The notes beneath the pieces were generated by a model, which saw only the letters and a program-made list of their open reading frames with translations, was not told the origin of the DNA and searched no databases. From Methanomassiliicoccus luminyensis B10 (GTDB taxonomy: Archaea > Thermoplasmatota > Thermoplasmata > Methanomassiliicoccales > Methanomassiliicoccaceae), in NCBI RefSeq assembly GCF_000308215.1, contig NZ_CAJE01000012.1, positions 630,894 through 694,893 of the forward strand: DNA of 64,000 nucleotides. The letters run 5' to 3'. Shown here one piece after another: positions 1 through 64,000 of this stretch. A program made the translations under genes and the position numbers. Within the stretch, counting starts at the first letter, position 1; every line of letters begins with the position of its first letter.

Positions 1-146
1 GCGATGCCCGCTACCAGGTCGATGTACCTCTTGCCTTCGAGGTCGTAGAGGAACTCCTTCTCGCCGCGATCGAAGCACACCTGCTGGCGCGCGTAGTTCT
101 GGAACAGGTATTGCTTGTCCAGTTCCTTGACTTGTTCGATATTCAT
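1..146 (-). CDS. argD: Acetylornithine aminotransferase, N-terminal part (runs off the window)
   Basis: The first 48 codons of a minus-strand gene cut by the window edge. They begin MNIEQVKELDKQYL and continue with a QNYARQQVCF...GKRYIDLVAGI pattern, typical of the N-terminus of class III PLP-dependent acetylornithine/LysW-type aminotransferases. The enzyme transfers an amino group from glutamate to N-acetylglutamate semialdehyde. The start ATG lies two bases after the stop of argB, so this is the last visible gene of an argC-argJ-argB-argD operon. The PLP lysine is outside the window, so related class III aminotransferases cannot be excluded, but the context strongly favours ArgD. Confidence 0.85.
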   Translation of the reverse strand, partial: MNIEQVKELDKQYLFQNYARQQVCFDRGEKEFLYDLEGKRYIDLVAGI

Positions 147-148
147 AA

Positions 149-994
149 TCACTCGACCGTTATCTCGGTGCCGATCTTCTCGTGCTGGATCATCTTCCTC
201 ACCATGGAGTGCGGCTCCTTCCCGTTCAGCATGAGCACGGCGCTGACGCCGCTGCCGAGGGCGGCGCGGCACGCTTCCACCTTGGGGATCATGCCCCCGG
301 TGATGACGCCCCCCGCGATGAGCTCGTCCACCTCGGACAGGGTAAGGGACGGGATGACCTCCCTGCCCCCCTCGCCCCCTTTCAGTATGCCCGGCACGTC
401 GGTCACCAATATCATCTCGTCCGCGCCGACCGCCCTGGCCACGCTGGCCGCTACAGTGTCGGCGTTTACATTGAGCCTGCCGCCATCCTCGCCGGCGCAT
501 ATGGGAAAGATGACCGGCACCTTCCCCGACGCCACCAGGGGCTCCAGGACCGAGCGGTCCACCCGGGACACCTCGCCCACGCGGTCCAGGTCGACCTTGA
601 TGTCCCTGCCGCCCTCGTCCTTGGCCGCCACCGGCGGCATCTTCGCCGCCACCACCGCGCGGGAGTCGCAGCCGCACATGCCCACGGCATCCACTCCCTC
701 GCCCTTCAGCGACGCGACTATCTCGGAGTTGATGCGGGCCAGTACCTCAGCGGCCACCTGCAGCGCGGCGTCGTCGGTGACGCGCAGCCCGGAGACCTTC
801 TTCACCTTGAGGCCGCGCCTCTCCATCTCCTGACTGATCTCCGGCCCCCCGCCGTGCACTATGATCGGCCAGACGCCGGAGCGCAGGAGCCGGGCGATGT
901 CCTCGCTGAAGCGCTTCAGGTCGCCCTCGCCGCTCAGCGCGTTCCCTCCGAACTTGATGAGGATGCGCTTGCCCGTGGAACTCGACGCGTTCAT
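149..994 (-). CDS. argB: Acetylglutamate kinase
   Basis: Phosphorylates N-acetyl-L-glutamate, the second step of arginine synthesis. The 281-residue product has the amino-acid kinase fold signatures: the phosphate-binding KFGGNAL near residue 14, the substrate/ATP loop VHGGGPEI near residue 47, and the late segment ITGGMIPKVEAC that closes the ATP site. Length fits the family (about 260-300). It lies 10 bp after argJ and 2 bp before argD in the same operon. No arginine-sensing N-terminal helix extension beyond a few residues is obvious, so feedback control cannot be judged. Confidence 0.95.
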   Translation of the reverse strand: MNASSSTGKRILIKFGGNALSGEGDLKRFSEDIARLLRSGVWPIIVHGGGPEISQEMERRGLKVKKVSGLRVTDDAALQVAAEVLARINSEIVASLKGEGVDAVGMCGCDSRAVVAAKMPPVAAKDEGGRDIKVDLDRVGEVSRVDRSVLEPLVASGKVPVIFPICAGEDGGRLNVNADTVAASVARAVGADEMILVTDVPGILKGGEGGREVIPSLTLSEVDELIAGGVITGGMIPKVEACRAALGSGVSAVLMLNGKEPHSMVRKMIQHEKIGTEITVE

Positions 995-1004
995 GGCCGC
1001 CGCC

Positions 1005-2231
1005 TTAGGTGGTGTACTCGGCGTTGATCTTCACGTACTCGTAGGTGAGATCGCAGCCCCATGCCTCAGCGTACCCGTTCCCCACGCCCAGTTCCAGGGA
1101 CATGGTGATGCGGGGCTGCGACAGGAGCCTGCGGGCGGTGACCTCGGCCTCGGAGCACGGCTTGACCTGGGGGACGCCCCCCTCGAAGAGGATGACCTCC
1201 TGTCCTGCGCTGCCGATGGTCAGCCTGACCTTGTCGATATCGAACTCGCTGCCGGAGTTGCCCAGCGCCGCGAGCACCCTCCCGAAGTTGGGATCGGCGC
1301 CGAAGATGGCGGTCTTGACCAGACTGGACGAGATGATCCACCGGCCGGTGGTCCTCGCTTCCTTGTCGGTCTTGGCACCGGAGACGTGCAGCTCGATGAG
1401 CTTCGTGGCGCCCTCCCCATCGATGACCACCATCTTGGCCAAGGACTGCAGGACGTACAGGACCCCTTTCCAGAACTCGTGATCGTCATCCACGGCCCTT
1501 CCGCCGGCGGCCCCGTTGGCCATCAGCACGGAGATGTCGTTGGTGCTCTGGTCCCCGTCCACGTTGATCATGTTGAAGCTCTTGTTGATGCAATCCTGGA
1601 ACTTGTACAGCGGCGGCTTGGTCAGCACCGCGTCGGTGGTGATGAAGCTCAAGGTGGTGGCGTGCTGGGTCTTCATGGACGGCGAGATCATGCCGGAACC
1701 CTTGGCCATGCCGGCGATGGTGACCACGGTCCCGTCCTTGAGCGTTACCTGGCAGGCAGCCTCCTTGATGACCTTGTCGGTGGTGAGGATGGCTTGCGCG
1801 GCCTTGTGATCGTAGTCCCGCCCGCGCCCCATCTCGGCCGGCGATGCGTTGATCCCGGCCGCGAGCTTCTCCATGGGCAGGAAGCGCCCTATGACCCCGG
1901 TGGACGATACGCCCACCATCTCAGGCTCCAGGCCAAGCGCCTTGCCGGCGATCTCGGACATGGCGATGGCGTCCTTCATGCCCTGGGGGCCGGTGATGGC
2001 ATTGGCATTGCCGCTGTTGATCACGAAGGCCTGCAGCTTGGGGCTGGACCGCTTCATCATCAGTTCGATGGGCGCCGCCCGCATCTTGTTCTGGGTGTAC
2101 GCGCAGGCGGAAAAGGCCGGCCTTTCCGAATAGATCATAGCCAGGTCCAGCCGCTCCTTCTTTATGCCGCAGTGAACTCCAGACGCCTTGAAACCCTTGG
2201 GAGTTGTTACTCCGCCATCGATTATTTCCAT
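1005..2231 (-). CDS. argJ: Glutamate N-acetyltransferase / ornithine acetyltransferase
   Basis: Transfers the acetyl group from N-acetylornithine to glutamate, making the arginine pathway cyclic; some members also use acetyl-CoA. The 408-residue product self-cleaves in this family at a conserved Thr to give alpha and beta chains. The cleavage region reads KGSGMISPSMKTQHATTL (residues about 177-194). The family normally has PNMATML, so four residues (KTQH) appear inserted just before the ATT that carries the nucleophile (Thr192 by my alignment). The C-terminus is intact. It is separated from argC by 3 bp. Whether it is mono- or bifunctional cannot be read from sequence. Confidence 0.93.
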   Translation of the reverse strand: MEIIDGGVTTPKGFKASGVHCGIKKERLDLAMIYSERPAFSACAYTQNKMRAAPIELMMKRSSPKLQAFVINSGNANAITGPQGMKDAIAMSEIAGKALGLEPEMVGVSSTGVIGRFLPMEKLAAGINASPAEMGRGRDYDHKAAQAILTTDKVIKEAACQVTLKDGTVVTIAGMAKGSGMISPSMKTQHATTLSFITTDAVLTKPPLYKFQDCINKSFNMINVDGDQSTNDISVLMANGAAGGRAVDDDHEFWKGVLYVLQSLAKMVVIDGEGATKLIELHVSGAKTDKEARTTGRWIISSSLVKTAIFGADPNFGRVLAALGNSGSEFDIDKVRLTIGSAGQEVILFEGGVPQVKPCSEAEVTARRLLSQPRITMSLELGVGNGYAEAWGCDLTYEYVKINAEYTT

Positions 2232-2234
2232 CCT

Positions 2235-3254
2235 TCATACCCCCAGACCGGGATAGTCGAGCCCCATGGCCTCATCCAATTTGAACATTATGTTCGCGTT
2301 CTGCACGGCCTGGCCGGCACCGCCCTTGACCAGGTTGTCGAGGGCGCCCATCGCCACGACGGTGTTCTCCCCCACCAGCTGATGCCCTATCTCGCAGAAG
2401 TTCGACCCCGTGGTGGCGGGGATCGCCGGAGCGACGGAGGGGCGGACGAACCTGCGGCCGGAATAGAAATCAGAGTATGCCTTGTCCACGTCTTCGGCGG
2501 TGGTGCCCTCCTTGACCGAGACGTAGCTGGTGGTGAGCATGCCGCGCACGATCGGCAGCAAGTGAGGAGTGAACACGACCTCGGTGGGAACGCCGCGCAC
2601 CCGTTCCAGGACCATCTTGATCTCGGGAGTGTGGCGGTGCGCGCCGATGCTGTATGGGGTGACGGACGCGCCGCAGGCGGGATGGTGGAGCCTCTTGGAC
2701 GGCTCCTGCCCCGCGCCGGACGTTCCGCTCTTGGCGTCCACGATGACCTTGCCCTCGGCCAGTCCCGAGGCCATCAACGGCGCGAGGGACAGCACCGAGC
2801 AGGTGGGGTAGCAGCCGGGGTTGGCCACCAGCCGGGCGTTGGCGATGTCGTCTTTGAACAGCTCGGCCATGCCGTAAACCGCCTTCCCCAGCCCGGGGAG
2901 GTCGGTATGGGGGTGCCCGTACCATTTCTCGTAGGTCTGGGGGTCCCGGAGGCGGTAGTCGCCGCTGAGATCGATGACCCTGGTCCCGCTCTTCATGAGG
3001 GATGGGATTACCGCCATGGACGCCCCGTGGGGCGTGGCGGCGAACACCACGTCGTAGTCCGCACCGTCGGCCAGCTGGGCCTCGAAGGTGAGGTCGGTGA
3101 AGCCTTTCAGGAAGGGGAGTATCTTCGACACCGGCGTACCGGCGTTCTGCCTGGAGGTGACAGCCTCCAGCGATATCTCGGGGTGCCGGCAGAGAATGCG
3201 TGCCAGCTCGCTACCGGTGTACCCGGAACCTCCAACGATCGCGGCCTTTATCAT
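2235..3254 (-). CDS. argC: N-acetyl-gamma-glutamyl-phosphate reductase
   Basis: Reduces N-acetylglutamyl phosphate to the semialdehyde with NADPH, third step of arginine synthesis. The 339-residue product begins with a Rossmann motif (VGGSGYTGSELARIL) and carries the catalytic cysteine in NPGCYPT near residue 148 and the substrate-binding SGTSGAG. Length is normal. It is the first gene of the minus-strand argCJBD operon, preceded by a TATA-like box about 40 bp upstream of its ATG. Confidence 0.95.
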   Translation of the reverse strand: MIKAAIVGGSGYTGSELARILCRHPEISLEAVTSRQNAGTPVSKILPFLKGFTDLTFEAQLADGADYDVVFAATPHGASMAVIPSLMKSGTRVIDLSGDYRLRDPQTYEKWYGHPHTDLPGLGKAVYGMAELFKDDIANARLVANPGCYPTCSVLSLAPLMASGLAEGKVIVDAKSGTSGAGQEPSKRLHHPACGASVTPYSIGAHRHTPEIKMVLERVRGVPTEVVFTPHLLPIVRGMLTTSYVSVKEGTTAEDVDKAYSDFYSGRRFVRPSVAPAIPATTGSNFCEIGHQLVGENTVVAMGALDNLVKGGAGQAVQNANIMFKLDEAMGLDYPGLGV

Positions 3255-3290
3255 TCCAGTTGTCCTCGTAGCTCGTGTTAAGAGGCTGTG

Positions 3291-3300
3291 ATAAAAAGGT
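3291..3300 (-). promoter_or_regulatory. TATA-like box of the argCJBD operon
   Basis: On the minus strand the sequence reads ACCTTTTTAT, an archaeal TATA-box-like tract about 40 bp upstream of the argC ATG. With the usual 25-27 nt spacing, transcription would start about 12-15 nt before the ATG. Inferred from sequence only. Confidence 0.5.
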
Positions 3301-3440
3301 GCGAACCTTAAGGATGATGACCCAAATGAGACACTACACCCCCTAGCTGTTGCAGAAGGGACTAGCTGGCCCCTGAGCCTTCCCTGGTGTCTCCCAAGGG
3401 ACTACGAAGGTGCTGTTTGTCGGAGGTCGTTCATCAATCC

Positions 3441-3448
3441 TTTATAAT
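3441..3448 (+). promoter_or_regulatory. TATA box of argG
   Basis: TTTATAAT centred about 31 bp upstream of ATG 3476. An archaeal TATA box here predicts a start of transcription around 3470, giving an almost leaderless mRNA. It lies inside the longer open frame that starts at 3410, which argues that the longer frame is not the true gene start. Confidence 0.65.
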
Positions 3449-3475
3449 CTGTTCAAGGTGGACCGAAAGATCGTA

Positions 3476-4783
3476 ATGCAGTCCAGCAACAAGAAGGGTA
3501 AGAGTTCAAGCTCCACCAAGAACAAGATCGTCCTGGCGTACTCCGGCGGCCTGGACACCTCTGTGGCCATAAAGTGGCTGGAGGACAAGTACGGCCTTGA
3601 GGTCGTGGCCGTGTCCATAGACGTCGGCCAGCCCGGGGATATGAAGGCGAACATGGAGAGGGCCAAGGGGATCGGCGCGGTGTCCGCGTACGCCCTGGAC
3701 GCCAAGGAGGTGTTCGCCGAGGAGTACTGCTGGCCGGCCCTGAAGGCCAACGCCCTGTACCAGGGAGTGTATCCCCTGTCCACCTCCATTGCCCGGCCGC
3801 TCATCGCCAAGCTGCTGGTGGATGTCGCCAGGAAGGAAGGCGCGTCCCATATCGCCCACGGCTGCACCGCCAAGGGGAACGATCAGGTGCGTTTCGACGT
3901 CTCCATCGGCGCCCTCGCCCCGGACCTCAAGATAATCGCCCCCATGAGGGAGTGGGTCATGACCCGCGAGGAGGAGATCGACTACGCCAAGGAGAACGGC
4001 ATTCCCATCCCCGTGAAGAAGGCGTGCCCGTACTCCACCGACGAGAACCTGTGGGGCCGCAGCTGCGAGTGCGGCGTGATCGAGGACGCTTCCAAGGAGC
4101 CTCCCGAGGACTCCCACGAGTGGACGGTGTCCCCGCTGAAGGCGCCCAACAAGCCCACCTACGTCGAGATAGGGTTCGAGAAGGGCGTCCCCGTCTCCCT
4201 GGACGGCAAGAAGCTCCCGTCCGTTGAGCTGATCGTCCGCCTCAACAAGCTGGCCGGCGGGAACGGGGTGGGCCGCATCGACCACGTGGAGGACCGCCTG
4301 GTCGGCATCAAGTCCCGCGAGACCTATGAGTGCCCCGCCGCCGTCGTTCTAATCAAGGCCCACCAGGCCCTGGAGGGAATGGTGCTGACCAGGGACACGC
4401 TTTCCTACAAGAAGGGCGTGGAGCAGCGCTTCGCCGAGATGTCGTACGACGGCCTATGGTTCTCCCCGCTCGTGGAGGCGCTGAACGCCTTCGTGGACAA
4501 GACCCAGGAGTACGTCACCGGCACCATCAGGGTGAAGCTGTACAAGGGCAGCGCCGAGGTGGTGGGACGCGAGTCGCCGTACTCGCTGTACAACGAGGGC
4601 CTGGCCACCTACGCCAAGGGTGACGAGTTCGACCACACCTCTGCCAAGGGCTTCATCTACGTGTGGGGCCTGCCCCTGAAGACCGTGGCCGCCGCCCACA
4701 GGTCCAAGGTGAAGATCGTGGAGGCGCCAGCGAAGAAGAAGGTCGCCGCCGCCAAGACCGCCGTCAAGAAGGCCAAGAAGTAA
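3476..4783 (+). CDS. argG: Argininosuccinate synthase
   Basis: Condenses citrulline and aspartate using ATP. The product shows the ATP-pyrophosphatase loop LAYSGGLDTSVAI near the N-terminus, the CTAKGNDQVRFD citrulline/aspartate segment and STDENLWGRSCECG. The open frame extends to 3410, but a TATA box at 3441 makes ATG 3476 the better start, giving about 435 residues. Both ends are unusual: a Ser/Lys-rich N-terminal leader (MQSSNKKGKSSSST) and an Ala/Lys-rich tail after residue 410 (KKKVAAAKTAVKKAKK). These tails lie outside the catalytic fold. It is followed 79 bp later by argH on the same strand. Confidence 0.95.
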   Translation: MQSSNKKGKSSSSTKNKIVLAYSGGLDTSVAIKWLEDKYGLEVVAVSIDVGQPGDMKANMERAKGIGAVSAYALDAKEVFAEEYCWPALKANALYQGVYPLSTSIARPLIAKLLVDVARKEGASHIAHGCTAKGNDQVRFDVSIGALAPDLKIIAPMREWVMTREEEIDYAKENGIPIPVKKACPYSTDENLWGRSCECGVIEDASKEPPEDSHEWTVSPLKAPNKPTYVEIGFEKGVPVSLDGKKLPSVELIVRLNKLAGGNGVGRIDHVEDRLVGIKSRETYECPAAVVLIKAHQALEGMVLTRDTLSYKKGVEQRFAEMSYDGLWFSPLVEALNAFVDKTQEYVTGTIRVKLYKGSAEVVGRESPYSLYNEGLATYAKGDEFDHTSAKGFIYVWGLPLKTVAAAHRSKVKIVEAPAKKKVAAAKTAVKKAKK

Positions 4784-4862
4784 CGGCCAAACCCCTTTCC
4801 CAAATTTATTTTATTCACCTGCTTATTGCACACTCGTTCTGGAACAACAAAGAGGGATGTCA

Positions 4863-6320
4863 TTGAGCAACGATCAGAAAGTATTGTGGTCGGGACGGTT
4901 CAAGGAAGGCGCGGCCGAGTCCACTCTGGCCTTCACCTCATCGCTGGATGTGGACCAGCGGCTGGCAAGCTATGATGTCATGGGCTCGATAGCTCACGCC
5001 CGCATGCTCGCCCGGCAGGGCATCATCTCCAAGGAGGACGGCGAGAAGATAGAGGCGGGCCTCAAGGAGATCCTGGCCCAGGTGGAGGACGGCACCCTCC
5101 CCATCGACCCGAAGCTGGAGGACATCCATTCCAACGTCGAGTTCCTGCTCACCGACAAGGTCAAGGACGCCGGTGCCAGACTGCACACCGCGCGGAGCCG
5201 CAACGACCAGGTCGTCACCGACGTCCGCATGTTCCTGCGCGACGCTGTCCTGGACACCGTCATCGCCATCATGGGGCTGGAGAAGGCCCTCATCGACACC
5301 GCCAAGGAGAACGCCGAGACCCTGATGCCCGGCTTCACCCACATGCAGCACGCCCAGCCCATCACCGTGGGCCACCACCTGATGGCGCATCAGGCCCGCC
5401 TGCAGAGGGATGCCGAGCGCCTCATGGACTCGTACCAGCGGCTGAACGTCAGCCCGCTGGGCTCGGCCGCCCTGGCGGGGACGACGTACAGCATCGACCG
5501 CCGGTACACCGCCAAGCTGCTGGGCTTCGAGGCCCCCTGCGCCAACTCTATCGATGGCGTCTCGGACCGCGATTTCGTCGCCGAGTACCTCTTCAACGCT
5601 TCGCTGTGCGCGGTGCACCTGTCGTCCCTGTGCGAAGAGCTGGCGTACTGGTCATCGCCCGAGTTCGGCTTCATCGAGATGGCCGACGCCTACTCCACCG
5701 GGAGCAGCATCATGCCGCAGAAGAAGAACCCCGACGTGGCCGAGCTCACCCGCGGACGGGCGGGGGCCGCCATCGGGGACCTGGTGAACATCCTGGTGAC
5801 GATGAAAGGCCTCCCGCTCTCGTACAATCGGGACCTCCAAGAGGACAAGGGCGCACTGTTCGCCTCGTACGACCGCCTGGTCCCCTGCCTGCGCATGTGC
5901 GGGGCCATGTTATCCACCCTGAAGTTCAGGAAGGACCGCATGCTCGAGGCCGCCAAGGAGGGGTTCCTCAACGCCACCGACCTGGCCGACTACCTGGTGG
6001 TCAAGGGCATGCCGTTCCGCAAGGCCCACGAGGTCGTGGGCGGGGCGGTCCGCTACTGCATCGACCGCGGGAAGCGGCTGGACGACCTGTCCCTCGACGA
6101 GCTGGTGACGTTCAGCGGCCTCATCGGGGAGGACGTGTTTGAGGTCCTGCCCATCGAGAAGTGCGTGCGCCGCCGCCGTTCCCTCGGCGGCACCTCGCCG
6201 GACGCTATGCCGGAGCAGGTCCACCATGCCACCGAGTCGCTGGAGCGCCAGGGCGTGTTCGCGGCCAGGGAGCGGGAGAACATCCGGAAAGCGTTCGCGA
6301 ACCTGGCCCGGTCGGCCTGA
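4863..6320 (+). CDS. argH: Argininosuccinate lyase
   Basis: Cleaves argininosuccinate to arginine and fumarate. The product contains the fumarase/aspartase signature SSIMPQKKNPD (around residue 285), HTARSRNDQV and TPGFTHMQHAQP-type segments. Two starts are possible: ATG 4857 lies directly against GAGGG (4852-4856), leaving no Shine-Dalgarno spacing, whereas TTG 4863 is six bases away. I chose TTG 4863, two codons shorter. A T-rich TATA-like tract (4801-4814) suggests its own promoter as well as possible read-through from argG. Confidence 0.94.
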   Translation: MSNDQKVLWSGRFKEGAAESTLAFTSSLDVDQRLASYDVMGSIAHARMLARQGIISKEDGEKIEAGLKEILAQVEDGTLPIDPKLEDIHSNVEFLLTDKVKDAGARLHTARSRNDQVVTDVRMFLRDAVLDTVIAIMGLEKALIDTAKENAETLMPGFTHMQHAQPITVGHHLMAHQARLQRDAERLMDSYQRLNVSPLGSAALAGTTYSIDRRYTAKLLGFEAPCANSIDGVSDRDFVAEYLFNASLCAVHLSSLCEELAYWSSPEFGFIEMADAYSTGSSIMPQKKNPDVAELTRGRAGAAIGDLVNILVTMKGLPLSYNRDLQEDKGALFASYDRLVPCLRMCGAMLSTLKFRKDRMLEAAKEGFLNATDLADYLVVKGMPFRKAHEVVGGAVRYCIDRGKRLDDLSLDELVTFSGLIGEDVFEVLPIEKCVRRRRSLGGTSPDAMPEQVHHATESLERQGVFAARERENIRKAFANLARSA

Positions 6321-6399
6321 ACGCCGCGCTGCCGCCCCGGACCCGTGAACAAGTTATTTATCCGCGGCGCTGAGAGTCCAATAGCGGAGGGACCGACGA

Positions 6400-6618
6400 A
6401 TGGTATGGGACACCGGCAGGGCCATCATCACCGCGATGGTGAGCACCATCGTGATGATCCTGCTGAGCGTGGTCTACTTCGCCATAACGCTCTTCTTCGT
6501 CAGGACCGCTGCGGACATAATATTCGCGGAGAGCGTCAGCGTGGACTGGGCGGTGCTGGCGGCGGCGATAATAACGTTCGGCTCGATGGTCGGCGCGGTG
6601 CTGGGCTCCCGGCAGTGA
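6400..6618 (+). CDS. Small two-helix membrane protein, unknown function
   Basis: A 72-residue product with two hydrophobic stretches (about residues 8-33 and 47-70) that should both cross the membrane, joined by a short acidic loop. I recognise no family. It is supported as a real gene by a TATA-like tract (GTTATTTAT, 6353-6361), a strong Shine-Dalgarno CGGAGG at 6385-6390 with normal spacing to ATG 6400, and the absence of another gene in the interval. Its stop lies three bases from the convergent gene at 6622. Confidence 0.65.
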   Translation: MVWDTGRAIITAMVSTIVMILLSVVYFAITLFFVRTAADIIFAESVSVDWAVLAAAIITFGSMVGAVLGSRQ

Positions 6619-6621
6619 GGC

Positions 6622-6990
6622 TTATTCGTCCGGCCGGCCCAGAGCGTTCCATTCCAGAGTGTGCTTGATCCCTGCCTTGGACAGCATCTTGCTGATCTTC
6701 TCGCCCAGGCGGACGACCTCGCTGCTGGCGTTGTTGGACTTGATGTAGAACTGGTTCTCCCCTATGGGGAAGATGAGCCTCATGCGGCCCTTGCGGTTGT
6801 ACCCCTCGGGCTTCTCGTTCCTGCGAAGCGCCTGGACGTTGAGGAAGATGAACATCTGCATAACGTCATCGTCATCGGGCATCTGGTCCGTTTCCTCGAG
6901 GAAGTTGGTCAGGATCTCCGGGAACACTTCCTCAAGGTCCTTGAACTCAAATGAATCGTCGAAAACGAAGTGCCCGCTGGTCGCCTTCAT
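6622..6990 (-). CDS. Conserved-looking hypothetical protein, 122 aa
   Basis: Soluble, acidic in the first half (TDQMPDDDDVM) and mixed-charge in the second (MRLIFPIGENQFYIKSNN), ending in a helix-rich segment. No family recognised. A clear TATA box (TTTTAAATACA, 7013-7023) lies about 27 bp upstream of the ATG, so the mRNA should be leaderless, which supports both the gene and its start. It converges with the small membrane protein at 6400. Confidence 0.65.
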   Translation of the reverse strand: MKATSGHFVFDDSFEFKDLEEVFPEILTNFLEETDQMPDDDDVMQMFIFLNVQALRRNEKPEGYNRKGRMRLIFPIGENQFYIKSNNASSEVVRLGEKISKMLSKAGIKHTLEWNALGRPDE

Positions 6991-7012
6991 TGTCTATTCG
7001 TAAGGTAGGTGT

Positions 7013-7023
7013 GTATTTAAAAG
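7013..7023 (-). promoter_or_regulatory. TATA box of the 6622-6990 gene
   Basis: TTTTAAATACA on the minus strand, centred about 27 bp from the ATG at 6990, predicting transcription starting at or next to the start codon. Confidence 0.6.
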
Positions 7024-7114
7024 TTGCCACACCGCACGTCGCTGGACATGAAAAACCTGGGCGGGCCCAACGGGTGCGGTGCAGTTATATCAGCAGTAGT
7101 GGATTGGTGGAGGC

Positions 7115-8413
7115 ATGCTCGTAGCAATGACCATCGCGGGCTCCGATTCCTCGGGCGGGGCGGGCATCGAGGCGGACATAAAGGCCATGGCCTCCCTCGG
7201 CGTGCACGCCGCGTTCGCGCTGACCGCCGTCACGTCCCAGAACACCCAGAGGGTCGCTTCCATCTTTCCCATCCCTCCTGAGGTGGTCGTCTCCCAGATC
7301 GACTCCGTCCTGGAGGACGTGCCGGTCTCGGCAGCCAAGACCGGCATGCTGTTCTCCGCACCCATCGCGGAGGCGGTGGCTCAGCGCCTATCCGGGGAGG
7401 ACGTCCCTCTGGTGGTGGACCCGGTGCTGGTAGCGGGGGTCGGGGACCCCCTGGGCCGCGCGGACCTGGTGGACGCCATCAAGGAAAGGATCGTCCCGCT
7501 GGCCACCATCCTCACGCCCAACGTGCCTGAGGCGGAGGCGCTGGTGGGGCGTAGGATACGCAACGAGGATGACGTGAGGAGAGCCTGCCGCGAGCTGGGG
7601 GACATAGGCGCGGAGGCGGTGCTGCTCAAGGGAGGGCATCTTGGCGACGGGGAATGCGCCACCTGCACCGACACTTTGTACTTCAACGGCAAGTTCCTGC
7701 AGCTGGAAGTGCCCCGCCTGGAGGTCCGCGGGCACGGAGGGGGGTGCATACTGTCCTCCTTCCTGGCGGCCAACCTGGCCAAGGGCATGGGGGTTTGGGA
7801 GGCGGCGGTGGCGGCGAAGATCATCATCAATGAGGCGGTGCGCTCGAACTATCCCGTGGGGAAAGGCGTCCCCGTGGTGGACCCCATCGGCAGGGTAGTA
7901 AGGAACGCCCAGCGGTGGGACGCGGCGGACCGCCTGAAGCGGGCCGCGGAGAGCTATGCCGGGCTGGTCCCGGCGGAGTGGGTCCCGGAAAGGGGGAGCA
8001 AGATCCTCTACGCTCTGCCGGGAGCGGCCGTCCCCGGCGACGTATGCAGCGTGGACGAGAGGATCGCGTACGGCGCGCGGGCCGGGGGCGTAAGCTTCGA
8101 TACCTCGCCCGAGGACGCCGCGCCGGTGCTCACGGCCATGCGCTTCGACGAGGGCGTCCGTGCCAGCCTGGACCTCCCGGCCTCGGAACGGCAGGAGAAA
8201 GCGCTAAGAAAGAGTGGGCTCAGCGTGGTGGCGGCCGACGCAGTGGCCAAGGAGCGGGAGAGCGGCCTCCTGAGCATGGAAGATGTATTAAGGGAGCTAC
8301 GTTTTGTACCTGACGCGGTTCTGATAAAGAGCGGCCCCCGATCGCCGGCGATATACCTGCTGGCCCAGGGCCCTGAGGAACTGCTCGCCAAGCTCGGGCG
8401 CGTTCTAAGGTGA
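7115..8413 (+). CDS. thiDN: ThiD-ThiN fusion: HMP/HMP-P kinase and thiamine-phosphate synthase
   Basis: A bifunctional thiamine-biosynthesis enzyme. Residues 1-255 are the ribokinase-fold ThiD domain: start AMTIAGSDSSGGAGIEADIKA, TPNVPEAE, LLKGGH, and the anion-hole motif written here HGGGC rather than the commoner HGTGC. Residues about 265-432 form the archaeal ThiN domain, which joins HMP-PP to the thiazole phosphate and replaces ThiE. A GTTATAT element (7084-7090) and a GGTGGAGG Shine-Dalgarno precede ATG 7115. The stop overlaps the next gene's start (TGATG), so the glycosyltransferase is likely co-transcribed although functionally unrelated. Confidence 0.92.
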   Translation: MLVAMTIAGSDSSGGAGIEADIKAMASLGVHAAFALTAVTSQNTQRVASIFPIPPEVVVSQIDSVLEDVPVSAAKTGMLFSAPIAEAVAQRLSGEDVPLVVDPVLVAGVGDPLGRADLVDAIKERIVPLATILTPNVPEAEALVGRRIRNEDDVRRACRELGDIGAEAVLLKGGHLGDGECATCTDTLYFNGKFLQLEVPRLEVRGHGGGCILSSFLAANLAKGMGVWEAAVAAKIIINEAVRSNYPVGKGVPVVDPIGRVVRNAQRWDAADRLKRAAESYAGLVPAEWVPERGSKILYALPGAAVPGDVCSVDERIAYGARAGGVSFDTSPEDAAPVLTAMRFDEGVRASLDLPASERQEKALRKSGLSVVAADAVAKERESGLLSMEDVLRELRFVPDAVLIKSGPRSPAIYLLAQGPEELLAKLGRVLR

Positions 8414-9573
8414 TGGATTTGCGCATCGCGATGTTCACCGACTCGTACCTCCCTTCCAAGGACGGGGTGGTCACCTCCATACTGCTCACGAAGCAGGAAC
8501 TGGAGAAGCTGGGACACGAAGTGTTCATATTCGCCCCGGAGCCCTGGGACTACCGGGACCGGGAGAGCGGGGTATACTACTTCAAGTCCAGGGGCTTCAA
8601 GAGCTACCCTGGCTACATGATCCCCATGTTCCCGACCAACAAGTGCGAGATACTGAGGGAGCTGAACGTCGACCTCATCCATACCCATGGCCTTCTGTTC
8701 ATGGGCTTGCGCAGCATGTTCGCCGGGAGGACGCTGTCCAAGCCGGTGGTGGTGACGTTTCACACCATGGTCACCGACGCGGCCAAGTACTACGCCAGGA
8801 TACCTATACCGGACTGGATGACCAACCGGCTGTTCTGGATATACCTCCGGGAGCTGCTGGAGAGAGCTGACGCGGTGGTAGCCCCAACCGACGCCATACG
8901 CACCGAGCTTTTGAACTACGCTCCCGACATGAAGCGCATCGAGGTCATTCCCACCGGGGTGGACACCGCCCGCTTCAGCCCCGCCAACGACGGCTCCGAG
9001 GTCAGGAACAAGTATGGCCTGGACGGGGAGAAGGTGCTCCTCCACCTGGGCAGGATCGCCTGGGAGAAGAACCTGGACCTGGTGCTGAAAGGGTTCAGGA
9101 AGCTCTCCGCCGAGGACCGCGACATCCGGCTAATGATCGTAGGGGAGGGGCCAGCCAAGAAGCACTACCAGAAGATGGCCTCGGAGCTGGGGATCGAGGA
9201 GAAGACCATATTCACCGGCTTCGTTCCTGACGCCGACCTGCCGCAGTATTACGCGGCCTGCGACGCCTTCACCATCGCGTCGAAGTTCGAGACCCAGGGC
9301 CTGGCGGCCTTGGAGGCCATGGCCAGCGGGAAGCCCGTGGCCGGGATCGACTACCGGGCCGTCGCCGAGCTGGTGACCCCCGGCCAGGACGGCTTCCTCT
9401 TCGATGACTCGCCGGATTCGTGCGCCGATGCCATGTCCGCGGCGCTCTCGAGCGGCGAGGATGTCCGGAAGAACGCGCGCAGGAAGGCCGAGGCCTTCGG
9501 CATGGAGAAGAGCGCGGTCAAGCTGGTGGACCTGTACAAGTACGCCGTCGAACACAAGGCCAACGGCCATTAA
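8413..9573 (+). CDS. GT4-family glycosyltransferase, probably lipid-directed
   Basis: A 386-residue GT-B fold enzyme. The N-terminal half has the acceptor-side pattern MFTDSYLPSKDGVVTSI and DLIHTHGLLF. The C-terminal half has the nucleotide-sugar pattern LLHLGRIAWEKN and the EX7E-type motif FETQGLAALEAM. The sequence most resembles 1,2-diacylglycerol/processive glucosyltransferases, so transfer of a sugar to a membrane lipid is plausible. It starts inside the stop of thiDN (TGATG); GTG 8410 is an alternative start. Together with the next three genes it forms a membrane/glycolipid module. The exact sugar and acceptor cannot be deduced. Confidence 0.82.
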   Translation: MDLRIAMFTDSYLPSKDGVVTSILLTKQELEKLGHEVFIFAPEPWDYRDRESGVYYFKSRGFKSYPGYMIPMFPTNKCEILRELNVDLIHTHGLLFMGLRSMFAGRTLSKPVVVTFHTMVTDAAKYYARIPIPDWMTNRLFWIYLRELLERADAVVAPTDAIRTELLNYAPDMKRIEVIPTGVDTARFSPANDGSEVRNKYGLDGEKVLLHLGRIAWEKNLDLVLKGFRKLSAEDRDIRLMIVGEGPAKKHYQKMASELGIEEKTIFTGFVPDADLPQYYAACDAFTIASKFETQGLAALEAMASGKPVAGIDYRAVAELVTPGQDGFLFDDSPDSCADAMSAALSSGEDVRKNARRKAEAFGMEKSAVKLVDLYKYAVEHKANGH

Positions 9574-9613
9574 CGGAAAGGTTTTCTAATGGGGACAGGC
9601 TGTACCCACCCGA

Positions 9614-10225
9614 ATGGACTTCAGCTCCTTCGGTGACCTAATCAGTGAGCTTTTCAAGCCCTTGGGACTGTGGGGGGCGCTAATCTGCATATTCATACTG
9701 TTCTATGTCGACTCGATCCTCTTCCCCACTCTCCCAGAGCTGTTCACCGTGATCATCTTCAACTCAGGGATACAGACCGGTGCGGATCAGTTCCTGTTCG
9801 GGGTGGGCATGCTCGCCACCATAGTGATCGCGGAGGTCCTGGGCGTCCTGACGCTGTATTCGGTGGTAAAGTTCGTCAGGCTATCAGGCAGGATAGAGAG
9901 AGCGGTCCGCAAGTTCCGCGATTTCCTGGTGGTCCCGGACGAGAGGATGATCCTGGTGAACAGGGTCGCTCCGATCCTTCCGTTCCTGGGAGCCTTCGTG
10001 GCGCTGTGCGGGTGGAACCTGAGGAAGTCCCTAACCTACGTGATGATAGGCGGCTCCTGCAAATACGGCGTCATATTGGTCCTCAGCGGCCTGTTCTTCA
10101 TCTACCTGAGCAACGATATTGCGTGGCTGGTCACCCTGACGATGATCGTGGCGGTCATAGCATTGAGCATGGTGGCCACTTACATCCGGAAGAAGAGGAT
10201 GGATAATGCGTATCGTCCAGCTTAA
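9614..10225 (+). CDS. Small VTT/DedA-like integral membrane protein
   Basis: A 203-residue protein with about five hydrophobic segments. The central portion (NRVAPILPFLGAFVALCGW followed by K...Y..IGGSCKYG) resembles the conserved core of VTT/DedA (SNARE-associated) proteins, now linked to lipid scrambling or carrier recycling, though the N-terminal half-helix motif is weak. It overlaps the following glycosyltransferase by 20 bp, so the two are translationally coupled. A TTTTCTAA tract about 26 bp upstream may be its TATA box. A role in moving glycolipid or polyprenyl carriers is inferred from context only. Confidence 0.65.
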   Translation: MDFSSFGDLISELFKPLGLWGALICIFILFYVDSILFPTLPELFTVIIFNSGIQTGADQFLFGVGMLATIVIAEVLGVLTLYSVVKFVRLSGRIERAVRKFRDFLVVPDERMILVNRVAPILPFLGAFVALCGWNLRKSLTYVMIGGSCKYGVILVLSGLFFIYLSNDIAWLVTLTMIVAVIALSMVATYIRKKRMDNAYRPA

Positions 10226-11270
10226 CCCGTACCACTATCCGTACATGGGCGGCATAGAGCACCGCGTCCATGAGGTGTGCAAACACCTCTCCCGCCGCCA
10301 TGAGGTCGTAGTGCTCACGGCCCAACTGGACGGGGCAAAGGAGGTGGAGGAGATCGACGGGTACACCGTCCGCAGGCTGCCCTCCCGATTCCTGAACATA
10401 TACAATCCCCCCTTCGTTTCTACCCCGGGGGTCTTGGAGGCGCTGAACGGCATAGAGCCGGACCTGGTGGACTTCCATTTCCGATGGGCGCCTTCCTACA
10501 CCCGGGCCATGACAGAGTATGACGGGAGGTGGGTCTTCACATTCCACAATACCTTCGGCGAGGGAAAAGGGCTCATAGGGGCCGCCAGCACGGTCAACGA
10601 TTCCCTCTTCGCCCGGCACATCAGGGACCGCCGGGTCATCTGCGTCACCGACTTCGTAAAGAGGGACCTACTGTCGCGCGGCTTTGACGAGGCGCAGCTG
10701 GACGTGGTGCCAACGGGGGTGCACCTGGCCGAGGGGAACGGGCATGATGACGGCTTCGTCCTGTTCGCCGGCAGGCTGGTCGGCACGAAGGGGCTGCCCT
10801 ATCTCATCAAGGCCATGGCCCAGGTCGACGGCAGGCTGGTCATCATGGGCTCCGGCCCGGACCGCGATAGGCTGGAGTCCTTGACCGGGAGGCTGGGCCT
10901 GGAGGACCGGGTGCAGTTCACCGGGCAGGTCGACGAGGACACCAAGCAGAGGCTGATGTCCTCCTGCTCGGTGTTCGCCATGCCCTCGCTGTTCGAATCG
11001 CTGGGCCTGGCGGCGGCGGAGGCGATGTCTTGGGGCAAGCCCGTAGTGGCCACCCAGGTCGGCGGCCTCCCCGAGATCGTGGGCGACGGCGGGATACTGG
11101 TGCCCCCCAAGGACCCCCCGGCGATGGCGGGGGCTCTGAACCTCCTGCTGTCGGACCGGGAGAAGCGCAGGGAGGTAGGGGCGAAGGCCCGCGCCCACAT
11201 GAGGAAGTACGACTGGAACATCGTGGCCAGGGACCTTGAGAAGGTATATCTCCGGGCCGCCGAGGAGTAG
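10206..11270 (+). CDS. GT4-family glycosyltransferase
   Basis: A 354-residue GT-B enzyme. It opens with MRIVQLNPYHYPYMGGIEHR, the usual acceptor-side glycine loop of GT4 enzymes. It then has the donor-side FAGRLVGTKGLPYLIKAM and the EX7E motif FESLGLAAAEAMSWGKPVV. It overlaps the VTT-like gene by 20 bp and ends 8 bp before a PAP2 phosphatase, so it belongs to one operon acting at the membrane. Substrate unknown. Confidence 0.85.
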   Translation: MRIVQLNPYHYPYMGGIEHRVHEVCKHLSRRHEVVVLTAQLDGAKEVEEIDGYTVRRLPSRFLNIYNPPFVSTPGVLEALNGIEPDLVDFHFRWAPSYTRAMTEYDGRWVFTFHNTFGEGKGLIGAASTVNDSLFARHIRDRRVICVTDFVKRDLLSRGFDEAQLDVVPTGVHLAEGNGHDDGFVLFAGRLVGTKGLPYLIKAMAQVDGRLVIMGSGPDRDRLESLTGRLGLEDRVQFTGQVDEDTKQRLMSSCSVFAMPSLFESLGLAAAEAMSWGKPVVATQVGGLPEIVGDGGILVPPKDPPAMAGALNLLLSDREKRREVGAKARAHMRKYDWNIVARDLEKVYLRAAEE

Positions 11271-11278
11271 GTGGACCC

Positions 11279-12064
11279 ATGGGGCCTGGGACCGCGGTCC
11301 TCCTCGTCCTGATCGTGGCCGCCGCGACCACCGCCGCGCTGCTGTCCCGGGGGCGTTCACCTTCCGTTCTGCTAAAGAGCCTTTCCGCGGCGTGGCCCTG
11401 GCTCTTGCTCCTGGTCATGTCCAACGCCGTTGAGCTCGCCATGAATAGGGCGGTGCCGTTGAGCTCGCCGGTGGGAGTGCACATCACCTCCTTTACCAGC
11501 TCCTTTCTCCCCGGCATCCCGTCCTGGCTACAAGCCGTCCTTCCCGCCGATCCCCTTGTTCTGGCCCTCGGCCTTGCATACATCCTGGGCCTTCCCTTCG
11601 TGCTCATCGTCGTCCCTCTCACTTTGGCGTGGAGGGGCGAGGTCCCCGCCCTGAGGACCTACTGCCTGTGCCTCGCCATCGCGTACGTGTCCGGGATCGC
11701 CCTTCACCTGGCGTTCCCTTCGGCCAGGCCGTCCCTGCATCCCGGCTCGGGCATACTGCCGCTGCTGTATTCCGATCCGGTCCTGGGGCCGCTGCACTCC
11801 GACCTGGGGACGCCCGGCCGGAGTTTTCCTAGCTGGCACGTCACCCAGCTGAGCGCGGCGCTGTTCGCTCTCATCGACAGGAGACATGCGCGCGTGGCGC
11901 TGTCGGCCGTCCTGGCTATCACTGCGCTGGCGGTCCTGTTCCTGGGGGTCCACTGGCCCGCGGACGTCATCGGAGGTCTGATTTTGGGAGCGGGGGCTGC
12001 GCTCATCGGCAGGGAGACAATGAAAAGATGGGAAGAAGGTTCAAAGGGTTTCAGGACACGCTGA
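11279..12064 (+). CDS. PAP2-superfamily membrane phosphatase
   Basis: A 261-residue protein with about six hydrophobic segments. The three phosphatase motifs are recognisable: ARPSLHP (motif 1, with K replaced), SFPSWHVTQ (motif 2, PSxH with the catalytic His), and LGVHWPADVIGG (motif 3, H...D). These enzymes remove phosphate from lipid phosphates or transfer phospho-headgroups. The arrangement resembles the inositolphosphotransferase-like PAP2 subgroup. It is the last gene of the glycosyltransferase module, and its last 14 bp overlap the end of the convergent FKBP gene. Confidence 0.85.
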   Translation: MGPGTAVLLVLIVAAATTAALLSRGRSPSVLLKSLSAAWPWLLLLVMSNAVELAMNRAVPLSSPVGVHITSFTSSFLPGIPSWLQAVLPADPLVLALGLAYILGLPFVLIVVPLTLAWRGEVPALRTYCLCLAIAYVSGIALHLAFPSARPSLHPGSGILPLLYSDPVLGPLHSDLGTPGRSFPSWHVTQLSAALFALIDRRHARVALSAVLAITALAVLFLGVHWPADVIGGLILGAGAALIGRETMKRWEEGSKGFRTR

Positions 12065-12968
12065 GGATTGTGACCACGAAGTATATGGTGGTCCCCTTGA
12101 CCTCGGCCTTGCTGTCGGTGTTGATGGTCACCTTTCCGTCGGCGACCTGGTACACGATGAACTTAGAGGAGTCGCCCCCATCGTAGCCCTTCACGTACCC
12201 GGCGCTGGACCCGTCAAGCTGGTGCACGACCGTGATGCTGCCCCCGCTGACGGTTGCGGTGATGTCCCACCCATAGGATGCATCGTCCGAGTTGGCGTAG
12301 GCCTTGTAGGTGCTGCCGCTGGTCACATCGTTCCAGACGGTGACCTGGCCGGTGACGGGATCCACACCGATCACCCAGACATCCCACCCGTACCGGGGGT
12401 CCGTGATCTTGGAAACGGACGTGGCGTCCACGCCGAAGATAGTCTTGAACTCGGCCGTAGTCAGAACATCGGTGACAGGGACGGTCTCCGTCAGATCAAA
12501 GGTCACGAGCTTGGTGCTGTCGATCGCACCGTAGCCCAGGGATACCGGGATGGAGATGTTCTTCGTCTGCCCGGCCTTCAGGCCCAGGATGCCATATTCG
12601 AAGCCCTTGATGTACCCGCCCTGGCCGACGGTCAGCTCCAGAGGCTTGTCGCTGGTCCCCGAGAAGCTGAACAGAGGGGTCTTCGGATAAGTGGTGTTGT
12701 CGACGGCTACAGAGTAGATGGAGGTGTCGAACACGCGCCCGTCCGGCAGCTTGCCGATATAGCTCAGCTTGACCTTGGAACCGATCTTTACTTCCGTGCC
12801 GCTCGCCGAGGCGTCCCCGGTAACGAACAGGAACGCTCCAATAGTAGAGGCCAGGAGAACTACCACAATGATGATGGCCAAGATGCTCTTGGCTCCGCTC
12901 TTTGAGCTTGTAAGCGATCGCCTTCCGCTCTGCATCGCGCCAGAGATTTCACTCTCTGGATTTAACAT
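12051..12968 (-). CDS. Membrane-anchored FKBP-type peptidyl-prolyl isomerase
   Basis: About 305 residues from ATG 12968. A single N-terminal membrane anchor (AIIIVVVLLASTIGAFLF) follows a basic Ser/Lys segment. The next part is an FKBP domain: VKLSYIGKLPDGRVFDTS, LELTVGQGGYIKGFEYGILG and SIPVSLGYG. An insert-in-flap region and a roughly 130-residue C-terminal extension rich in Gly, Ser and Thr follow. It probably folds surface proteins outside the cell. The open frame extends upstream to 13157, but that part is low-complexity Arg-rich and overlaps the thrS promoter, so I start at 12968. No clear TATA box near this ATG. Confidence 0.85.
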   Translation of the reverse strand: MLNPESEISGAMQSGRRSLTSSKSGAKSILAIIIVVVLLASTIGAFLFVTGDASASGTEVKIGSKVKLSYIGKLPDGRVFDTSIYSVAVDNTTYPKTPLFSFSGTSDKPLELTVGQGGYIKGFEYGILGLKAGQTKNISIPVSLGYGAIDSTKLVTFDLTETVPVTDVLTTAEFKTIFGVDATSVSKITDPRYGWDVWVIGVDPVTGQVTVWNDVTSGSTYKAYANSDDASYGWDITATVSGGSITVVHQLDGSSAGYVKGYDGGDSSKFIVYQVADGKVTINTDSKAEVKGTTIYFVVTILSVS

Positions 12969-13109
12969 TATGGTCCATAGAACCCCGGACCGATGACAGG
13001 GCCGCGGACCGCAGGGGGCGGACCCATCCATCCGGGACGCGCGCTCGGGGGCGGCACGACCGCCCCGCCTGGCACCATGCCGCGAGCGTGTTGCCGTTCG
13101 TAAAAGAAC

Positions 13110-13117
13110 AAATATAG
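13110..13117 (+). promoter_or_regulatory. TATA box of thrS
   Basis: AAATATAG centred about 27 bp upstream of the thrS ATG, predicting a leaderless message. On the other strand the same tract reads CTATATTT and could also serve the divergent FKBP gene, with a leader of more than 100 nt. Confidence 0.6.
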
Positions 13118-13140
13118 GGCAGGAGTTACTTGCCCCCTCG

Positions 13141-14838
13141 ATGAAGACCTTATTCATTCACGCTGATTTCCTGGAGTTCAACGTCAAGAAGCCCACGCCC
13201 GTCGCCGATCAGATCACTGACGAGGAGAAGCACGGGCGGTACGACGAGGTTCTCGTGGCGTTCATCAGCGTGGAGAAGCAGGACGAGGCGGAGCCCGAGG
13301 CGGTCGCCAAGCAGGCCGTTGCCAACATCAAGGATATCGTCGGCAAGGTCGGGGCGCAGAGGGTGGTCCTGTACCCCTATGCCCACCTGTCTTCATCCCT
13401 GTCCTCCCCGGCCGCCGGTAAGAAGATGCTCCGGGACATGGAGAAGCTTCTGATGGACGATGATATCGAGACCCACCGCGCTCCTTTCGGCTGGTACAAG
13501 GCCTTCGACATCGCCTGCAAGGGCCACCCCCTCTCGGAGCTGTCCAGGGACATCAAGGTGGCCGAGAAGAAGGCCGAGGCCATCGACCCCGCTGCGCTGC
13601 TCAAGCAGATCTCCAAGGCAAGGCTCAGCAAGGAGAACCTGAAGGAGAACGACCACCGGATCATCGGGCAGAAGCTGGACCTCTTCAGCTTTTACGATGT
13701 CGCTCCCGGAATGGTCTTCTGGCACCCCAAGGGGCTGATCATCAGGAACGCCCTGATCGACTTCTGGAGAGAGGAACACAGGAAGGCAGGGTACCAGGAG
13801 ATAAAGACGCCCCAGGTCATGAGCGACATCCTGTGGAAGGTCTCCGGGCACTGGGGCCACTACAAGGACAATATCTTCCTGACCAACTACGACGACCGGC
13901 AGTTCGCGGTCAAGCCCATGAACTGCCCGGGCGGCCTGCTGGTGTTCAGCAGCAGGGAGAGGAGCTATAGGGAGCTCCCGCTGAGGATGTCCGAGCTGGG
14001 GGAGGTCCACCGGCTGGAGCTTTCCGGGGTGCTGTCCGGCCTGTTCCGGGTCATCCAGTTCACCCAGGACGATGCGCACATATACTGCACGGAAGAGCAG
14101 CTGGAGCAGGAAATCAACGGGGTCATCGACCTCATCGACAAGTTCTACAAGCTGTTCGGGTTCGAGTACCGCATGGAGCTGTCCACCAAGCCGGAGAACT
14201 CCATGGGCGATCCCGCGCTGTGGGTGAAGGCGGAGGCCGCTCTCAGGAACGCACTGGATGACCGGGGCGTAAAGTACGAGGTCAATGAGGGGGACGGCGC
14301 GTTCTACGGCCCCAAGATCGACTTCAAGATAAAGGACTCCCTGGGCCGGGAGTGGCAGACCGCCACTATCCAGCTGGACTTCCAGATGCCCGAGCGGTTC
14401 CAGATCAAATACGTGGGGGACGACGGCAAGGACCACACCCCCATAATGCTGCACCGGGCCATCTACGGCTCCCTGGAAAGGTTCATCGGCATATTGCTGG
14501 AGCACCTGAACGGGAACCTGCCGGTCTGGCTCGCTCCCATCCAGGCACGCGTCATCGCCTTCAAGGACGACAACGCCAAGGCGGCCGAGGACGTTCGCAA
14601 CAAGCTCTTCGACCAGGGGTACCGGGTCGACCTGGACGTGAGCTACGGCACGGTGGAGGGGAAGATCAGGGACGCCGAGCTGCAGAAGATCCCCTACATC
14701 ATCGTGATCGGGGACAAGGAAGAGCAGAACGACACCCTGGCCGTCCGGCGGCACGGGACCAAGGCTCCCCGGTACGGCGTCAAGTTCGACGACTTCGAGG
14801 CGCAGCTGAGAGAGGAATGCCGCCTGAAAACCGCTTAA
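13141..14838 (+). CDS. thrS: Threonyl-tRNA synthetase, archaeal type with DTD-like editing domain
   Basis: Charges tRNA-Thr. Residues 1-140 form the archaeal N-terminal editing domain (MKTLFIHADFLEF, related to D-aminoacyl-tRNA deacylase) that removes serine mischarged on tRNA-Thr. The class II catalytic core has the zinc ligands Cys in MKPMNCPGG, His in TQDDAHIYC and His in IMLHRAIYG. Motif 2 and motif 3 segments (RMSELGEVHR, GSLERFIG) are present. The C-terminal anticodon-binding domain (VWLAPIQARVI...PYIIVIGDKE) is complete. At 565 residues it is somewhat short for the archaeal form. TATA box at 13110 supports the start. Confidence 0.95.
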   Translation: MKTLFIHADFLEFNVKKPTPVADQITDEEKHGRYDEVLVAFISVEKQDEAEPEAVAKQAVANIKDIVGKVGAQRVVLYPYAHLSSSLSSPAAGKKMLRDMEKLLMDDDIETHRAPFGWYKAFDIACKGHPLSELSRDIKVAEKKAEAIDPAALLKQISKARLSKENLKENDHRIIGQKLDLFSFYDVAPGMVFWHPKGLIIRNALIDFWREEHRKAGYQEIKTPQVMSDILWKVSGHWGHYKDNIFLTNYDDRQFAVKPMNCPGGLLVFSSRERSYRELPLRMSELGEVHRLELSGVLSGLFRVIQFTQDDAHIYCTEEQLEQEINGVIDLIDKFYKLFGFEYRMELSTKPENSMGDPALWVKAEAALRNALDDRGVKYEVNEGDGAFYGPKIDFKIKDSLGREWQTATIQLDFQMPERFQIKYVGDDGKDHTPIMLHRAIYGSLERFIGILLEHLNGNLPVWLAPIQARVIAFKDDNAKAAEDVRNKLFDQGYRVDLDVSYGTVEGKIRDAELQKIPYIIVIGDKEEQNDTLAVRRHGTKAPRYGVKFDDFEAQLREECRLKTA

Positions 14839-14898
14839 CCTTCTTCAATCATCTCCTCGAGAAAAGTGTTATGCTTGCCCAGGGGCTCCGTTCCTTCG

Positions 14899-15666
14899 AT
14901 GAGCGCCCCCGGACTCACCGATGAAGCGCAGCTTGCTCGCCAAAGCTTGTGGCTGAAGGAGTATCGCCTGTGGCTCCTGGACACATTTGTCCTCCCGACA
15001 TTTGCGGCCGCTAAGCCGGCCGCTCTGGACGTCGGCGGCGGCCCCGGCGTGATGGCCGAGGACCTCTCCTCCCGCATGGACATCACGGTGCTGGACCGGG
15101 ACCGCGGGATGGCCAGGAAAGCGAGGGGCAAAGGCCTTGAAGCTCTGCAGGGGGATGCTTGCACGCTCCCTTTCGCGGACGGCTCCTTCGATGTCGTCTG
15201 CTGCTCCTTCCTCTTGCTGTGGACCAAGGGCCCGGAAATAGCGCTGAGAGAGATGGTCCGGGTGTCCCGGGGCTGGGTGCTGTGCCTGGCCGAGCCGGAC
15301 CACGGGGGCCGGATCGATCATCCTGCGGCCTTGGCACCGGTCCGCGACCTGGTGGTGGAAGGGATGAGGCTGGAGGGGGCCGACCCGCTCATGGGGCGAA
15401 AGCTGTCGGGCCTGTTCCACGCCTGTGGCCTGGTACCCCGGATCGGCATCTACCCCGGCGCCTGGAACATCGAGGAGATCCGCCGGAACGCCGAGGAGGA
15501 GTGGGGGTGGATAGTCGATGCCGCAGGTGAGGGGCAGGGGCTCGAAAGCGTCAAGGCGGCGTGGGCTGAAGCTTTGGATGAGGGCAGCCTCTTCCAGTTC
15601 GATCCCATCTTCTACGCCATCGCCAGGAAGGGTCATGCCCCGGGGCGGGGGTCGAGGCAAGAGTAG
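14899..15666 (+). CDS. Class I SAM-dependent methyltransferase
   Basis: About 255 residues. The Rossmann SAM-binding motif LDVGGGPGVMAEDL is near residue 41, the acidic post-I residue is in ITVLDRD, and motif III-like DACTLPFADGSFDVVCC follows. This is the Methyltransf_11/25 type with no signature that fixes the substrate. I start at ATG 14899; GTG 14866 is in frame and 11 codons upstream. It converges with the radical SAM gene and overlaps its 3' end by 34 bp. Confidence 0.75.
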   Translation: MSAPGLTDEAQLARQSLWLKEYRLWLLDTFVLPTFAAAKPAALDVGGGPGVMAEDLSSRMDITVLDRDRGMARKARGKGLEALQGDACTLPFADGSFDVVCCSFLLLWTKGPEIALREMVRVSRGWVLCLAEPDHGGRIDHPAALAPVRDLVVEGMRLEGADPLMGRKLSGLFHACGLVPRIGIYPGAWNIEEIRRNAEEEWGWIVDAAGEGQGLESVKAAWAEALDEGSLFQFDPIFYAIARKGHAPGRGSRQE

Positions 15667-16982
15667 TCGCCATGCTCCCGGGCCAGGGGGCAGCCGCCCC
15701 CGCAGGTGTCCCGGAGCCCGCAGTCCACGCACTTGCCGTCGAGGTAGTTCCGCTCCCGGATGTCCCTGCACAGGCGGTGGTTCCAGATGTCCGCCCAATC
15801 ATCCACGAGGATGTTGCCAAGCGGCCGGTAGTAGCTCTGGCACGGCAGAACGGCCCCGTCCGGCTCCACGGCCATGTTCAGGGAGCAGGCGGTGCACTGC
15901 TTGATCCCCAGCCCCAGGTTGATGGGGTTCAGTTCGCAGTAGGGGGTCGGGGTGTACCACGTCATCCTCACCCCCGCCTCCTCAGCCACGGCCTTCAGCC
16001 GCACCAGCGCATCCTCCAGCTGCCGCATCTCCACGCCTTCGGCGTTCTTGCCCCGGCCTGAGCGTATCAACCCGTTGAAGGCGATGTTCTTCACTCCCAG
16101 GGAGATGAGGAAGCGCATCGTTCCCTCGATCTCCTCCAGGTTGGAACTCATGATGGTGGTGTTCGTGCTGACGTACAGGTCCTCGCACAGCGCCGTCTTC
16201 AGCCCCTCGATGGTTTCCTTCCACGCCCCAGTGTCCCCGGCCAAGCGGTCGTGAACGTCATCGCGGTGCGAAAGCACGGTTATCTGTACATGGTCCAGGC
16301 CTGCTTCCACCAGCTCGCGGAGGTACCCGGGCTCGCGGAGCTTGCGGCCGTTGGTCACCAGCCCCGTCACCTGTCCGAACTCCTCCGACGCGGTCACGAG
16401 TTCGCGGAGGCCGGGGAACAGGGTCGGTTCGCCGCCGGTGAACACCACGTGCGGCACCCCTGTCTCCCAGAGGCGCGCGATGGCTTCCTTCCACCGCTCG
16501 GTCCCGAGTTCGTCGAGCTGCCTTGGCTCGTTATAGCAGTGGCCGCATCGGTTCTGGCAATGGTAGGTCAGGATAAGGTCCATGCGGTACGGGGCGGGGA
16601 AATCGTCCGCCCCGATGGTGGGCTTGTTGGGCCCTATGGTGCACATGACCTCATCATCCCCTTGGATGAATCGCTCCAGCCGCTCCTTCACCTGAGCGTA
16701 GTGCCGCAGGGCGGTCTCGGCCCCCAGGCCCTTGTACCGGTGCGTCATGTACCGCGCCGCGTCCTTCTCGGAACGGCCCTCCAGCAGGCAGCGGGCGTAG
16801 TCCAGGGCGGTGCCGTTCAGCTCCACCAGGCGGGAGGCGTCGACGATGAGGACGCCCCGGTGGCACGCATCCACTCTCAGATGGAAGCGGTGGTGGGCCA
16901 GGTCGCCCTTCCCGTCGAAGCGGTGGGCCCCCGGCTCCAGGCCCCTGCCGAGCAGGTCGCTCCACCGGTCGCGGAGAGGCAT
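15633..16982 (-). CDS. Radical SAM/SPASM enzyme with N-terminal PqqD-like (RRE) domain; likely peptide-modifying
   Basis: 449 residues from ATG 16982. Residues about 30-110 resemble a PqqD-type RiPP-recognition element (VLIVDASRLVELNGTALDYARC, then ...MTHRYKG). The radical SAM core carries C142-x3-C146-x2-C149 (YHCQNRCGHCYNEP) and the GGEPTLFP SAM-binding motif. The C-terminus is a SPASM domain: CTACSLNMAVEPDGAVLPC, then CVDCGLRDTCGGGC, ligands for auxiliary 4Fe-4S clusters. This architecture is that of peptide maturases such as PqqE and sactisynthases. The ATG overlaps the stop of the upstream gene (TGATG) and is preceded by GGGAGGAGGG. That upstream gene ends in a Cys-Ala-repeat tail, the obvious candidate substrate. 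The open frame runs upstream to 17027, but the overlap and Shine-Dalgarno fix the start. Confidence 0.88.
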   Translation of the reverse strand: MPLRDRWSDLLGRGLEPGAHRFDGKGDLAHHRFHLRVDACHRGVLIVDASRLVELNGTALDYARCLLEGRSEKDAARYMTHRYKGLGAETALRHYAQVKERLERFIQGDDEVMCTIGPNKPTIGADDFPAPYRMDLILTYHCQNRCGHCYNEPRQLDELGTERWKEAIARLWETGVPHVVFTGGEPTLFPGLRELVTASEEFGQVTGLVTNGRKLREPGYLRELVEAGLDHVQITVLSHRDDVHDRLAGDTGAWKETIEGLKTALCEDLYVSTNTTIMSSNLEEIEGTMRFLISLGVKNIAFNGLIRSGRGKNAEGVEMRQLEDALVRLKAVAEEAGVRMTWYTPTPYCELNPINLGLGIKQCTACSLNMAVEPDGAVLPCQSYYRPLGNILVDDWADIWNHRLCRDIRERNYLDGKCVDCGLRDTCGGGCPLAREHGDYSCLDPRPGA

Positions 16983-18631
16983 CAGCGCCCTCCTCCCGCG
17001 CAGGCGCATGCACAGGCGCAAGCACAAGCGCAGTGGCAGCTGGCCCCGTGCCCGCCCGAGCCTTGGGCGACCGGCGGAGGTATGGGAACGGGATTGGTGT
17101 AGGGAACGACCTCGCGGGTCAGCCCCCTGATGTCCCTCACCACGTTCTCGCTGGAGGTCCGCACCTTGTCCACGTAGTCCTGGGCAATGGTCTTCACCCC
17201 CGGACCGGCTTCCTGCGGCCAGCCGGGGATCGGACCGTAGCGGGGATACAGGAGGATGGGGAGGGGGAAGATGTCCCTGCGCATCCTCGCTTCATAATCA
17301 CGGTCCAGCATCATCCAGCCGTTGCTCTCTTGGAGGGATCGGGAGAACTCCTCGGGCGTCTTGGCCTCGATGACCTGCTTCCAGGCCTTGTCGGCAATGG
17401 AGCGGTAATATGACCTGGTCGCCTCTATGTCGAAGCCTTGCACCTTCTTGGAGGTGGCGCGGATGAGGTCCACCATGGTGCCGCGGAGCCCCGTCCGGGA
17501 CACCGTGCCGTCGCCCTCGATCGCTCCCAGGTACGCCGTCTCGTAGTCATGGTCGCCCTGGTCGGAGAGCTTCTCCAGGCGCATGGGCATCTGATCGGAC
17601 AGCACCCGTACCTTGTTCTTATTGATAAGCCCGAAGAGGATCATGGTAGCGATCGTATCCAGGGGTTTTTCCAGCACCACCGCCGCCTCGATTGCGGTAA
17701 GGTCCCTGCGGGGTCCCGCCCCGACCACGTTCATCTCCGGCTCGAAGTAGTCCTCCCTCCTTTTCCTGGCCTTGGCGATGCTGACGATGATGACGACCAT
17801 AACCACGGCGATGAGGATGAGGGGCAGCAACAGGCATACGAGCGTGCCAAGGTCCCCGAGAAGGCCGCCCGAGCCGCCCGGCTCGAAGAAGGCGTCCACG
17901 TATTCCTGGGGGAACCCGGCGCCGACGTTGTAGGCGCCCCTCTCCTGGTCCACCGGATCCACACCGGTGAACTGCCAGGTGGCGGCCATCCGTCCGGTCG
18001 CCTCATCGATATAGAGCGCGTCGTAGGGATGGTCCTGCAACCACATGACCTGGGAAATATTGGTGAAGCCTGCGGGCATCAATATGGTGGCGTTCAGGAG
18101 CCCAGTGTTGCCGACCTGCATGTCCGGATCGAACCAGGCGGGCTTGAACTGCACCCCCACGGTCCCGTCCACGACCTCGTTCCGGTACACCATGTGCGGG
18201 TTGTTCACGTGGAAGTTCAGGACGAAGGAGCCGGTGCGCTCTATCTCCTCAATGGTGACTTCATCGAACTCCACGGCCAGGCCGACGTCGACATACGGGG
18301 AGGGATGTATCAGCTTGGGCGAATAGGCCACCCCGTCGACCACTATGCTGGCCTGGGCCGAGTTAGCGTCGTAATAGCTGTTGGGAAGCCCCACGTCCAC
18401 GCCGTCAAGGAACGCCACATTGTCGAAGCGGAAGACGTAATCGATGTCCACGCTGCCGTCCTGGATCACGGTGACGTTCACCCGCTCCTCGGCCACGGAG
18501 AAGGAGTACTCCTGGGCCTCCGCCGCGAACGTCGGAACGAGCGGGAGCGGGACGAGAACGCTGAACAATATCAAGACGGAGACAAGGAGGGAGCGCGATG
18601 ACGCTGCCCATCTCTTGGAAGGTGGGGTCAC
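16982..18631 (-). CDS. DUF2207-like membrane protein with cysteine-alanine repeat C-terminal tail
   Basis: 549 residues from a GTG that overlaps the upstream stop (GTGA). It has a signal/anchor helix (about residues 15-36), an extracellular beta-rich DUF2207-like region (40-250), one membrane helix (about 264-286) and a basic stop-transfer (KARKRRED). The cytosolic part begins with DLTAIEAAVVLEKPLDTIATM, the winged-helix-like segment seen after the helix in DUF2207 proteins. The end is Pro-rich, then SCHCACACACACACAGGGR, with seven Cys at every second residue (532-544). The tail sits on the cytosolic side where the adjacent radical SAM/SPASM enzyme could act. Codons for Cys and Ala vary along the tail, so it is kept by protein-level selection. 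Function unknown. Confidence 0.85.
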   Translation of the reverse strand: MTPPSKRWAASSRSLLVSVLILFSVLVPLPLVPTFAAEAQEYSFSVAEERVNVTVIQDGSVDIDYVFRFDNVAFLDGVDVGLPNSYYDANSAQASIVVDGVAYSPKLIHPSPYVDVGLAVEFDEVTIEEIERTGSFVLNFHVNNPHMVYRNEVVDGTVGVQFKPAWFDPDMQVGNTGLLNATILMPAGFTNISQVMWLQDHPYDALYIDEATGRMAATWQFTGVDPVDQERGAYNVGAGFPQEYVDAFFEPGGSGGLLGDLGTLVCLLLPLILIAVVMVVIIVSIAKARKRREDYFEPEMNVVGAGPRRDLTAIEAAVVLEKPLDTIATMILFGLINKNKVRVLSDQMPMRLEKLSDQGDHDYETAYLGAIEGDGTVSRTGLRGTMVDLIRATSKKVQGFDIEATRSYYRSIADKAWKQVIEAKTPEEFSRSLQESNGWMMLDRDYEARMRRDIFPLPILLYPRYGPIPGWPQEAGPGVKTIAQDYVDKVRTSSENVVRDIRGLTREVVPYTNPVPIPPPVAQGSGGHGASCHCACACACACACAGGGR

Positions 18632-18996
18632 CACTTCGGTTCCTCCTCGAACGCATAGATGGTCCCGCAGTAGGGGCACTTGACCACCACGCCTCCGTCC
18701 ACCACCCTGAGGTCCTTGTCCTCCAGCGCCGCGCCGCAAGAGCGGCACTTCAGCTCCCTCTGTTTCAGCTCTCCGGAGCCGCCCATCTTAACATTGAAGG
18801 TCTGGTTTATCAGCTTGGGCTTGGACGCCTCGATCCTCTCATAACGGTAGACAAAGAAGAGGAGCAGGGCCGCTATAGCGAGGAACACTCCGCCCGCCAG
18901 GATGTTCTCCGTCCCCGAAGCGATGACGAATATCGCTCCGAGCAATATCATGAAGATAGCCAGGAAAAGCAGCAGGGCGGACGCGATGCGGTTCAT
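18628..18996 (-). CDS. Small membrane protein with C-terminal zinc ribbon
   Basis: 122 residues. Two hydrophobic helices occupy about residues 5-50, followed by a soluble domain ending in a zinc ribbon, CRSCGAALEDKD...VKCPYCGTIYAF. ATG 18996 is preceded by GAGGCGG with good spacing; the longer frame upstream is not supported. Its stop overlaps the GTG of the DUF2207-like gene (GTGA), so it is the first gene of the three-gene operon with the radical SAM enzyme. A CTTTATGATT tract (19015-19024) may be the promoter. A role as assembly or scaffold partner is only inference. Confidence 0.75.
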   Translation of the reverse strand: MNRIASALLLFLAIFMILLGAIFVIASGTENILAGGVFLAIAALLLFFVYRYERIEASKPKLINQTFNVKMGGSGELKQRELKCRSCGAALEDKDLRVVDGGVVVKCPYCGTIYAFEEEPKW

Positions 18997-19132
18997 GCGA
19001 ACCGCCTCATGCTGATGCCGAATCATAAAGCTGACCTTTCCGCAGTGAGATGAAAACGTTGTAAACCGGCCTTCCAAAACAGGCGCATCATGTACCGAGG
19101 ACGGGATCCGATCTGATGGCCGCACCGGGAGG

Positions 19133-19981
19133 TCACCCAAGCTCGAAGCTGGTAACCCCGAAGACCTTGCCCAGGGGGACATTGGGAGCATATTTCGTAT
19201 ATATGCGGGCAGTGGTGAATACCTCCTCCATGTGATGGTCCTGGGCCATGGCCATCCCCTCAACGTTCGGCTCCGGGACGTCCAGGAAGAACCTCTCGCC
19301 CGGAACTTTCGATATCAGGCCTCTGAGGATCTTCTCGGCCGTCCTACCATCCTCGGCAAAGAGGGGGCCGATCTTATGGGCGACCCCGCACTCCCTTATC
19401 ACGCCATAGCCTGCGAGCTCCCCTCCCCGGAACGAGGCCAGAGCAACTGAATCCTCTTGAGCGGTGAAGTAACGCAGGAAGGCTTCACGGGGAGCGGAGA
19501 AGATGGCCTGATCATAGGAGACCACCTGGTCGAGGTTCAGCTCGGTGATGGGCTGTAGGCCATCAGGCCTTTCGCCTCCGCCCCACCCCTGGAAGCGGTG
19601 GTTCCAGTGCGCGAACTTGAAGCCGTATTGCAGGTAGGTCGGGAGCATCGCTTTAACGCCGTCAGCCCCCAGGTTCCTCTCCCGGGAGCTCTCCAGAACG
19701 AACCTGAGGATCGCCCTGCCGATGCCGCTACCCCGCAGGTCCTTTCGCACGATGTAGAATCCGCCGAACCTGAGGTCCCCAGGATAGTCGACGAGGGATA
19801 CAGAAGCTACCATCTCATCGTCGATCGTACCTGCGAAAAAGCCGTCAGGATATGACCGATAAAAGACCCCAGCATCATGAACACCGGGATTCCAGCCCTC
19901 CTCGGCCGCCCATCCAACGGCCGTGTCGAGCTCCTCCCGGCTCATTCTCCGGATTGTCAACGGTCCCTCAGGTCGGCACAT
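19133..19981 (-). CDS. GNAT-family N-acetyltransferase
   Basis: About 282 residues. The N-terminal GNAT domain contains the acetyl-CoA loop RKDLRGSGIGRAIL near residue 90 after the beta4 strand GFYIV. The C-terminal half is a second, degenerate GNAT-like unit, as in YitH/DUF1248-type proteins. A TATA box (AGAAATATAATATT, 20011-20024) lies about 37 bp upstream of ATG 19981. The in-frame GTG 19999 would be too close to it, so I start at 19981. Substrate unknown. Confidence 0.78.
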   Translation of the reverse strand: MCRPEGPLTIRRMSREELDTAVGWAAEEGWNPGVHDAGVFYRSYPDGFFAGTIDDEMVASVSLVDYPGDLRFGGFYIVRKDLRGSGIGRAILRFVLESSRERNLGADGVKAMLPTYLQYGFKFAHWNHRFQGWGGGERPDGLQPITELNLDQVVSYDQAIFSAPREAFLRYFTAQEDSVALASFRGGELAGYGVIRECGVAHKIGPLFAEDGRTAEKILRGLISKVPGERFFLDVPEPNVEGMAMAQDHHMEEVFTTARIYTKYAPNVPLGKVFGVTSFELG

Positions 19982-20044
19982 AGCGTTCGCGGGGTCCACA
20001 TGAACGGACGAATATTATATTTCTCCCATGAAATATGGTTGGGT

Positions 20045-20080
20045 TAAAAGAAAAATAGAGAGGTCCAGAGACCTCTCTAT
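20045..20080 (-). terminator. Hairpin plus T-tract terminator of the beta-helix protein gene
   Basis: A perfect 11-bp inverted repeat (ATAGAGAGGTC / GACCTCTCTAT, 20055-20065 and 20070-20080) with a 4-base loop. On the minus strand it is followed by TTTTTCTTTT. It sits 17 bp beyond the stop of the 20097-21515 gene. Confidence 0.8.
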
Positions 20081-20096
20081 TGGATTTTCCGTTGCC

Positions 20097-21515
20097 TCAG
20101 GGCGCCTTCGGCCTCCTCGCGTACATCAAGGAGAGAGCGACCGCGGTTATCCCGACGATCAGGCCCACCGCCCCCAGGACGAGCGGCAGGGAATCCCCCT
20201 TGACCTCGCTGAGTTCCTTCTGGGTGGAGGACAGATCGTCCTGCGCCACATTGAGATCGGACAAGGCGCCCTCAAGTGCCTCGTTTAGGTCGTCCACCTG
20301 TCCCTGCAGGCGGTCTAGATCTTTCTGCTGCTGGTCGACGTAGGTGACGTGCACGGATGAGCTCACCTCAGGGAAATCGCCCATCGACCTCGCCTTGATC
20401 GTGTTGTCGCCTTCCAGGAGAGCGACCACTGCCGAGAACGTGCCGTCGTTCCCCACGATCACCTGTAAGCCGTTGATGATCAATCCGTATCCCGGGGTCG
20501 CCGTCCCGGTGACCAGCACCGTGGGCGTATGGACCACCGAACAGCACGCCGGCGAGGTTATCTTTACCTCGAACGACTCAAGGGCCAACGGGTACAGGTC
20601 CTGGCTGCTGCCGTGGTCTATGTCATACGGCGCGTCGACGATACCGTCCTTATCCAGGTCGGGCGAGGTCCAGTCGCTCCAGTAGTTGCCGTAGTACGGG
20701 TACGAGGAGGAGTTCCAGTAGTTCGTTCCGCTGATGTCGACGGCCTGGGGGACTTTAATGTTATCCTTGAAAATGTTGCCGTAGATGATGTTGCCCGAGC
20801 TGCCGGTCGCAACGACCCCATACTGCAAGTTGCCAATGAGGCTGTTGTTCACGATGGTGTTCCCATCGCTTCCCATTTCTATGAAAATGCCTTGCCAATC
20901 GCCGGAGCACATGTTTTTCTCGATGAAGTTGTCATCCGAGCCGTCGCTCAGCAGTATGCCAGTACCACTATCGTCGCCGCTGCAGTTGTTGTCCTTGATG
21001 ACATTATTATTCGAGGAACGGAGGTAGATGCCGTGATAGTTACTACCACTGCAGTTATTGTTCGCGATGATATTATCATCAGAGAATTGTAGTTTCATCC
21101 CAGGACCAGCATTGCCGTTGCACTTGTTGCTACCTATCGTGGTGTTTTTTACATTGTAAAGCGTCAATCCTGTACCGGTCCCCCAGGGATCGCTGACATA
21201 ATCAGCATCATATAACGTGCAGCCGCGAATGACCAGATGAGCGGTGGTGTTGCCGATGTAGATGGCAGCTCCACATCCAGTAGCGTTGATGTCCAGGTTC
21301 TCGATGATGTATGGATCAAGGGCGGTCCCGGAACCGTCCCATCCTTCCGATTGTATGAGGTCCTCAAGCTCCGCATCGCTGTCCACGCATATGACGTCGT
21401 GCGGGGCAAGCGCATCGTCCGCCAGTGTCGTGGCAGTCGCTCCGGATAAGGCGATGATCGATGTGATCAGGGTCATCGCCGCAATAATACTGTTCCTTTT
21501 GCTAGCATGGTTCAT
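20097..21515 (-). CDS. Secreted parallel beta-helix surface protein with C-terminal membrane anchor
   Basis: 472 residues. A signal peptide (IIAAMTLITSIIALSGATATTLA) is followed by a NosD/PbH1-type right-handed beta-helix of about 8 Asn/Gly-rich turns (for example SDDNIIANNNCSGSNYHGIYL). An Ig-like segment (about residues 315-395), a coiled coil (QQQKDLDRLQGQVDDLNEALE) and a membrane helix ending in RRPKAP follow. It should be displayed outside the cell; PbH1 proteins often bind or cleave polysaccharide, but no catalytic residues are evident. TATA-like tracts (21535-21545 and 21562-21572), GGAGG before the ATG, and a downstream terminator make it a stand-alone unit. Confidence 0.85.
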   Translation of the reverse strand: MNHASKRNSIIAAMTLITSIIALSGATATTLADDALAPHDVICVDSDAELEDLIQSEGWDGSGTALDPYIIENLDINATGCGAAIYIGNTTAHLVIRGCTLYDADYVSDPWGTGTGLTLYNVKNTTIGSNKCNGNAGPGMKLQFSDDNIIANNNCSGSNYHGIYLRSSNNNVIKDNNCSGDDSGTGILLSDGSDDNFIEKNMCSGDWQGIFIEMGSDGNTIVNNSLIGNLQYGVVATGSSGNIIYGNIFKDNIKVPQAVDISGTNYWNSSSYPYYGNYWSDWTSPDLDKDGIVDAPYDIDHGSSQDLYPLALESFEVKITSPACCSVVHTPTVLVTGTATPGYGLIINGLQVIVGNDGTFSAVVALLEGDNTIKARSMGDFPEVSSSVHVTYVDQQQKDLDRLQGQVDDLNEALEGALSDLNVAQDDLSSTQKELSEVKGDSLPLVLGAVGLIVGITAVALSLMYARRPKAP

Positions 21516-21534
21516 AACCCAACCTCCGAATGAT

Positions 21535-21572
21535 ATTTATTTAGAGCTATTATAGATTCTCTATTTATAAAA
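21535..21572 (-). promoter_or_regulatory. AT-rich promoter region of the beta-helix protein
   Basis: Minus-strand TATA-like elements TTTATAAATAG (21562-21572) and CTAAATAAATA (21535-21545) upstream of the ATG at 21515, with GGAGG between. Which one is used cannot be decided from sequence. Confidence 0.45.
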
Positions 21573-21676
21573 CATCTATAGCGGTTGCCAGCATGATGCC
21601 TCAGCGCACGCTGGATACAGGTGATCGCCACCCGCCATCGTTCGAGATGATCGAAAAAATAGAAGGAAGAAGGTGT

Positions 21677-22792
21677 TTACTGGGCCGAGCGGACCAGGTC
21701 GACGATGGCGTCCCCGGCCTGCTTGGTGGTGAGCGCGCCGCCCATGTCAGGCGTGACCATTTTTTGCTTCATGGCCATCTTGACCGCCCACTCGATGAGC
21801 TTGCCGATGTCCGGCCGCCCCAACTGGTCGATCATCATCTTCCCGGCCAGGATGGCGGCGATGGGGTTTGCTTTCCCCTGGCCGGCGATGTCCGGCGCGG
21901 AGCCGTGCACCGGCTCGAACATGGAGACCCCGTTCGGGTTGATGTTGCCCGAAGCGGCGACGCCGAGGCCGCCCATGATCTCCGCCCCGATGTCCGTCAG
22001 AATGTCCCCGAACATGTTCGGACAAGCGACGATGCCGAAGCGCTCCGGCGCCCGCACCAGGGCCATGGCCATGGCGTCGACGTACATGTACTCGACCGGG
22101 ATGCCGTGCTCCTTGGACTTCTGGGAGAACACCTCCCTCCACATTCCGTACAGCGAGGTGCACACGTTGGCCTTGTCCACGGCGGTCACCTTGGGCCTGC
22201 CCATCTTCTTGGCCAGTTCGAAGGAGTAGTCGGCGAAGCGCTCGATGCCCCTGCGGGACATCATGCCGATCTCGAAAGCATAGTCGTCCGCGGAGGTCGA
22301 GCTGGAGGAGAGCGTGAGATCGATGTCGTACAGCTTCCTCTTCAGCTCAAGGTCCACGGCGTCGCTCCGGCCCTTCAGCACGCCGCCCGCGCCCATGTAG
22401 AAGTCCTCGGTGTTCTCCCGGAGGAAGATTATATCGAAGTTCTTCTCCCCCTTGAGGGGGGTGTAGGGGTGCCAGGCCTTGGATGGCCGCATGTTGATGT
22501 ACTGGTCGAAGGTTGTGCGCATCTTGATGAGGATGCCTTTCTCCAGTATGCCCGGCGCGACCCGGGGGTCGCCGATGGCGCCAAAGTACACCGCCTGGTT
22601 CCTCTTCATCAAGGCGATATCGTCGTCGGTCAGGAGCTCTCCGGTCCTGAGGTACCGGTCCGAGCCGAGGTCCATATACTCCAGCTGCAGCTCCACGTGC
22701 TCAGTACCGCAGGCCGCCTGGAGCACCTTCACTCCCTCGGCGATGACCTCCTTGCCGATCCCGTCGCCAGGCGCCACGGCTACTTTGAACAT
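21677..22792 (-). CDS. leuB: 3-isopropylmalate dehydrogenase (isocitrate/isopropylmalate family)
   Basis: 371 residues from ATG 22792. Hallmarks are GDGIGKEV near the N-terminus, the substrate loop FDQYINMRP, LRENTEDFYMG, the Lys of TAVDKANV, and the metal/NAD segment ACPNMFGDILTDIGAEIMGGLG followed by PVHGSAPDIAGQGKANP. The RENTEDFYMG form is closer to the tartrate/malate-dehydrogenase-like branch than to E. coli LeuB. The position at the end of leuA-leuC-leuD argues for leucine synthesis, but the methanogen homologue AksF (coenzyme B synthesis) is a possible alternative role. It overlaps leuD by 13 bp. Confidence 0.85.
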   Translation of the reverse strand: MFKVAVAPGDGIGKEVIAEGVKVLQAACGTEHVELQLEYMDLGSDRYLRTGELLTDDDIALMKRNQAVYFGAIGDPRVAPGILEKGILIKMRTTFDQYINMRPSKAWHPYTPLKGEKNFDIIFLRENTEDFYMGAGGVLKGRSDAVDLELKRKLYDIDLTLSSSSTSADDYAFEIGMMSRRGIERFADYSFELAKKMGRPKVTAVDKANVCTSLYGMWREVFSQKSKEHGIPVEYMYVDAMAMALVRAPERFGIVACPNMFGDILTDIGAEIMGGLGVAASGNINPNGVSMFEPVHGSAPDIAGQGKANPIAAILAGKMMIDQLGRPDIGKLIEWAVKMAMKQKMVTPDMGGALTTKQAGDAIVDLVRSAQ

Positions 22793-23274
22793 CTTTTGGC
22801 CTCCTTCAGGCGCGCCATCAGGCCGCCGGAGCTTATGAGGTCCTTGACGTACTGGGGGTACTGCGGGAACGTCCACGACTTCCCGGTGGTCTCGTTCCTC
22901 ACGGTCCCTTTGTCCACGTCCACCGACAGCACGTCCCCTTCGGACGCCTCCACCTTGCATTCGACCAGCACCAGGCCGAGGTTTATGGAGTTGCGGTAGA
23001 AGATGCGGGCGAACGACTCCGCCACCACGCAGGTGATCCCGGCTTGCAGTATGGACCGCGGGGCATGCTCCCTCGAAGAGCCGCACCCGAAGTTCTTGCC
23101 GGCCACGATGATGTCGCCCTTCCGGACGTTCTTGGCGAGGTCGGGGCGCACCCTCTCGAAAAGGAAATCGCCCAGGCAGTTGTTGTTCTGGCTGATGAGC
23201 CGGTCCGCGGGTATGATCTGGTCCGTGTCCACGTGGTCCGCGAACTTCCAAACGTTGCCTCTGATAGCATCCAT
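22780..23274 (-). CDS. leuD: 3-isopropylmalate dehydratase small subunit
   Basis: 164 residues, the swivelling aconitase-family domain. It shows VDTDQIIPADRL, the conserved GKNFGCGSSREHAP loop, and AESFARIFYRNSINLGL. Archaeal small subunits of this length pair with a separate ~420-residue large subunit, as here. ATG 23274 is preceded by GAGGTGATT; an upstream GTG (23283) is less likely. Ends inside leuB. Confidence 0.92.
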   Translation of the reverse strand: MDAIRGNVWKFADHVDTDQIIPADRLISQNNNCLGDFLFERVRPDLAKNVRKGDIIVAGKNFGCGSSREHAPRSILQAGITCVVAESFARIFYRNSINLGLVLVECKVEASEGDVLSVDVDKGTVRNETTGKSWTFPQYPQYVKDLISSGGLMARLKEAKRCSK

Positions 23275-23284
23275 GTGAATCACC

Positions 23285-24532
23285 TCAGTCCGGGGCCACG
23301 ATCTTCCCGGCGATGGCGCTCGCGGCGACGACCGCCGGCCCGGCCAGGTACACCTCGGAGTCCTTGTGCCCCATGCGGCCTATGAAGTTGCGGTTGGTGC
23401 TGGCGACGCACTTCTCACCTTTCGCGAGCACGCCCATGTGCCCGCCCAGGCAGGCCGCGCAGGTCGGCCCCGAAACGAACGCCCCGGCCTCCACGAACTG
23501 GGCCAGGAGGCCCTCGTCCAGGGCTTGCTTGTACACCGGAACCGACGCGGGCACCACGATCATGCGCACGTCCGGGTGGACCTTCTTGCCCCTGATGATC
23601 GCCGCGGCCGTCCTCAGGTCCTCGATGCGCCCGTTGGTGCAGGAGCCCAGGAAGGCCTGGTCGATGGTGACGTCGACGTCCCTGGCGCTCCGCCCATTGC
23701 TGGGCAGGTGCGGCATCGCCACCATGTAGTCGAGCGAGCCCAGATCGTACTCCAGGGTCTTCCAGTAGCGGGCGCCCTCGTCGGCGGCGACGGGGGCGTA
23801 GGGGCCGCGCACCTTTCCCTTGAGGAACGCTTCGGTGGCCGCGTCGCACGGGAATATGCCGGCCTTTCCGCCGGCCTCGATGGCCATGTTGCTGATGGTC
23901 AGCCGATCGGACACGGTCACGTTGGCGACCCCGGGGCCGGAGAACTCGAAGGCCTTGTAGTTCGCGCCGTCCACCCCGATGTCGGTGATGATCTTGATGA
24001 TGAGGTCCTTGCCGGAAACTTGCTTCCTGAACTTCCCGGTGAGCTTGACGTTGATGGCCTCGGGCACCTTGAACCACAGCCGGCCCTCGGCGAAGCATGC
24101 CGCGGCCTCGGAACTGCCGATGCCGGTGGAGAACGCGTTGATCCCGCCGTAGGTGCAGGTGTGGGAATCCGCTCCCACTATCAGCCGGCCGGGGGCGGCG
24201 TAGCCCTCGTCCACCATGACCTGGTGGCACACCCCGCTCCGTCCGACCTCGAAGTAGTTCTTGATCCCGTACTTCTTGACGAACCGGCGCATCTCCGCGG
24301 CCTGCTCGGCCGAGGCGACATCCTTGTTGGGGACGAAGTGATCGGGGATCAGAACGATCTTATCGCGCATGGGCTCGCACTCCAGCGCCTCGAACTCTTG
24401 GAAGGCGAGGGGGGCGGTGACGTCGTTGGCCATGACGTAATCGATCTCCGCCTCCACTATCTGGCCGGCGCGCGCGTCGGTGCCGGACCTGGCGGACAAT
24501 ATCTTCTCGGAAATGGTCTTGGGTGCTGTCAT
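23285..24532 (-). CDS. leuC: 3-isopropylmalate dehydratase large subunit
   Basis: 415 residues, aconitase-family large subunit that isomerises 2- to 3-isopropylmalate. The 4Fe-4S ligands are in GSCTNGR and CAACLGGH, and the active-site segments GADSHTCTYGG and NRNFIGRMG are present. The size and pattern match the archaeal LeuC/HacA type, whose members may also accept homoaconitate-like substrates. It lies 10 bp before leuD and 7 bp after leuA. Confidence 0.92.
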   Translation of the reverse strand: MTAPKTISEKILSARSGTDARAGQIVEAEIDYVMANDVTAPLAFQEFEALECEPMRDKIVLIPDHFVPNKDVASAEQAAEMRRFVKKYGIKNYFEVGRSGVCHQVMVDEGYAAPGRLIVGADSHTCTYGGINAFSTGIGSSEAAACFAEGRLWFKVPEAINVKLTGKFRKQVSGKDLIIKIITDIGVDGANYKAFEFSGPGVANVTVSDRLTISNMAIEAGGKAGIFPCDAATEAFLKGKVRGPYAPVAADEGARYWKTLEYDLGSLDYMVAMPHLPSNGRSARDVDVTIDQAFLGSCTNGRIEDLRTAAAIIRGKKVHPDVRMIVVPASVPVYKQALDEGLLAQFVEAGAFVSGPTCAACLGGHMGVLAKGEKCVASTNRNFIGRMGHKDSEVYLAGPAVVAASAIAGKIVAPD

Positions 24533-24539
24533 CGTGATC

Positions 24540-26138
24540 TTACTCCTTCTTGCGGCAGTACAGGCGGTCCAGCGCCTCCATGGTGGCGTCGACGCTGGAC
24601 TGCACTATGTCGGTGCCCACGGCCTTGCCGACGGACATGGCCTTGCTGCCGCCGTTCTTTCCCACCTTGACCGTCACCTCGCAAAGGGAGTCGCTGCCGC
24701 CGGTGATGGCGCTGAGGCGATATTCCTCCAGGGAGATGTCGTTGCCCATTACCGCCTTGATGGCGTTGATGGCCGCGTCGACCGGGCCGATGCCGGTGGA
24801 CGTGCCGGTCTTCTTCTCCCCATTGATGTCGATGGACACGACCGCGGTGGGCGTGGTGTTCATACCCGTGAACACTGCGAACTCTTTTAGCTTTACCTTC
24901 TTGGACTCCCTCTGCCCCATGATGTGCGAGGCGAGGGCCACCAGCTCGGCGTCGTCAACGTCCTTGCCGCTGTCGGCGAGCTTCTTTACCTTGCTGACTA
25001 TCTGCTCGATCTGCTCATCGGTGAGATCGATCCCGTATCCCTCAAGCTTGTCCTTGACCGAGTGCGCGCCGCTGTGCTTGCCGATGACGATATTGCGCTG
25101 GACGCCGACCAGCTCGGGGCCGAAGGCTTCGTAAGTGGAGGGGTCCGCGAGAACCCCGTGAACGTGAATGCCGGACTCGTGCGCGAAGGCGTTGCCGCCG
25201 ATGATGGCTTTGTTGTCCGGGACCGGGATGCCGCTGAGCCTGCTGACCAGCTTGGAGAGCGGCCCGATCCTGCGGGTATCGATGGACGTTTCCACATTAT
25301 AGAACGCCATCAGACCGAGGACCGTCTCCTCGAGCGCGGCGTTGCCCGCCCTTTCCCCCAGCCCGTTGACCGTGACGTGGACCTGCTGCGCGCCGCTGCG
25401 GACCGCGGCGAGGGAGTTGGCCACGGCGAGGCCGAAATCGTCATGGCAGTGCACCGCTATGGGCACCTTGGTCACGGTCATCAGCTCGGCGATGAGGTAC
25501 TCCATGGCCGGCGGCGATATCGTCCCCACGGTGTCGGGCACGTTGATCTTGTCGACCTTGGCCTCCTGCACGGCGATGTGCATTTCCTTGAGGAAGTCCA
25601 GGTCGGTCCTGGTGGCGTCCTCGCAGGAGAACTCCACGGTAACGCCCCTGCCCTTGGCGTACTCCACCGACTCCACCGCCCTGGCCTTCACTTCCTCCCG
25701 GGTCATCCTCAGCTTGTGCTGGAGGTGGCAGTCGGAGGTGGCAATGAAAGTGTGCACATAGTCAAGGCCGCAGTCGACCGCAGCGTCTATGTCCTTCTTG
25801 TTGCAGCGCGCGAGGCCGCATATCCTGGGGCTGAGGCCAAGGGCCTCGATCCTCCTGAACGCCTCCTTCTCCCCATCGGAGGCGGCCGGGAACCCTGCCT
25901 CGATGACGTCCACGCCCAGATCGCTGAGCGCCTGGGATATCGCGACCTTGTCCTCTACCGAGAGCGCCACCCCCGGGGTCTGCTCTCCGTCCCTCAGGGT
26001 GGTATCGAATATCATCACCCGTTGGGGCAGGGTGCCCGCTACGGCCTTGGCATTGAAGGGGCTGGTGTACACTCTCTTTCGGTCCAGTGAATTTCTCGGA
26101 CAGGATGGGGATTGCTCTATCGCGCTTCGGTCGATCAT
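24540..26138 (-). CDS. leuA: 2-isopropylmalate synthase (LeuA/CimA/AksA family)
   Basis: About 532 residues. The HMGL-like TIM barrel has TTLRDGEQTPG, the metal-binding HCHDDFGLAVANS and GNAFAHESGIH...GKHSG. The C-terminal third is a LeuA-type allosteric domain (VSIDINGEKKTGTSTGIGPVDAAINAIK), the site of leucine feedback in the family. Context with leuC, leuD and leuB favours 2-isopropylmalate synthase over citramalate or homocitrate synthase. ATG 26138 is preceded by GAGGCG; the open frame extends 13 codons further. Confidence 0.87.
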   Translation of the reverse strand: MIDRSAIEQSPSCPRNSLDRKRVYTSPFNAKAVAGTLPQRVMIFDTTLRDGEQTPGVALSVEDKVAISQALSDLGVDVIEAGFPAASDGEKEAFRRIEALGLSPRICGLARCNKKDIDAAVDCGLDYVHTFIATSDCHLQHKLRMTREEVKARAVESVEYAKGRGVTVEFSCEDATRTDLDFLKEMHIAVQEAKVDKINVPDTVGTISPPAMEYLIAELMTVTKVPIAVHCHDDFGLAVANSLAAVRSGAQQVHVTVNGLGERAGNAALEETVLGLMAFYNVETSIDTRRIGPLSKLVSRLSGIPVPDNKAIIGGNAFAHESGIHVHGVLADPSTYEAFGPELVGVQRNIVIGKHSGAHSVKDKLEGYGIDLTDEQIEQIVSKVKKLADSGKDVDDAELVALASHIMGQRESKKVKLKEFAVFTGMNTTPTAVVSIDINGEKKTGTSTGIGPVDAAINAIKAVMGNDISLEEYRLSAITGGSDSLCEVTVKVGKNGGSKAMSVGKAVGTDIVQSSVDATMEALDRLYCRKKE

Positions 26139-26309
26139 AAGAATCGCCTCGGACGGCCCTGTTCGCAGCAATGGCACTAGTATTCACGCAAAAACGATGC
26201 CAGGTCATTGCCTATGACGAACATTATGGGCCTCTTGTGTGGCTACATCTCGTAAATGATTTTGGCTATTTAACATTTACAATAGTTAGAGATCGCCGAG
26301 GCGGGGATC
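26139..26309 (-). other. Leader/promoter interval upstream of leuA
   Basis: 171 bp between queE and leuA. A TTAAATAG element (about 26268-26275) would place the transcription start near 26245, leaving an untranslated leader of roughly 100 nt, long for this window. The leader contains a 15-codon open frame beginning MFVIGNDLASF and short inverted repeats (TGGCA/TGCCA). Nothing here proves attenuation. Confidence 0.35.
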
Positions 26310-26939
26310 TCAAACCCCCCTCTTGCCCCCCCATATTATCTTGTGCAGCTGCGGGAGCACCCGCACCCACAGCCGATCCTCCAGCACCCACTTGGCCAGC
26401 TCTTTGAGGTCTGTCCCGCCCACCGGCGTCATGATGACCGGGCAGTTGACCTCGTGCTCCCTCAGTATCTTCTTGGCGAACAGATAGTCCACGCGGTCGG
26501 CGATGACGAACTTGAGCTGGTCCCGCGGAGAGAGGAAGGAGAGGTTGTCGTACATGATGCGGTGGCTCATGCCCGAGCTGGGGCACTTCACGTCCATGGA
26601 TATAAGCAGCTCCTCCGAGGAGGGCAGGGACTCCAGGGCCACCGCGCCGTTGGTCTCCACCGTCACGTGGTAGGAGTCCTCCAGCAACGCCTCCACCAGG
26701 CGGCTGACCCCTTCCTGCACCAGCGGCTCCCCGCCGGTCAGGCAGACGAACGGCGCCCCGAGCTCCTCCACCCGGTCGACGATCTCATCCACGGACATCT
26801 CCTCCCCGCCTTCCTGCGCGTACTTGGTGTCACACCACTCGCAATCGAGGTTGCAACCGGCGAACCTGACGAAGGTGGTCGGCACACCCATCAGGGTCCC
26901 CTCGCCCTGTAGGGAATAGAACATCTCGATGACTTTCAT
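26310..26939 (-). CDS. queE: 7-carboxy-7-deazaguanine synthase
   Basis: A 209-residue radical SAM enzyme that contracts CPH4 to CDG in the 7-deazaguanine (preQ0/archaeosine) pathway. It has the short N-terminal MFYSLQGEG, the family's cluster motif CNLDCEWC (C-x3-C-x2-C), the SAM motif LTGGEPL and VETNG. Its ATG overlaps the stop of queC (ATGA). Product preQ0 would go to archaeosine in tRNA. Confidence 0.93.
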   Translation of the reverse strand: MKVIEMFYSLQGEGTLMGVPTTFVRFAGCNLDCEWCDTKYAQEGGEEMSVDEIVDRVEELGAPFVCLTGGEPLVQEGVSRLVEALLEDSYHVTVETNGAVALESLPSSEELLISMDVKCPSSGMSHRIMYDNLSFLSPRDQLKFVIADRVDYLFAKKILREHEVNCPVIMTPVGGTDLKELAKWVLEDRLWVRVLPQLHKIIWGGKRGV

Positions 26940-27622
26940 GGCCCGGCCTCGTATTCCACCGGATCGCTGTATCCGGCCTCTTCGAACCCCTTCAGGCGGA
27001 GCAGGCAGGAATCGCAGTGCCCGCAGGCCCTCTTCCCACCTTTATAGCATGACCAGGTGAGATGTAGCGGAGCGTCCAGCTCCTTTGCCAGCTTCACGAT
27101 CTCGGCCTTTGATTTCCTGAGTATGGGGGCCTTGATCTCGATCGGCCGCCCTTCCACGCCGGACTTGGTCCCCACGCGCAGCACCTTCTCGAAGGCCTCG
27201 AAGAACTCGGGGCGGCAGTCCGGGTACCCGGAATAGTCGATGGCGTTGGCGCCGATGAATATGACCTCACCGCCCTCGGTCTCGCACAGCCCTGCCGCCA
27301 GGCTGAGCATGATGATGTTCCTCGCCGGGACGTAGGTGACCGGGATATCGTCGCCTATGCCTTCCGCGGAATCGCGCAGCGGGACCTCCACGTCCGGGCA
27401 GGTGAGCGCGGAAGTGCGCAGGAAGCTTAGGTCCAGGTCCATCACGATATGCCTCTTCAGGCCGTAGTGCTTCGCCACCGCCTTCGCGGACTCCAGCTCG
27501 CGGGAGTGCCTCTGACCGTAGCTGACGGTAAGGGCGACCACATCGTAGCCCTTCGACAGCGCGTAGGCGAGGGTGGTGGTGGAGTCCAGGCCGCCGGACA
27601 GCAGGACGACCGCTACGGTCAC
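26936..27622 (-). CDS. queC: 7-cyano-7-deazaguanine synthase
   Basis: 228 residues from a GTG overlapping the queD stop (GTGA). It converts CDG to preQ0 with ATP and ammonia. It has the PP-loop LLSGGLDSTTTL, GANAIDYSGYPDCRP, and the zinc site CYKGGKRACGHCDSC near the C-terminus. The middle gene of queD-queC-queE; all three junctions overlap by 4 bp. The open frame upstream of 27622 is the shadow of queD. Confidence 0.94.
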   Translation of the reverse strand: MTVAVVLLSGGLDSTTTLAYALSKGYDVVALTVSYGQRHSRELESAKAVAKHYGLKRHIVMDLDLSFLRTSALTCPDVEVPLRDSAEGIGDDIPVTYVPARNIIMLSLAAGLCETEGGEVIFIGANAIDYSGYPDCRPEFFEAFEKVLRVGTKSGVEGRPIEIKAPILRKSKAEIVKLAKELDAPLHLTWSCYKGGKRACGHCDSCLLRLKGFEEAGYSDPVEYEAGP

Positions 27623-28098
27623 GCCCGCACCTCCCTTCGAGCCCAGGCAGTCTGGCCCCTCTCCTCGTCCAGGCCTATCTCCACCGCCTCGACGTTGGAG
27701 GGGAACTCCAGGGCCTTGACGAGCTTGTCCAGGAACATCTCGGCCATCTCCTCCGCGGAGGTCTGGGCGATGTCCAGGACGGCGACGTCCTCGGAAGGGA
27801 ACACATACCTCTTGCCGCCGACAGCGACCTCGACCTCGGGCCCCTGCACGATCTTCACCGTGGGCGATCTTCCGGGAAGAAGCACACGGTGGTCCAGTTC
27901 GTCCACCATGCCCCGAAGGGCCTTCTTCAGGTCCACGAAGTCCATTATCATGCCGTCCGAGCCTTTCTCCCCGTGCAGGACGAGGTGAAGGATGTAGGAA
28001 TGGCCGTGCAGCCGGCCGCACTTGTGGTGGCCAGGGATGAAATGTGATGCGGAGAACTTGATCCCCGAGTATTCGCCGTCTATCTCGATCCTCATCAT
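27619..28098 (-). CDS. queD: 6-carboxytetrahydropterin synthase (QueD family)
   Basis: 159 residues with the 6-pyruvoyl-tetrahydropterin synthase fold. The zinc-binding histidines are in FSASHFIPGHHKCGRLHGHSY, the glutamate/aspartate site in MDFVDLK, and the catalytic pair in DELDHRVL. It makes CPH4 from dihydroneopterin triphosphate as the first committed step towards preQ0. A TATA box at 28119-28130 predicts a leaderless mRNA for the queDCE operon. Confidence 0.9.
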   Translation of the reverse strand: MMRIEIDGEYSGIKFSASHFIPGHHKCGRLHGHSYILHLVLHGEKGSDGMIMDFVDLKKALRGMVDELDHRVLLPGRSPTVKIVQGPEVEVAVGGKRYVFPSEDVAVLDIAQTSAEEMAEMFLDKLVKALEFPSNVEAVEIGLDEERGQTAWARREVRA

Positions 28099-28118
28099 CT
28101 AACGGAGACGCATATCTC

Positions 28119-28130
28119 CATTAAATTATT
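28119..28130 (-). promoter_or_regulatory. TATA box of queDCE
   Basis: AATAATTTAATG on the minus strand, centred about 27 bp upstream of the first ATG of queD. Confidence 0.6.
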
Positions 28131-28132
28131 TC

Positions 28133-28918
28133 TCAAACCCTTGGCGGCCGTATCGCTCGGTCCCGTTCATCCGCCAAGGCCGCGGCGAGGGCTACGGAAT
28201 CGACATAGCTGGCCTTGGCTCGGGAGGTATCGATGTACACCCGGTCGATGTTCAGGACCGGCGCCCCCATGGCCACGCCGCCGCCCAAAAAGTGGAGGGT
28301 GCGGAAGATCAGGTTCCCGGATATGCCGTCCGGGGCGATGATGACATCGCAGTCCTTCACGGCATCCTCGATGAGGATCTGCACGTCCTTGGCGCGGAGG
28401 CCGTCCTCCGCCAGGATCGAAAGCGCCTGCAAGGCGTCATCGATGGTCCGATCGACCTCGGCCATGCGCCCCTTGTCGCTGGAACGGCCGCCTGACATCA
28501 TGCCTATGACCGGCTCCACTCCCAGACGGCGCACCGTCGCGGCGCACAAGCGGGCCAGCTCGACCTTCTCCGGGACAGTCCATCCCTCGTCCACCCCCAC
28601 CGGGGCCAACAGGAACAGGCGCCCTCCCTCCGGCTTCATGAACGCCGCCCGCAGCACCTTGGGAACGCCGAACGCCTCGCGCACCGCGCTCATGGCGTCG
28701 TTGGAATCAAGGTCCCCCCGCACCGCCGCGTCGATCCTACCGTCCCGCAGATCCCTGGCCATCTCGACCGGGTCATCGTAGATGGTGACGGCCCCATGCC
28801 CCGTACGCTGGGCCGCTTCAGCACTGTCGATGACCTTCCGGCGGTCCTCGCCGGCGCCCATGCCAATGCGCAGGTGGGGCCTCAGGCCCCGGGAGATGAC
28901 GGAATCCGTGGTGAGCAT
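28133..28918 (-). CDS. mtxX: Methanogenesis marker protein 4 (MtxX family, phosphotransacetylase-like)
   Basis: 261 residues resembling the methanogen-specific MtxX/Mmp4 family. The fold recalls phosphate acetyl/butyryl transferases: AVRGDLDSN near residue 65, EPVIGMMSGGR in the middle, and DVIIAPDGISGNLIFRTLHFLGGG near the C-terminus. Its biochemical role is not established. Presence in nearly all methanogens, if the assignment is right, supports a methanogenic host. An AAAGATAATACA tract about 30 bp upstream is the likely TATA box. It ends before the queD promoter. Confidence 0.75.
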   Translation of the reverse strand: MLTTDSVISRGLRPHLRIGMGAGEDRRKVIDSAEAAQRTGHGAVTIYDDPVEMARDLRDGRIDAAVRGDLDSNDAMSAVREAFGVPKVLRAAFMKPEGGRLFLLAPVGVDEGWTVPEKVELARLCAATVRRLGVEPVIGMMSGGRSSDKGRMAEVDRTIDDALQALSILAEDGLRAKDVQILIEDAVKDCDVIIAPDGISGNLIFRTLHFLGGGVAMGAPVLNIDRVYIDTSRAKASYVDSVALAAALADERDRAIRPPRV

Positions 28919-28981
28919 CGGGCGTGGAATGACCGTCCACTGTATTATCTTTGCGTGAAGGGGCCATTTTCAAATAAAACA

Positions 28982-29012
28982 GGGGGGCAATGGGTGCATA
29001 CCCACGCCCCCC
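28982..29012 (-). terminator. GC-rich hairpin plus T-rich tail downstream of dph2
   Basis: GGGGGGC...GCCCCCC with an inner TGGGT/ACCCA pair forms a long hairpin. On the minus strand it is followed by TGTTTTATTTG. It lies about 70 bp after the dph2 stop and before the mtxX promoter. Confidence 0.65.
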
Positions 29013-29081
29013 AAATAACTGCAAAGCCCTAGCGGGACATGCGATGAGGAAAATTATCCGGTCGATGATGTGGCGAGAGGA

Positions 29082-30128
29082 TCAGGCATGAATGCTGGAT
29101 GAGCGTCCATCTAGCTCACCGGTGATGAAATCCATGCGGTAGTCCGACCAGTCCCTGATGCCCAGAACTATCTCCAGCTCCACCGGGGTCAGGATCGGCT
29201 TCTGGTACCTGAGGTAGTCGTCCACGGCGATGCGCGGGCACGCGGTGGACACGTACGCGTCGGCCTGGTAGGGCATCAGGAGCTCGGGGTCGAACCGTTC
29301 CATCATGACAATGTCCGCGGACTTACCGCGAGACTCCAGCAACTTCTTCAGCCTCAGCGCCAGGTCCATCCTGACCTGCCCGACCTTGGTTGACACCAGG
29401 ACGAGGTAGCGCTGGGCCTTCTCAGCTCTCACAATGGCCCCGTGCCTCTGCCGCAATATCTTGTCCTTGAGGCCGCCCATGTCCCTGACCTCACCAATAA
29501 GGGGATCGAGAACGAGGACCTCCTTCCCGGTCTCTATGGCGACGCTCAGGGGATGGAAGTCCCCGCTTCCGATATACAGGAACTGCTCCACCTCTCCGCC
29601 CACCGCCCCGGCCGCGCTGATATTGCAGCCCAGCAGCTGGCCGTCGAACAGCACGCGGTTGTCGCCCCGGCCGATCAGCGCGCTCTTCCCGCGCGACTCC
29701 AGCCATTCCCTGACCGCGTCAAGGCCGCGAACATGCTGTACCGTGGTGATCAGCCCGACGCGGCCCTTCAGGCGCGGCAGCACCCTCTCCAGGAGGGGTA
29801 CCATGTCGACCTCGAAGTAGACCTCGACGAACAGCACCCTGGGATCCTGCCCCATGGCCGGGATCTCCGAATGCCCGAACTGGACCAGGGCGTCGGCGTA
29901 CGTCGGGAACCGCGAGTCCACGTCGCAGGCGCCGTAGCAGGGATCGCCGATGAGCAGGAAGGTGGCACCGGTAGCTTTCTCCAGCTCCGCCTTGATGCGC
30001 TGGCCGTGGGGCTTGAGGCCCTCGGGCATCTGCAGGGCGACAACGGCCGCGCCGCGCTTCCTTATCCAGTCAGCAACCTCCTCCAGCCTGAAGTCGTACA
30101 AGTATGGCCCCCGTCTGTTTCGATCCAT
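29082..30128 (-). CDS. dph2: Diphthamide biosynthesis enzyme Dph2 (non-canonical radical SAM)
   Basis: 348 residues. It transfers the 3-amino-3-carboxypropyl group of SAM to a histidine of elongation factor 2. The three widely separated cluster cysteines of the family are visible: in GDPCYGACD (residues 64/68), in LLGCNISAAGA, and in STACPRIAVDDY near the C-terminus. Archaeal Dph2 works as a homodimer, consistent with one gene. A TATA box (CTTTATATCATT, 30151-30162) lies about 29 bp before the ATG. Confidence 0.93.
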   Translation of the reverse strand: MDRNRRGPYLYDFRLEEVADWIRKRGAAVVALQMPEGLKPHGQRIKAELEKATGATFLLIGDPCYGACDVDSRFPTYADALVQFGHSEIPAMGQDPRVLFVEVYFEVDMVPLLERVLPRLKGRVGLITTVQHVRGLDAVREWLESRGKSALIGRGDNRVLFDGQLLGCNISAAGAVGGEVEQFLYIGSGDFHPLSVAIETGKEVLVLDPLIGEVRDMGGLKDKILRQRHGAIVRAEKAQRYLVLVSTKVGQVRMDLALRLKKLLESRGKSADIVMMERFDPELLMPYQADAYVSTACPRIAVDDYLRYQKPILTPVELEIVLGIRDWSDYRMDFITGELDGRSSSIHA

Positions 30129-30189
30129 GCACCTGCGAGGGATGCGACTAAATGATATAAAGAAGGGGTTAAAGGGATTTGTGTGAGGT

Positions 30190-30708
30190 TTAAGCTATCA
30201 GCTCAGCGCCCTTCGCCACTTCCATGTAGCAGGGGGAGGGGAGCTTCATGGAGGCCTTCCACAGGGCCTCCTTGCCGGCGGGGAAGGCCTGGGGTACGAG
30301 CCTCAGGGTGATGACGGTGTCCCCGCTCTGGACCCTGGCGGCGGTGCCCACGGCCTTGCCGAAGGCGCCGCGCATGCCACCGGACACACGGTCCGCGCCG
30401 GCGCCGGTAGCCATCTTGTGCTCCCTCAGCACGATGTGGGGGAACAGCCTGATCTTGAGGTGGTAGGTAGAAGGGTTGGTTCCCTTGGACAAGGCCCTGT
30501 TAGCAGCCACACGGGCCGCTTCCAGCGAAGTGTGCCTGATCTGGCAGGGCTCCTTTACCCTGAGGTTTAGGACTATGGGGAAGTCCCCACTGGTGTTGCC
30601 GAGGTCGTAGGTGCTGATACGAGGGGCGGGAACGCCACCCATATACTCCCTGCGGGTGTAAGCCTGACCCCTTATCTGACGGTACATTCTTGCGGGCTTC
30701 CGTGACAT
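30190..30708 (-). CDS. rpl10e: Ribosomal protein L10e (uL16)
   Basis: 172 residues of the archaeal/eukaryotic L10e (uL16) type: MSRKPARMYR, the RRKEYMGGVP-like start, KEPCQIRHTSLEAARVAANRAL, and LRLVPQAFPAGKEAL. It sits at the base of the large-subunit central protuberance. A TATA box at 30761-30770 and a Shine-Dalgarno (CAGGTGA) 6 nt before the ATG give it a 30-nt leader, unlike the leaderless genes around it. Confidence 0.95.
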   Translation of the reverse strand: MSRKPARMYRQIRGQAYTRREYMGGVPAPRISTYDLGNTSGDFPIVLNLRVKEPCQIRHTSLEAARVAANRALSKGTNPSTYHLKIRLFPHIVLREHKMATGAGADRVSGGMRGAFGKAVGTAARVQSGDTVITLRLVPQAFPAGKEALWKASMKLPSPCYMEVAKGAELIA

Positions 30709-30760
30709 ACTGGTTCACCTGTGAAAGTCGATTTGAAGATTTGCTTACATTATTGTTATT

Positions 30761-30770
30761 GTATTTAAGC
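30761..30770 (-). promoter_or_regulatory. TATA box of rpl10e
   Basis: GCTTAAATAC on the minus strand, predicting a transcript start near 30739 and a leader of about 30 nt that includes the Shine-Dalgarno. Confidence 0.6.
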
Positions 30771-30819
30771 ATGATGGCTAGTGCGGAAGCCTTGTACGCC
30801 CATGGAATGAAGTCTGGGT

Positions 30820-31167
30820 TCAAGCCGGGGGCGCGCGCTCGCCGGCCTGCACCAGGCAGTGGTCCTCGACCCTGCCGTCGACCAGCTCCATCTTTACGCG
30901 AACCTCTCCCCGGTCCAGGAAGATAGAGGCCTTCCTCAGCTGGGACTGGTACACCGATATGCGCTTACCGGAGGGGGCGATCCTCATCTCCACACACTTC
31001 AGGAGGCCGAGGTTCTCCAGGGTCCTGATGCGGTTGTAGCAGGCAGAGATCGGTATGCCCAAGCTCTCGCTCATCTCCGACGCGGTCCTGGGCTTCTCGA
31101 TGGCCCATACCATTATGCGGGCGGCGTACTCGTCGTTCATGACGTTCGATACGGTAAAGGCATCCAT
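30820..31167 (-). CDS. ArsR-like winged-helix regulator
   Basis: 115 residues. Residues about 10-65 form a winged helix-turn-helix (ARIMVWAIEKPRTASEMSESLGIPISACYNRIRTLENLGLL in its helical core). The remainder is a short beta-rich segment ending in a Pro/Ala tail. No metal-binding cysteine pair is present apart from single cysteines. A GAGGGATAGG Shine-Dalgarno and an AT-rich promoter (TATATGAC near 31200) precede it. Target unknown; it lies next to rpl10e on the same strand. Confidence 0.7.
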   Translation of the reverse strand: MDAFTVSNVMNDEYAARIMVWAIEKPRTASEMSESLGIPISACYNRIRTLENLGLLKCVEMRIAPSGKRISVYQSQLRKASIFLDRGEVRVKMELVDGRVEDHCLVQAGERAPPA

Positions 31168-31333
31168 CCTATCCCTCGCGGGGGAATAACATTGATGTCA
31201 TATAATTTATTGCATAGATTATTAATGATTTAATTTACATCGGTAGAAAAATCTCAGGAACGATATTGATTCATGAAGGCCGCTGTGCCATCGGGAAAAA
31301 TATGTTATACCTTCAACTCCAAGGATATCGGTG

Positions 31334-31687
31334 ATGGGAGCCATGGAGATCGAAAGGTTGATGGGAGAGAGGGCTAAAGCCCTTATGGAGAACAATCCGG
31401 ACCTGGAGATCGACCGCTCCAAGGAGGAGGGCGATTGGGGCCTTCTGACCCTCAGGGAGGGCGGGACCCTCGTAGGGTTCGAGTTCCTGGAAACGGAAGA
31501 GAGCATTGGCAGGCCGGACGCCTTGCTGCAGTACTTCGACGCTGCCAATGACGGCTACTATGTCGGCGTGGTGGTACCAGAAGAGAAGTTCGATGACGTG
31601 ACCGACCTGATCTATAGCATGGGGGAGGGGCAGGTGACGGTCCTGACGTACGAGGACCTGGGCATAACCCCCTACACCCTAGCCTGA
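31334..31687 (+). CDS. Hypothetical protein, about 117 aa
   Basis: An acidic soluble protein (MGERAKALMENNPDLEIDR..., ending YEDLGITPYTLA) with alternating beta/alpha character. No family recognised. ATG 31334 has AAGGAT at good spacing, and ATG 31343 has GGTGAT; either could be used. ATATGTTATACC about 30 bp upstream looks like its TATA box. Confidence 0.6.
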   Translation: MGAMEIERLMGERAKALMENNPDLEIDRSKEEGDWGLLTLREGGTLVGFEFLETEESIGRPDALLQYFDAANDGYYVGVVVPEEKFDDVTDLIYSMGEGQVTVLTYEDLGITPYTLA

Positions 31688-31929
31688 AAGAGGACGACCG
31701 CACTCCCCGGATAGCTCAAGATGCACCGCCGCCGGTCTTTCTCCATTTTTTGATGGTTCCGACCATACTTTTCACGACCGATCATCCGGATCCGTCCGGA
31801 TCAATGGGTGAGGACGGAGATGGGGCAGCGACGTCCCCGGCCGGGGACATACCATCATCCAGCACCCTGTTCGCGGCGAAACCTATTTCATATTGGTACA
31901 TCTGTTGCATCGGCGTTGAAGGGCGAACG

Positions 31930-32394
31930 ATGGCCAAGAAAAGGATCTCCAACAAGGAAATGAGGAACATCGCCAAGGCGCGGATGGAGAGGCTCCTGGA
32001 CCTGGCCGTCGTGGAGGCGAGGGAGGGGCATGACGAGCGCAGCCGGAGGTACGTGTCCCTTGCCCGAAGTATCGCCATGCGGACCAACACGCCCATGATG
32101 AAGGAGAGGCACTATTGCCGCGACTGCTCCATCGCTCTTCTTCCGGGCCGCAACTGCACGGTCCGCCTTCGCTCCAACCGGGTCACGGTCCATTGCCTCG
32201 CCTGCGGGAGCGTCAGGCGAGTGCCATATCTCAGAGAAAAAAGAGGCGAGACAGATGGTAGAGAAGCTGAGCAAGAAAGAGCTGGTCAAGAAAGGGAGCG
32301 AGATAAAGCCCACCATTCACGTGGGGAAGGAGGGCCTTACCGAGGGGATCGTGGAAGAGGTCCGAACCCAAATAAAAAGGCACAAGATGGTTAA
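31930..32394 (+). CDS. rnp4: Ribonuclease P protein component 4 (Rpr2/Rpp21 family)
   Basis: Protein subunit of archaeal RNase P, which matures tRNA 5' ends. It shows the family's N-terminal helices (KKRISNKEMRNIAKARMERLL, AREGHDERSRRYVSLARSI) and a four-cysteine zinc ribbon: HYCRDCSIALLPGRNC and VHCLACGSVRRVPYL. The recognisable domain ends near residue 110. The open frame continues 45 charged, low-complexity residues in another frame over the start of the yhbY gene (140-bp overlap). The start is ATG 31930; the longer frame from 31750 has no support. Confidence 0.87.
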   Translation: MAKKRISNKEMRNIAKARMERLLDLAVVEAREGHDERSRRYVSLARSIAMRTNTPMMKERHYCRDCSIALLPGRNCTVRLRSNRVTVHCLACGSVRRVPYLREKRGETDGREAEQERAGQERERDKAHHSRGEGGPYRGDRGRGPNPNKKAQDG

Positions 32395-32560
32395 GGTCAG
32401 GGTCCTTCCCGCGGCGGACATGGACAAGGACGAGGTCGCCGCCGCGCTGGCGGAGAAGGCCGGGGCCAGGTGCGTGGAGACCAGGGGCTTTACCGTGCTG
32501 CTGTGCGACCCCAAGATCGCGGAGGACCGGCCTAGCGCCGGCGCAAGCAAGGGTTTTTGA
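32255..32560 (+). CDS. YhbY/CRS1-YhbY (CRM) domain RNA-binding protein
   Basis: 101 residues consisting of one CRM domain: KKELVKKGSEIKPTIHVGKEGLTEGIVEEV, then KVRVLPA and the GxxG-type end VETRGFTVLLC. Such proteins bind ribosomal RNA precursors. It begins inside the 3' part of rnp4 and precedes serS by 39 bp, so it sits in an RNA-processing/translation cluster. Confidence 0.88.
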   Translation: MVEKLSKKELVKKGSEIKPTIHVGKEGLTEGIVEEVRTQIKRHKMVKVRVLPAADMDKDEVAAALAEKAGARCVETRGFTVLLCDPKIAEDRPSAGASKGF

Positions 32561-32599
32561 GCAACAAGGCCATTAGCGCGACCTAAGGTGTGACTGGGC

Positions 32600-33862
32600 T
32601 TGCTAGACACCGACCTGATACGTAACGATCCAGAGCTCGTGCGGGCGTCCCTGAGGAACAGGAATTATTCGGAGGCCGCTCTGGACGAGTTCCTCAGCAT
32701 CGACAATGAGTGGCGCAGACTGGTGGACGAGGGCAACAATCTCAAGCATGAGCGCAACGTCGCATCCGAGAGGATCCCCAAGCTCAAGGGCGAGGAGAAG
32801 CAGGAGACCATCGCCAAGATGCGCCAGGTAGCCGAGAGGATCAAGCAGATCGACAGCTCCGTGCTGGAGCTGGAGGCCAAGCGCGCGGAGGTCGTGCTCA
32901 ACATACCCAACATCCCTGACGCCAGCGTGCCGGTGGGAAAGGACTCCGCCGACAACGTCACCATCAGAACATGGGGCAAGGTCAGGAAGTTCGACTTCAC
33001 CCCCAAGAAGCACTATGAGCTGGCCGAGGACCTGAACATCATTGACTTCGCCCGCGGGGCCAAGGTCACCGGCAGCGGGTTCTTTATCCTCAAGGGCGAC
33101 GGGGCCAGGCTGGACCGCGCCATCACCCAGTACATGCTGGACCTCCACCACGATCAGGGTTATACTGAGATCTTCCCGCCGGCCATCGTCAACAAGGCCG
33201 CGGTCATCGGGACGGGGCAGTACCCCAAGATGAAGGATGACATGTACTGGTGCGAAAGGGACGACCTGTGGCTCAACCCCACCGCCGAGGTGCCGGTCAC
33301 CAACATCCACCAGGACGAGATCTTCGAGAGGGCCCAGCTGCCCATCCGCTACACCGCCTACCTCCCTTCGTTCCGCCGCGAGGCGGGAAGGAACGCCGAC
33401 ACCAGGGGCATCATCAGGGTCCACCAGTTCAACAAGGTCGAGCTGGTGGAGTTCGTGCATCCCGACAATTCCTTCACCGATCTGGAGGTCCTCCGGGACA
33501 ACGCCGAGGCAGTGCTCCAGGGCCTGGAACTCCCGTACCGCGTCATGCTGCTATGCACCGGGGACATGGGCTTCGCCAGCGCCAAGACCTATGACCTCGA
33601 ATCGCACGCCCCAGGAGCGGACCAGTGGCTTGAGGTGTCATCGTGCTCCTGCTTCACCGACTTCCAGGCCCGCAGGGCCAGGATCAAGTTCCGGCCGGAG
33701 CCGCACCTCAAGAGCGAGTTCGTGCACACCCTCAACGGGTCCGGACTGGCCCTCCCAAGGACGATGGTCTCGGTCATGGAGAACTACCAGAACAGGGACG
33801 GCACCATAACCATCCCCAAGGTCCTGCGGAAGTACATGCAGGGGCAGGAGCTCATCGAGTGA
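32600..33862 (+). CDS. serS: Seryl-tRNA synthetase (common class II type)
   Basis: 420 residues. The N-terminal coiled-coil tRNA-binding arm covers about residues 30-105. The catalytic core has motif 2 FRREAGRNADTRGIIRVHQF and motif 3 GSGLALPRTMVSVMENYQ. This is the widespread SerRS, not the zinc-dependent rare methanogen form. The start is TTG 32600: the product then begins MLDTDLIRNDPELVR, exactly the family's usual N-terminus, and AAGGTGTGA lies about 8 nt upstream. Confidence 0.95.
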   Translation: MLDTDLIRNDPELVRASLRNRNYSEAALDEFLSIDNEWRRLVDEGNNLKHERNVASERIPKLKGEEKQETIAKMRQVAERIKQIDSSVLELEAKRAEVVLNIPNIPDASVPVGKDSADNVTIRTWGKVRKFDFTPKKHYELAEDLNIIDFARGAKVTGSGFFILKGDGARLDRAITQYMLDLHHDQGYTEIFPPAIVNKAAVIGTGQYPKMKDDMYWCERDDLWLNPTAEVPVTNIHQDEIFERAQLPIRYTAYLPSFRREAGRNADTRGIIRVHQFNKVELVEFVHPDNSFTDLEVLRDNAEAVLQGLELPYRVMLLCTGDMGFASAKTYDLESHAPGADQWLEVSSCSCFTDFQARRARIKFRPEPHLKSEFVHTLNGSGLALPRTMVSVMENYQNRDGTITIPKVLRKYMQGQELIE

Positions 33863-33883
33863 ACTCGCCCCCTCGCGTTAGGC

Positions 33884-35245
33884 TCAATCCACCAGGGACT
33901 TGTGTCCCTCTGTCTGGAAGATCTCCTGTATCTGGAATATGATGTCCGAACGTATCTGAGGGTCCTTCTGGACGTCCTTGCTGTACACCACCACCTCATA
34001 CATGATGCTGTGGCCTTTGATCTCCACCGCCCTGACCTCGGGCTTGGGGTCCTTGGCCACTCCCTCGACCCTGCACACGGCCTCGCGGACGTAGCTCGAC
34101 ACTCTCTCGTGCGGTATGCCGAAGGATACCTCGAACAGGACGTCGATGGCGTGGCTCGACGCTCTCGAATAATTGTAGATCCTCCCCTGGATGATCTCCA
34201 TATTGGGGATGTCCACCAGCTCCCCGTCCATGGTCTTGACCTTGGTGAACACCAGGCCCTTGTCGATCACATCGCACATCAGGCCGTCCGCCACGCGGAT
34301 GCGGTCCCCCACCTCGAACGGGCTGGTGTCCATGAGGGCGAGGCCGGACACTATGTTCTGGACGGCGGAGTAGGACAGGCCTATGGCCAGGACGAGGAAG
34401 ACCAAGGTGACTATCACCAGGAGGATGCCCACCAGCTCCATGTCGATCATGAGGAAGATGTTGAACAGCACCACCAGGAAGGCGATGGTCACCAGCGAGT
34501 ACTTGATCCCGTCCTTAAGTAGCTCGATGACCTGGGGGTTGAACTTCTTCGAGCGGAACTTGAAGTCCTCCAGGATGTTCTCCACGAGCTTGATGACGAA
34601 GGCGATGCCGATGACGATGGCCAGGGTGACCAGTATGCCCTGCTCGTTGGCGACGAGGAAATTCCCCAGGCCGTCAAAGGTGGTCTGGAGGTCGGTGAGC
34701 GCCGACAGCACGATGAGCAGGACCAGGACGGTCGAGAGTATATACACCACATAGCTCAGCAGAAGGCTGGAGAACTCCAGGGCCGAGGGGAGGCCCGCCC
34801 CGTCCGAGGTCATCCGTGACCGACGGGATATCCGCCTCAGCACCTTTACAGCGAAGCCGGCGAGGACCACTATGACCAGCACCAGCAGCGCATCGAACAC
34901 GTACCTGGTGGCCGCGCCCCACCAGGGTTCGTCATTGAAATTCGCTACGAACGAGGCCACCACGAAGGCCAATATAAGCAGCAGCGCGACGATAAGGGCC
35001 TGGGCCATGCGCCTGGCGTAGTCGAGCACCTCCGAGTCGAAGTACTTGCCCTCGCGGGACCTCCACTCATCGATGTTCTTGTTGAGATACGACCAGACGT
35101 ACAGCGAAACGGTGAACGCGCCGACCAGGGCGAGCAGGGCCCAACCGTAATCGTTCATCCACCCGCTCCCCCCGTCCAAGGCGAGGAGCGAAGGGTTCCA
35201 GACCATGCTCCCTGCTATCTGCCGCCATGTAGATGAACTTATCAT
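33884..35245 (-). CDS. mscS: MscS-family mechanosensitive channel
   Basis: About 453 residues. Five or six hydrophobic helices in the first 300 residues are followed by the MscS pore/beta domain: SYSAVQNIVSGLALMDTSPFEVGDRIRV, then FTKVKTMDGELVDIPNMEIIQGRIYNYSR. The cytosolic alpha/beta domain closes the protein. It would release solutes on hypo-osmotic shock. It starts 11 bp after the stop of the giant lamin-tail protein gene and is probably co-transcribed with it. ATG 35245 is my start; an internal ATG (AGCAGGGAGCATG) 15 codons on is an alternative. Confidence 0.88.
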   Translation of the reverse strand: MISSSTWRQIAGSMVWNPSLLALDGGSGWMNDYGWALLALVGAFTVSLYVWSYLNKNIDEWRSREGKYFDSEVLDYARRMAQALIVALLLILAFVVASFVANFNDEPWWGAATRYVFDALLVLVIVVLAGFAVKVLRRISRRSRMTSDGAGLPSALEFSSLLLSYVVYILSTVLVLLIVLSALTDLQTTFDGLGNFLVANEQGILVTLAIVIGIAFVIKLVENILEDFKFRSKKFNPQVIELLKDGIKYSLVTIAFLVVLFNIFLMIDMELVGILLVIVTLVFLVLAIGLSYSAVQNIVSGLALMDTSPFEVGDRIRVADGLMCDVIDKGLVFTKVKTMDGELVDIPNMEIIQGRIYNYSRASSHAIDVLFEVSFGIPHERVSSYVREAVCRVEGVAKDPKPEVRAVEIKGHSIMYEVVVYSKDVQKDPQIRSDIIFQIQEIFQTEGHKSLVD

Positions 35246-35256
35246 GGACGAGCTGG

Positions 35257-38200
35257 TCAGGCCTTCGTTATCGTCCCCTTGAGCATCCAGACGCTTACGC
35301 TGTCCGAGGCCGAGAACGCCCCTGTTTTGATCCGGGGCCCCGGGAGGTCGGAGATCACCATGCCGAACCTTATTGTGCCGCCGCCGCTCCCTACGCCGAG
35401 GACGCCCAGGCTGCAGCCGATGGTGACGGCGGCCTTCATTTCGGTCTCGCCGGCCACTGCCTCGATCACGCCCGGCGCGCCCACACTGAGATAGGCCGCG
35501 AACTGGATGAAGACATGCTCTCCCAGCGCGTCCGCCGGCACCGGGACCCTCTTCATCGCCCCCAGGGGGTTCAGGGGGTCGCATAGCATCTGTCCCACCG
35601 CGTCGGCGGCCCACGCGAAGCATTCCCTCACGGCCTTCCCGTCCGCGACCAGGGCGAGGCCGACCCCCGCACCCAGGCTGCCGGAGTAATCCTCGAGGCC
35701 GAAGCGGAGGAATATCTTCACCGATGACACCGCGTCACCCACCGCGTCGAGCATCTTCTCCCGGAGGGAGGACAGGGCGGTCCGGAAGAGGTCTTCCACG
35801 GTCCGGGCGTCGGGGACCGCGGCGGGCGTGGACCAGAAGGCGTCCTGGAACGATGCCGTGAGCATGGACCCCAGACCGCTGGTGTCTAGCTCGCGGAACA
35901 GCACGCCCCCGTTGGAGCGGCCCAAGGTCCCCTGCTTGAACTCCCAAGTGCCGGAACCGTCGTAGGCGCGCTGCCAGGTCCTCCCGTCATCAGCGAGGTC
36001 CTTGACCCAGGGGGCCGAGTCCACCCGCTTCCCGGAAGGGTCCAGCAGGGCCAGGGACTCCTGTAGTGGGAACCCTTGCCCGCCCCCGTTGTCGAGGGCC
36101 TGGCCGGAGAACGTGTACACATAGTAGCCGCGGGCAGGGATGACCACGTTGGAAAGGAGGTCGTTCCGCACGTTGCCGTGCGAGGTCACCAGGGACCATC
36201 CGCTCAGATCGATCGGTCTATCGGTAGGGTTGAACAGCTCCACCTTCTCTTTGGAGCGGTCCTCACCAGCGGGGTTCTGCTCGAACTCATTGATCATGAT
36301 GGCGCTCTTGCTCAGAAGGTTGAACGAGACCTCGATGCCGCCGTCAATGTGGAACTTGGCGCCGGGGACCGGGCTGGGGATCAGCTTCAGAAGCTCCCCC
36401 AGCCCGGGAATATCGCTCAGCGCCACCGAGACCTTCTGCTCCCGCCGGACCTCCGGAAGGACCAGCTCGATGACCCTGTCGCCGGAGAACCCCCTCGCCT
36501 CCACCATGTGGGAATAGACCTTCATCAGGGGATCGACTATGATCTCGATCCTCCAGTCATCCCTGCTCATGGCCACGTTCCCCAGGATGGTGTGCGAGCC
36601 GTCCGCGAGCTTGAGTACGCGCAGCGAGGAGGTTATGAGGGCGCCGAAGGAGGACAGTGAGGCGTCGATCCGGATCTGGTCGTCGATCTCCGCCAGCGCC
36701 GAGTCCCGGGGTGCGATGACCAGCGATGCGGCGATGCCGAAGAGGCTCAGGCGGACGGTGGTGCCTCCCAGCACCGACTGTGTGACGTCGGCGATGGCGC
36801 CGATGAGACCGTTCAGCGTCCCGGTGATGAGCCGCTCCAGCGCGTCCACCCCGGCCATGAGAAGGTCGTTAAGGGCCTCCAGCGGCCTGACCGCGGTGGT
36901 GAGGGTTACCGTGAGCATCTGGGCGAAGATATTGAAGGCCCGGCTGGCCATGCCAGAGATTATCTGCGCGCCCGACACCATGAAGTCCCAGGCCTTGGTG
37001 ATGAACTTGACGATGTCCCCCAGCAGCGTGGCGGTGGGGCGATAGTCGACGCCGGTGAGGCCCCAGGCGCTGCTGGTGACCACGATGAGCTGGCCGGCCA
37101 CCGTTATGTCCATGGCGCAGGGGACGTCAGCGATGGCGGCGCCGTCGAAGCTCCCCGCGGCGACGCTCAGGGTCACGCGGACCGAGCCTTGGTACGATAC
37201 CTCCCATTGAGTGAGGTACGGCGAAAAGGTCAGATTGCCGAGGTCGGTGACGTGGCGGTTGGGGCAAGCGGTGTCGGCCCGGTCGTAGTCCCAGGGCCGG
37301 GTTATCGCCACCGATAGACCGTTGACGCCGTCGGTGGAGAGAGATAGGAGGTCCGAGATGACCTGAAGGTGTTCGGTCCGCTCCATCCCGTTCCGGGAGA
37401 CCAGCTGGAACCCTTCCTGGCCCAGCGGGACGTTGATCTTCCCGCCCCACATCTGGGCCGCCGTGCTCATATCGCCGACCATTTTCGTCATGCTGCAAGT
37501 GATGACGGCCTCGATCCCCGGGATATTGGCCGCCCCGTAGGAAATGGCCTTCACCACGAGGTTCTCGAAGAAGCCCGTGTCGGTCTTCCTTTCCATGGCA
37601 TACTGGAAGGGGGCCAGGACCTTGCTCTGGGCCCGATCGGTGAAGGCACCCTCTATGATGTCCAGGCCCCATGCGGGGTGCCTCAGCCCCATTTCGATGG
37701 CGAGCCTGGCCTTCTCCCTCGACGCCTCCGAGAGTTCGGGGTACCGGTCGATCTGCTTGACCAGGACCTTGCTCAGTTCCTGCGCCCCGTAGCGGACGGA
37801 CCAGTTCATGCACAGGACCTCCGTCCAGTGACGGTCCATGAACTCAGCGGCTGCCACGGCCAGATCGTCGCGGGAGGCCTCGATGCTTTTGACGTGGTCC
37901 ATGGCCGGCCTCAGCCAGTCAGGGTTCTCCCGGAAGGACCTCATGATCTGGGCGGCCATCTCTTCCATGAACCCCCTGCCGTCAGAGGGGTCGAGGACCA
38001 GGCCCGCGGGGCTGAGGGTGCAGTGGGTGGCCACCGCCTCGGCCACCTCGGCAATGAACTCCCTGACCTCGCGGACCAGCCAATAAGTGCTGGAGATATA
38101 TTGGCGATAGAACTCCCCCCATGCTTCGGACGCGAAGACATCGACGTCGGGGAAATCGATCGCGTAGGTCCCCCCGAAGGTCTGGTAGTACCTATTGTTA

Positions 38201-39441
38201 TTCTCGTCGAATAAGGTGAGCTCGAACTCGGGGAGGGTTATGAGGGCGTTACCGCTCCCGTAGTTGAACCAGCGATACTTGGCCTCCGGGTACCCCGCCT
38301 CCTCCATGACCTCGGAGATGTAGTTCATGATGTCGTCCTGCGCGCTGTCCCCTCCGGTGATGAAATCAGCAAGGTCCCAGACGCCCCAGATGAACCCCTC
38401 GACCGCATCCTCCGCAAAATTCGTTATATCTATTACGTGAAAATAATCCAGCGCGGAGAATATCATCCGGTCCATGACCGTGAGGATGGCCTGAGATACC
38501 AGGGGAGCGAGGTCGATCTCGCCGTCGCCGTAGGTGCTGAGGAACAGGTCCGCGGGGTCCAGTCCGTTCTTGAGGTCGCCATCGAGCGCCTCCTGCAGCT
38601 CCGGGAACTCCGCCAAGGCGGCCTCGTCGGCAGAGCGGAAGATCCGCAGTTCCTCAATGACGATAGCCAGGTTCACCGCCCGCACCACGTCCTCATCCGA
38701 CAGTACAGCCTCGGTGCTCCGCGCTCCCACCTGAGCGCCTATACCGTACCCCATCAGAACGCGCTCCTGGGCCAGCGCGGAGAGCATGTAGCCTACCATG
38801 TTCTGCAGGTCGCCCAGCGGAGCGGCGGAGGAGGTCAGGCGGGCCAGGCGGTCGAAGAGGAAGGGCAGGGGAAGGTAGATGTCCTGGTCGATATCCTGCC
38901 CGAACAAGATGCGACCGTGGTGGTTGGACACGTTGAGCACGAAGCCGCCTGACAGAGCGAAGAAGGCCGGGAGACTCACTCTCCCTCCTATATCGGTATC
39001 CCCGCCATAGGCGATGTAAGCATCCGCCAGGCTGGCCTGCATGAACTTGAGGGTGACGTTGTTCAGGTGCATTGCGACGCGGAACCTGCCCGAATCATCA
39101 GGATAGCTCTCGTTCAGGGCAGCGTTGAACGCCTCGCTGAACCTCTGGGACAGCAAGGCCTCGTCCAGGTCCCTGGTCTCCCGGATGGCGTCCAGGGCCG
39201 CCGAGTAGGCGCTCCTTTTGACGTCCTCGCAGGCGGCCGCGGCGGTCTCCTTCATCCTCTGGATCGTTTCGACGGGGAGGCGGGCGTCCTCATGGGAATC
39301 GTTGTAGGAGAAGATTATGACTACGCTGATCGAAGACAGTACCAGCAGGAGCACCGCCACCAGGGAGAATGGCATGCTGCCGTCGGTTCCGTTCGCTCGT
39401 CCGCAACGCCCCTTCCTCAGCCCGCTCCGCTTCGCTAACAT
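35257..39441 (-). CDS. Giant (1394 aa) membrane-anchored extracellular protein with lamin-tail domain
   Basis: A basic N-terminus (RSGLRKGRCGR) is followed by GSMPFSLVAVLLLVLSSISVVII, a single N-terminal helix, then about 1350 residues that should lie outside the cell. Residues about 1045-1180 form a lamin-tail domain: MINEFEQNPAG, EKVELFNPTDRPIDLSGWSL, VVIPARGYYVY and GSGTWEFKQGTLGRSNGG. The rest, partly amphipathic and helical, I do not recognise. The N-terminal form resembles large archaeal proteins associated with type IV-pilus-like secretion, which is only an analogy. A TATA tract (CCTTTTTATCC, 39465-39475) predicts a leaderless mRNA. Followed by mscS. Confidence 0.8.
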   Translation of the reverse strand: MLAKRSGLRKGRCGRANGTDGSMPFSLVAVLLLVLSSISVVIIFSYNDSHEDARLPVETIQRMKETAAAACEDVKRSAYSAALDAIRETRDLDEALLSQRFSEAFNAALNESYPDDSGRFRVAMHLNNVTLKFMQASLADAYIAYGGDTDIGGRVSLPAFFALSGGFVLNVSNHHGRILFGQDIDQDIYLPLPFLFDRLARLTSSAAPLGDLQNMVGYMLSALAQERVLMGYGIGAQVGARSTEAVLSDEDVVRAVNLAIVIEELRIFRSADEAALAEFPELQEALDGDLKNGLDPADLFLSTYGDGEIDLAPLVSQAILTVMDRMIFSALDYFHVIDITNFAEDAVEGFIWGVWDLADFITGGDSAQDDIMNYISEVMEEAGYPEAKYRWFNYGSGNALITLPEFELTLFDENNNRYYQTFGGTYAIDFPDVDVFASEAWGEFYRQYISSTYWLVREVREFIAEVAEAVATHCTLSPAGLVLDPSDGRGFMEEMAAQIMRSFRENPDWLRPAMDHVKSIEASRDDLAVAAAEFMDRHWTEVLCMNWSVRYGAQELSKVLVKQIDRYPELSEASREKARLAIEMGLRHPAWGLDIIEGAFTDRAQSKVLAPFQYAMERKTDTGFFENLVVKAISYGAANIPGIEAVITCSMTKMVGDMSTAAQMWGGKINVPLGQEGFQLVSRNGMERTEHLQVISDLLSLSTDGVNGLSVAITRPWDYDRADTACPNRHVTDLGNLTFSPYLTQWEVSYQGSVRVTLSVAAGSFDGAAIADVPCAMDITVAGQLIVVTSSAWGLTGVDYRPTATLLGDIVKFITKAWDFMVSGAQIISGMASRAFNIFAQMLTVTLTTAVRPLEALNDLLMAGVDALERLITGTLNGLIGAIADVTQSVLGGTTVRLSLFGIAASLVIAPRDSALAEIDDQIRIDASLSSFGALITSSLRVLKLADGSHTILGNVAMSRDDWRIEIIVDPLMKVYSHMVEARGFSGDRVIELVLPEVRREQKVSVALSDIPGLGELLKLIPSPVPGAKFHIDGGIEVSFNLLSKSAIMINEFEQNPAGEDRSKEKVELFNPTDRPIDLSGWSLVTSHGNVRNDLLSNVVIPARGYYVYTFSGQALDNGGGQGFPLQESLALLDPSGKRVDSAPWVKDLADDGRTWQRAYDGSGTWEFKQGTLGRSNGGVLFRELDTSGLGSMLTASFQDAFWSTPAAVPDARTVEDLFRTALSSLREKMLDAVGDAVSSVKIFLRFGLEDYSGSLGAGVGLALVADGKAVRECFAWAADAVGQMLCDPLNPLGAMKRVPVPADALGEHVFIQFAAYLSVGAPGVIEAVAGETEMKAAVTIGCSLGVLGVGSGGGTIRFGMVISDLPGPRIKTGAFSASDSVSVWMLKGTITKA

Positions 39442-39527
39442 CGGAAGATGTCACGGCCGGGAGGATAAAAAGGCCTTGAACTAACTGCATACTACATCGC
39501 GGCAGCGCGGAGGGGGCAGGTCATTCC

Positions 39528-40274
39528 TCACGATTCGATTCCCAGGGACATGTGGAAGAAGTGCTCGAAGTACGTCACCAGGAACTGGTTGTCGGAATAG
39601 CCGCATATGGTGAGGTCGGGTGACGCCAGCATGGCCAGCTCGCCGTCCGTGATGGCGTCCGTGGCGAAAAGGTCCTGCTTCCTGAAAACCTCAGTGGCCT
39701 CGGGCACTTTGGCGGATGGCTCCGCCACCACCGTTATCTTGACGCCGCGGTTCATGGCGCGGGCGAGCCTGGCGGAGTGGGCGCCGAGGATCTCCCGCAT
39801 TACCGGGGAGGAGATGAACAGGGTCTCCTTGGCGACATCGATCATCTCCCCCATCTTGGCGAGGACTTTGTCCTTGCCGGTGATGGTGTAGATCAGCTGG
39901 GGAGTGCCTCTTTCCGACAGCAGTCCCTTGAGCGCCTCTATCTTCTCGAACGCCTGGTCGAGCTCGGCAACGGTGCGGTCCCGGATGTCCCTCGGGGGAA
40001 CGGGATAGAACACCGCGGGGCGCCCTCCCCCAGTGGTGGCGAAGGCCTTGACCCGGAGGGAGGTGAGGACCTTGTACGCCGAGGTCCTAGGTATCCCCGC
40101 AGCCTCGGCGATCTCCTCCGCTGACCCATGGGAGCGCATCACCAGGGCGAGGTAGGCCTTGGCCTCGTAGCTAGACAGCCCCATCCTCATCAGGAGCGAC
40201 TGTATCTCCTGCCGCGCCTGTGTCATGTTCACACGGTCCAGACGCAGAGCGTCCAAAAGCTCGTTATGTTCCAT
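39528..40274 (-). CDS. TrmB-family transcriptional regulator
   Basis: About 248 residues. The N-terminal TrmB winged helix (LLMRMGLSSYEAKAYLALVMRSHGSAEEIAEAAGIPRTSAYKVL in its core) is followed by a coiled coil (AELDQAFEKIEALKGLLSE) and a PLD-like effector domain (FISSPVMREILGAHSARLARAMNRGVKITVV). It is transcribed divergently from tes and shares with it a 70-bp region containing a perfect inverted repeat. Control of itself and of the lipid genes is therefore likely. ATG 40274 lies about 30 bp from the TATA element; the in-frame ATG 40286 would sit inside the repeat. Confidence 0.82.
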   Translation of the reverse strand: MEHNELLDALRLDRVNMTQARQEIQSLLMRMGLSSYEAKAYLALVMRSHGSAEEIAEAAGIPRTSAYKVLTSLRVKAFATTGGGRPAVFYPVPPRDIRDRTVAELDQAFEKIEALKGLLSERGTPQLIYTITGKDKVLAKMGEMIDVAKETLFISSPVMREILGAHSARLARAMNRGVKITVVAEPSAKVPEATEVFRKQDLFATDAITDGELAMLASPDLTICGYSDNQFLVTYFEHFFHMSLGIES

Positions 40275-40295
40275 TTGTAGCTCCATATGCTACAA
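40275..40295. promoter_or_regulatory. Candidate operator: inverted repeat between trmB-family gene and tes
   Basis: A perfect inverted repeat TTGTAGC-n7-GCTACAA. It covers the expected transcription start of the TrmB-type gene and lies just upstream of the shared A/T box, a good place for autorepression and for control of tes. No binding data; inferred from position and symmetry. Confidence 0.55.
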
Positions 40296-40300
40296 TAGTA

Positions 40301-40310
40301 TTAAATTATC
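40301..40310. promoter_or_regulatory. Shared A/T-rich promoter element of the divergent trmB-family and tes genes
   Basis: TTAAATTATC on the plus strand, GATAATTTAA on the minus strand. On the plus strand it predicts a tes start near 40331; on the minus strand a regulator start near 40279. Confidence 0.5.
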
Positions 40311-40345
40311 CTAGGAGAGTCCGCTCCCAACGGGATGACACTCGT

Positions 40346-41899
40346 ATGATAGTCAAAGAGAGTGCGCTCAAGAAAGGATTGCCCAAGGATACGCAGTCCC
40401 TTTGCCCTGAATGCAAGAAAATAGTGCCAGGCCGCATCTTCGAGTCCGAGGGGAAGGTCCTCATCGAGAAGACCTGCCCTGAGCACGGAAAGGTCACCGA
40501 CGTTTACTGGTCAGATGTGGGCCTGTACCTCAAAGCGGAGAAGTTCGCCTATGACGGCACGGGGGTCAGCAACTGTCTCATCAAGGACGCCAAGACCTGT
40601 CCGGACAACTGCGGGCTGTGCAACCTGCACACCAGCCACACCGTCCTGGCGAACCTGGACCTCACCAACCGATGCAACATGAGATGCCCCATCTGCTTCG
40701 CCAACGCCAACCAGGCCGGCTATGTCTACGAGCCGAGCTACGATGAGGTCGTCAAGATGCTGGAGACCCTGAGGGCCGAGAAGCCGGTCCCCTGCACCGC
40801 GGTGCAGTTCTCCGGCGGGGAGCCGACCATCTACCCGCGCTTCTTCGATGTCGTCAAGAAGGCCAAGGAGCTCAAGTTCGCCCAGATCCAGGTCGCCACC
40901 AATGGCATAGAGATCGCCAAGGACCCCGAGTTCATTAAGAAGGCCGCCGAGGCAGGCCTGAACACCGTCTATCTGCAGTTCGACGGGCTGGACGATGAGA
41001 TTTACAAGAAGGTCAGGGGACGGTCCATGCTGGACGTCAAGATGCAGGCCATCGAGAACATCCGCAAGATGGAGGCGCACCGCCCCTCGGTAGTGCTGGT
41101 GCCCACCCTGGTCCGGGGCTTCAACGACCACCAGATCGGCGACATCATCCGCTTCGCCGTCAAGAACCGCGATGTGGTGAGGGGCGTCAACTTCCAGCCC
41201 GTAGCCTTCACCGGCCGCATCGACCAGAAGGAGAGAGAGGAAGGGAGGTACACCATACCCGACCTGGTCAAGGACGTGGAGAAGCAGACCGGGTTCGCCA
41301 CCCAGGAGGACTGGTATCCTGTCCCCGTAGTGGTTCCGATATCCACCTACGCCTCCGCCATTCTGGGGGCGGAGAAGGTGACCTTCACCACCCACCCCCA
41401 CTGCGGCATGGCCACCTATTGGTTCATCAAGGACGACAACACGGTGATCCCGCTGACCCAGTTCGTGGACGTGGAGGGCCTGTTCGCCGAGCTGTACGAG
41501 CTGTCCAAAAAGACCGAGGGCGCCACGTTCCCCAAGCTCTCGCTGGTCAAGGCCCGGAGCATACTGAAGCGCCACATGGACGAGAGCAAGATGCCCGAGG
41601 GCCTCACCACCAACAGCTTCATCCAGGTGCTCACCAACGTGTTCAACAACAACACCAAAGAAGGCCTGGCCAAGTTCTCGTGGGGCATGATGCTCATCTC
41701 GTCCATGCACTTCCAGGACGACTACAACTATGATATCGAGCGGGTGAAGCGCTGCGCCATTCACTATGTGGTCCCGGATGGGAGGATCATTCCCTTCTGC
41801 GCCTACAACGGCGGACCGACCTACCGCACCGAGATCGAGAAGAAGTTCTCCATCCCCCTGGAAGAATGGAGGAAGGCCAAAGGGGCCGAATATACCTGA
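40346..41899 (+). CDS. tes: Tetraether lipid synthase (Tes)-like radical SAM protein
   Basis: About 517 residues. It has an N-terminal rubredoxin-like site (QSLCPECKK...KTCPEHGKV), a Cys cluster TCPDNCGLC, and the radical SAM motif TNRCNMRCPICF followed by FSGGEPTIYPR. Further cysteines lie near the C-terminus (HPHCGM, RCAIHY...FCAYNGG). This arrangement matches the Tes family (MJ0619/MA_1486), which couples the ends of two archaeol phytanyl chains to make macrocyclic and GDGT lipids. Next on the strand are a ferredoxin (11 bp) and geranylgeranyl reductase, which fits lipid synthesis. Other radical SAM enzymes with the same N-terminal layout are a less likely alternative. Confidence 0.82.
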   Translation: MIVKESALKKGLPKDTQSLCPECKKIVPGRIFESEGKVLIEKTCPEHGKVTDVYWSDVGLYLKAEKFAYDGTGVSNCLIKDAKTCPDNCGLCNLHTSHTVLANLDLTNRCNMRCPICFANANQAGYVYEPSYDEVVKMLETLRAEKPVPCTAVQFSGGEPTIYPRFFDVVKKAKELKFAQIQVATNGIEIAKDPEFIKKAAEAGLNTVYLQFDGLDDEIYKKVRGRSMLDVKMQAIENIRKMEAHRPSVVLVPTLVRGFNDHQIGDIIRFAVKNRDVVRGVNFQPVAFTGRIDQKEREEGRYTIPDLVKDVEKQTGFATQEDWYPVPVVVPISTYASAILGAEKVTFTTHPHCGMATYWFIKDDNTVIPLTQFVDVEGLFAELYELSKKTEGATFPKLSLVKARSILKRHMDESKMPEGLTTNSFIQVLTNVFNNNTKEGLAKFSWGMMLISSMHFQDDYNYDIERVKRCAIHYVVPDGRIIPFCAYNGGPTYRTEIEKKFSIPLEEWRKAKGAEYT

Positions 41900-41910
41900 G
41901 AGGGATGAAA

Positions 41911-42084
41911 ATGATCGTGTCTATCGAGAAATGCCACCACTGCGGGGCCTGCGTGGGCTCCTGCCCCCAGAACGCCATCTACCTCAACGATGTCGTCCTG
42001 ACGTTCAACGATGACTGCAACCGCTGCGGCCGCTGCGTAAAGCTGTGCCCGGTCGGCGCCTTGGAGCTGGAGGAGAAGAGATGA
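41911..42084 (+). CDS. 2[4Fe-4S] ferredoxin, probable partner of geranylgeranyl reductase
   Basis: 57 residues with two CxxCxxCxxxCP sites: CHHCGACVGSCP and CNRCGRCVKLCP. ATG 41911 is six bases from GAGAGGG; ATG 41905 also possible. Its TGA overlaps the ATG of the reductase gene (ATGA), and in archaea a dedicated ferredoxin supplies electrons for lipid double-bond reduction. It may also serve Tes. Confidence 0.9.
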   Translation: MIVSIEKCHHCGACVGSCPQNAIYLNDVVLTFNDDCNRCGRCVKLCPVGALELEEKR

Positions 42085-43271
42085 AGAAGATCGAGTGCGA
42101 CGTGGTCGTCGTGGGCGCCGGCCCCGCCGGCAGCATGACCGCCAAGTGGGCCGCCAAGGGCGGCGTGGACGTGGTCATGATCGAGAAGCGCCAGGAGATC
42201 GGGTCCCCGGTCCGCTGCGGCGAGGGGATATCCAAGGCCTGGATGCCCGAGGTCGGCATCAAGGTCGACCAGAAATGGATCGCCCGTGAGGTAAAGGGCG
42301 CCCACATCGTCTCCCCCACCGGGCACACCTTCGTAGTGGACGAGAGCCAGGCCGGCAACGAGGTCGGCTGGGTGGTGGACCGGGTCCTGTTCGACAAGGC
42401 CCTCGCCGCCGATGCCGCCAGGGCCGGCGCGGAGATCATGCTCAAGACCGCCGCCACCTCCCTCATCAGGGAGGAGGGCAAGATCGTGGGGATCAGGGGC
42501 GAGTCCTATGGCGAGCCTTTGGAGATCAGGGCCGGCTGCGTGGTCGGCGCCGATGGCTACGAGTCCCAGATCGGCCGCTGGGCCGGCATCGACACCTCGC
42601 TGAAGGCCGCGGACATAGATACCTGCTACCAGTACCGCCTGACCAACATCGACTACGATCCCGACTTCTGCCTGTTCCAGCTCGGCTCCGACGCTCCCGG
42701 CGGGTACGTGTGGGTGTTCCCCAAGGACGATGACACCGCCAACGTGGGCATCGGGGTCCAGATGTCCAAGGTGAAGAACGTCGCCGATGTCAAGATGTAC
42801 CTCGACAAGTACATCGCCAAGCACCCCGGCCTGAAGAAGGGTCAGCCCTTGGAGGCCGTGGCCGGCGCCGTTTCCATCTGCGCGCCGCTCGACTCGGTGT
42901 CGATGGACAACCTCATCCTGGTGGGCGACTCGGCCCGCATGATCGACCCCATCACCGGGGGCGGCATCTCCATGAGCTGCCAGGCCGGCATGTTCGCCGG
43001 GAAGGTGCTGGCAAAGGGCGTCCAGGCCAAGGATTTCTCCATGAACGTGCTTCAAGAGTACGAGACCCTGTGGAGGGACCGCATGGAGAACAAGCTGTGG
43101 AGGAACTGGATGGCCAAGGAGAAGATGGTCACCCTGTCCGACGACGCGCTGGACAAGATCGTCCACACCCTGTCCGAGGTCGGCGTGAAGAAACTTTCCG
43201 TCCAGTCGCTCCTGGAAGTGGTGAAGGGCCGCTACCCCGACCTGGTCAAGGAGTTCGAGGACCTGATCTAA
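42081..43271 (+). CDS. Digeranylgeranylglycerophospholipid reductase
   Basis: 396-residue FAD-dependent enzyme that saturates the isoprenoid chains of archaeal lipids. It has the Rossmann motif VVVVGAGPAGSMTAKWAA, the geranylgeranyl-reductase signatures GSPVRCGEGIS and YQYRLTNI...GGYVWVFPK, and the FAD-binding LVGDSARMIDPITGGGI. It overlaps the ferredoxin stop by 4 bp and follows tes. Confidence 0.93.
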   Translation: MKKIECDVVVVGAGPAGSMTAKWAAKGGVDVVMIEKRQEIGSPVRCGEGISKAWMPEVGIKVDQKWIAREVKGAHIVSPTGHTFVVDESQAGNEVGWVVDRVLFDKALAADAARAGAEIMLKTAATSLIREEGKIVGIRGESYGEPLEIRAGCVVGADGYESQIGRWAGIDTSLKAADIDTCYQYRLTNIDYDPDFCLFQLGSDAPGGYVWVFPKDDDTANVGIGVQMSKVKNVADVKMYLDKYIAKHPGLKKGQPLEAVAGAVSICAPLDSVSMDNLILVGDSARMIDPITGGGISMSCQAGMFAGKVLAKGVQAKDFSMNVLQEYETLWRDRMENKLWRNWMAKEKMVTLSDDALDKIVHTLSEVGVKKLSVQSLLEVVKGRYPDLVKEFEDLI

Positions 43272-43301
43272 GGTCAAACCCCTTTCCAATCTCTTTCCCT
43301 C

Positions 43302-44231
43302 TTATTCTCCATCAACCCTGACGCCGTCCACCCCGGTGTGCACGACGTACGGTATCCCGCCCCTGCTGGCTATGGCTGCGGCGACCTTGTCCGGCTTGTC
43401 CGTCAGCGCTATCATGCTGCCCCCGCCCCCCGCGCCGGTGAGCTTGGCCCCGTACGAGTGCGGCAGCGAGGCGTCCACCAGCTTCTGGAGGTCCGGGGAC
43501 GACACCCCCAGGATGGCGAGGAGGTTGTGGTCCTTGGTCATCAGCCGGCCCAGCGCCTCCAGGTCCTTATTCCTCAGCCGCTCCGCGCCTTCCAGTGTGA
43601 GCGCGCCGATGTCGTCGACGATCTCCCTGGCGAAGGAGGAGTGGTCGGCGTACCTCTTCACTTTGGCCACCAGGGGGCCGGTGGGCTTGCGTATCCCGGT
43701 GAACCCGATCACCATGGTCATCTCCGGCACATCGCAGTGGTGGACGAACCACCTCCGGGTGTCCCGGGAGATCTCCCACAGCAGGTCTGGACCTTTTTGC
43801 GAATCGATGAAGATCCCCTGACCGTGCGTAGAGACGGAAGTGTCGATGGGGCTGGCGCGCCCCTGCACGATGGATTCCACGTCGAACGCCTTCCTGGCCA
43901 CGTCCTCCTCGACCAGGCGGCCGTTCATGCTGGCCATGGCGCCCAGCGAGGCCACTGTGACCGCCGCGGAGGAGCCCAGGCCGGATCCAGACGGCACGTC
44001 CGAAGAGATCTCGAAGGACAGCGGACCCCCGCTCCAGTGCCCCCTCATGGCAGCCATGATGTAGGAGCTGTTGCGCTCCGTCAAGATCTCCCCGTTAACG
44101 GTGCTGTGTGCGGAAGGCGCCGCGGCGCACCGCAGCCTCATGCCTATGGCCAGAGCTATGGCGGGCTTGCCGAAAACCACGGCGTGCTCCCCCATGAGTA
44201 TAATCTTGCCGGGGGCCGAGACGACGGTCAT
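43302..44231 (-). CDS. mvk: Mevalonate kinase
   Basis: 309-residue GHMP kinase that phosphorylates mevalonate, feeding archaeal isoprenoid lipid synthesis. Motifs: APGKIILMGEHAVVFGKPA, the ATP loop DVPSGSGLGSSAAVTVA, and motif 3 AKLTGAGGGGSMIAL. GTG 44246 is in frame, but the TATA box GGTTTAAATGG (44254-44263) lies about 28 bp from ATG 44231, so the shorter leaderless form is preferred. It converges with the geranylgeranyl reductase gene across 30 pyrimidine-rich bases. Confidence 0.94.
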   Translation of the reverse strand: MTVVSAPGKIILMGEHAVVFGKPAIALAIGMRLRCAAAPSAHSTVNGEILTERNSSYIMAAMRGHWSGGPLSFEISSDVPSGSGLGSSAAVTVASLGAMASMNGRLVEEDVARKAFDVESIVQGRASPIDTSVSTHGQGIFIDSQKGPDLLWEISRDTRRWFVHHCDVPEMTMVIGFTGIRKPTGPLVAKVKRYADHSSFAREIVDDIGALTLEGAERLRNKDLEALGRLMTKDHNLLAILGVSSPDLQKLVDASLPHSYGAKLTGAGGGGSMIALTDKPDKVAAAIASRGGIPYVVHTGVDGVRVDGE

Positions 44232-44407
44232 CCCCGAATGATGCACATACTGCCATTTAAACCGTTTCTCCCCCTATTTTCAGCTGGCACACGTCCTCAA
44301 GGGGCCAATTATGCATTATCAGGAAGGGGAACGGAAAAGTTTGATATACGGTCCGTTCCCAAGTTAGCGAAAACGGGGATAGTTAGAGGTCCAGAGGTAC
44401 CAATATC

Positions 44408-44833
44408 ATGTCAGATAGAAGCGCAGTGCTCACAACACTCAACGGACAAGTGGTCGAATGGATGGTGTTCGAGGACCATAAACAGGCCAAGGACCATTAC
44501 GCGGCCGGCATAGGGAAGCTGAAGGAGATGATCCAGCATACCTCCGAGGACGCCCACTGGGAGATAATGCTGTGCGAGGTCAACCAGTACGCCCGGTCTA
44601 AGCAGAGCGGCGAGGAGGTCGCGGTGGAAGCCGGCGAGGAGACCGACTGGTATTCCAAATACCTTACCATCATGGCCAACCAGGCCCGCCGCATCAAGGG
44701 GGCCCGCCCGCGCCTGGACCTGCGCATGTGGCAGCGCCTGAGGAGCGGGATGGACGACATCCTTTCCGACGAGGACGAGGGAGCCGACAAGGCGCCGGAG
44801 CGCCTGGAGCGGCGCGAGTCCTCCGGCTATTGA
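44408..44833 (+). CDS. Hypothetical protein, 141 aa
   Basis: A soluble, mostly helical protein with an acidic/basic C-terminus (DEDEGADKAPERLERRESSGY). No family recognised. TTTGATATACGG (about 44341-44352) and GAGGT 9 nt before the ATG support transcription and translation. Confidence 0.6.
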   Translation: MSDRSAVLTTLNGQVVEWMVFEDHKQAKDHYAAGIGKLKEMIQHTSEDAHWEIMLCEVNQYARSKQSGEEVAVEAGEETDWYSKYLTIMANQARRIKGARPRLDLRMWQRLRSGMDDILSDEDEGADKAPERLERRESSGY

Positions 44834-44889
44834 AAAGCGTTCTTTTTGTTCGCGCGATGCCGCTGGCATCGCCCGCTCGGCCCGACACC

Positions 44890-46083
44890 TTAGGCCGAGC
44901 CCCTGCCCTGGCGGGCGATGGGGTCCGAGGTCCTGATCAGGGGGAGGCTGATAGCAATTATGACGAGGCCGGCTATCACGAACGGTAAGCTGGACACCGG
45001 GGCGCCGACGTTCCCGGCCAGCGCGGCCAGGGCGATGGGGGCGATGACGAAACCGAGGTCCCCGATGGTGCGGAACAACCCCATGGCCCCTCCCAGCTCC
45101 CGCGGTTCCGTCACGTCGGTGATCCAGGCGGCGATCGGGCCCGTAAGGCCGAGGGCGAGGCCCAGGGCCACTAGGATCAAGGCCAGGGCGACCATGTCCT
45201 CGGCCAGGGGGAACAGCGTTATCAGGACGCCGGTGATGAGGAGCGAGCTCAGCATGAACGGCTTACGGCCGTATGTATCGGTCAGGCGTCCGGCCAGTAG
45301 CATGGTGGAGAGGTTGGCCACCGCGCTCAGGGTGAGCACTATGCCCAAGTCCACCTCGTCCATGCTCAGATTGTTGAAGGCATACAGGGGGATGATGGTG
45401 CCCATGATCCCTTGGCGGGTCACGAACACCGCGAAGGTCCCCAGGTTGATGGAAACTATGTCGTACCGCTTCAGCAGCCGCCCCAGCTGCTTCAGGGTGA
45501 TGGCCTGCTTGGCTTCGCCGGGAACGGCGGGAGGCTCCCCGATCCACAGCGCCACCATGACGAAGGATACCGCGCCGCATAGCCCGTAGGCCAGGAAGGG
45601 CGCGGCCAGGCCGAAGGATCCCGCCACCACCCCGCCCACCGCGGGGCCGCTCACCGAGCCGAGAAGGAACATGCTCATATACAGGGACAGGTGCCGCCCC
45701 CTCGCCTCTCTCGGCGCCAGCATGCTCACCATGGTGAGGGAGGTGGTAGTGTACATCGCCGAGCCCACCCCCTCCAGTATCCTGGCGGCCAGAAGGGTCT
45801 CGAAGTTGGGGGCCAGGCCGGCGACGAGGGAGGAGATGGCGATGATGAACAGGCCGGCAAGCATGAACCGGCGCATCCCGAAGCGGGAAGCGACCATGCC
45901 CGCGGGGATGTCCAGCACCACGCGGGCGATCGCAAAGGCGGCGATAAGGAGGCCGACCAGGGCGTAGGATATCCCGAAGCTCAGGGCGTACAGCGGGAGG
46001 ACCGGGGAGATAATGGAGACTCCCATCATCACGAAGAACGCCGCCGCTGACAGTACCGCGGTCGCCCTCAGGTCGTCACGCAT
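44890..46083 (-). CDS. Major facilitator superfamily transporter
   Basis: 397 residues with about 12 hydrophobic helices. The MFS loop-2/3 motif is GMVASRFGMRRFML, with a second copy at loop 8/9 (GRLTDTYGRKPFML). The antiporter-like motif in helix 5 (LGSVSGPAVGGVVAG) suggests a drug/proton antiporter type exporter. Substrate cannot be assigned. It follows the lysine-rich hypothetical gene on the same strand by 33 bp. Confidence 0.85.
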   Translation of the reverse strand: MRDDLRATAVLSAAAFFVMMGVSIISPVLPLYALSFGISYALVGLLIAAFAIARVVLDIPAGMVASRFGMRRFMLAGLFIIAISSLVAGLAPNFETLLAARILEGVGSAMYTTTSLTMVSMLAPREARGRHLSLYMSMFLLGSVSGPAVGGVVAGSFGLAAPFLAYGLCGAVSFVMVALWIGEPPAVPGEAKQAITLKQLGRLLKRYDIVSINLGTFAVFVTRQGIMGTIIPLYAFNNLSMDEVDLGIVLTLSAVANLSTMLLAGRLTDTYGRKPFMLSSLLITGVLITLFPLAEDMVALALILVALGLALGLTGPIAAWITDVTEPRELGGAMGLFRTIGDLGFVIAPIALAALAGNVGAPVSSLPFVIAGLVIIAISLPLIRTSDPIARQGRGSA

Positions 46084-46116
46084 ATCCTCGCCGTTCCAAA
46101 GGGTTCAGGAAGGGGT

Positions 46117-46722
46117 TTAGAGAGAGTATTTCTCTGACATCTCTTCCAGGGCCTGGTTGGGGCTCTGGCCCTTCAGCTCCTTCCGGGAGCTGTTCCACCA
46201 CTTCTCCTCGAAGTCCCCCAGGGCCGCCATGAGCTCCCCCTCGGTGTCGAACTTCTCGCCCATCTTGGCGGTGAACTCGTCCTGGAAGGCCTTCAGCAGG
46301 TCCACGTTGTACTGGTTGTTCACCAGCGTCACCGCGAGGTAGTCGTCGAGGTTGCGGGCGAAAGCGATGGCCATCTCCTTGGGCACCACATCCATGAGCA
46401 TGTCCAGGAGGGCGTTGGTCAGGGTGAGGAAGAGAACCTCTTCCCGGGCCTCCTTGGGCACGGTCTTGTCCATGATGACCTCCTTGAGGCTGGAGAACCA
46501 CACATCGCGGAGCGCGTAGGTGCGGTTCTGGTTCTTGCCGAAGATCATCTCCTCGGCAATGGAGTCCAGGTCCTCCCCGATGGTCTCGAGGTCCTCCACC
46601 AGCTCCTCGGGGGCGGGGAGGTCCCGCACCGCGGGCTGCGCTTTCTTGGTCTTCTTGGGCGTTTTCGCGGCCCCGCTCTTGGCGGCGGGCTTGGACTTGG
46701 CGGGCTTCTTGGTGCTGGTCAA
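46117..46722 (-). CDS. Hypothetical protein with lysine/alanine-rich N-terminal tail
   Basis: 201 residues. The first 30 are a Lys/Ala/Pro-rich, histone-tail-like segment (KPAKSKPAAKSGAAKTPKK), then a mostly helical acidic domain (LETIGEDLDSIAEEMIFG and on). No known domain recognised; the tail could bind nucleic acid. The start is TTG 46722 with a consensus GGAGGT 8 nt upstream. An ACTATATAGG element lies further upstream. Confidence 0.65.
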   Translation of the reverse strand: MTSTKKPAKSKPAAKSGAAKTPKKTKKAQPAVRDLPAPEELVEDLETIGEDLDSIAEEMIFGKNQNRTYALRDVWFSSLKEVIMDKTVPKEAREEVLFLTLTNALLDMLMDVVPKEMAIAFARNLDDYLAVTLVNNQYNVDLLKAFQDEFTAKMGEKFDTEGELMAALGDFEEKWWNSSRKELKGQSPNQALEEMSEKYSL

Positions 46723-46854
46723 AGGGCGATACCTCCACTTTCGGTCCGAGTATGAACGGCAAGGGGGCGGACGCCAGCAGCGGCGCCCGTCCGACGCCTC
46801 GAATAAATGACGTGCGCCTATATAGTTCCTCTTTGTCCAGGGGCGCCGGCCTTA

Positions 46855-47982
46855 TTACTGCGGCCCCTCGACCACCTTCTTCACGATGTCCAATCCCTTG
46901 ATGATGCTGGCCTCCGACGCCGCGTAGGAGAAGCGCAGGTGGCCTTCCGCGCTGTCGCCGAAAGCGGTCCCGGGGGCGCAAATGACGCCGGCGGCCACCA
47001 GCTTCCTGGCAAGGTCCCGGGAGGGAATGTCCAGGTCGTACGAGGGGAAGGCATAGAACGCGCCTTCCGGCAGGTGGCAGTGGAACCCCTTGATGTCGTT
47101 CAGCATCCTGGTGATGGTGACCCTGCGGCGGTCGAAGGTGGGAAGGATGCCCCGGGTGAACTCTTCCTGAGCGTGGAACACCTTGGCGATGGCGAACTGC
47201 GGCGGGGTGGGCGGGCACGCTACCAGGTGATACTGCATCTTGGCCAGGTCGTTGATGATATCGAGGGGCGCGGTGAGGTATCCGATCCTCCAGCCGGGGA
47301 CGGCGAAGGACTTGGAGAACGAGTTCAGGACCACCGCCCCCTCCAGCACCTCGTTGAAGGAGTGGTGCTTCCCTTCGTATATGAAGTCCTCGTAGACCTC
47401 GTCCGAGATGATCCACAGGTCATGGTCCTGGGCGATGTCCACGAGGGCCTTGAAGTTCTCGCGAGTGAGCACCGAGCCGGTGGGGTTGGAGGGCGAGTTG
47501 ACCACCAATCCCCTGGTCCGGGGGGTGATGGATTCCTTGATGCCCTCGATGTCCGGCTGGAACCCTTTCTCGTCCAGGAGGTGATAGGCCACCGGCTTGG
47601 CATCCGCCAGCACGCTGTCCGGCTCGTACAGCACGAACCCGGGCTCGGGCACCAGCACCTCGTCGCCGGGATCGAACAGGGTCTGGAACGTGGCCATGGT
47701 CCCCTGGGTGCCGCTCGCGGTTATGATGACATTTTCCGCCGTGACGTCCTCGCAGTACTTGCGCACCTTGCCCGCCACCAGTTCCCTGAGCGGGTCGATG
47801 CCTTTGGTCGGACCGTACTTGTTGCGGTCCTGGTCCAGCGCCTCCTTGAGCGCTTCCCTGGCCTCCCTGGGGGGCTCGAAGTCCAATTCTCCCAGACCGA
47901 GGTTTATGGCGTCCCTGCTGGCCATCTCGAAAATCTCCCTGACACCAGATGGCTTGATGCTCTGAACTCTCTTGGAGACCAT
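46855..47982 (-). CDS. Class I/II PLP-dependent aminotransferase
   Basis: 375 residues, fold type I. Shown by NLGLGELDFEPP, SGTQGTMATFQTL, the PLP-contact NSPSNPTGSV, ISDEVYEDFIYEG, the Schiff-base lysine in NSFSKSFAVPGWRIGY, and the carboxylate Arg in LRFSYAAS. Members act on aspartate, aromatic or branched-chain amino acids; specificity is not readable. The ATG 47982 start is chosen because the upstream extension is Ser/Pro-rich and overlaps the probable promoter. Confidence 0.87.
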   Translation of the reverse strand: MVSKRVQSIKPSGVREIFEMASRDAINLGLGELDFEPPREAREALKEALDQDRNKYGPTKGIDPLRELVAGKVRKYCEDVTAENVIITASGTQGTMATFQTLFDPGDEVLVPEPGFVLYEPDSVLADAKPVAYHLLDEKGFQPDIEGIKESITPRTRGLVVNSPSNPTGSVLTRENFKALVDIAQDHDLWIISDEVYEDFIYEGKHHSFNEVLEGAVVLNSFSKSFAVPGWRIGYLTAPLDIINDLAKMQYHLVACPPTPPQFAIAKVFHAQEEFTRGILPTFDRRRVTITRMLNDIKGFHCHLPEGAFYAFPSYDLDIPSRDLARKLVAAGVICAPGTAFGDSAEGHLRFSYAASEASIIKGLDIVKKVVEGPQ

Positions 47983-48104
47983 CGCCCCGGGAAGGTTTAA
48001 CGCAGTCTTATTGGTTTTGTTCAGCGCTGAGGTGAGACCCAGAGGGATCGGCGACGGCGAGGGCTGTGACCTGTCCCCGGCGGACCTGGTCAACAAGTGC
48101 GGCC

Positions 48105-49064
48105 ATGGGCATCATGGGCTCGATTGCCATGTTGGACATCGAAGGGATATACATCAGCGCGGTGGAGAAGGGCGCCGGGAGCACCGTCAGCGTACGGACG
48201 ACGGGGGCCCGGGGAGGGTGCCGGGGGCCGTACTTCCAGCGTTCCGGGGTGGGCTCCGGGATCGTGCTGGACGACCGGGGGCACATCCTCACCAACAATC
48301 ATGTCGTCGCCGGGGCCGAGCGCATCGTGGTGGTTCTGGGGAACGGCAACATCCACGAGGCCAGGGTCATCGGGAGCGACGAGCGGACTGACATCGCGGT
48401 GCTGGGGACCGACGCGAAGGAGCTGGCGCCGGCCGAGCTGGGCGATTCCGACGCGCTGAGGGTCGGGCAGCCCATCCTGGCGATAGGGAGCCCGCTGGGG
48501 CTGGCAGGCGGGCCAACGGTGACGTCGGGAGTGGTGAGTTCGCTGCACAGGAACCTGTGGATGAGCTGCGGGAACGGTCTGAGCGTCATACAGACCGACG
48601 CGCCGGTGAACCCCGGCAACAGCGGAGGCCCCCTGGTCGATCTTTCAGGAAGGGTGATTGCGCTGACGGCGGCACAGGTGCTCTACGCCGACGGAATCGG
48701 CTTTGCCATACCTATCAATCTCGCAAAGAAGGTGTCCGAGCAGATCATACAGCACGGTTCGGTGCGGCGGCCCCGGCTGGGGATAGTGGCCATAGACGTG
48801 CTTCCGCGCATCGCCTACCAGTTCAGGCTCCCCAACACCCTGGGGGTGTTCGTCACGGACGTGCTTCCAGGGAGCGCCGCGGAGGCCGCGGGGCTGCGCA
48901 TCGGGGACGTCATCCTGGCCATCGGCGAGGAGAGGCTGGGCGGAGTTCACGACCTGCTCGCCGCTCTGGGAAAGAGGGAGGTAGGCGCGGCGGTGGAGAT
49001 GGAGGTGAGAAGGAATGGAAGGACCGAACGGATATCTGCTGATCTGGGCGCCAATCCTGACTGA
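48105..49064 (+). CDS. HtrA/Deg-like serine protease with PDZ domain
   Basis: About 319 residues. The trypsin-like triad is visible: His in ILTNNHVVAG, Asp in RTDIAVLG, and Ser in NPGNSGGPLVD. A single PDZ domain follows (GVFVTDVLPGSAAEAAGLRIGDVILAIG). No signal peptide or membrane anchor is evident, so it may act in the cytosol, unlike most HtrA proteins. The start is uncertain: ATG 48105 is my choice; ATG 48114 and GTG 48066 are in frame. Confidence 0.87.
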   Translation: MGIMGSIAMLDIEGIYISAVEKGAGSTVSVRTTGARGGCRGPYFQRSGVGSGIVLDDRGHILTNNHVVAGAERIVVVLGNGNIHEARVIGSDERTDIAVLGTDAKELAPAELGDSDALRVGQPILAIGSPLGLAGGPTVTSGVVSSLHRNLWMSCGNGLSVIQTDAPVNPGNSGGPLVDLSGRVIALTAAQVLYADGIGFAIPINLAKKVSEQIIQHGSVRRPRLGIVAIDVLPRIAYQFRLPNTLGVFVTDVLPGSAAEAAGLRIGDVILAIGEERLGGVHDLLAALGKREVGAAVEMEVRRNGRTERISADLGANPD

Positions 49065-49101
49065 GTCGCGCGCCTGGAAACCTTTCGAGCCCAAGCTCCC
49101 G

Positions 49102-49155
49102 GGCCCCTCGGGGCCGGCGGTCCCGCCGGGGCCTCCCCGCTGAGGTCTCAGCGGG
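49102..49155. repeat. Three adjacent perfect GC-rich palindromes after the HtrA-like gene
   Basis: GGCCCC-TC-GGGGCC (49102-49115), CCGGCGG-TC-CCGCCGG (49114-49129) and CCCGCTGAG-GT-CTCAGCGGG (49136-49155) lie head to tail, then GAGAAACTTTCTT. They may form a composite transcription terminator for the protease gene or a regulatory structure before the next regulator gene. Confidence 0.6.
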
Positions 49156-49199
49156 AGAAACTTTCTTAGGGCACGACGCACGTGAGCAGGACGACGGAT

Positions 49200-49838
49200 A
49201 TGGAAGAAGAGCGCAAGATGGCCGTGGAGGACCTGGGCCTGTCGGCCGATGACCTGCGGGAGACGGACATAGATATAATGCGGTCGCTGGAGGCAGAGGG
49301 CGGCGACGTGGCCTTCCAGGGTCTCCGCCGGGTCACCAACCTGCACCAGGAGACGCTGTCCCGGGCGCTTAAGCGCCTGGAGGAGGACGGCTACGTGAAG
49401 CGGACGCCCCGGGGGTATCGGCTCACCGACGCCGGCTCGCACCTGGCGCAGGGGCTGCTCCTAGCCCCTCCCAAGGCCTACGCCACCGTCTTCCAGTCCT
49501 TCCTCCCCGGCGACGTCGGCCCGGGGGAGCTGGCCGGGCGCCTGGAGGGGAGATGGTTCAACAACCTCCGGTGGCTGGGCATGAGGGAGGACGGCGAGGA
49601 GGCGGTCCTCCGCTGGGTCACCGAAGGGAGTGGGATCGAGATAGTGGTCCGCCTGCGATGGGGGCAGGCCATCGTGGAAACGGATGCCTCCGGCCAGGAG
49701 GAGCTGGTCGAAGCCCTCGTGGCCGCCCAGAGAGTGTTCGGCCACTTGACCGAACAGTGGCGGAACGGGCTGGAGAGGATACCATCAGGCGTGAACCTGT
49801 TGTGGTGGTCCGACCGCGCACCCCGCCCGGCCGGCTGA
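49200..49838 (+). CDS. Winged-helix (MarR/Lrp-like) DNA-binding protein
   Basis: About 212 residues. The N-terminal wHTH spans roughly residues 20-75 (VTNLHQETLSRALKRLEEDGYVKRTPRGYRLTD in its recognition part). The C-terminal 130 residues form an alpha/beta domain I do not recognise. GTG 49182 and ATG 49218 are alternative starts; ATG 49200 is about 35 bp from an AACTTTCTTA tract that may be the TATA box. Confidence 0.7.
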   Translation: MEEERKMAVEDLGLSADDLRETDIDIMRSLEAEGGDVAFQGLRRVTNLHQETLSRALKRLEEDGYVKRTPRGYRLTDAGSHLAQGLLLAPPKAYATVFQSFLPGDVGPGELAGRLEGRWFNNLRWLGMREDGEEAVLRWVTEGSGIEIVVRLRWGQAIVETDASGQEELVEALVAAQRVFGHLTEQWRNGLERIPSGVNLLWWSDRAPRPAG

Positions 49839-49854
49839 GCGCTCTTGCTCGGGA

Positions 49855-50247
49855 TCAGCCCTTGCCCAGAAGCTTGACTTTGATATTGTGGTCTCGGCTG
49901 AAGTGCGCAGCCAGATTGTACGACAGGTCGTCGGCCGCATATCCGCGGACGGACGAGCCGCACACTGGGCAGCGCACCGATTCTGGCACATCCTCCCCCG
50001 GCGGCCTTTCCTCGGGGGACCCATGCCACTCCTGGATGGCCCTCTGAGAATAAGGCAGCGGGGACAGGCCCTCTTCATGCACCTCGCTCCGCCGTTCCTT
50101 CTCCCCCTTTGCCGGGGCGCAGCTAAGGTCGCATAGGTCAGTGAAATTGTGGGCATTGGACATGTGGGCCTGAAGGCCCATGCTGAGATCGAGCTCTCCC
50201 TCTCCGACGATGTTGGTGTTGCAGATGGGACACAGGATCGATACCAT
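49855..50247 (-). CDS. Small protein with two C2H2-type zinc-finger-like units
   Basis: About 130 residues. Two similar units sit at the ends: CPICNTNI...LQAHMSNAH and CPVCGSSV...LAAHFSRDH, each CxxC followed by HxxxxH, linked by a Pro/Glu-rich segment. Likely zinc-binding, perhaps DNA- or protein-binding. ATG 50247 has AAAGGAG upstream; the open frame runs 12 codons further. Confidence 0.68.
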   Translation of the reverse strand: MVSILCPICNTNIVGEGELDLSMGLQAHMSNAHNFTDLCDLSCAPAKGEKERRSEVHEEGLSPLPYSQRAIQEWHGSPEERPPGEDVPESVRCPVCGSSVRGYAADDLSYNLAAHFSRDHNIKVKLLGKG

Positions 50248-50283
50248 GGAAACCAGTCTCCTTTGGCTAACGAGGCAACCCAA

Positions 50284-50800
50284 ATGATGTCAGCTACCAG
50301 CACATAAATATGCTGGCCTGCAACTGAGCTCGGCCTCATCATTCGCTGCATTCGGCTCGCTGACGCGGAGCCTGCCGCCTTCCCGTGCAGAGAAGGCGGC
50401 GATGTTCCCGCTGGCGTTCGAGCCGACGCCAGATCGAGCCCGCACTGGATGCGCATTTGAACTGCCTTCCCGTTCTGCTGACCTAAGACACACTGGCACG
50501 CCTTGTTGACACGTTGCCCGTCTGAACTAGGTCGTCGGTACGTTCCAGGCGTATCTTGACGGTGCGAAACATCTTACCATGCAACGCTATTCCGCTGTTT
50601 ACGCTCGTCACCGCTCAATATGTCTACACAAAGGCGGGTTTCCCGACCTTTCCGACAATACATATTATAAACCGAATACGGGATGAAGTGGCATTGTATT
50701 CGAGATCAGCCACGCACAGCCCCTGCCACCGGCCAGCTGCGGGTACGGGAAAGGACCATACAGATGCGGTTCATACGTCCAGCCATCTTGACAAAGAGGG
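50284..50800. other. Gene-poor interval (about 515 bp)
   Basis: No convincing gene. An ACATATTATAAACC element (about 50657-50672) is a likely promoter for the membrane-protein pair starting at 50801, giving a leader of about 115 nt. A TGGCGT/ACGCCA hairpin lies near 50420-50440. No tRNA or CRISPR pattern found. Confidence 0.4.
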
Positions 50801-51418
50801 ATGGCCGTGCTGACGTTCTCGGCTGCAAGCACGAAGGACCGCCTTATCGCCACCGTCCTGTTCTGCCTGATGGTCGCAGGGGCGGCCCTCACCGTGGCGG
50901 ACATGAACCCGTTCTGGTTCCTAGTGGCGCTGTGGGTACTGGCCATGATCATCGGTGTGACATCTCACAGTGATATAGAGATCACCTTTTCCCTCACATG
51001 CCTGACCGTGGCGGCCCTCCCGTTCGTCATCGGCCTGATAGGGGTTCCCTTCTGGAGCGGACCGTTCTCCATGGACACCTTGGGGTCCAAGCTGCTGCAC
51101 AGCGTCTCTATATTCGCGCTCTGCCTGGTTACCTCGATTTACTTGGGATCGCACACCGCCATGTGCCTGAACCGTCCGTTCATGGTAGGGGTGTCGTTCA
51201 TGCTGTACATGGCGGTGTTCACCATCCTCGGCCCCATAGGGTTCTATGGGGACCTGATCTTCCAGACCAGCCACCTCGCTGACCTCGACATGTTCATGTC
51301 CAACCTGATCATCTGCAGCATCATCGGGCTGGTGCTGGCGCTGACGATCAACCGCCGCTTCCGCCGGCTCGCCTTCTTCTCGGCGCCGGCATCGGCAAAG
51401 GGAGGGGCGTCCCCGTGA
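50801..51418 (+). CDS. Integral membrane protein, unknown function
   Basis: 205 residues with about six hydrophobic helices and a basic C-terminus (NRRFRRLAFF). No family recognised. The stop overlaps the GTG of the next gene (GTGA), so the two are translated together and may form a complex. Confidence 0.7.
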   Translation: MAVLTFSAASTKDRLIATVLFCLMVAGAALTVADMNPFWFLVALWVLAMIIGVTSHSDIEITFSLTCLTVAALPFVIGLIGVPFWSGPFSMDTLGSKLLHSVSIFALCLVTSIYLGSHTAMCLNRPFMVGVSFMLYMAVFTILGPIGFYGDLIFQTSHLADLDMFMSNLIICSIIGLVLALTINRRFRRLAFFSAPASAKGGASP

Positions 51419-52044
51419 ACCGTCTCCTGGCCATGGCCGCAGCGCCCTTCATGGCAGTCCTGGGGATAGGAGTGGTGTTCGGCCTCCTGACCGGCAAAGG
51501 CACCTACATCGCCTCAACCTGCTTCTGGAGCATAGTCATCCTCTCCATCCCCTTGATACTGGACAGGCATGAAAGGGTCACCCTGCCCTGGCCGGTGGTG
51601 CTGTGCGCCGGTATCGCCCTGATCCTGCACGCCATCGGTCTAATCATGGAGATGTACGGGATGTTCTGGTGGGATAAGCTCACCCACCTGGTGTCGGGCA
51701 TCGTGGTGGCATCGCTGGTAAGCCTGGTGCTGCTGGTGATCCTGCATTACTCCAAGACCATCCGTATACCCTCAAAGTGGTTCCCCTTCCTCCTGATAAT
51801 ATCCGTCCTCGCCTTCGAGGGAGTATGGGAGATCCTGGAGTTCACGGTCGACCACACTATGGGCACAGGCATGCAATACGGGTTCGGCGACACCGTCAAC
51901 GACATCACCACCAACCTCATCTCCGGCATACTAGCCGGGTTCGGCGCGTCGTATTTCATCGGCAAGAGCTCCGTTGATAAGATCGTCGAGGGTATGAAGG
52001 TGGAGAAGACCGTCAGGTTCCTCCAGAAGCACGTCGACCGGTGA
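51415..52044 (+). CDS. DUF2238/YjdF-like integral membrane protein
   Basis: 209 residues, six or so helices. The segments MFWWDKLTHLVSG and VWEILEFTVDHTMGTG, followed by GDTVNDITTNLISGILAG, match the DUF2238 (YjdF) pattern of conserved Asp/His/Glu in membrane helices. Function unknown in the family. It starts with GTG overlapping the previous stop and ends in a hairpin terminator. Confidence 0.75.
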   Translation: MNRLLAMAAAPFMAVLGIGVVFGLLTGKGTYIASTCFWSIVILSIPLILDRHERVTLPWPVVLCAGIALILHAIGLIMEMYGMFWWDKLTHLVSGIVVASLVSLVLLVILHYSKTIRIPSKWFPFLLIISVLAFEGVWEILEFTVDHTMGTGMQYGFGDTVNDITTNLISGILAGFGASYFIGKSSVDKIVEGMKVEKTVRFLQKHVDR

Positions 52045-52078
52045 TGCCGTTCGCGCCTTGGGCATCACCAGGTTTTTT
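52040..52078 (+). terminator. Hairpin plus T-tract terminator after the DUF2238-like gene
   Basis: A perfect 9-bp stem GGTGATGCC / GGCATCACC with a 12-base loop, then GGTTTTTT. The stop codon lies inside the stem. Confidence 0.8.
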
Positions 52079-52122
52079 GAACAAGGAACGTGTATAGTCA
52101 TCAAGCTCGGGGAGAAGGACAT

Positions 52123-52758
52123 TTGAACATCATCGACACGATCAACCAATGGGTCATATCCCTCATCGAGACCACCGGGTACCTCGGCATATTCCTCTCC
52201 ATGTTCGTGGAGGGGATATTCACTCCCATACCCAGCGAGGCCATCGTACCGTTCGCCGGCTACCTGGCTTCCACCGGCCAGCTTAACTTGATCCTGGTCG
52301 TTCTGGTGGCTTCGGTGGGGGCGACGGCCGGTTCGACGGTAGCCTACGCCCTGGCGAAGGTCATCGGCCGGACCGCGGTGCTGCGCTACGGCAAGTACTT
52401 CGGGGTCAGCCACGAGACCCTGGGCAAGGCGGACCGGTGGTTCGAGAGGTATGGTTACTGGGGGGTGCTGATCGGGCACTCCATCCCCGGGATAAGGTCC
52501 ATCATCTCCTTCCCTGCAGGTTTGGCCAACATGAACCTGAAGAAGTTCATGGTCGCCACATTCACCGGCGCTTGCATCTGGAACACCGTGCTCACCCTGA
52601 CCGGGTACTTCCTCGGCGAATACTGGGTGGAGTTCTGGGGCGGCCTGGACGGCCTGGACTACTACATACTCGCGGCGGCGGGCCTCGGGCTGGCGGGCTA
52701 CTTCCTGTACAAGAGGTACGGGAAGAAGAGGGGCGTCCAACCGCAAGAGGAAAGTTGA
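52123..52758 (+). CDS. DedA/VTT-family membrane protein
   Basis: About 211 residues. It has classic DedA features: a re-entrant-like N-terminal segment with FVEGIFTPIPSEAIVPFAGYLA, then RYGYWGVLIGHSIPGIRSIISFPAGLANM. Such proteins are linked to membrane potential, phospholipid or polyprenyl-phosphate carrier recycling. I start at TTG 52123 because GGAGAAGGA lies just upstream; GTG 52090 is in frame but without support. Confidence 0.88.
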   Translation: MNIIDTINQWVISLIETTGYLGIFLSMFVEGIFTPIPSEAIVPFAGYLASTGQLNLILVVLVASVGATAGSTVAYALAKVIGRTAVLRYGKYFGVSHETLGKADRWFERYGYWGVLIGHSIPGIRSIISFPAGLANMNLKKFMVATFTGACIWNTVLTLTGYFLGEYWVEFWGGLDGLDYYILAAAGLGLAGYFLYKRYGKKRGVQPQEES

Positions 52759-52820
52759 GATCGGAACTGCTCACGGACCCGCGACGGTCTTGGCGGCACG
52801 AGTTTAGGTGATGGGCAGAT

Positions 52821-53918
52821 ATGGCGGAACCCTGGAAAGCGATGTACGATGAGGCGTTCCTCCGCGGCTTCGGGGAGAGAGTGCGCTCCGCGTACGGCGG
52901 GTTCGATGCCGACGCCTTCGTGGCCGCAGTGACCTCTGGGGAGTGGGGCGGTCTCGAGCTCAAGGCCCGCACCCGGCGGATCGCCGAGGCGCTGGGGAAG
53001 TACCTCCCGCCGCGGTACGAGGACGCGCTGGGAGTGCTGTACGCCGTCGACGAGGATTGCGTCGGCTTCCCCTATCTGTTCTTCCCCGACTTCGTGGCGG
53101 TGCACGGGCGCGGGGAGTGGGATCGATCTATGAAGGCGCTGGAGCGGTTCACCCGGCGCTCGTCGTCGGAGTTCGCTGTCAGGGCGTTCATCATCGATGA
53201 CCCAGAAAGGGCGATGGTGCAGATGATGGCCTGGACCAGGCACGAGGATGAGAACGTGCGCCGGCTCGCCAGCGAGGGATGCCGCCCCCGCCTGCCGTGG
53301 GGAGAATCGCTGCCGATGTTCAAGCGCGACCCCACCCCGGTGCTGGCGGTGCTGGAGAGGCTGAAAGACGACCCTTCCCCGTACGTGCGCCGGAGCGTGT
53401 CCAACAACCTGAACGACATTGCCAAGGACCACCCCGAGGTGGTCCTGGAGCTCGCGGAACGCTGGAAGGGGGCCAGCGAGAGGACCGATTGGATCCTGAG
53501 GCGGGGCTGCCGGACCCTGGTCCGCAAGGCTGAGCCGAAAGCCCTGGAGCTGTTCGGGTACGAGTCGTGCGGTGCGCCACTGGTCTCATCGGCCTCGCTG
53601 ATCGCATCGCCGTCGACCCTGGCGATCGGAGATTCGTGCGAGTTGCGCTACGAGCTCGATGCACGAGAGGGGAAGCCTCTCCGAGCTCGCGTGGAATATG
53701 GGATCTATTTCGTAAAGGCGAGCGGACGAACATCGCGCAAGCTGTTCCTTCTGTCCGACAGGACGGTGCAGGGAGGCGGGCGCATCGCCGGCGAAAGGAC
53801 CCACGACTGGTCCGACCTGACCGTGCGGCGCCACTATCCCGGTGAGCATCGCATCGCCCTCGTGGTGAACGGTCAGGAGGTCGCCGACACCGCTATAATG
53901 CTAGAAAGGCGAGAATGA
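52821..53918 (+). CDS. AlkC-like DNA alkylation repair protein with C-terminal Ig-like domain
   Basis: 365 residues. The first 240 are HEAT-like repeats with the AlkC signatures RRLASEGCRPRLPWGESLPM, then LERLKDDPSPYVRRSVSNNLNDIAKDHPEVV. AlkC/AlkD glycosylases excise alkylated bases such as 3-methyladenine. Residues about 255-365 look like the immunoglobulin-like domain fused to some AlkC proteins. ATG 52821 is likely. Stands alone. Confidence 0.85.
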   Translation: MAEPWKAMYDEAFLRGFGERVRSAYGGFDADAFVAAVTSGEWGGLELKARTRRIAEALGKYLPPRYEDALGVLYAVDEDCVGFPYLFFPDFVAVHGRGEWDRSMKALERFTRRSSSEFAVRAFIIDDPERAMVQMMAWTRHEDENVRRLASEGCRPRLPWGESLPMFKRDPTPVLAVLERLKDDPSPYVRRSVSNNLNDIAKDHPEVVLELAERWKGASERTDWILRRGCRTLVRKAEPKALELFGYESCGAPLVSSASLIASPSTLAIGDSCELRYELDAREGKPLRARVEYGIYFVKASGRTSRKLFLLSDRTVQGGGRIAGERTHDWSDLTVRRHYPGEHRIALVVNGQEVADTAIMLERRE

Positions 53919-54354
53919 CGTGCGAAAGAGGGCGACGCGGGATGAATCTCAACACTTGTTGCTGAAGTTCGAGGAAGGCATTGTCAAGGTCGTCCAGAGG
54001 GCCAAGGAGGTCTGCTTAACATGAGGGAGTCGACGTCCTAAGGAACCTTCAGGTGATGGAGAACATCCATCCCTGGGACCTTTCCTATGACATCATGATG
54101 GCAATAAGGTTCTATCCGATACAGTATTTCGACGCGTTCCTGGAGCGCCCCACCATGTCAAAGCGGCCGACCTCATATCACCAATGATCTGGAGAGCGGG
54201 GCATCGGTCTGCTACGAGCCTTTTGACTGGTGAATGAGGATAGTCCAGGACAGGGGTCTGTATAACCTAACCCCGCCCGACTAGACTATAAATCCCCCCA
54301 GAAAGAGATACCAACGATCAGCATACCGCCGATGAAGGGGAAAGCCCGAGCAAG
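53919..54354. other. Intergenic interval with possible gene remnants
   Basis: 436 bp with no intact gene. Two short open stretches look gene-like: GTG 53930 (VRKRATRDESQHLLLKFEEG..., 34 codons) and the plus-strand stretch beginning about 54056 (MENIHPWDLSYDIMM..., about 43 codons). Neither can be assigned. GC content falls from here on, so this marks the edge of a lower-GC island. Confidence 0.35.
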
Positions 54355-55134
54355 CTAAAGATCGCTCACTATGTCCTTGACCATCAGCTCTGCGGTTGCT
54401 CTTTTCGGCATGATGTCGACCTTGAGGCCATATTCCTCAAGCTTGTCCTTGGTGTCGTTGCTTAAGACAGCGATGGTAACCCCATCTAAGACATCATTTG
54501 CATCCGCGCCTTCAAAACGCTCTTTCAAATGGAAGAAAAAAGCATCGGCATGACTCGGAGTTGCAAACGCCAACGTGCTGACCTCGTTGTCTTCCAACCG
54601 GTCCAGAAGCACCTCCATGTCTTCAGACCTCTTTAGCTGTAGGGAGTACACCGGCACCTCTGTCACATTCCACCCCGCCTCGATCAGGGACGATGGAAGG
54701 AGGCGTGAGCCCCTGTCAGAGCGGAGCAAGGCGATGCTGCCTCTATGCGGCAGCGCGTTTATGTGCTCGATGAGGGAACTGGTAGATGCTTCTGAAGATA
54801 CAGATGGAACTTTCAGTCCGTTCCATTTTGCCGTCTCTGCTGACCGGTCGCCTATCACGATGACCTCGACCTTGCTCATCGACGTTAAGAACCTGTTGAG
54901 CAGTCCACGTTCGATGGCCATGTTGATGGAATGCCTTACCGCTGTAGGACAAGTCAATACCACACAATCGTATTTGGCCAGCGATAGGTCCATAATGAAA
55001 TTGGAAAAAACGGAGTTGTCGATCGGCAAAGATACGAACAGGGGCACAAAGACGAATTCGGCCTTATCGGCATATGGGCGACATATCGGTTCCCAGCCTT
55101 CGGATGGGGCCAGAATTGCCACGCACTTTTTCAT
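54355..55134 (-). CDS. Uroporphyrinogen-III synthase-like protein (HemD family)
   Basis: 259 residues with the two-lobe HemD pattern: AILAPSEGWEPICRPYA, DCVVLTCPTAVRHSI, VEVIVIGDRSAETAKWNGLKV, and the second-lobe RSDRGSRLLPSSLIEAGWNV...VYSLQ. HemD closes the tetrapyrrole ring to uroporphyrinogen III, precursor of corrinoids, F430 and haem. Its location beside a corrinoid-type methyltransferase gene and a regulator suggests a duplicate serving corrinoid supply, but a non-catalytic role is possible. Ends with TAG. TATA box (AGATAAATAAT, 55158-55168) predicts a leaderless mRNA. Confidence 0.75.
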   Translation of the reverse strand: MKKCVAILAPSEGWEPICRPYADKAEFVFVPLFVSLPIDNSVFSNFIMDLSLAKYDCVVLTCPTAVRHSINMAIERGLLNRFLTSMSKVEVIVIGDRSAETAKWNGLKVPSVSSEASTSSLIEHINALPHRGSIALLRSDRGSRLLPSSLIEAGWNVTEVPVYSLQLKRSEDMEVLLDRLEDNEVSTLAFATPSHADAFFFHLKERFEGADANDVLDGVTIAVLSNDTKDKLEEYGLKVDIMPKRATAELMVKDIVSDL

Positions 55135-55385
55135 CGGTTCGCACAGGGGACAGTAAGATTATTTATCTTTCCTTAGGATTACGAAATATAATCGATGTTA
55201 GATTTTTAACATCCGATGTTGCTCCAGGGCGCAAATGAGCTGTTTCGACCTAGCTGCAAGTCCTAATCGTTCTCCGAATCCTTCCGGACACAAAAGGCAA
55301 GAAGATCCATATGGCGATGGGGGACGCTCGAGTTCCATTTGGTCTCCTTGTTTAAATAGGTATATGGAGCTTTATCCGTAGATTT

Positions 55386-56048
55386 ATGCGATCGGCCACC
55401 TTTAGAATTAAAATCCCCGATTTTTGCCGTACATGCATAAACTGCCTTCCGTTCCTTGAAAAGAACAACGTATCCGTAAAGATCCTACGATGCGCCCCGT
55501 TGGGCCCCCATTGCGGTCACAGCCTGTTAAGGTTCGAAGGTGAACCCGAATTATTGGACGAACTCCTTCTGAATCCCTGGGATGTTGCAGCCGATGACAT
55601 GAAGATCGAGGTTGCTAGAACAGGCAATGGGGTTTATTCTGCATTGGTCGTCAACAATAATTGCGAGTTGAGCCACATTATCAACGACTCGGGCTGCTTT
55701 TTAGAATTGGCCATCAAATCGGACGACAACGATGTGGTATTTCATCTGATCGGGACCGACGTAGACTCGATCAACTTATTTCTGAGCTCGGCAAAAGGTG
55801 CGGGGTTCGACGTGCGCGTCGTAAGTGTCTATGAAAAAAGGACTTGGGGAGGCCTCACATACCGGCAGGAAAAGGACCTGAGGATAGCCTTTGAATCTGG
55901 CTATTACAATATACCGAGCCAGATCACCCTGGAAGATCTGGCCAACAAGATGGGGATATCCAAATCGACCCTCAACATCACGCTCAGAAGAGCGGAACGA
56001 AAGATCATTTCCGACCATCTGACCAACTCTGAGGCAAATCAACGATAG
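55386..56048 (+). CDS. Bat-type (HTH_10) transcriptional regulator with Cys-rich N-terminus
   Basis: 220 residues. The C-terminal 55 residues are a bacterio-opsin-activator HTH: LTYRQEKDLRIAFESGYYNI, ITLEDLANKMGISKSTLN and LRRAERKII. The N-terminal part has clustered cysteines (FCRTCINC and LRCAPLGPHC), which could bind metal or sense redox, then an alpha/beta region. TTTAAATAGG (55351-55360) lies about 31 bp before the ATG. It faces away from hemD and precedes the acetate-transporter and methyltransferase genes, which it may control. Confidence 0.8.
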   Translation: MRSATFRIKIPDFCRTCINCLPFLEKNNVSVKILRCAPLGPHCGHSLLRFEGEPELLDELLLNPWDVAADDMKIEVARTGNGVYSALVVNNNCELSHIINDSGCFLELAIKSDDNDVVFHLIGTDVDSINLFLSSAKGAGFDVRVVSVYEKRTWGGLTYRQEKDLRIAFESGYYNIPSQITLEDLANKMGISKSTLNITLRRAERKIISDHLTNSEANQR

Positions 56049-56392
56049 ACATGTATGCGGCCTCGAGCGATGCAGATCACAAAAGCAATTCGATCCATGA
56101 CATTGATAATCCTAGACATGCCGTGTCAAGATGTCCAGCCTTCGGCCCCGGCCTGAAATAGTTCGTTGACGATGACAGTACCCTGACTTTTCGTTGCTAT
56201 GAAAATACCGACCACATAACTGTGATATCGGCTTTTGATTCATATATGAATCTAAATTAGATCATCTGGCATTTTGCCAGACTACTCGGCCGACATGTAC
56301 GACGATAGTTATAATAAGACTCTATCGAAGATGTTCGTCGTTTTAAAATTGTAGCCATGCACCGATAGGCCTTCAATCGGAAGGTTGATGAA
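56049..56392. promoter_or_regulatory. Intergenic region with palindromes upstream of the acetate transporter
   Basis: 344 bp, AT-rich. It contains a perfect 16-bp palindrome (GATTCATATATGAATC, 56237-56252), an inverted repeat TCTGGCA-TTT-TGCCAGA (56265-56281), and CGATAG/CTATCG arms flanking a GTTATAATAAG TATA-like box (about 56308-56318). These are candidate operator or terminator elements. Confidence 0.5.
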
Positions 56393-57004
56393 TTGTCATC
56401 TGAGAAATTAGGAAATGCTGGAGCTCTCGGCCTTTGCGCCTTTGGTCTTACGACCCTGGCCCTGATGCTTCACAACAACGGGCTGTACGGCATGAACACC
56501 ATGATCCTCGCTATGGGCATGTTCTATGGCGGGATCGTTCAGCTTCTCGTGGGAGCTTTGGAGTGGAAACATGGCAACACCTTCGGAACTGTCGCCTTCG
56601 CCTCTTACGGAGCATTCTGGCTCTCATTCTGTTTCATGTTAATGCTCCCAGCATTTGGGCTCGCCGCTCCCGACGCTGCGGCGGTAGGCTGGTTCATGGC
56701 TTTGTGGACGGTGTTCACCTTCGCCATGTTCGTGGGCACTCTCAGGATCGCAAAGGCCTTGCAGCTTGTGTTTGGACTTGGTACGATCGGTTTCGCCCTG
56801 CTGGCTTTGAACGACCTCACCGGCATAGAGGTGCTTGGCGACATTGCCGCAGTGGTTGGCGTGCTCCTCGGATGCTCGGCACTCTACGCTGGCCTGGCAG
56901 AAGTGCTGAACGAGGTGTATGGAAAGGTCATCCTGCCCATCGGGCCCGTGGTCCACGCGGAGCCTAGACCAAAGCAGGACTCGCCTACCTCGCCGAATGA
57001 CTGA
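56393..57004 (+). CDS. Acetate uptake transporter (GPR1/FUN34/YaaH family)
   Basis: 203 residues with six membrane helices. Family pattern: GNAGALGLCAFGLTTLALML (the AceTr NPxPLGL-like start, altered here), MFYGGIVQLLVGALEWKHGNTFG, FASYGAFWLSF. Members move acetate or succinate; an acetate requirement for carbon assimilation would make sense in a methylotrophic methanogen. The start is TTG 56393 behind GGAAGGTTGATG; no ATG fits the frame upstream. Confidence 0.85.
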   Translation: MSSEKLGNAGALGLCAFGLTTLALMLHNNGLYGMNTMILAMGMFYGGIVQLLVGALEWKHGNTFGTVAFASYGAFWLSFCFMLMLPAFGLAAPDAAAVGWFMALWTVFTFAMFVGTLRIAKALQLVFGLGTIGFALLALNDLTGIEVLGDIAAVVGVLLGCSALYAGLAEVLNEVYGKVILPIGPVVHAEPRPKQDSPTSPND

Positions 57005-57112
57005 GGTTGGGTCCGATAATCCGACCCCCGCCCCTAGGGAGAGGGGGACATACCCCAACCATGTGGTCCACCATTGAACGAACAGAGCGTAGAGAAAAAG
57101 GTGATTAGGTCA

Positions 57113-58213
57113 ATGATACACGAATCAGAAAAACAAGCATACACAGGACATCAGACAGTTGCACGTAAGCACGATCTCGGGCACAGAGCACAAGTTGAGA
57201 TGGCCTTGAACTTCGAGAAGCCGTATCGGACGCCAGTACAGAACTTTTCCAACATCACCGCAGTCCATAGCGGCGGATATCAGTTCAAGGACGCGCGCAC
57301 AAATGCGACCCTATCGGCAAAGCTGGCTCTGAGATTTGCCAAGCTCACTCACTCGGATTTCGTCAAGCCAGCCCTGGATACCAATGGGCAGTTGATCGAT
57401 ATCGGGCTGAACATTAAACAGCCAGACGACAACTACGGTCGGGCCGTATCATCGCTTATCAACGAACCCGAGGATGTGGATCGGCTCGAACTGTATGATC
57501 CGTTCAACCCGAAAGAATGCCCCTATTTCACAAAGGGGTTTGTGGAGAACATACGGATGGTCTCCGACACCATGGATGAGGATTTTCATGTTCTCGGCAT
57601 GTCCTGGGGCCCGTTCACCACCGCCGCCTACATACGGGGTGCGGAGAACATCATGATGGACATAAATCTCGATCCAGACCTTATCAAGAAGCTCGTGGCC
57701 AAAACTGCAGAGTTCTGCGAAAGAATACAGATGAGGTGCATTGATGCCGGCGCTACCGCTCTGTGGATGTCAGACCCAACAGCCTCGGAGGACATGATAT
57801 CGACCGACATGTACCGTGAATTCGCACTGAAAGGGACCAAGCGTGTCTGCACCAATGTGAAGAAGGAAACCAAGGTACCCATATTCGTCCACATGTGTGG
57901 AGAATCTTCGGAAACAATGCAGCTATTGCCGGATGCCGGCGTTGAATGTTTCAGTTGCGATTCCAAGGTCAACCTGGCAATTGCCAGGAAGAACATCGGG
58001 AAAAAGATGGCCATTATGGGCAATATCGATCCCGTGAGGGTCTTGTGGCAAGGTACCCCCCAGACCATAAGGGACACTGCGTTCAAATGCATAGATGATG
58101 CGGGCCAAGAGGGCGGGTTCATCCTTGCGCCTGGGTGTGAAAGTCCCAGGGACTGCAGCGACGAGAACATGATCGCCATGGGCATGGCAGGAATCGACTA
58201 TTGGATGAGATAG
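57113..58213 (+). CDS. Uroporphyrinogen decarboxylase-fold methylcobamide:CoM methyltransferase (MtaA/MtbA-like)
   Basis: About 366 residues. The URO-D fold with the zinc ligands typical of MtaA/MtbA/CmuA: H-x-C in IFVHMCGES and a distal Cys in LAPGCESP. In methylotrophic methanogens such enzymes move the methyl group from a corrinoid protein to coenzyme M. No corrinoid protein or substrate-specific methyltransferase is in this window, so the partner is unknown. ATG 57113 has GGTGAT 8 nt upstream; TTG 57074 is in frame but lacks a ribosome site. A terminator follows at 58226. Confidence 0.8.
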   Translation: MIHESEKQAYTGHQTVARKHDLGHRAQVEMALNFEKPYRTPVQNFSNITAVHSGGYQFKDARTNATLSAKLALRFAKLTHSDFVKPALDTNGQLIDIGLNIKQPDDNYGRAVSSLINEPEDVDRLELYDPFNPKECPYFTKGFVENIRMVSDTMDEDFHVLGMSWGPFTTAAYIRGAENIMMDINLDPDLIKKLVAKTAEFCERIQMRCIDAGATALWMSDPTASEDMISTDMYREFALKGTKRVCTNVKKETKVPIFVHMCGESSETMQLLPDAGVECFSCDSKVNLAIARKNIGKKMAIMGNIDPVRVLWQGTPQTIRDTAFKCIDDAGQEGGFILAPGCESPRDCSDENMIAMGMAGIDYWMR

Positions 58214-58225
58214 GGTTGACGCAAC

Positions 58226-58280
58226 GCACCAGGGATGCATGGACCTATGGCGATATCCTTGGTGCCCCTCTTCATTTTTT
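58226..58280 (+). terminator. Hairpin plus T-tract terminator after the methyltransferase
   Basis: An 11-bp stem GCACCAGGGAT / ATCCTTGGTGC (one G-U pair) with a long loop, followed by a run of six T at 58275-58280. Confidence 0.7.
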
Positions 58281-58568
58281 AGCCAGTGTTTTGTCGGCGC
58301 ATCCTGAGGCGCTGCAGCATTCACCTCATTGGCGTGGTGCAAAGGGCAGGTTTGAATTGGGGTGCCCTCGATAGAGTAGCTCGCCATTCTGGAGCGCCTT
58401 GTCCACACCCAGTGGCTAATCATATCAACAACACAACCTGGAGAGCGAGATTGCCGGTATGACGCTACGAACCTTGGCTAGTGAACGGCGGCCTAGAGCA
58501 GGACGCAGATGCGGCGTCGATCTTTATCGTGTAGCCATATTGGGCGGGATGGCATATCCTGTCGGGGG
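58281..58568. other. Intergenic interval without recognisable gene
   Basis: About 290 bp with no gene or element I can support. It may hold decayed 5' sequence of the adjacent pseudogene. Confidence 0.4.
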
Positions 58569-59250
58569 GTGGGCAAGCATGAAGGCATAGGCATACAGTC
58601 AAGCCCCCGGGGCAAGAACAGCAACACCCTCCGGCTGCTGAACGCGGCGTTGGAGGGGTCGCGCAAAGCAGGCACGGAGGCCAAACTCGTTGACATCACC
58701 AAGATGAACACCAGGTACAGCACCGGTGCCAGTACTGCCGCCGGAGCGGCAAGTGCAATATCAAGGACGATTACCTCCACCCTGCTGAAGAAGATGCTAG
58801 CCGCGAACGGCATCTTATTGAGCGGTCCGAACTACATGTCCCATGTCACCGCCCAGCTGAAGACAGTACTGGGCCGCAGCGTCAACGTGGAGCATGAGCA
58901 GTACCTCGCCGGCAAAGATGGCTTCTTAATCATGACCGCCGGCGGGGGTGTGAGAAGCTGTTGCTGGGCTACATGAATGGCTTCCTGAGGGAATCGGGAG
59001 CGTTCGCGGTCGGAGGCGTCGGCCATTTGCTGAACCGCGGGCCGGAGGCATGAACGAGGCGGTCAAGCGCTCGCAGGACATGGGCCGCGACAGGCGGGAG
59101 CGATCAAGGAAAAGCTGATCCTATTCAGAGCAGGTCGAGGAGCATGAGGCCTGGAGGAGGGGGTTCGCGAGGACCATCAGGACCAATGAAAAGACCTGGA
59201 GCCATAACTATGAGATCCGGGTCAAGAAGGGATGGGTGGGGCCTCAGTAG
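58569..59250 (+). pseudogene. NADPH-dependent FMN reductase (flavodoxin-like) pseudogene with several frameshifts
   Basis: Pieces of one protein appear in order in different plus-strand frames. They are IGIQSSPRGKNSNTLRLLNAAL (58585 on), then CQYCRRSGKCNIKDDY after a shift near 58710, NGILLSGPNYMSHVTAQLK after another near 58785, and CEKLLLGYMNGFLRESGAF after a third near 58945. NEAVKRSQDMGRD and EQVEEHEAWRRGFARTI follow after further shifts, ending at TAG 59250. The family uses FMN with an iron-sulfur or flavin partner (iron-sulfur flavoprotein-like Cys set CxxC...C). So many breaks over 680 bp indicate decay rather than one sequencing error. Confidence 0.8.
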
Positions 59251-59269
59251 AGAAACCATTAATCGCGGC

Positions 59270-60442
59270 ATGGCCGTTCCACCATCGATGGGCGTGAAAC
59301 TAGGATACAGCGACAGGTCCCGCCTCGTCGTTCAGTCGGAGATCAGGAACATGACCCTGGAATGCAACAGGGTCGGGGGGATCAATCTCGCGCAGGGCGT
59401 GTGCGATCTTGATGTGCCCCAAGTGGTCATCGAATCCGCGTACGAGGCGATGAAGCAGGGAACGAACCAGTACACCAGGTACGACGGGCTGCCCATCATA
59501 AGAAAAGCGATCGCGCACAAGTTCAAGACCTTCAACCACGCGGACATCGACCCGGAGAAGAACGTCGTCGTCTCCGCCGGCGCGACCGGAGCGTTCTATT
59601 CGGCCTGCCTCGCGTTGCTGAACCCCGGCGATGAGGTCATTGTGTTCGAGCCGTTCTACCAGTACCATGTGAACACGCTGCTGGCCGTCGGTGCTGTTCC
59701 GAGATACGTTAGCATGAAGACGCCCGAGTGGACCATCGACATGGATGAGGTTAGGTCCGTGATCACCCCAAGGACCAAGGCGATGATCATCAACACGCCC
59801 GGCAACCCGTCAGGCAAAGTGTTCACCAGGAAAGAGCTGGAGGAGCTCGGTTCCATATGCGAAGCAGCGGACATCTTCCTGTTCTCCGATGAGATCTATG
59901 AGTACTTCGTCTACGACGGCCTGGAGCACGTCAGCCCGTGGTCGATACCGTTGTTGAGGGAGAGGACCATCGTCATCTCCGGTTACTCCAAGACGTTCTC
60001 CATCACCGGGTGGAGGCTTGGCTACTGCGTGTGCGGCGAGCGCTGGGCGCAGATGATCGGGTACATGAACGACTTGGTGTACGTGTGCGCACCGGCACCG
60101 TTGCAGGTCGGCGTGGCCGAGGGCATCATGAGGCTGCCGCCGAGCTACTACGAGAACATCGCCAGAACGTACCAATATAAGAGGGACGAGATGATCTCTT
60201 CCCTCCGTAGCGCGGGCATGGAGCCGTACGTGCCTCGGGGGGCGTATTACATCCTGGCGGACGTGACCAACGTGCCCGGTAGAACGAGCAAAGAGAAGGC
60301 GCTGCGTATACTGAAGGAGAAGAATGTGGCATCGGTGCCGGGATCGGCGTTCTACTCGAACGGAGGAGGGGAGAACCTGGTCAGGTTCTGCTTCGCCAAG
60401 AGGGACGAGGTGCTGAGTCGAGTGTGCGCATGCCTGAAGTAA
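59270..60442 (+). CDS. Class I/II PLP-dependent aminotransferase
   Basis: About 390 residues, fold type I. INLAQGVCDLDVP, SAGATGAFYSACLALL, NTPGNPSGKVFT, FLFSDEIYEYFVYDG, the PLP lysine in SGYSKTFSITGWRLGY, and the carboxylate Arg in NLVRFCFAK. Resembles the aspartate/aromatic aminotransferase subgroup; substrate not readable. The frame runs upstream to 59144, but that part overlaps the pseudogene, so I start at ATG 59270 (59288 also possible). GC content returns to the high value from here. Confidence 0.87.
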   Translation: MAVPPSMGVKLGYSDRSRLVVQSEIRNMTLECNRVGGINLAQGVCDLDVPQVVIESAYEAMKQGTNQYTRYDGLPIIRKAIAHKFKTFNHADIDPEKNVVVSAGATGAFYSACLALLNPGDEVIVFEPFYQYHVNTLLAVGAVPRYVSMKTPEWTIDMDEVRSVITPRTKAMIINTPGNPSGKVFTRKELEELGSICEAADIFLFSDEIYEYFVYDGLEHVSPWSIPLLRERTIVISGYSKTFSITGWRLGYCVCGERWAQMIGYMNDLVYVCAPAPLQVGVAEGIMRLPPSYYENIARTYQYKRDEMISSLRSAGMEPYVPRGAYYILADVTNVPGRTSKEKALRILKEKNVASVPGSAFYSNGGGENLVRFCFAKRDEVLSRVCACLK

Positions 60443-60537
60443 TGAGGTAGATTGGGATGCGGCAACAGATGCACATTCGAAAAAAAATCCCGCTGTAAGA
60501 TTTTTTAATATTTTTTTAGAAATTTTAGAATCCAAAG

Positions 60538-60646
60538 TGCGAGGGGCCGGATTTGAACCGGCGGACCTCTTCAGGAACAGATCTTGAGTCTGTCGCCTTT
60601 GGCCGATGAGTGTGAGTCATCATTGACCTGGCTTGGCTACCCTCGC
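60538..60646 (-). tRNA. tRNA-Leu(CAA) with a predicted D-loop intron
   Basis: Minus strand. The acceptor stem is GCGAGGG/CCCTCGC with discriminator A and no encoded CCA. The anticodon arm is ACAGA-CTCAAGA-TCTGT, anticodon CAA (codon UUG). A variable arm (TCCTGAAGAGGT) marks class II tRNA-Leu, and the T arm is GCCGG-TTCAAAT-CCGGC. The D arm is interrupted; removing 60599-60622 restores a normal GCCAAGCCAGGTCAAAGGC. The mature tRNA would be 85 nt. Confidence 0.93.
60599..60622 (-). other. Predicted 24-nt intron in the D-loop of tRNA-Leu(CAA)
   Basis: The flanks fold as a bulge-helix-bulge motif. The exon strand GGTC pairs with the intron strand GGCC (4 bp), with a 3-nt bulge AAT at the 5' junction and AAA at the 3' junction. 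The intron closes as GATGA-CTCACAC-TCATC. Cutting after the second base of each bulge gives exon ends ...GGTCAA and AGGCG..., near positions 21/22. The fit is exact, but splicing is unproven. Confidence 0.85.
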
Positions 60647-60675
60647 GGTGATGGACTTTCGTAAATACCATGCAC

Positions 60676-60683
60676 ATATTAAA
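60676..60683 (-). promoter_or_regulatory. TATA box of tRNA-Leu(CAA)
   Basis: TTTAATAT on the minus strand about 34 bp upstream of the tRNA 5' end. A T-run on the minus strand at 60480-60487 may end the transcript. Confidence 0.5.
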
Positions 60684-60933
60684 CCTTGCTTAGCCCAGAT
60701 TTATACCGTTTGTGGACCGGAATCTACACGGAGAATACATCCAGACGTTTTATTCATAGTATATTATGGTTGGCGAAGTATTTTATATTCATAATTCCAT
60801 TTACGTCCGCCTGTGCAAGCAGGCACGGGAGGGGTGCAGAACGACCTCGCCATTTCCTCCAGATTCGAACCACCCACAGATTCTTTAGAGGTGGCACCTC
60901 TCCCCCTCAACGTCCGCTACTTGATTTCATGTC

Positions 60934-61824
60934 TCATAGCGTCGTCACTGTCGCTTTGCCGTTGGAGACCGCCACGGTATGCTCGGTCTGCGCCACCATG
61001 CCTCCCCTGACCTCAGAGAGCATGGGGTACGCGAACAGCAGGCCGTGCCGGACCAGCGTCTTCAGGTGAATGGGCGCCTTGGAATCGAGCTTGGTGCACC
61101 AGCGCTCGCAGAACGGCAGCGTGCCGAAGTTCTCCTTCAACAGGCGGAAATGCTCAGCGGCCTTCTCGTCCCGGAGCTCCCGGTCCCGCATGATGCGGTA
61201 GATATTGCCGTGCTTGGAGTTGCGCACCTCGCCGGCGCCGTTGGTGGAGAACGGCTCGATGGCGAGGATCATGTCCTTCCCGACCCTGGTGAGATTGCCG
61301 TCGTCGTAGTTGGCGACGGAAATGCCTGCGTGCAGGTTGTACTGCTGCATGCTGTGCCCGGTGAGGTTCGTCACCGGCAGGTAGCCGTTGCTCTTGACGC
61401 CACGCTCTATGGCGCCACCCAGAGCGCCGATCGGAACGCCCTCGCTGACGATCTCGATGGCCATCCCCAGCCCTTTCGCGGACGCGTCGATCAGGGGGCC
61501 CCAGTTCCTCGTGCCCACCTCCACCGTTTGCGCTGTATCCCCGATATAGCCATCCACGTGCGCTCCGACATCCACCTTCACCAGGTCGCCCCGGCTGAAC
61601 TTCAGCTCGTCATTGGTGCTCGGCGAGTAGTGCGCGGCGACCTCGTTGATGCTGATATTGGTCGGGAATGCCGGCTTCGCCCCCCTCTTCTCGATGAGGG
61701 CTTCCACCTCCTCGGCCACGCTCAGCAGGCTGACGCCCTCCCCGACCATGCCTGCACCGAGCAAGCGCGCTTCACTAGCAATGGCGCCGGCCCTCTTCAC
61801 CTTCTCGAGGACCTCGTCATTCAT
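60934..61824 (-). CDS. map: Methionine aminopeptidase, type II
   Basis: 296 residues, pita-bread fold. The metal ligands are visible: Asp in VDVGAHVDGYIGD (two), His in NLTGHSM, Glu in AIEPFST, and Glu in VAQTEHT. The type II insert is present between the His and first Glu. Removes initiator methionine. Its ATG overlaps the stop of sua5 by 8 bp, in an operon with sua5 and an MBL-fold hydrolase. Confidence 0.94.
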   Translation of the reverse strand: MNDEVLEKVKRAGAIASEARLLGAGMVGEGVSLLSVAEEVEALIEKRGAKPAFPTNISINEVAAHYSPSTNDELKFSRGDLVKVDVGAHVDGYIGDTAQTVEVGTRNWGPLIDASAKGLGMAIEIVSEGVPIGALGGAIERGVKSNGYLPVTNLTGHSMQQYNLHAGISVANYDDGNLTRVGKDMILAIEPFSTNGAGEVRNSKHGNIYRIMRDRELRDEKAAEHFRLLKENFGTLPFCERWCTKLDSKAPIHLKTLVRHGLLFAYPMLSEVRGGMVAQTEHTVAVSNGKATVTTL

Positions 61825-62455
61825 TCAAAGCCGCCTCGATCGTTTCCGCCGGAATGGCCCCGGGACGAATGAGGGCCATCTCGCCCTCGTTGAGCTGGAC
61901 TATGGTGGACGGCTTTCCGAACCGGGCGGGGCCGCCGTCGACGTACACGCTGACCGCGGGGCCGAGGTCGCCGATAGCGTCCTGGCAGGTCAGGGGGTTC
62001 TTGTGAGAGTGGATGTTCGCCGACGTGGACACTATCGGCCCGAACTCTTCGATGATCTTCAGCGCGACGGGGTTGTCCGGTATCCGAATCCCGATCTCGT
62101 TGGTCGACGATGTCAGTATGTCCGGCACCGCCGGCCTCTTGGCGACGATGAGGGTTATGGGCCCGGGCATGAACTTCTTGACCAGGCTCCTGGCCCGGTC
62201 ATCGAGGACGGCAAGCTCCTCCATCATCCTGACGTCCTTCACCGCTATGGACATGGCCATGTCAAACGGGCGCCTCTTGGCCATGTATACGCGCTTCACC
62301 GCCGTCTCGTCGAACGGGTCGCACCCCAGCCCGTACACCGTCTCGGTCGGATAGACAATAAGCCTCCCAGCGGCGAGCTCCGATACTATACGCTCCATCT
62401 GCTCCTCGGGGATCGTGACGACCCCACCCTTCTCCACTACCTTGACTATCTCCAT
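61817..62455 (-). CDS. sua5: Threonylcarbamoyl-AMP synthase (Sua5/YrdC family)
   Basis: About 212 residues, single YrdC domain without a long C-terminal Sua5 tail. LIVYPTETVYGLGCDP, the KRR lysine/arginine set in VYMAKRRPFDMAMSI, and VSTSANIHSHKNP. It makes threonylcarbamoyl-AMP for tRNA t6A37. ATG 62455 overlaps the previous stop (TGATG). Confidence 0.92.
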   Translation of the reverse strand: MEIVKVVEKGGVVTIPEEQMERIVSELAAGRLIVYPTETVYGLGCDPFDETAVKRVYMAKRRPFDMAMSIAVKDVRMMEELAVLDDRARSLVKKFMPGPITLIVAKRPAVPDILTSSTNEIGIRIPDNPVALKIIEEFGPIVSTSANIHSHKNPLTCQDAIGDLGPAVSVYVDGGPARFGKPSTIVQLNEGEMALIRPGAIPAETIEAALNE

Positions 62456-63096
62456 CAGTATTCCCCTAGATATCTCAGCGCTTCCACGATCTGCTCCCCC
62501 GCGTTCCCCCGGGCGGAGGGGCCGTGCCCCGGGTAGAGGTCCACCGCTCCCAGTGCCTGGAGCTTCTTCACCGAGGCGACCAGGTCGCCATGGTTCCCCG
62601 TGCTCAGGTCCCATCGGCCCACTCCGCCGGCGAAGACGGTGTCCCCGCTCAGCAGGGCCTTCGATCTGGCATCGAAAAGGGATATGCCTCCGGCAGTATG
62701 GCCGGGGGTGTGTATCACCTGCAGCTCATGCTCCCCGGTGGAAAGTACTTCCCCTCCCCGAAGCTCCTCCACGTCCAGGGGCGCCAAGCTTTCCCCGAAC
62801 ATGATGGCCTCGGTCCCCCTGGCCGAGCCCTCTCTGACCGGGGGCGCGTCAAGCTCGTGAATGAGCACCTTGGCCCCCAGCGCGGCGGAGAGCGCGGCAG
62901 CGCCCCCCACATGATCGAAATGGCGGTGAGTGAGGACGAGATGGGAGACCCTGTCCTTCCCCAGCGCCTTGGTGATGGCCCGGAGGGTCCTTTCGGCATA
63001 TGCCCCGGTGCCCGCGTCCACCAGAATGGGCTCGTCCCCTGTGAGCAGGAAAACGTTGGAATCGAAACCCTGTCCAGGGAACATATGGACGGTCAT
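62455..63096 (-). CDS. Metallo-beta-lactamase-fold hydrolase (glyoxalase II-like)
   Basis: 213 residues. The zinc motif THRHFDH (HxHxDH), later HTPGHTAGGISLF, LLSGDTVFAGG and YPGHGPS give the set of metal ligands. Similar to hydroxyacylglutathione-hydrolase-like enzymes; the physiological thioester or other substrate is not known. First gene of the operon with sua5 and map; TATA-like AAGTTAAATA (63121-63130) about 29 bp upstream predicts a leaderless mRNA. Confidence 0.87.
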   Translation of the reverse strand: MTVHMFPGQGFDSNVFLLTGDEPILVDAGTGAYAERTLRAITKALGKDRVSHLVLTHRHFDHVGGAAALSAALGAKVLIHELDAPPVREGSARGTEAIMFGESLAPLDVEELRGGEVLSTGEHELQVIHTPGHTAGGISLFDARSKALLSGDTVFAGGVGRWDLSTGNHGDLVASVKKLQALGAVDLYPGHGPSARGNAGEQIVEALRYLGEY

Positions 63097-63331
63097 CTGA
63101 TGTTGAGAAGTCCGAGGGGCTATTTAACTTATTCTAGCCAAGTGAAAACGGAGTCAGGAATGTGTCTAGCGGCATCCGCTCTGGCTAACGAGAAACGAAT
63201 GAAATATCTGTCTTTCGAACGAATGAACGTTCCACCGTGAACTCTAAGTACGTGGTGGCTCCTCGACTGGATACCACGGACCGGGGCGGTGCGCCCGGGA
63301 CCGCGGCCGCCACTGATCGAGGGAAACACGG

Positions 63332-63694
63332 ATGGATGATCATTTCTGCCCATTTTGCTTCGTAAGGAGAACAGCGCCCCAGGTGACCAAGGACCTGGTG
63401 ATGAAGTTCGCAAAGGTCCCCGGCGTGCATATCAGGGTGCGGGAGGACCGCTGCACCGGCTGCGGCGCCTGCGTCAGGAAGAACTATTGCCTCGTCGGCG
63501 CCATATCCATCGCGGACAGGAAGGCCAGGGTGGACCAGGAGTTGTGCCGCGGCTGCGGGCGCTGCACCCATTTCTGCCAGAAGAAGGCTTTAGAGACATA
63601 CGGCCTGGCCCCGGACATAGTGAACGGCGCGACCGGCCTGGCGCACGACGCCATCAGGCGAACCGACCGTCTGGTCCGCTCGGTCCTGAAGTGA
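63332..63694 (+). CDS. Ferredoxin-like protein with two [4Fe-4S] sites
   Basis: 120 residues. The N-terminus has an extra CxxC (HFCPFCFV). The two cluster sites are CTGCGACVRKNYC and CRGCGRCTHFC, the first with a longer spacing to its last Cys. The C-terminal 35 residues form a helix-rich tail. It may act as an electron carrier or a subunit of a larger complex; no partner adjacent. GAGGGA lies about 10 bp before ATG. Confidence 0.78.
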   Translation: MDDHFCPFCFVRRTAPQVTKDLVMKFAKVPGVHIRVREDRCTGCGACVRKNYCLVGAISIADRKARVDQELCRGCGRCTHFCQKKALETYGLAPDIVNGATGLAHDAIRRTDRLVRSVLK

Positions 63695-63896
63695 TGCCGC
63701 GGTGACCGGGCCGAGAGGGCCGTCTTTCGCCTTTTTCCCAACGTCCCGGACCTCCAGGGGGTCCGGACAAGCATTTATATTCATTGCGCACCCCACCACG
63801 AGAGCGACCAACGTTACGGCGTTGCATGGGCATGGGGAGCGGCCGCTGGGGCGAGAACCCCATACGGCCGAGGACCGTGCGCGAGGGAGCGATAGC

Positions 63897-64000
63897 ATGG
63901 CACGCGGCATCATCGACAGAGTTGCGCAACGGATCAAGATAATGAGGAACGGCCCCTACGTGGTCTCGGGCGACGTGCCCCTGGACAAGCAGATCACCGA
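63897..64000 (+). CDS. CDGSH-type iron-sulfur protein, N-terminal part (runs off the window)
   Basis: The 34 visible codons read MARGIIDRVAQRIKIMRNGP and then YVVSGDVPLDKQIT, resembling the N-terminal strands before the CDGSH iron-sulfur motif, which would lie past the window. ATG 63897 is preceded by GAGGGAGCGATAGC, and AAGCATTTATATTC (63769-63782) is a good TATA box, giving a leader of roughly 90 nt. Confidence 0.65.
   Translation, partial: MARGIIDRVAQRIKIMRNGPYVVSGDVPLDKQIT

Follow-up and report, generated by a model that had tools for sequence, protein, structure and literature searches.

A four-gene regulator, acetate transporter and methyltransferase cassette in Methanomassiliicoccus luminyensis B10, with a candidate operator

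Genes of the cassette

The window is a 64-kb stretch of the Methanomassiliicoccus luminyensis B10 genome. Four genes lie in its low-GC part, and the families given to them in a preliminary description made from the letters alone (HemD-like protein, Bat-type regulator, acetate transporter and methyltransferase) are supported by Pfam and NCBIfam. The HemD-like gene (54355..55134, minus strand) is divergent from the regulator gene, and its product matches the HEM4 family over most of its length (PF02602, 108.7 bits, cut-off 27.5). It shares this domain with uroporphyrinogen-III synthase (HemD), but unlike that enzyme it is regulator-linked, is the second of only two HemD matches in the genome (the other is at C12:54679-55386), and scores below all nine equivalog cut-offs listed, at best 91.1 against 246.

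The regulator (55386..56048, plus strand) carries a C-terminal HTH_10 domain of the Bat/NarO/DmsR type (PF04967, 66.9 bits, cut-off 23.1, residues 157-208 of 220). No other Pfam family was found at E values up to 0.001; having no PAS or GAF match, the protein is unlike Bat proper and like NarO and DmsR. Its cysteines are conserved in an alignment of 58 rows, one of 59 loci having no regulator sequence of sufficient length: Cys36 and Cys93 are present in all 58, Cys104 in 54 and Cys17 in 45. In a structure model (pLDDT 56.6) the order of strands and helices resembles two ferredoxin-like units, at low confidence.

The transporter gene (56393..57004, plus strand, TTG start) encodes a SatP/AceTr acetate(-succinate) transporter that reaches its equivalog score (NF038013, 199.4 bits, cut-off 50) and closely matches the solved SatP structures 5ys3 (E 4.9e-51) and 5zug (E 5.2e-48). 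The methyltransferase gene follows on the same strand (57113..58213), ATG 57113 being a more likely start than TTG 57074; the longer frame scores 200.7 bits against PF01208, and the product belongs to an orphan subfamily of MtaA/MtbA-like zinc methyltransferases. At the right edge, where a decayed flavoprotein gene had been noticed, we find the remnant of an NADPH-dependent FMN reductase (58509..59137, plus strand, right end read from broken frames; PF03358, 48 bits), of which only 58509-58976 is in an open frame; its best 7 matches elsewhere are 27-33% identical, the top one (33%) in a 217-aa frame. To the left, 53919..54354 is a decayed or non-coding stretch with no match in the compared loci and no Pfam family above cut-off.

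Composition, place and age

The drop in base composition reported earlier is there: GC is 52.5% over 5,332 bp (53.9-59.25 kb) against an average of 60.4% (sd 4.0) in genome samples, and 1-kb steps, which are far from uniform, give 48-57% at 54-59 kb against 57-67% at 44-54 kb. GC3 of the four cassette genes is 0.60-0.69 (ranks 28-55 among 201 sampled ORFs), and that of the flanking HEAT-like, aminotransferase and MAP2 genes is 0.83-0.87. The dip is genuine yet unexceptional, since 15 of 300 equally long stretches sampled from the same genome (overlapping, from 400 kb) are as low or lower; the composition thus stays within the range of the genome, where that of a recently acquired genomic island would fall outside. 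The cassette is also GC-poor in the genomes of the g4 relatives. The intergenic gaps, likewise described as long, measure 251 bp (HemD/HTH_10), 344 bp (HTH_10/SatP) and 436 bp (left of HemD).

The limits of the variable region differ from the composition boundary. This region covers about 48.1-60.9 kb (48097..60933), between AAT1 (46855-48096) and MAP2 (60934-61824). The AAT1-MAP2 interval in all six g4 relatives compared is 2.8-6.5 kb long and holds no gene of the window, so that none of the four cassette genes is at the corresponding place in any of them; in one (G001), two genes from the left-hand part of the variable region, for a DedA protein and a zinc protein, are still near MAP2. The order and orientation hemD-like/HTH_10/satP/methyltransferase is kept in two relatives among different neighbours. 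Cassette proteins are 66-84% identical to those of g4 relatives (the HemD-like protein 73-76% to G009 and G007), a range overlapping the 53-78% of core genes.

These data bear on whether the stretch is a horizontally acquired island, recently arrived from a GC-poorer lineage and still unameliorated. Such an arrival would account for the low GC and GC3 and for the patchy distribution (the methyltransferase is more than 80% identical in 3 of 60 relatives, with the whole cassette in two of these three), and for a methyltransferase as close to that of G013 (84.1%) as the latter is to those of its genus mates (83.8 and 83.0%). Close to either end of the variable region, at 48077 and 60558, there is also a 16-nt direct repeat with two mismatches. 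Against it stand the core-like divergence and the equally low stretches elsewhere in the genome, and we did not keep recent acquisition as the main reading; none of the 20 ORFs searched across the variable region and its surroundings matches an integrase or transposase family, and the window gave no tRNA or other Rfam match. As for an attachment site, there is no tRNA and the direct repeats seen, the 16-nt pair among them, are short and imperfect. We regard recent arrival as unlikely. Order kept among other neighbours, together with divergence like that of core genes, leads us to read the set, on these comparisons, as an old, relocated Methanomassiliicoccaceae cassette. The 'acquired or reshuffled methylotrophy-support module' of the preliminary description therefore holds in its second half (same order, other neighbours, empty place) and is not supported as a recent acquisition, given the core-like divergence and the low GC of the cassette in the g4 genomes as well.

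Regulator loci and their palindrome

The regulatory part of our analysis, a candidate operator and the pairing of regulator and methyltransferase genes, is new with respect to that first reading. Of 59 loci with a relative of the regulator, 40 have a methyltransferase gene of the URO-D/MtaA type at most 2.5 kb away; the figure for 283 background ORFs (called mechanically, some in wrong frames, from the M. luminyensis genome only) is 6. The remaining 19 loci have none nearby, although some of these stretches end early. In another family, locus L159 offers a second example of satP paired with mtaA, divergent from an HTH_10 regulator of this kind. At 23 of the 59 loci the palindrome CGAACATGTTCG, with at most one mismatch, precedes the gene for a methyltransferase, an MFS carrier, SatP or the regulator. 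Both 40 and 23 may be low because contig ends cut several loci, and the loci are not independent because the genomes are related.

Counted by upstream regions, which were placed by the ends of tblastn matches and may count a site between divergent genes twice, the palindrome occurs at zero or one mismatch in 42 of 132 and is exact in 30; none of 59 control palindromes exceeded 2 of 132. It is present in 4/4 satP promoters, and the distance from site to gene is mostly about 40-100 bp. A whole-genome scan of ten of the 147 genomes of the order, six of them chosen because their locus had the site, placed 11 of 16 exact sites at a regulator locus, with none for the reversed pattern; the other four (G000, G023, G029 and G027) have no exact site at such a locus. 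The M. luminyensis genome has a one-mismatch site at both the cassette satP and its MFS-mtaA unit. Among three g4 mtaA loci looked at more closely, two have sites with two mismatches and the third has nothing better than five. An exact palindrome at 22009 was rejected as an operator; like one in G027, it lies inside an isopropylmalate dehydrogenase-like gene and was taken as coding.

In the cassette, the main operator-like site is CGAAgATGTTCG (56326..56337), one mismatch from CGAACATGTTCG. It lies downstream of a satP TATA-like box read from the sequence (ttataataag, 56309..56318, plus strand), and in an alignment G009, G007 and G013 have TTATAA at the same position. A weaker second site, CCGACATGTACG (56290..56301, three mismatches), precedes the main one by 36 bp and lies upstream of the box as well; G009 has a counterpart with two mismatches 37 bp upstream, and in G007 the sites listed have at least five mismatches. 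By eye, the site in the f2 rows lies upstream of a TATA-like stretch. One mode of action therefore does not fit both the cassette and the f2 rows; a strict TATA pattern over 37 hand-picked rows matched 9 times upstream of the site and 10 times downstream.

A proposed circuit and its alternatives

We propose, as the somewhat better-than-even reading of the whole, that the HTH_10 regulator of this old, relocated cassette controls a satP-methyltransferase unit through CGAACATGTTCG-type palindromes. A small NarO/DmsR-type regulator, which bears a set of cysteines in its N-terminal part, would bind palindromes of the CGAACATGTTCG form around the satP promoter and thereby control transcription of satP and the methyltransferase gene as one unit. 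SatP would import acetate, the main carbon source of the organism, and the methyltransferase would have a methyl-corrinoid protein as its methyl donor and a thiol, most likely coenzyme M, as the acceptor. The HemD paralogue encoded divergently may supply extra uroporphyrinogen III for corrinoid synthesis. According to the accessible text of PMC5688252, M. luminyensis draws about 84% of its cell carbon from acetate. Switching of satP and the methyltransferase gene by the adjacent regulator through a short palindrome is probable. The wider claim, for which we see even chances, is of a regulon throughout the Methanomassiliicoccales in which cysteine-bearing, NarO/DmsR-like HTH_10 regulators would respond to redox state, a metal or a corrinoid. 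Via CGAACATGTTCG they would control mtaA, by which methyl groups enter methanogenesis, a linked MFS carrier gene, and satP for acetate uptake.

The palindrome might instead be the site of another DNA-binding protein, such as a general redox or stress regulator, with the HTH_10 gene a mere neighbour. LexA-type proteins also use CGAAC...GTTCG half-sites, 36 of the 59 regulator loci have no upstream site at zero or one mismatch, and in seven the site is just behind the regulator gene instead. Yet in three families of the order the site goes with the regulator, and 10 of 60 upstream regions of regulator genes themselves contain it (in some cases the region also serves a divergent MFS gene); the sole cassette that lacks the regulator, that of G013, has no site better than three mismatches. 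The recognition helix points the same way, with SKS[T/S] in 23/23 regulators that have an upstream site against 18/35 of those that do not. The identical element has been discussed together with Bat-like regulators in haloarchaea (see below). An unrelated binding protein is accordingly improbable to our minds. The methyltransferase, too, could have another role than methanogenesis MT2, in other methyl transfer or, beside HemD, in tetrapyrrole chemistry of the uroporphyrinogen decarboxylase kind. Its scores are below the curated cut-offs (TIGR01463 MtaA/CmuA, 163.2 against 235.4; MtaA, 123.5 against 400; MtbA, 150.5 against 600), the hemE profile matches as well (71.6 bits, cut-off 302.95), and relatives in other families have no obvious partner gene, none being recognised by eye as a corrinoid partner among the ORFs of eight loci with f1/f2 relatives. 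No corrinoid-protein or MtaB gene was seen beside the cassette gene. Such a role is nonetheless doubtful, given that the best solved relative is MtaA (4ay7, residues 54-356 of 366), whose zinc ligands H-x-C...C are kept here and in all 28 rows of the subfamily, a separate clade of the tree that spans three families of the order. The protein thus resembles the MtaA/MtbA methylcobamide:coenzyme M methyltransferases in URO-D family, zinc ligands and structural match, and differs from them in clade, scores and the lack of a linked partner gene. The cassette satP differs from other SatP/AceTr genes in standing in line with a methyltransferase gene behind an operator-like palindrome.

Regulators that control methyltransferase genes have a precedent in the Msr proteins of Methanosarcina, which govern methanol methyltransferase genes. 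The Msr proteins belong to a different regulator family from HTH_10. Work on growth of M. luminyensis assumes a regulatory network for methylamine use (PMC5688252, accessible text), and the available part of PMC5852551 suggests an arCOG01345 regulator, a member of a different family, for another methyl-reducing methanogen. Among the titles and first lines of abstracts listed in our literature searches, from which subscription journals are mostly absent, none names a transcription factor for methyltransferase genes of the Methanomassiliicoccales. A defined 12-bp candidate operator with a likely regulator next door would make control of methyl-reducing methanogenesis, a source of gut and rumen methane, directly testable.

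The closest parallel is in haloarchaeal denitrification. As presented in the accessible text of PMC10062603, the identical 12-mer has been mutagenised in Haloferax mediterranei and functions there as a promoter element. It stands 66-79 nt before the start codons of nor, nos and nir and occurs in 83 promoter regions of that species, where it has no proven regulator; for promoters of this type the available part of PMC11218638 discusses Bat-like regulators, NarO and DmsR among them. The promoters of genes beside the cassette regulator contain an element like CGAAYATDKTYG, the motif of these two papers, here one mismatch away from the full palindrome. As far as those texts go, the two systems have in common the same 12-bp palindrome and anaerobic energy metabolism as target; the predicted targets of the cassette system are, unlike those of NarO and DmsR, methanogen methyltransferase, MFS and acetate transporter genes. 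The circuit would connect methanogenesis with haloarchaeal denitrification through an operator shared in their control, which, if the order-wide regulon is real, would either predate the split of the two archaeal lineages or have come with the regulator. The 15 haloarchaeal plasmid homologues of the regulator that were listed match 56-65% of the query at 28-33% identity; three that we aligned do not have its cysteines, which says nothing on NarO because none of them is NarO.

HemD may be a mere neighbour in the cassette, because its gap to the HTH_10 gene has no site better than four mismatches in the four genomes checked. At another locus (L077), HemD adjoins HTH_10, mtaA, cobalt transport and a CobB/CobQ-type gene.

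The cassette and the variable region that holds it

A lower GC content at about 53.9-59.25 kb had been noted in the preliminary description and is borne out. Between 54 and 59 kb the window has 48-57% GC, and the reported 5.3 kb (53919-59250) has 52.5%, against a mean of 60.4% (sd 4.0) in a 400-kb sample of the same genome, which comprises 2,620,233 bases in 26 contigs with the window inside contig C12. The dip is genuine but not extreme; 15/300 equal-length stretches of that sample are as GC-poor, and 12/340 stretches get down to the 50.8% of the four-gene core. Pfam and NCBIfam uphold the gene identities as first read: a HemD-like gene (54355-55134, minus strand) and, on the plus strand, an HTH_10 regulator (55386-56048), satP (56393-57004) and a methyltransferase (57113-58213). 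The decayed flavoprotein gene described at the right edge is indeed a remnant; on the left the island is bounded by another decayed stretch. At locus L080 (11411-13359), genes that we read as those of an FMN reductase and a corrinoid adenosyltransferase-like protein follow a HemD paralogue, an arrangement that may bear on the flavoprotein remnant. A 28-nt direct repeat (79% identity) joins the left decayed stretch (54090-54117) to the methyltransferase gene (57648-57675), possibly by chance.

Two relatives, G009 and G007, share the four genes, the last MtaA-like, with unchanged order and orientation, among neighbours that differ from those in the window. The G007 cassette forms a distinct GC trough, and that of G009 lies in a GC-poor zone extending over genes on its left; G013, a third relative, shares just SatP and the methyltransferase. 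These three are the only ones of the 60 relatives searched with a methyltransferase of >80% identity. Window proteins are 73-76% (HemD), 66% (HTH_10), 79-81% (SatP) and 81-84% (methyltransferase) identical to their counterparts. Because this range (66-84%) overlaps the 53-78% of neighbouring core genes, the age of the cassette is put at roughly that of the divergence between the genera.

The cassette lies in a variable 12.8-kb stretch between AAT1 (46855-48096) and MAP2 (60934-61824). In all six relatives of genus g4 the AAT1-MAP2 distance is 2.8-6.5 kb, and the window's intervening genes have no match at the corresponding place. Five other family relatives with MAP2, G001 among them, gave a fetched stretch without AAT1, and MAP2 had no match in three relatives. 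In G001, relatives of two left-part genes, DedA (52090-52758; 67%) and a zinc protein (49855-50283; 44%), adjoin each other (L139:14222-15219) at about 4 kb from MAP2; this part of the region may therefore be older there, or ancestral. The HEAT-like gene had no match among 16 relatives. To the right of the cassette, the aminotransferase (59270-60442) is perhaps likewise a newcomer, its nearest relative (65%) being in G016 of another family (f3) and identity within its own family being only about 30%. Seen this way, the reported island is a single piece of a patchwork. Near both ends of the variable region (48077-48092 and 60558-60573) there is a 16-nt direct repeat with 2 mismatches, possibly by chance. 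In G002, an ORF that reads as transposase-like (L130:9334-10362) abuts MAP2, at the window's variable junction.

The methyltransferase and the regulator

Among solved structures the cassette methyltransferase comes closest to MtaA (4ay7, E 9.3e-16), and the H-x-C and C zinc ligands align between the two. A tree of 70 related proteins places it, apart from MtaA, in a clade whose 28 members come from three families of the order and all keep the three ligands. Its scores, like those of its relatives in L038, L032 and L041, fall below curated cut-offs, and no corrinoid protein was recognised by eye in the ORFs around eight relatives. On these sequence features, the description that fits best is an orphan MT2-like (MtaA/MtbA-type) enzyme. 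A separate class of URO-D methyltransferases, divergent from an HTH_10 gene, is seen in L036, L145, L147 and L148; the four aligned members have H (three) or N (one), not C, at the second zinc position.

The survey took in every one of the 59 best hits to the regulator across 147 genomes. In 40/59 loci a URO-D-family methyltransferase is found no more than 2.5 kb away, against a background of 6/283 ORFs sampled from the own genome; 28 of the 40 pairs are convergent, 26 of these with a gap of 46-113 bp. Of seven partner methyltransferases scanned, four (L087, L077, L096, L088) reach the methylcobalamin:CoM methyltransferase score and three (L054, L036, L091) fall short. A single kind of MFS carrier gene is present in 24/59 loci. 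L159 (G137, another family) offers an independent case of satP paired with a methyltransferase: there the regulator gene diverges from satP-mtaA.

Cys36 and Cys93 occur in all 58 of the regulators aligned, Cys104 in 54 and Cys17 in 45. This conservation suggests that the N-terminal part is a sensor of metal, heme or redox state; in three aligned haloarchaeal homologues these cysteines are missing.

A candidate operator

When the sequences upstream of satP in the cassettes were aligned, a conserved block holding an imperfect palindrome came to light. With up to one mismatch, the 12-bp palindrome CGAACATGTTCG occurs twice in the window (0.12 expected), before satP (56326-56337) and, exactly, within coding sequence at 22009. 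The latter (22009-22020) is in an isopropylmalate dehydrogenase-like gene, and G027 (L208) also has one in such a gene. By eye, the stronger cassette site is downstream of a TATA-like box and a weaker one (56290-56301) upstream; in many rows of family f2 a TATA-like stretch lies downstream of the site. Paired sites 36-40 bp apart, one often weaker, occur in seven loci (L033, L038, L077, L087, L089, L094, L163).

The palindrome was found before the regulator, methyltransferase, MFS carrier or satP in 23/59 loci and not found before those genes in 36. Across 132 upstream regions (up to 210 bp) it is exact in 30 and within one mismatch in 42, while 59 control palindromes of the same letters reached at most 2. 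By gene, sites within one mismatch precede MFS in 17/24, satP in 4/4, the methyltransferase in 11/40, the regulator in 10/60 and HemD in 0/4. The recognition helix reads SKS[T/S] in 23/23 regulators with an upstream site and in 18/35 without (58 aligned). G013, whose cassette is without the regulator, has no site under three mismatches.

In ten whole genomes 11/16 exact sites are at a regulator locus, and a control with the reversed pattern gave none; six of the ten were picked for a locus carrying the site, and all 11 are in those six. The own genome has 12 places within one mismatch: the cassette satP promoter, an MFS-mtaA promoter, one just 3′ of another HTH_10 gene (C14), eight within ORFs of at least 90 codons (the exact one included) and one outside such ORFs. 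Among other HTH_10 subgroups, seven loci have a palindrome (0-1 mismatch) at most about 15 bp past the matched regulator end instead of before a promoter (L036:5019, L066:1480, L092:9884, L147:3074, L148:3075, L177:2490, L184:3061).

Predicted control and its haloarchaeal counterpart

Acetate supplies about 84% of the cell carbon of M. luminyensis (PMC5688252), which makes it plausible that acetate uptake is controlled jointly with methyl transfer; carbon and energy supply would then be switched together. Such control is predicted to be special to the cassette satP, since two further satP copies checked in the own genome are without the site (best 4 and 5 mismatches). HemD would help to provide the corrinoid needed for methyl transfer. 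Locus L077 (G038) ties this HemD type to corrinoid supply: homologues of HemD (53%) and the regulator (56%) stand with mtaA, flanked on one side by genes for cobalt transport (CbiM, CbiQ, ATPase) and on the other by a second HemD that adjoins a CobB/CobQ-type amidotransferase. HemD is the weakest link of the proposal, because no operator was found before it in the cassettes checked.

The element itself is already known from haloarchaea, whose denitrification promoters hold an identical 12-mer (PMC10062603); in the literature searched, covered in part, we found no account of its use for methanogen methyltransferase or acetate transport genes. In Haloferax mediterranei it was identified in the promoters of nor and nos, 66 and 69 nt upstream of the start codon, and subjected to mutagenesis; most changes reduced promoter activity (PMC10062603). 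At nir the drop did not reach significance, and nar, whose diverged motif is 319 nt away, gave no significant response (PMC10062603). That study counts the motif in 83 promoter regions of the genome and leaves the regulator open (PMC10062603). Bat-like regulators that lack PAS and GAF domains have been described in H. volcanii (NarO) and H. salinarum (DmsR), and two regulators of this kind in H. mediterranei have been proposed for denitrification (PMC11218638).
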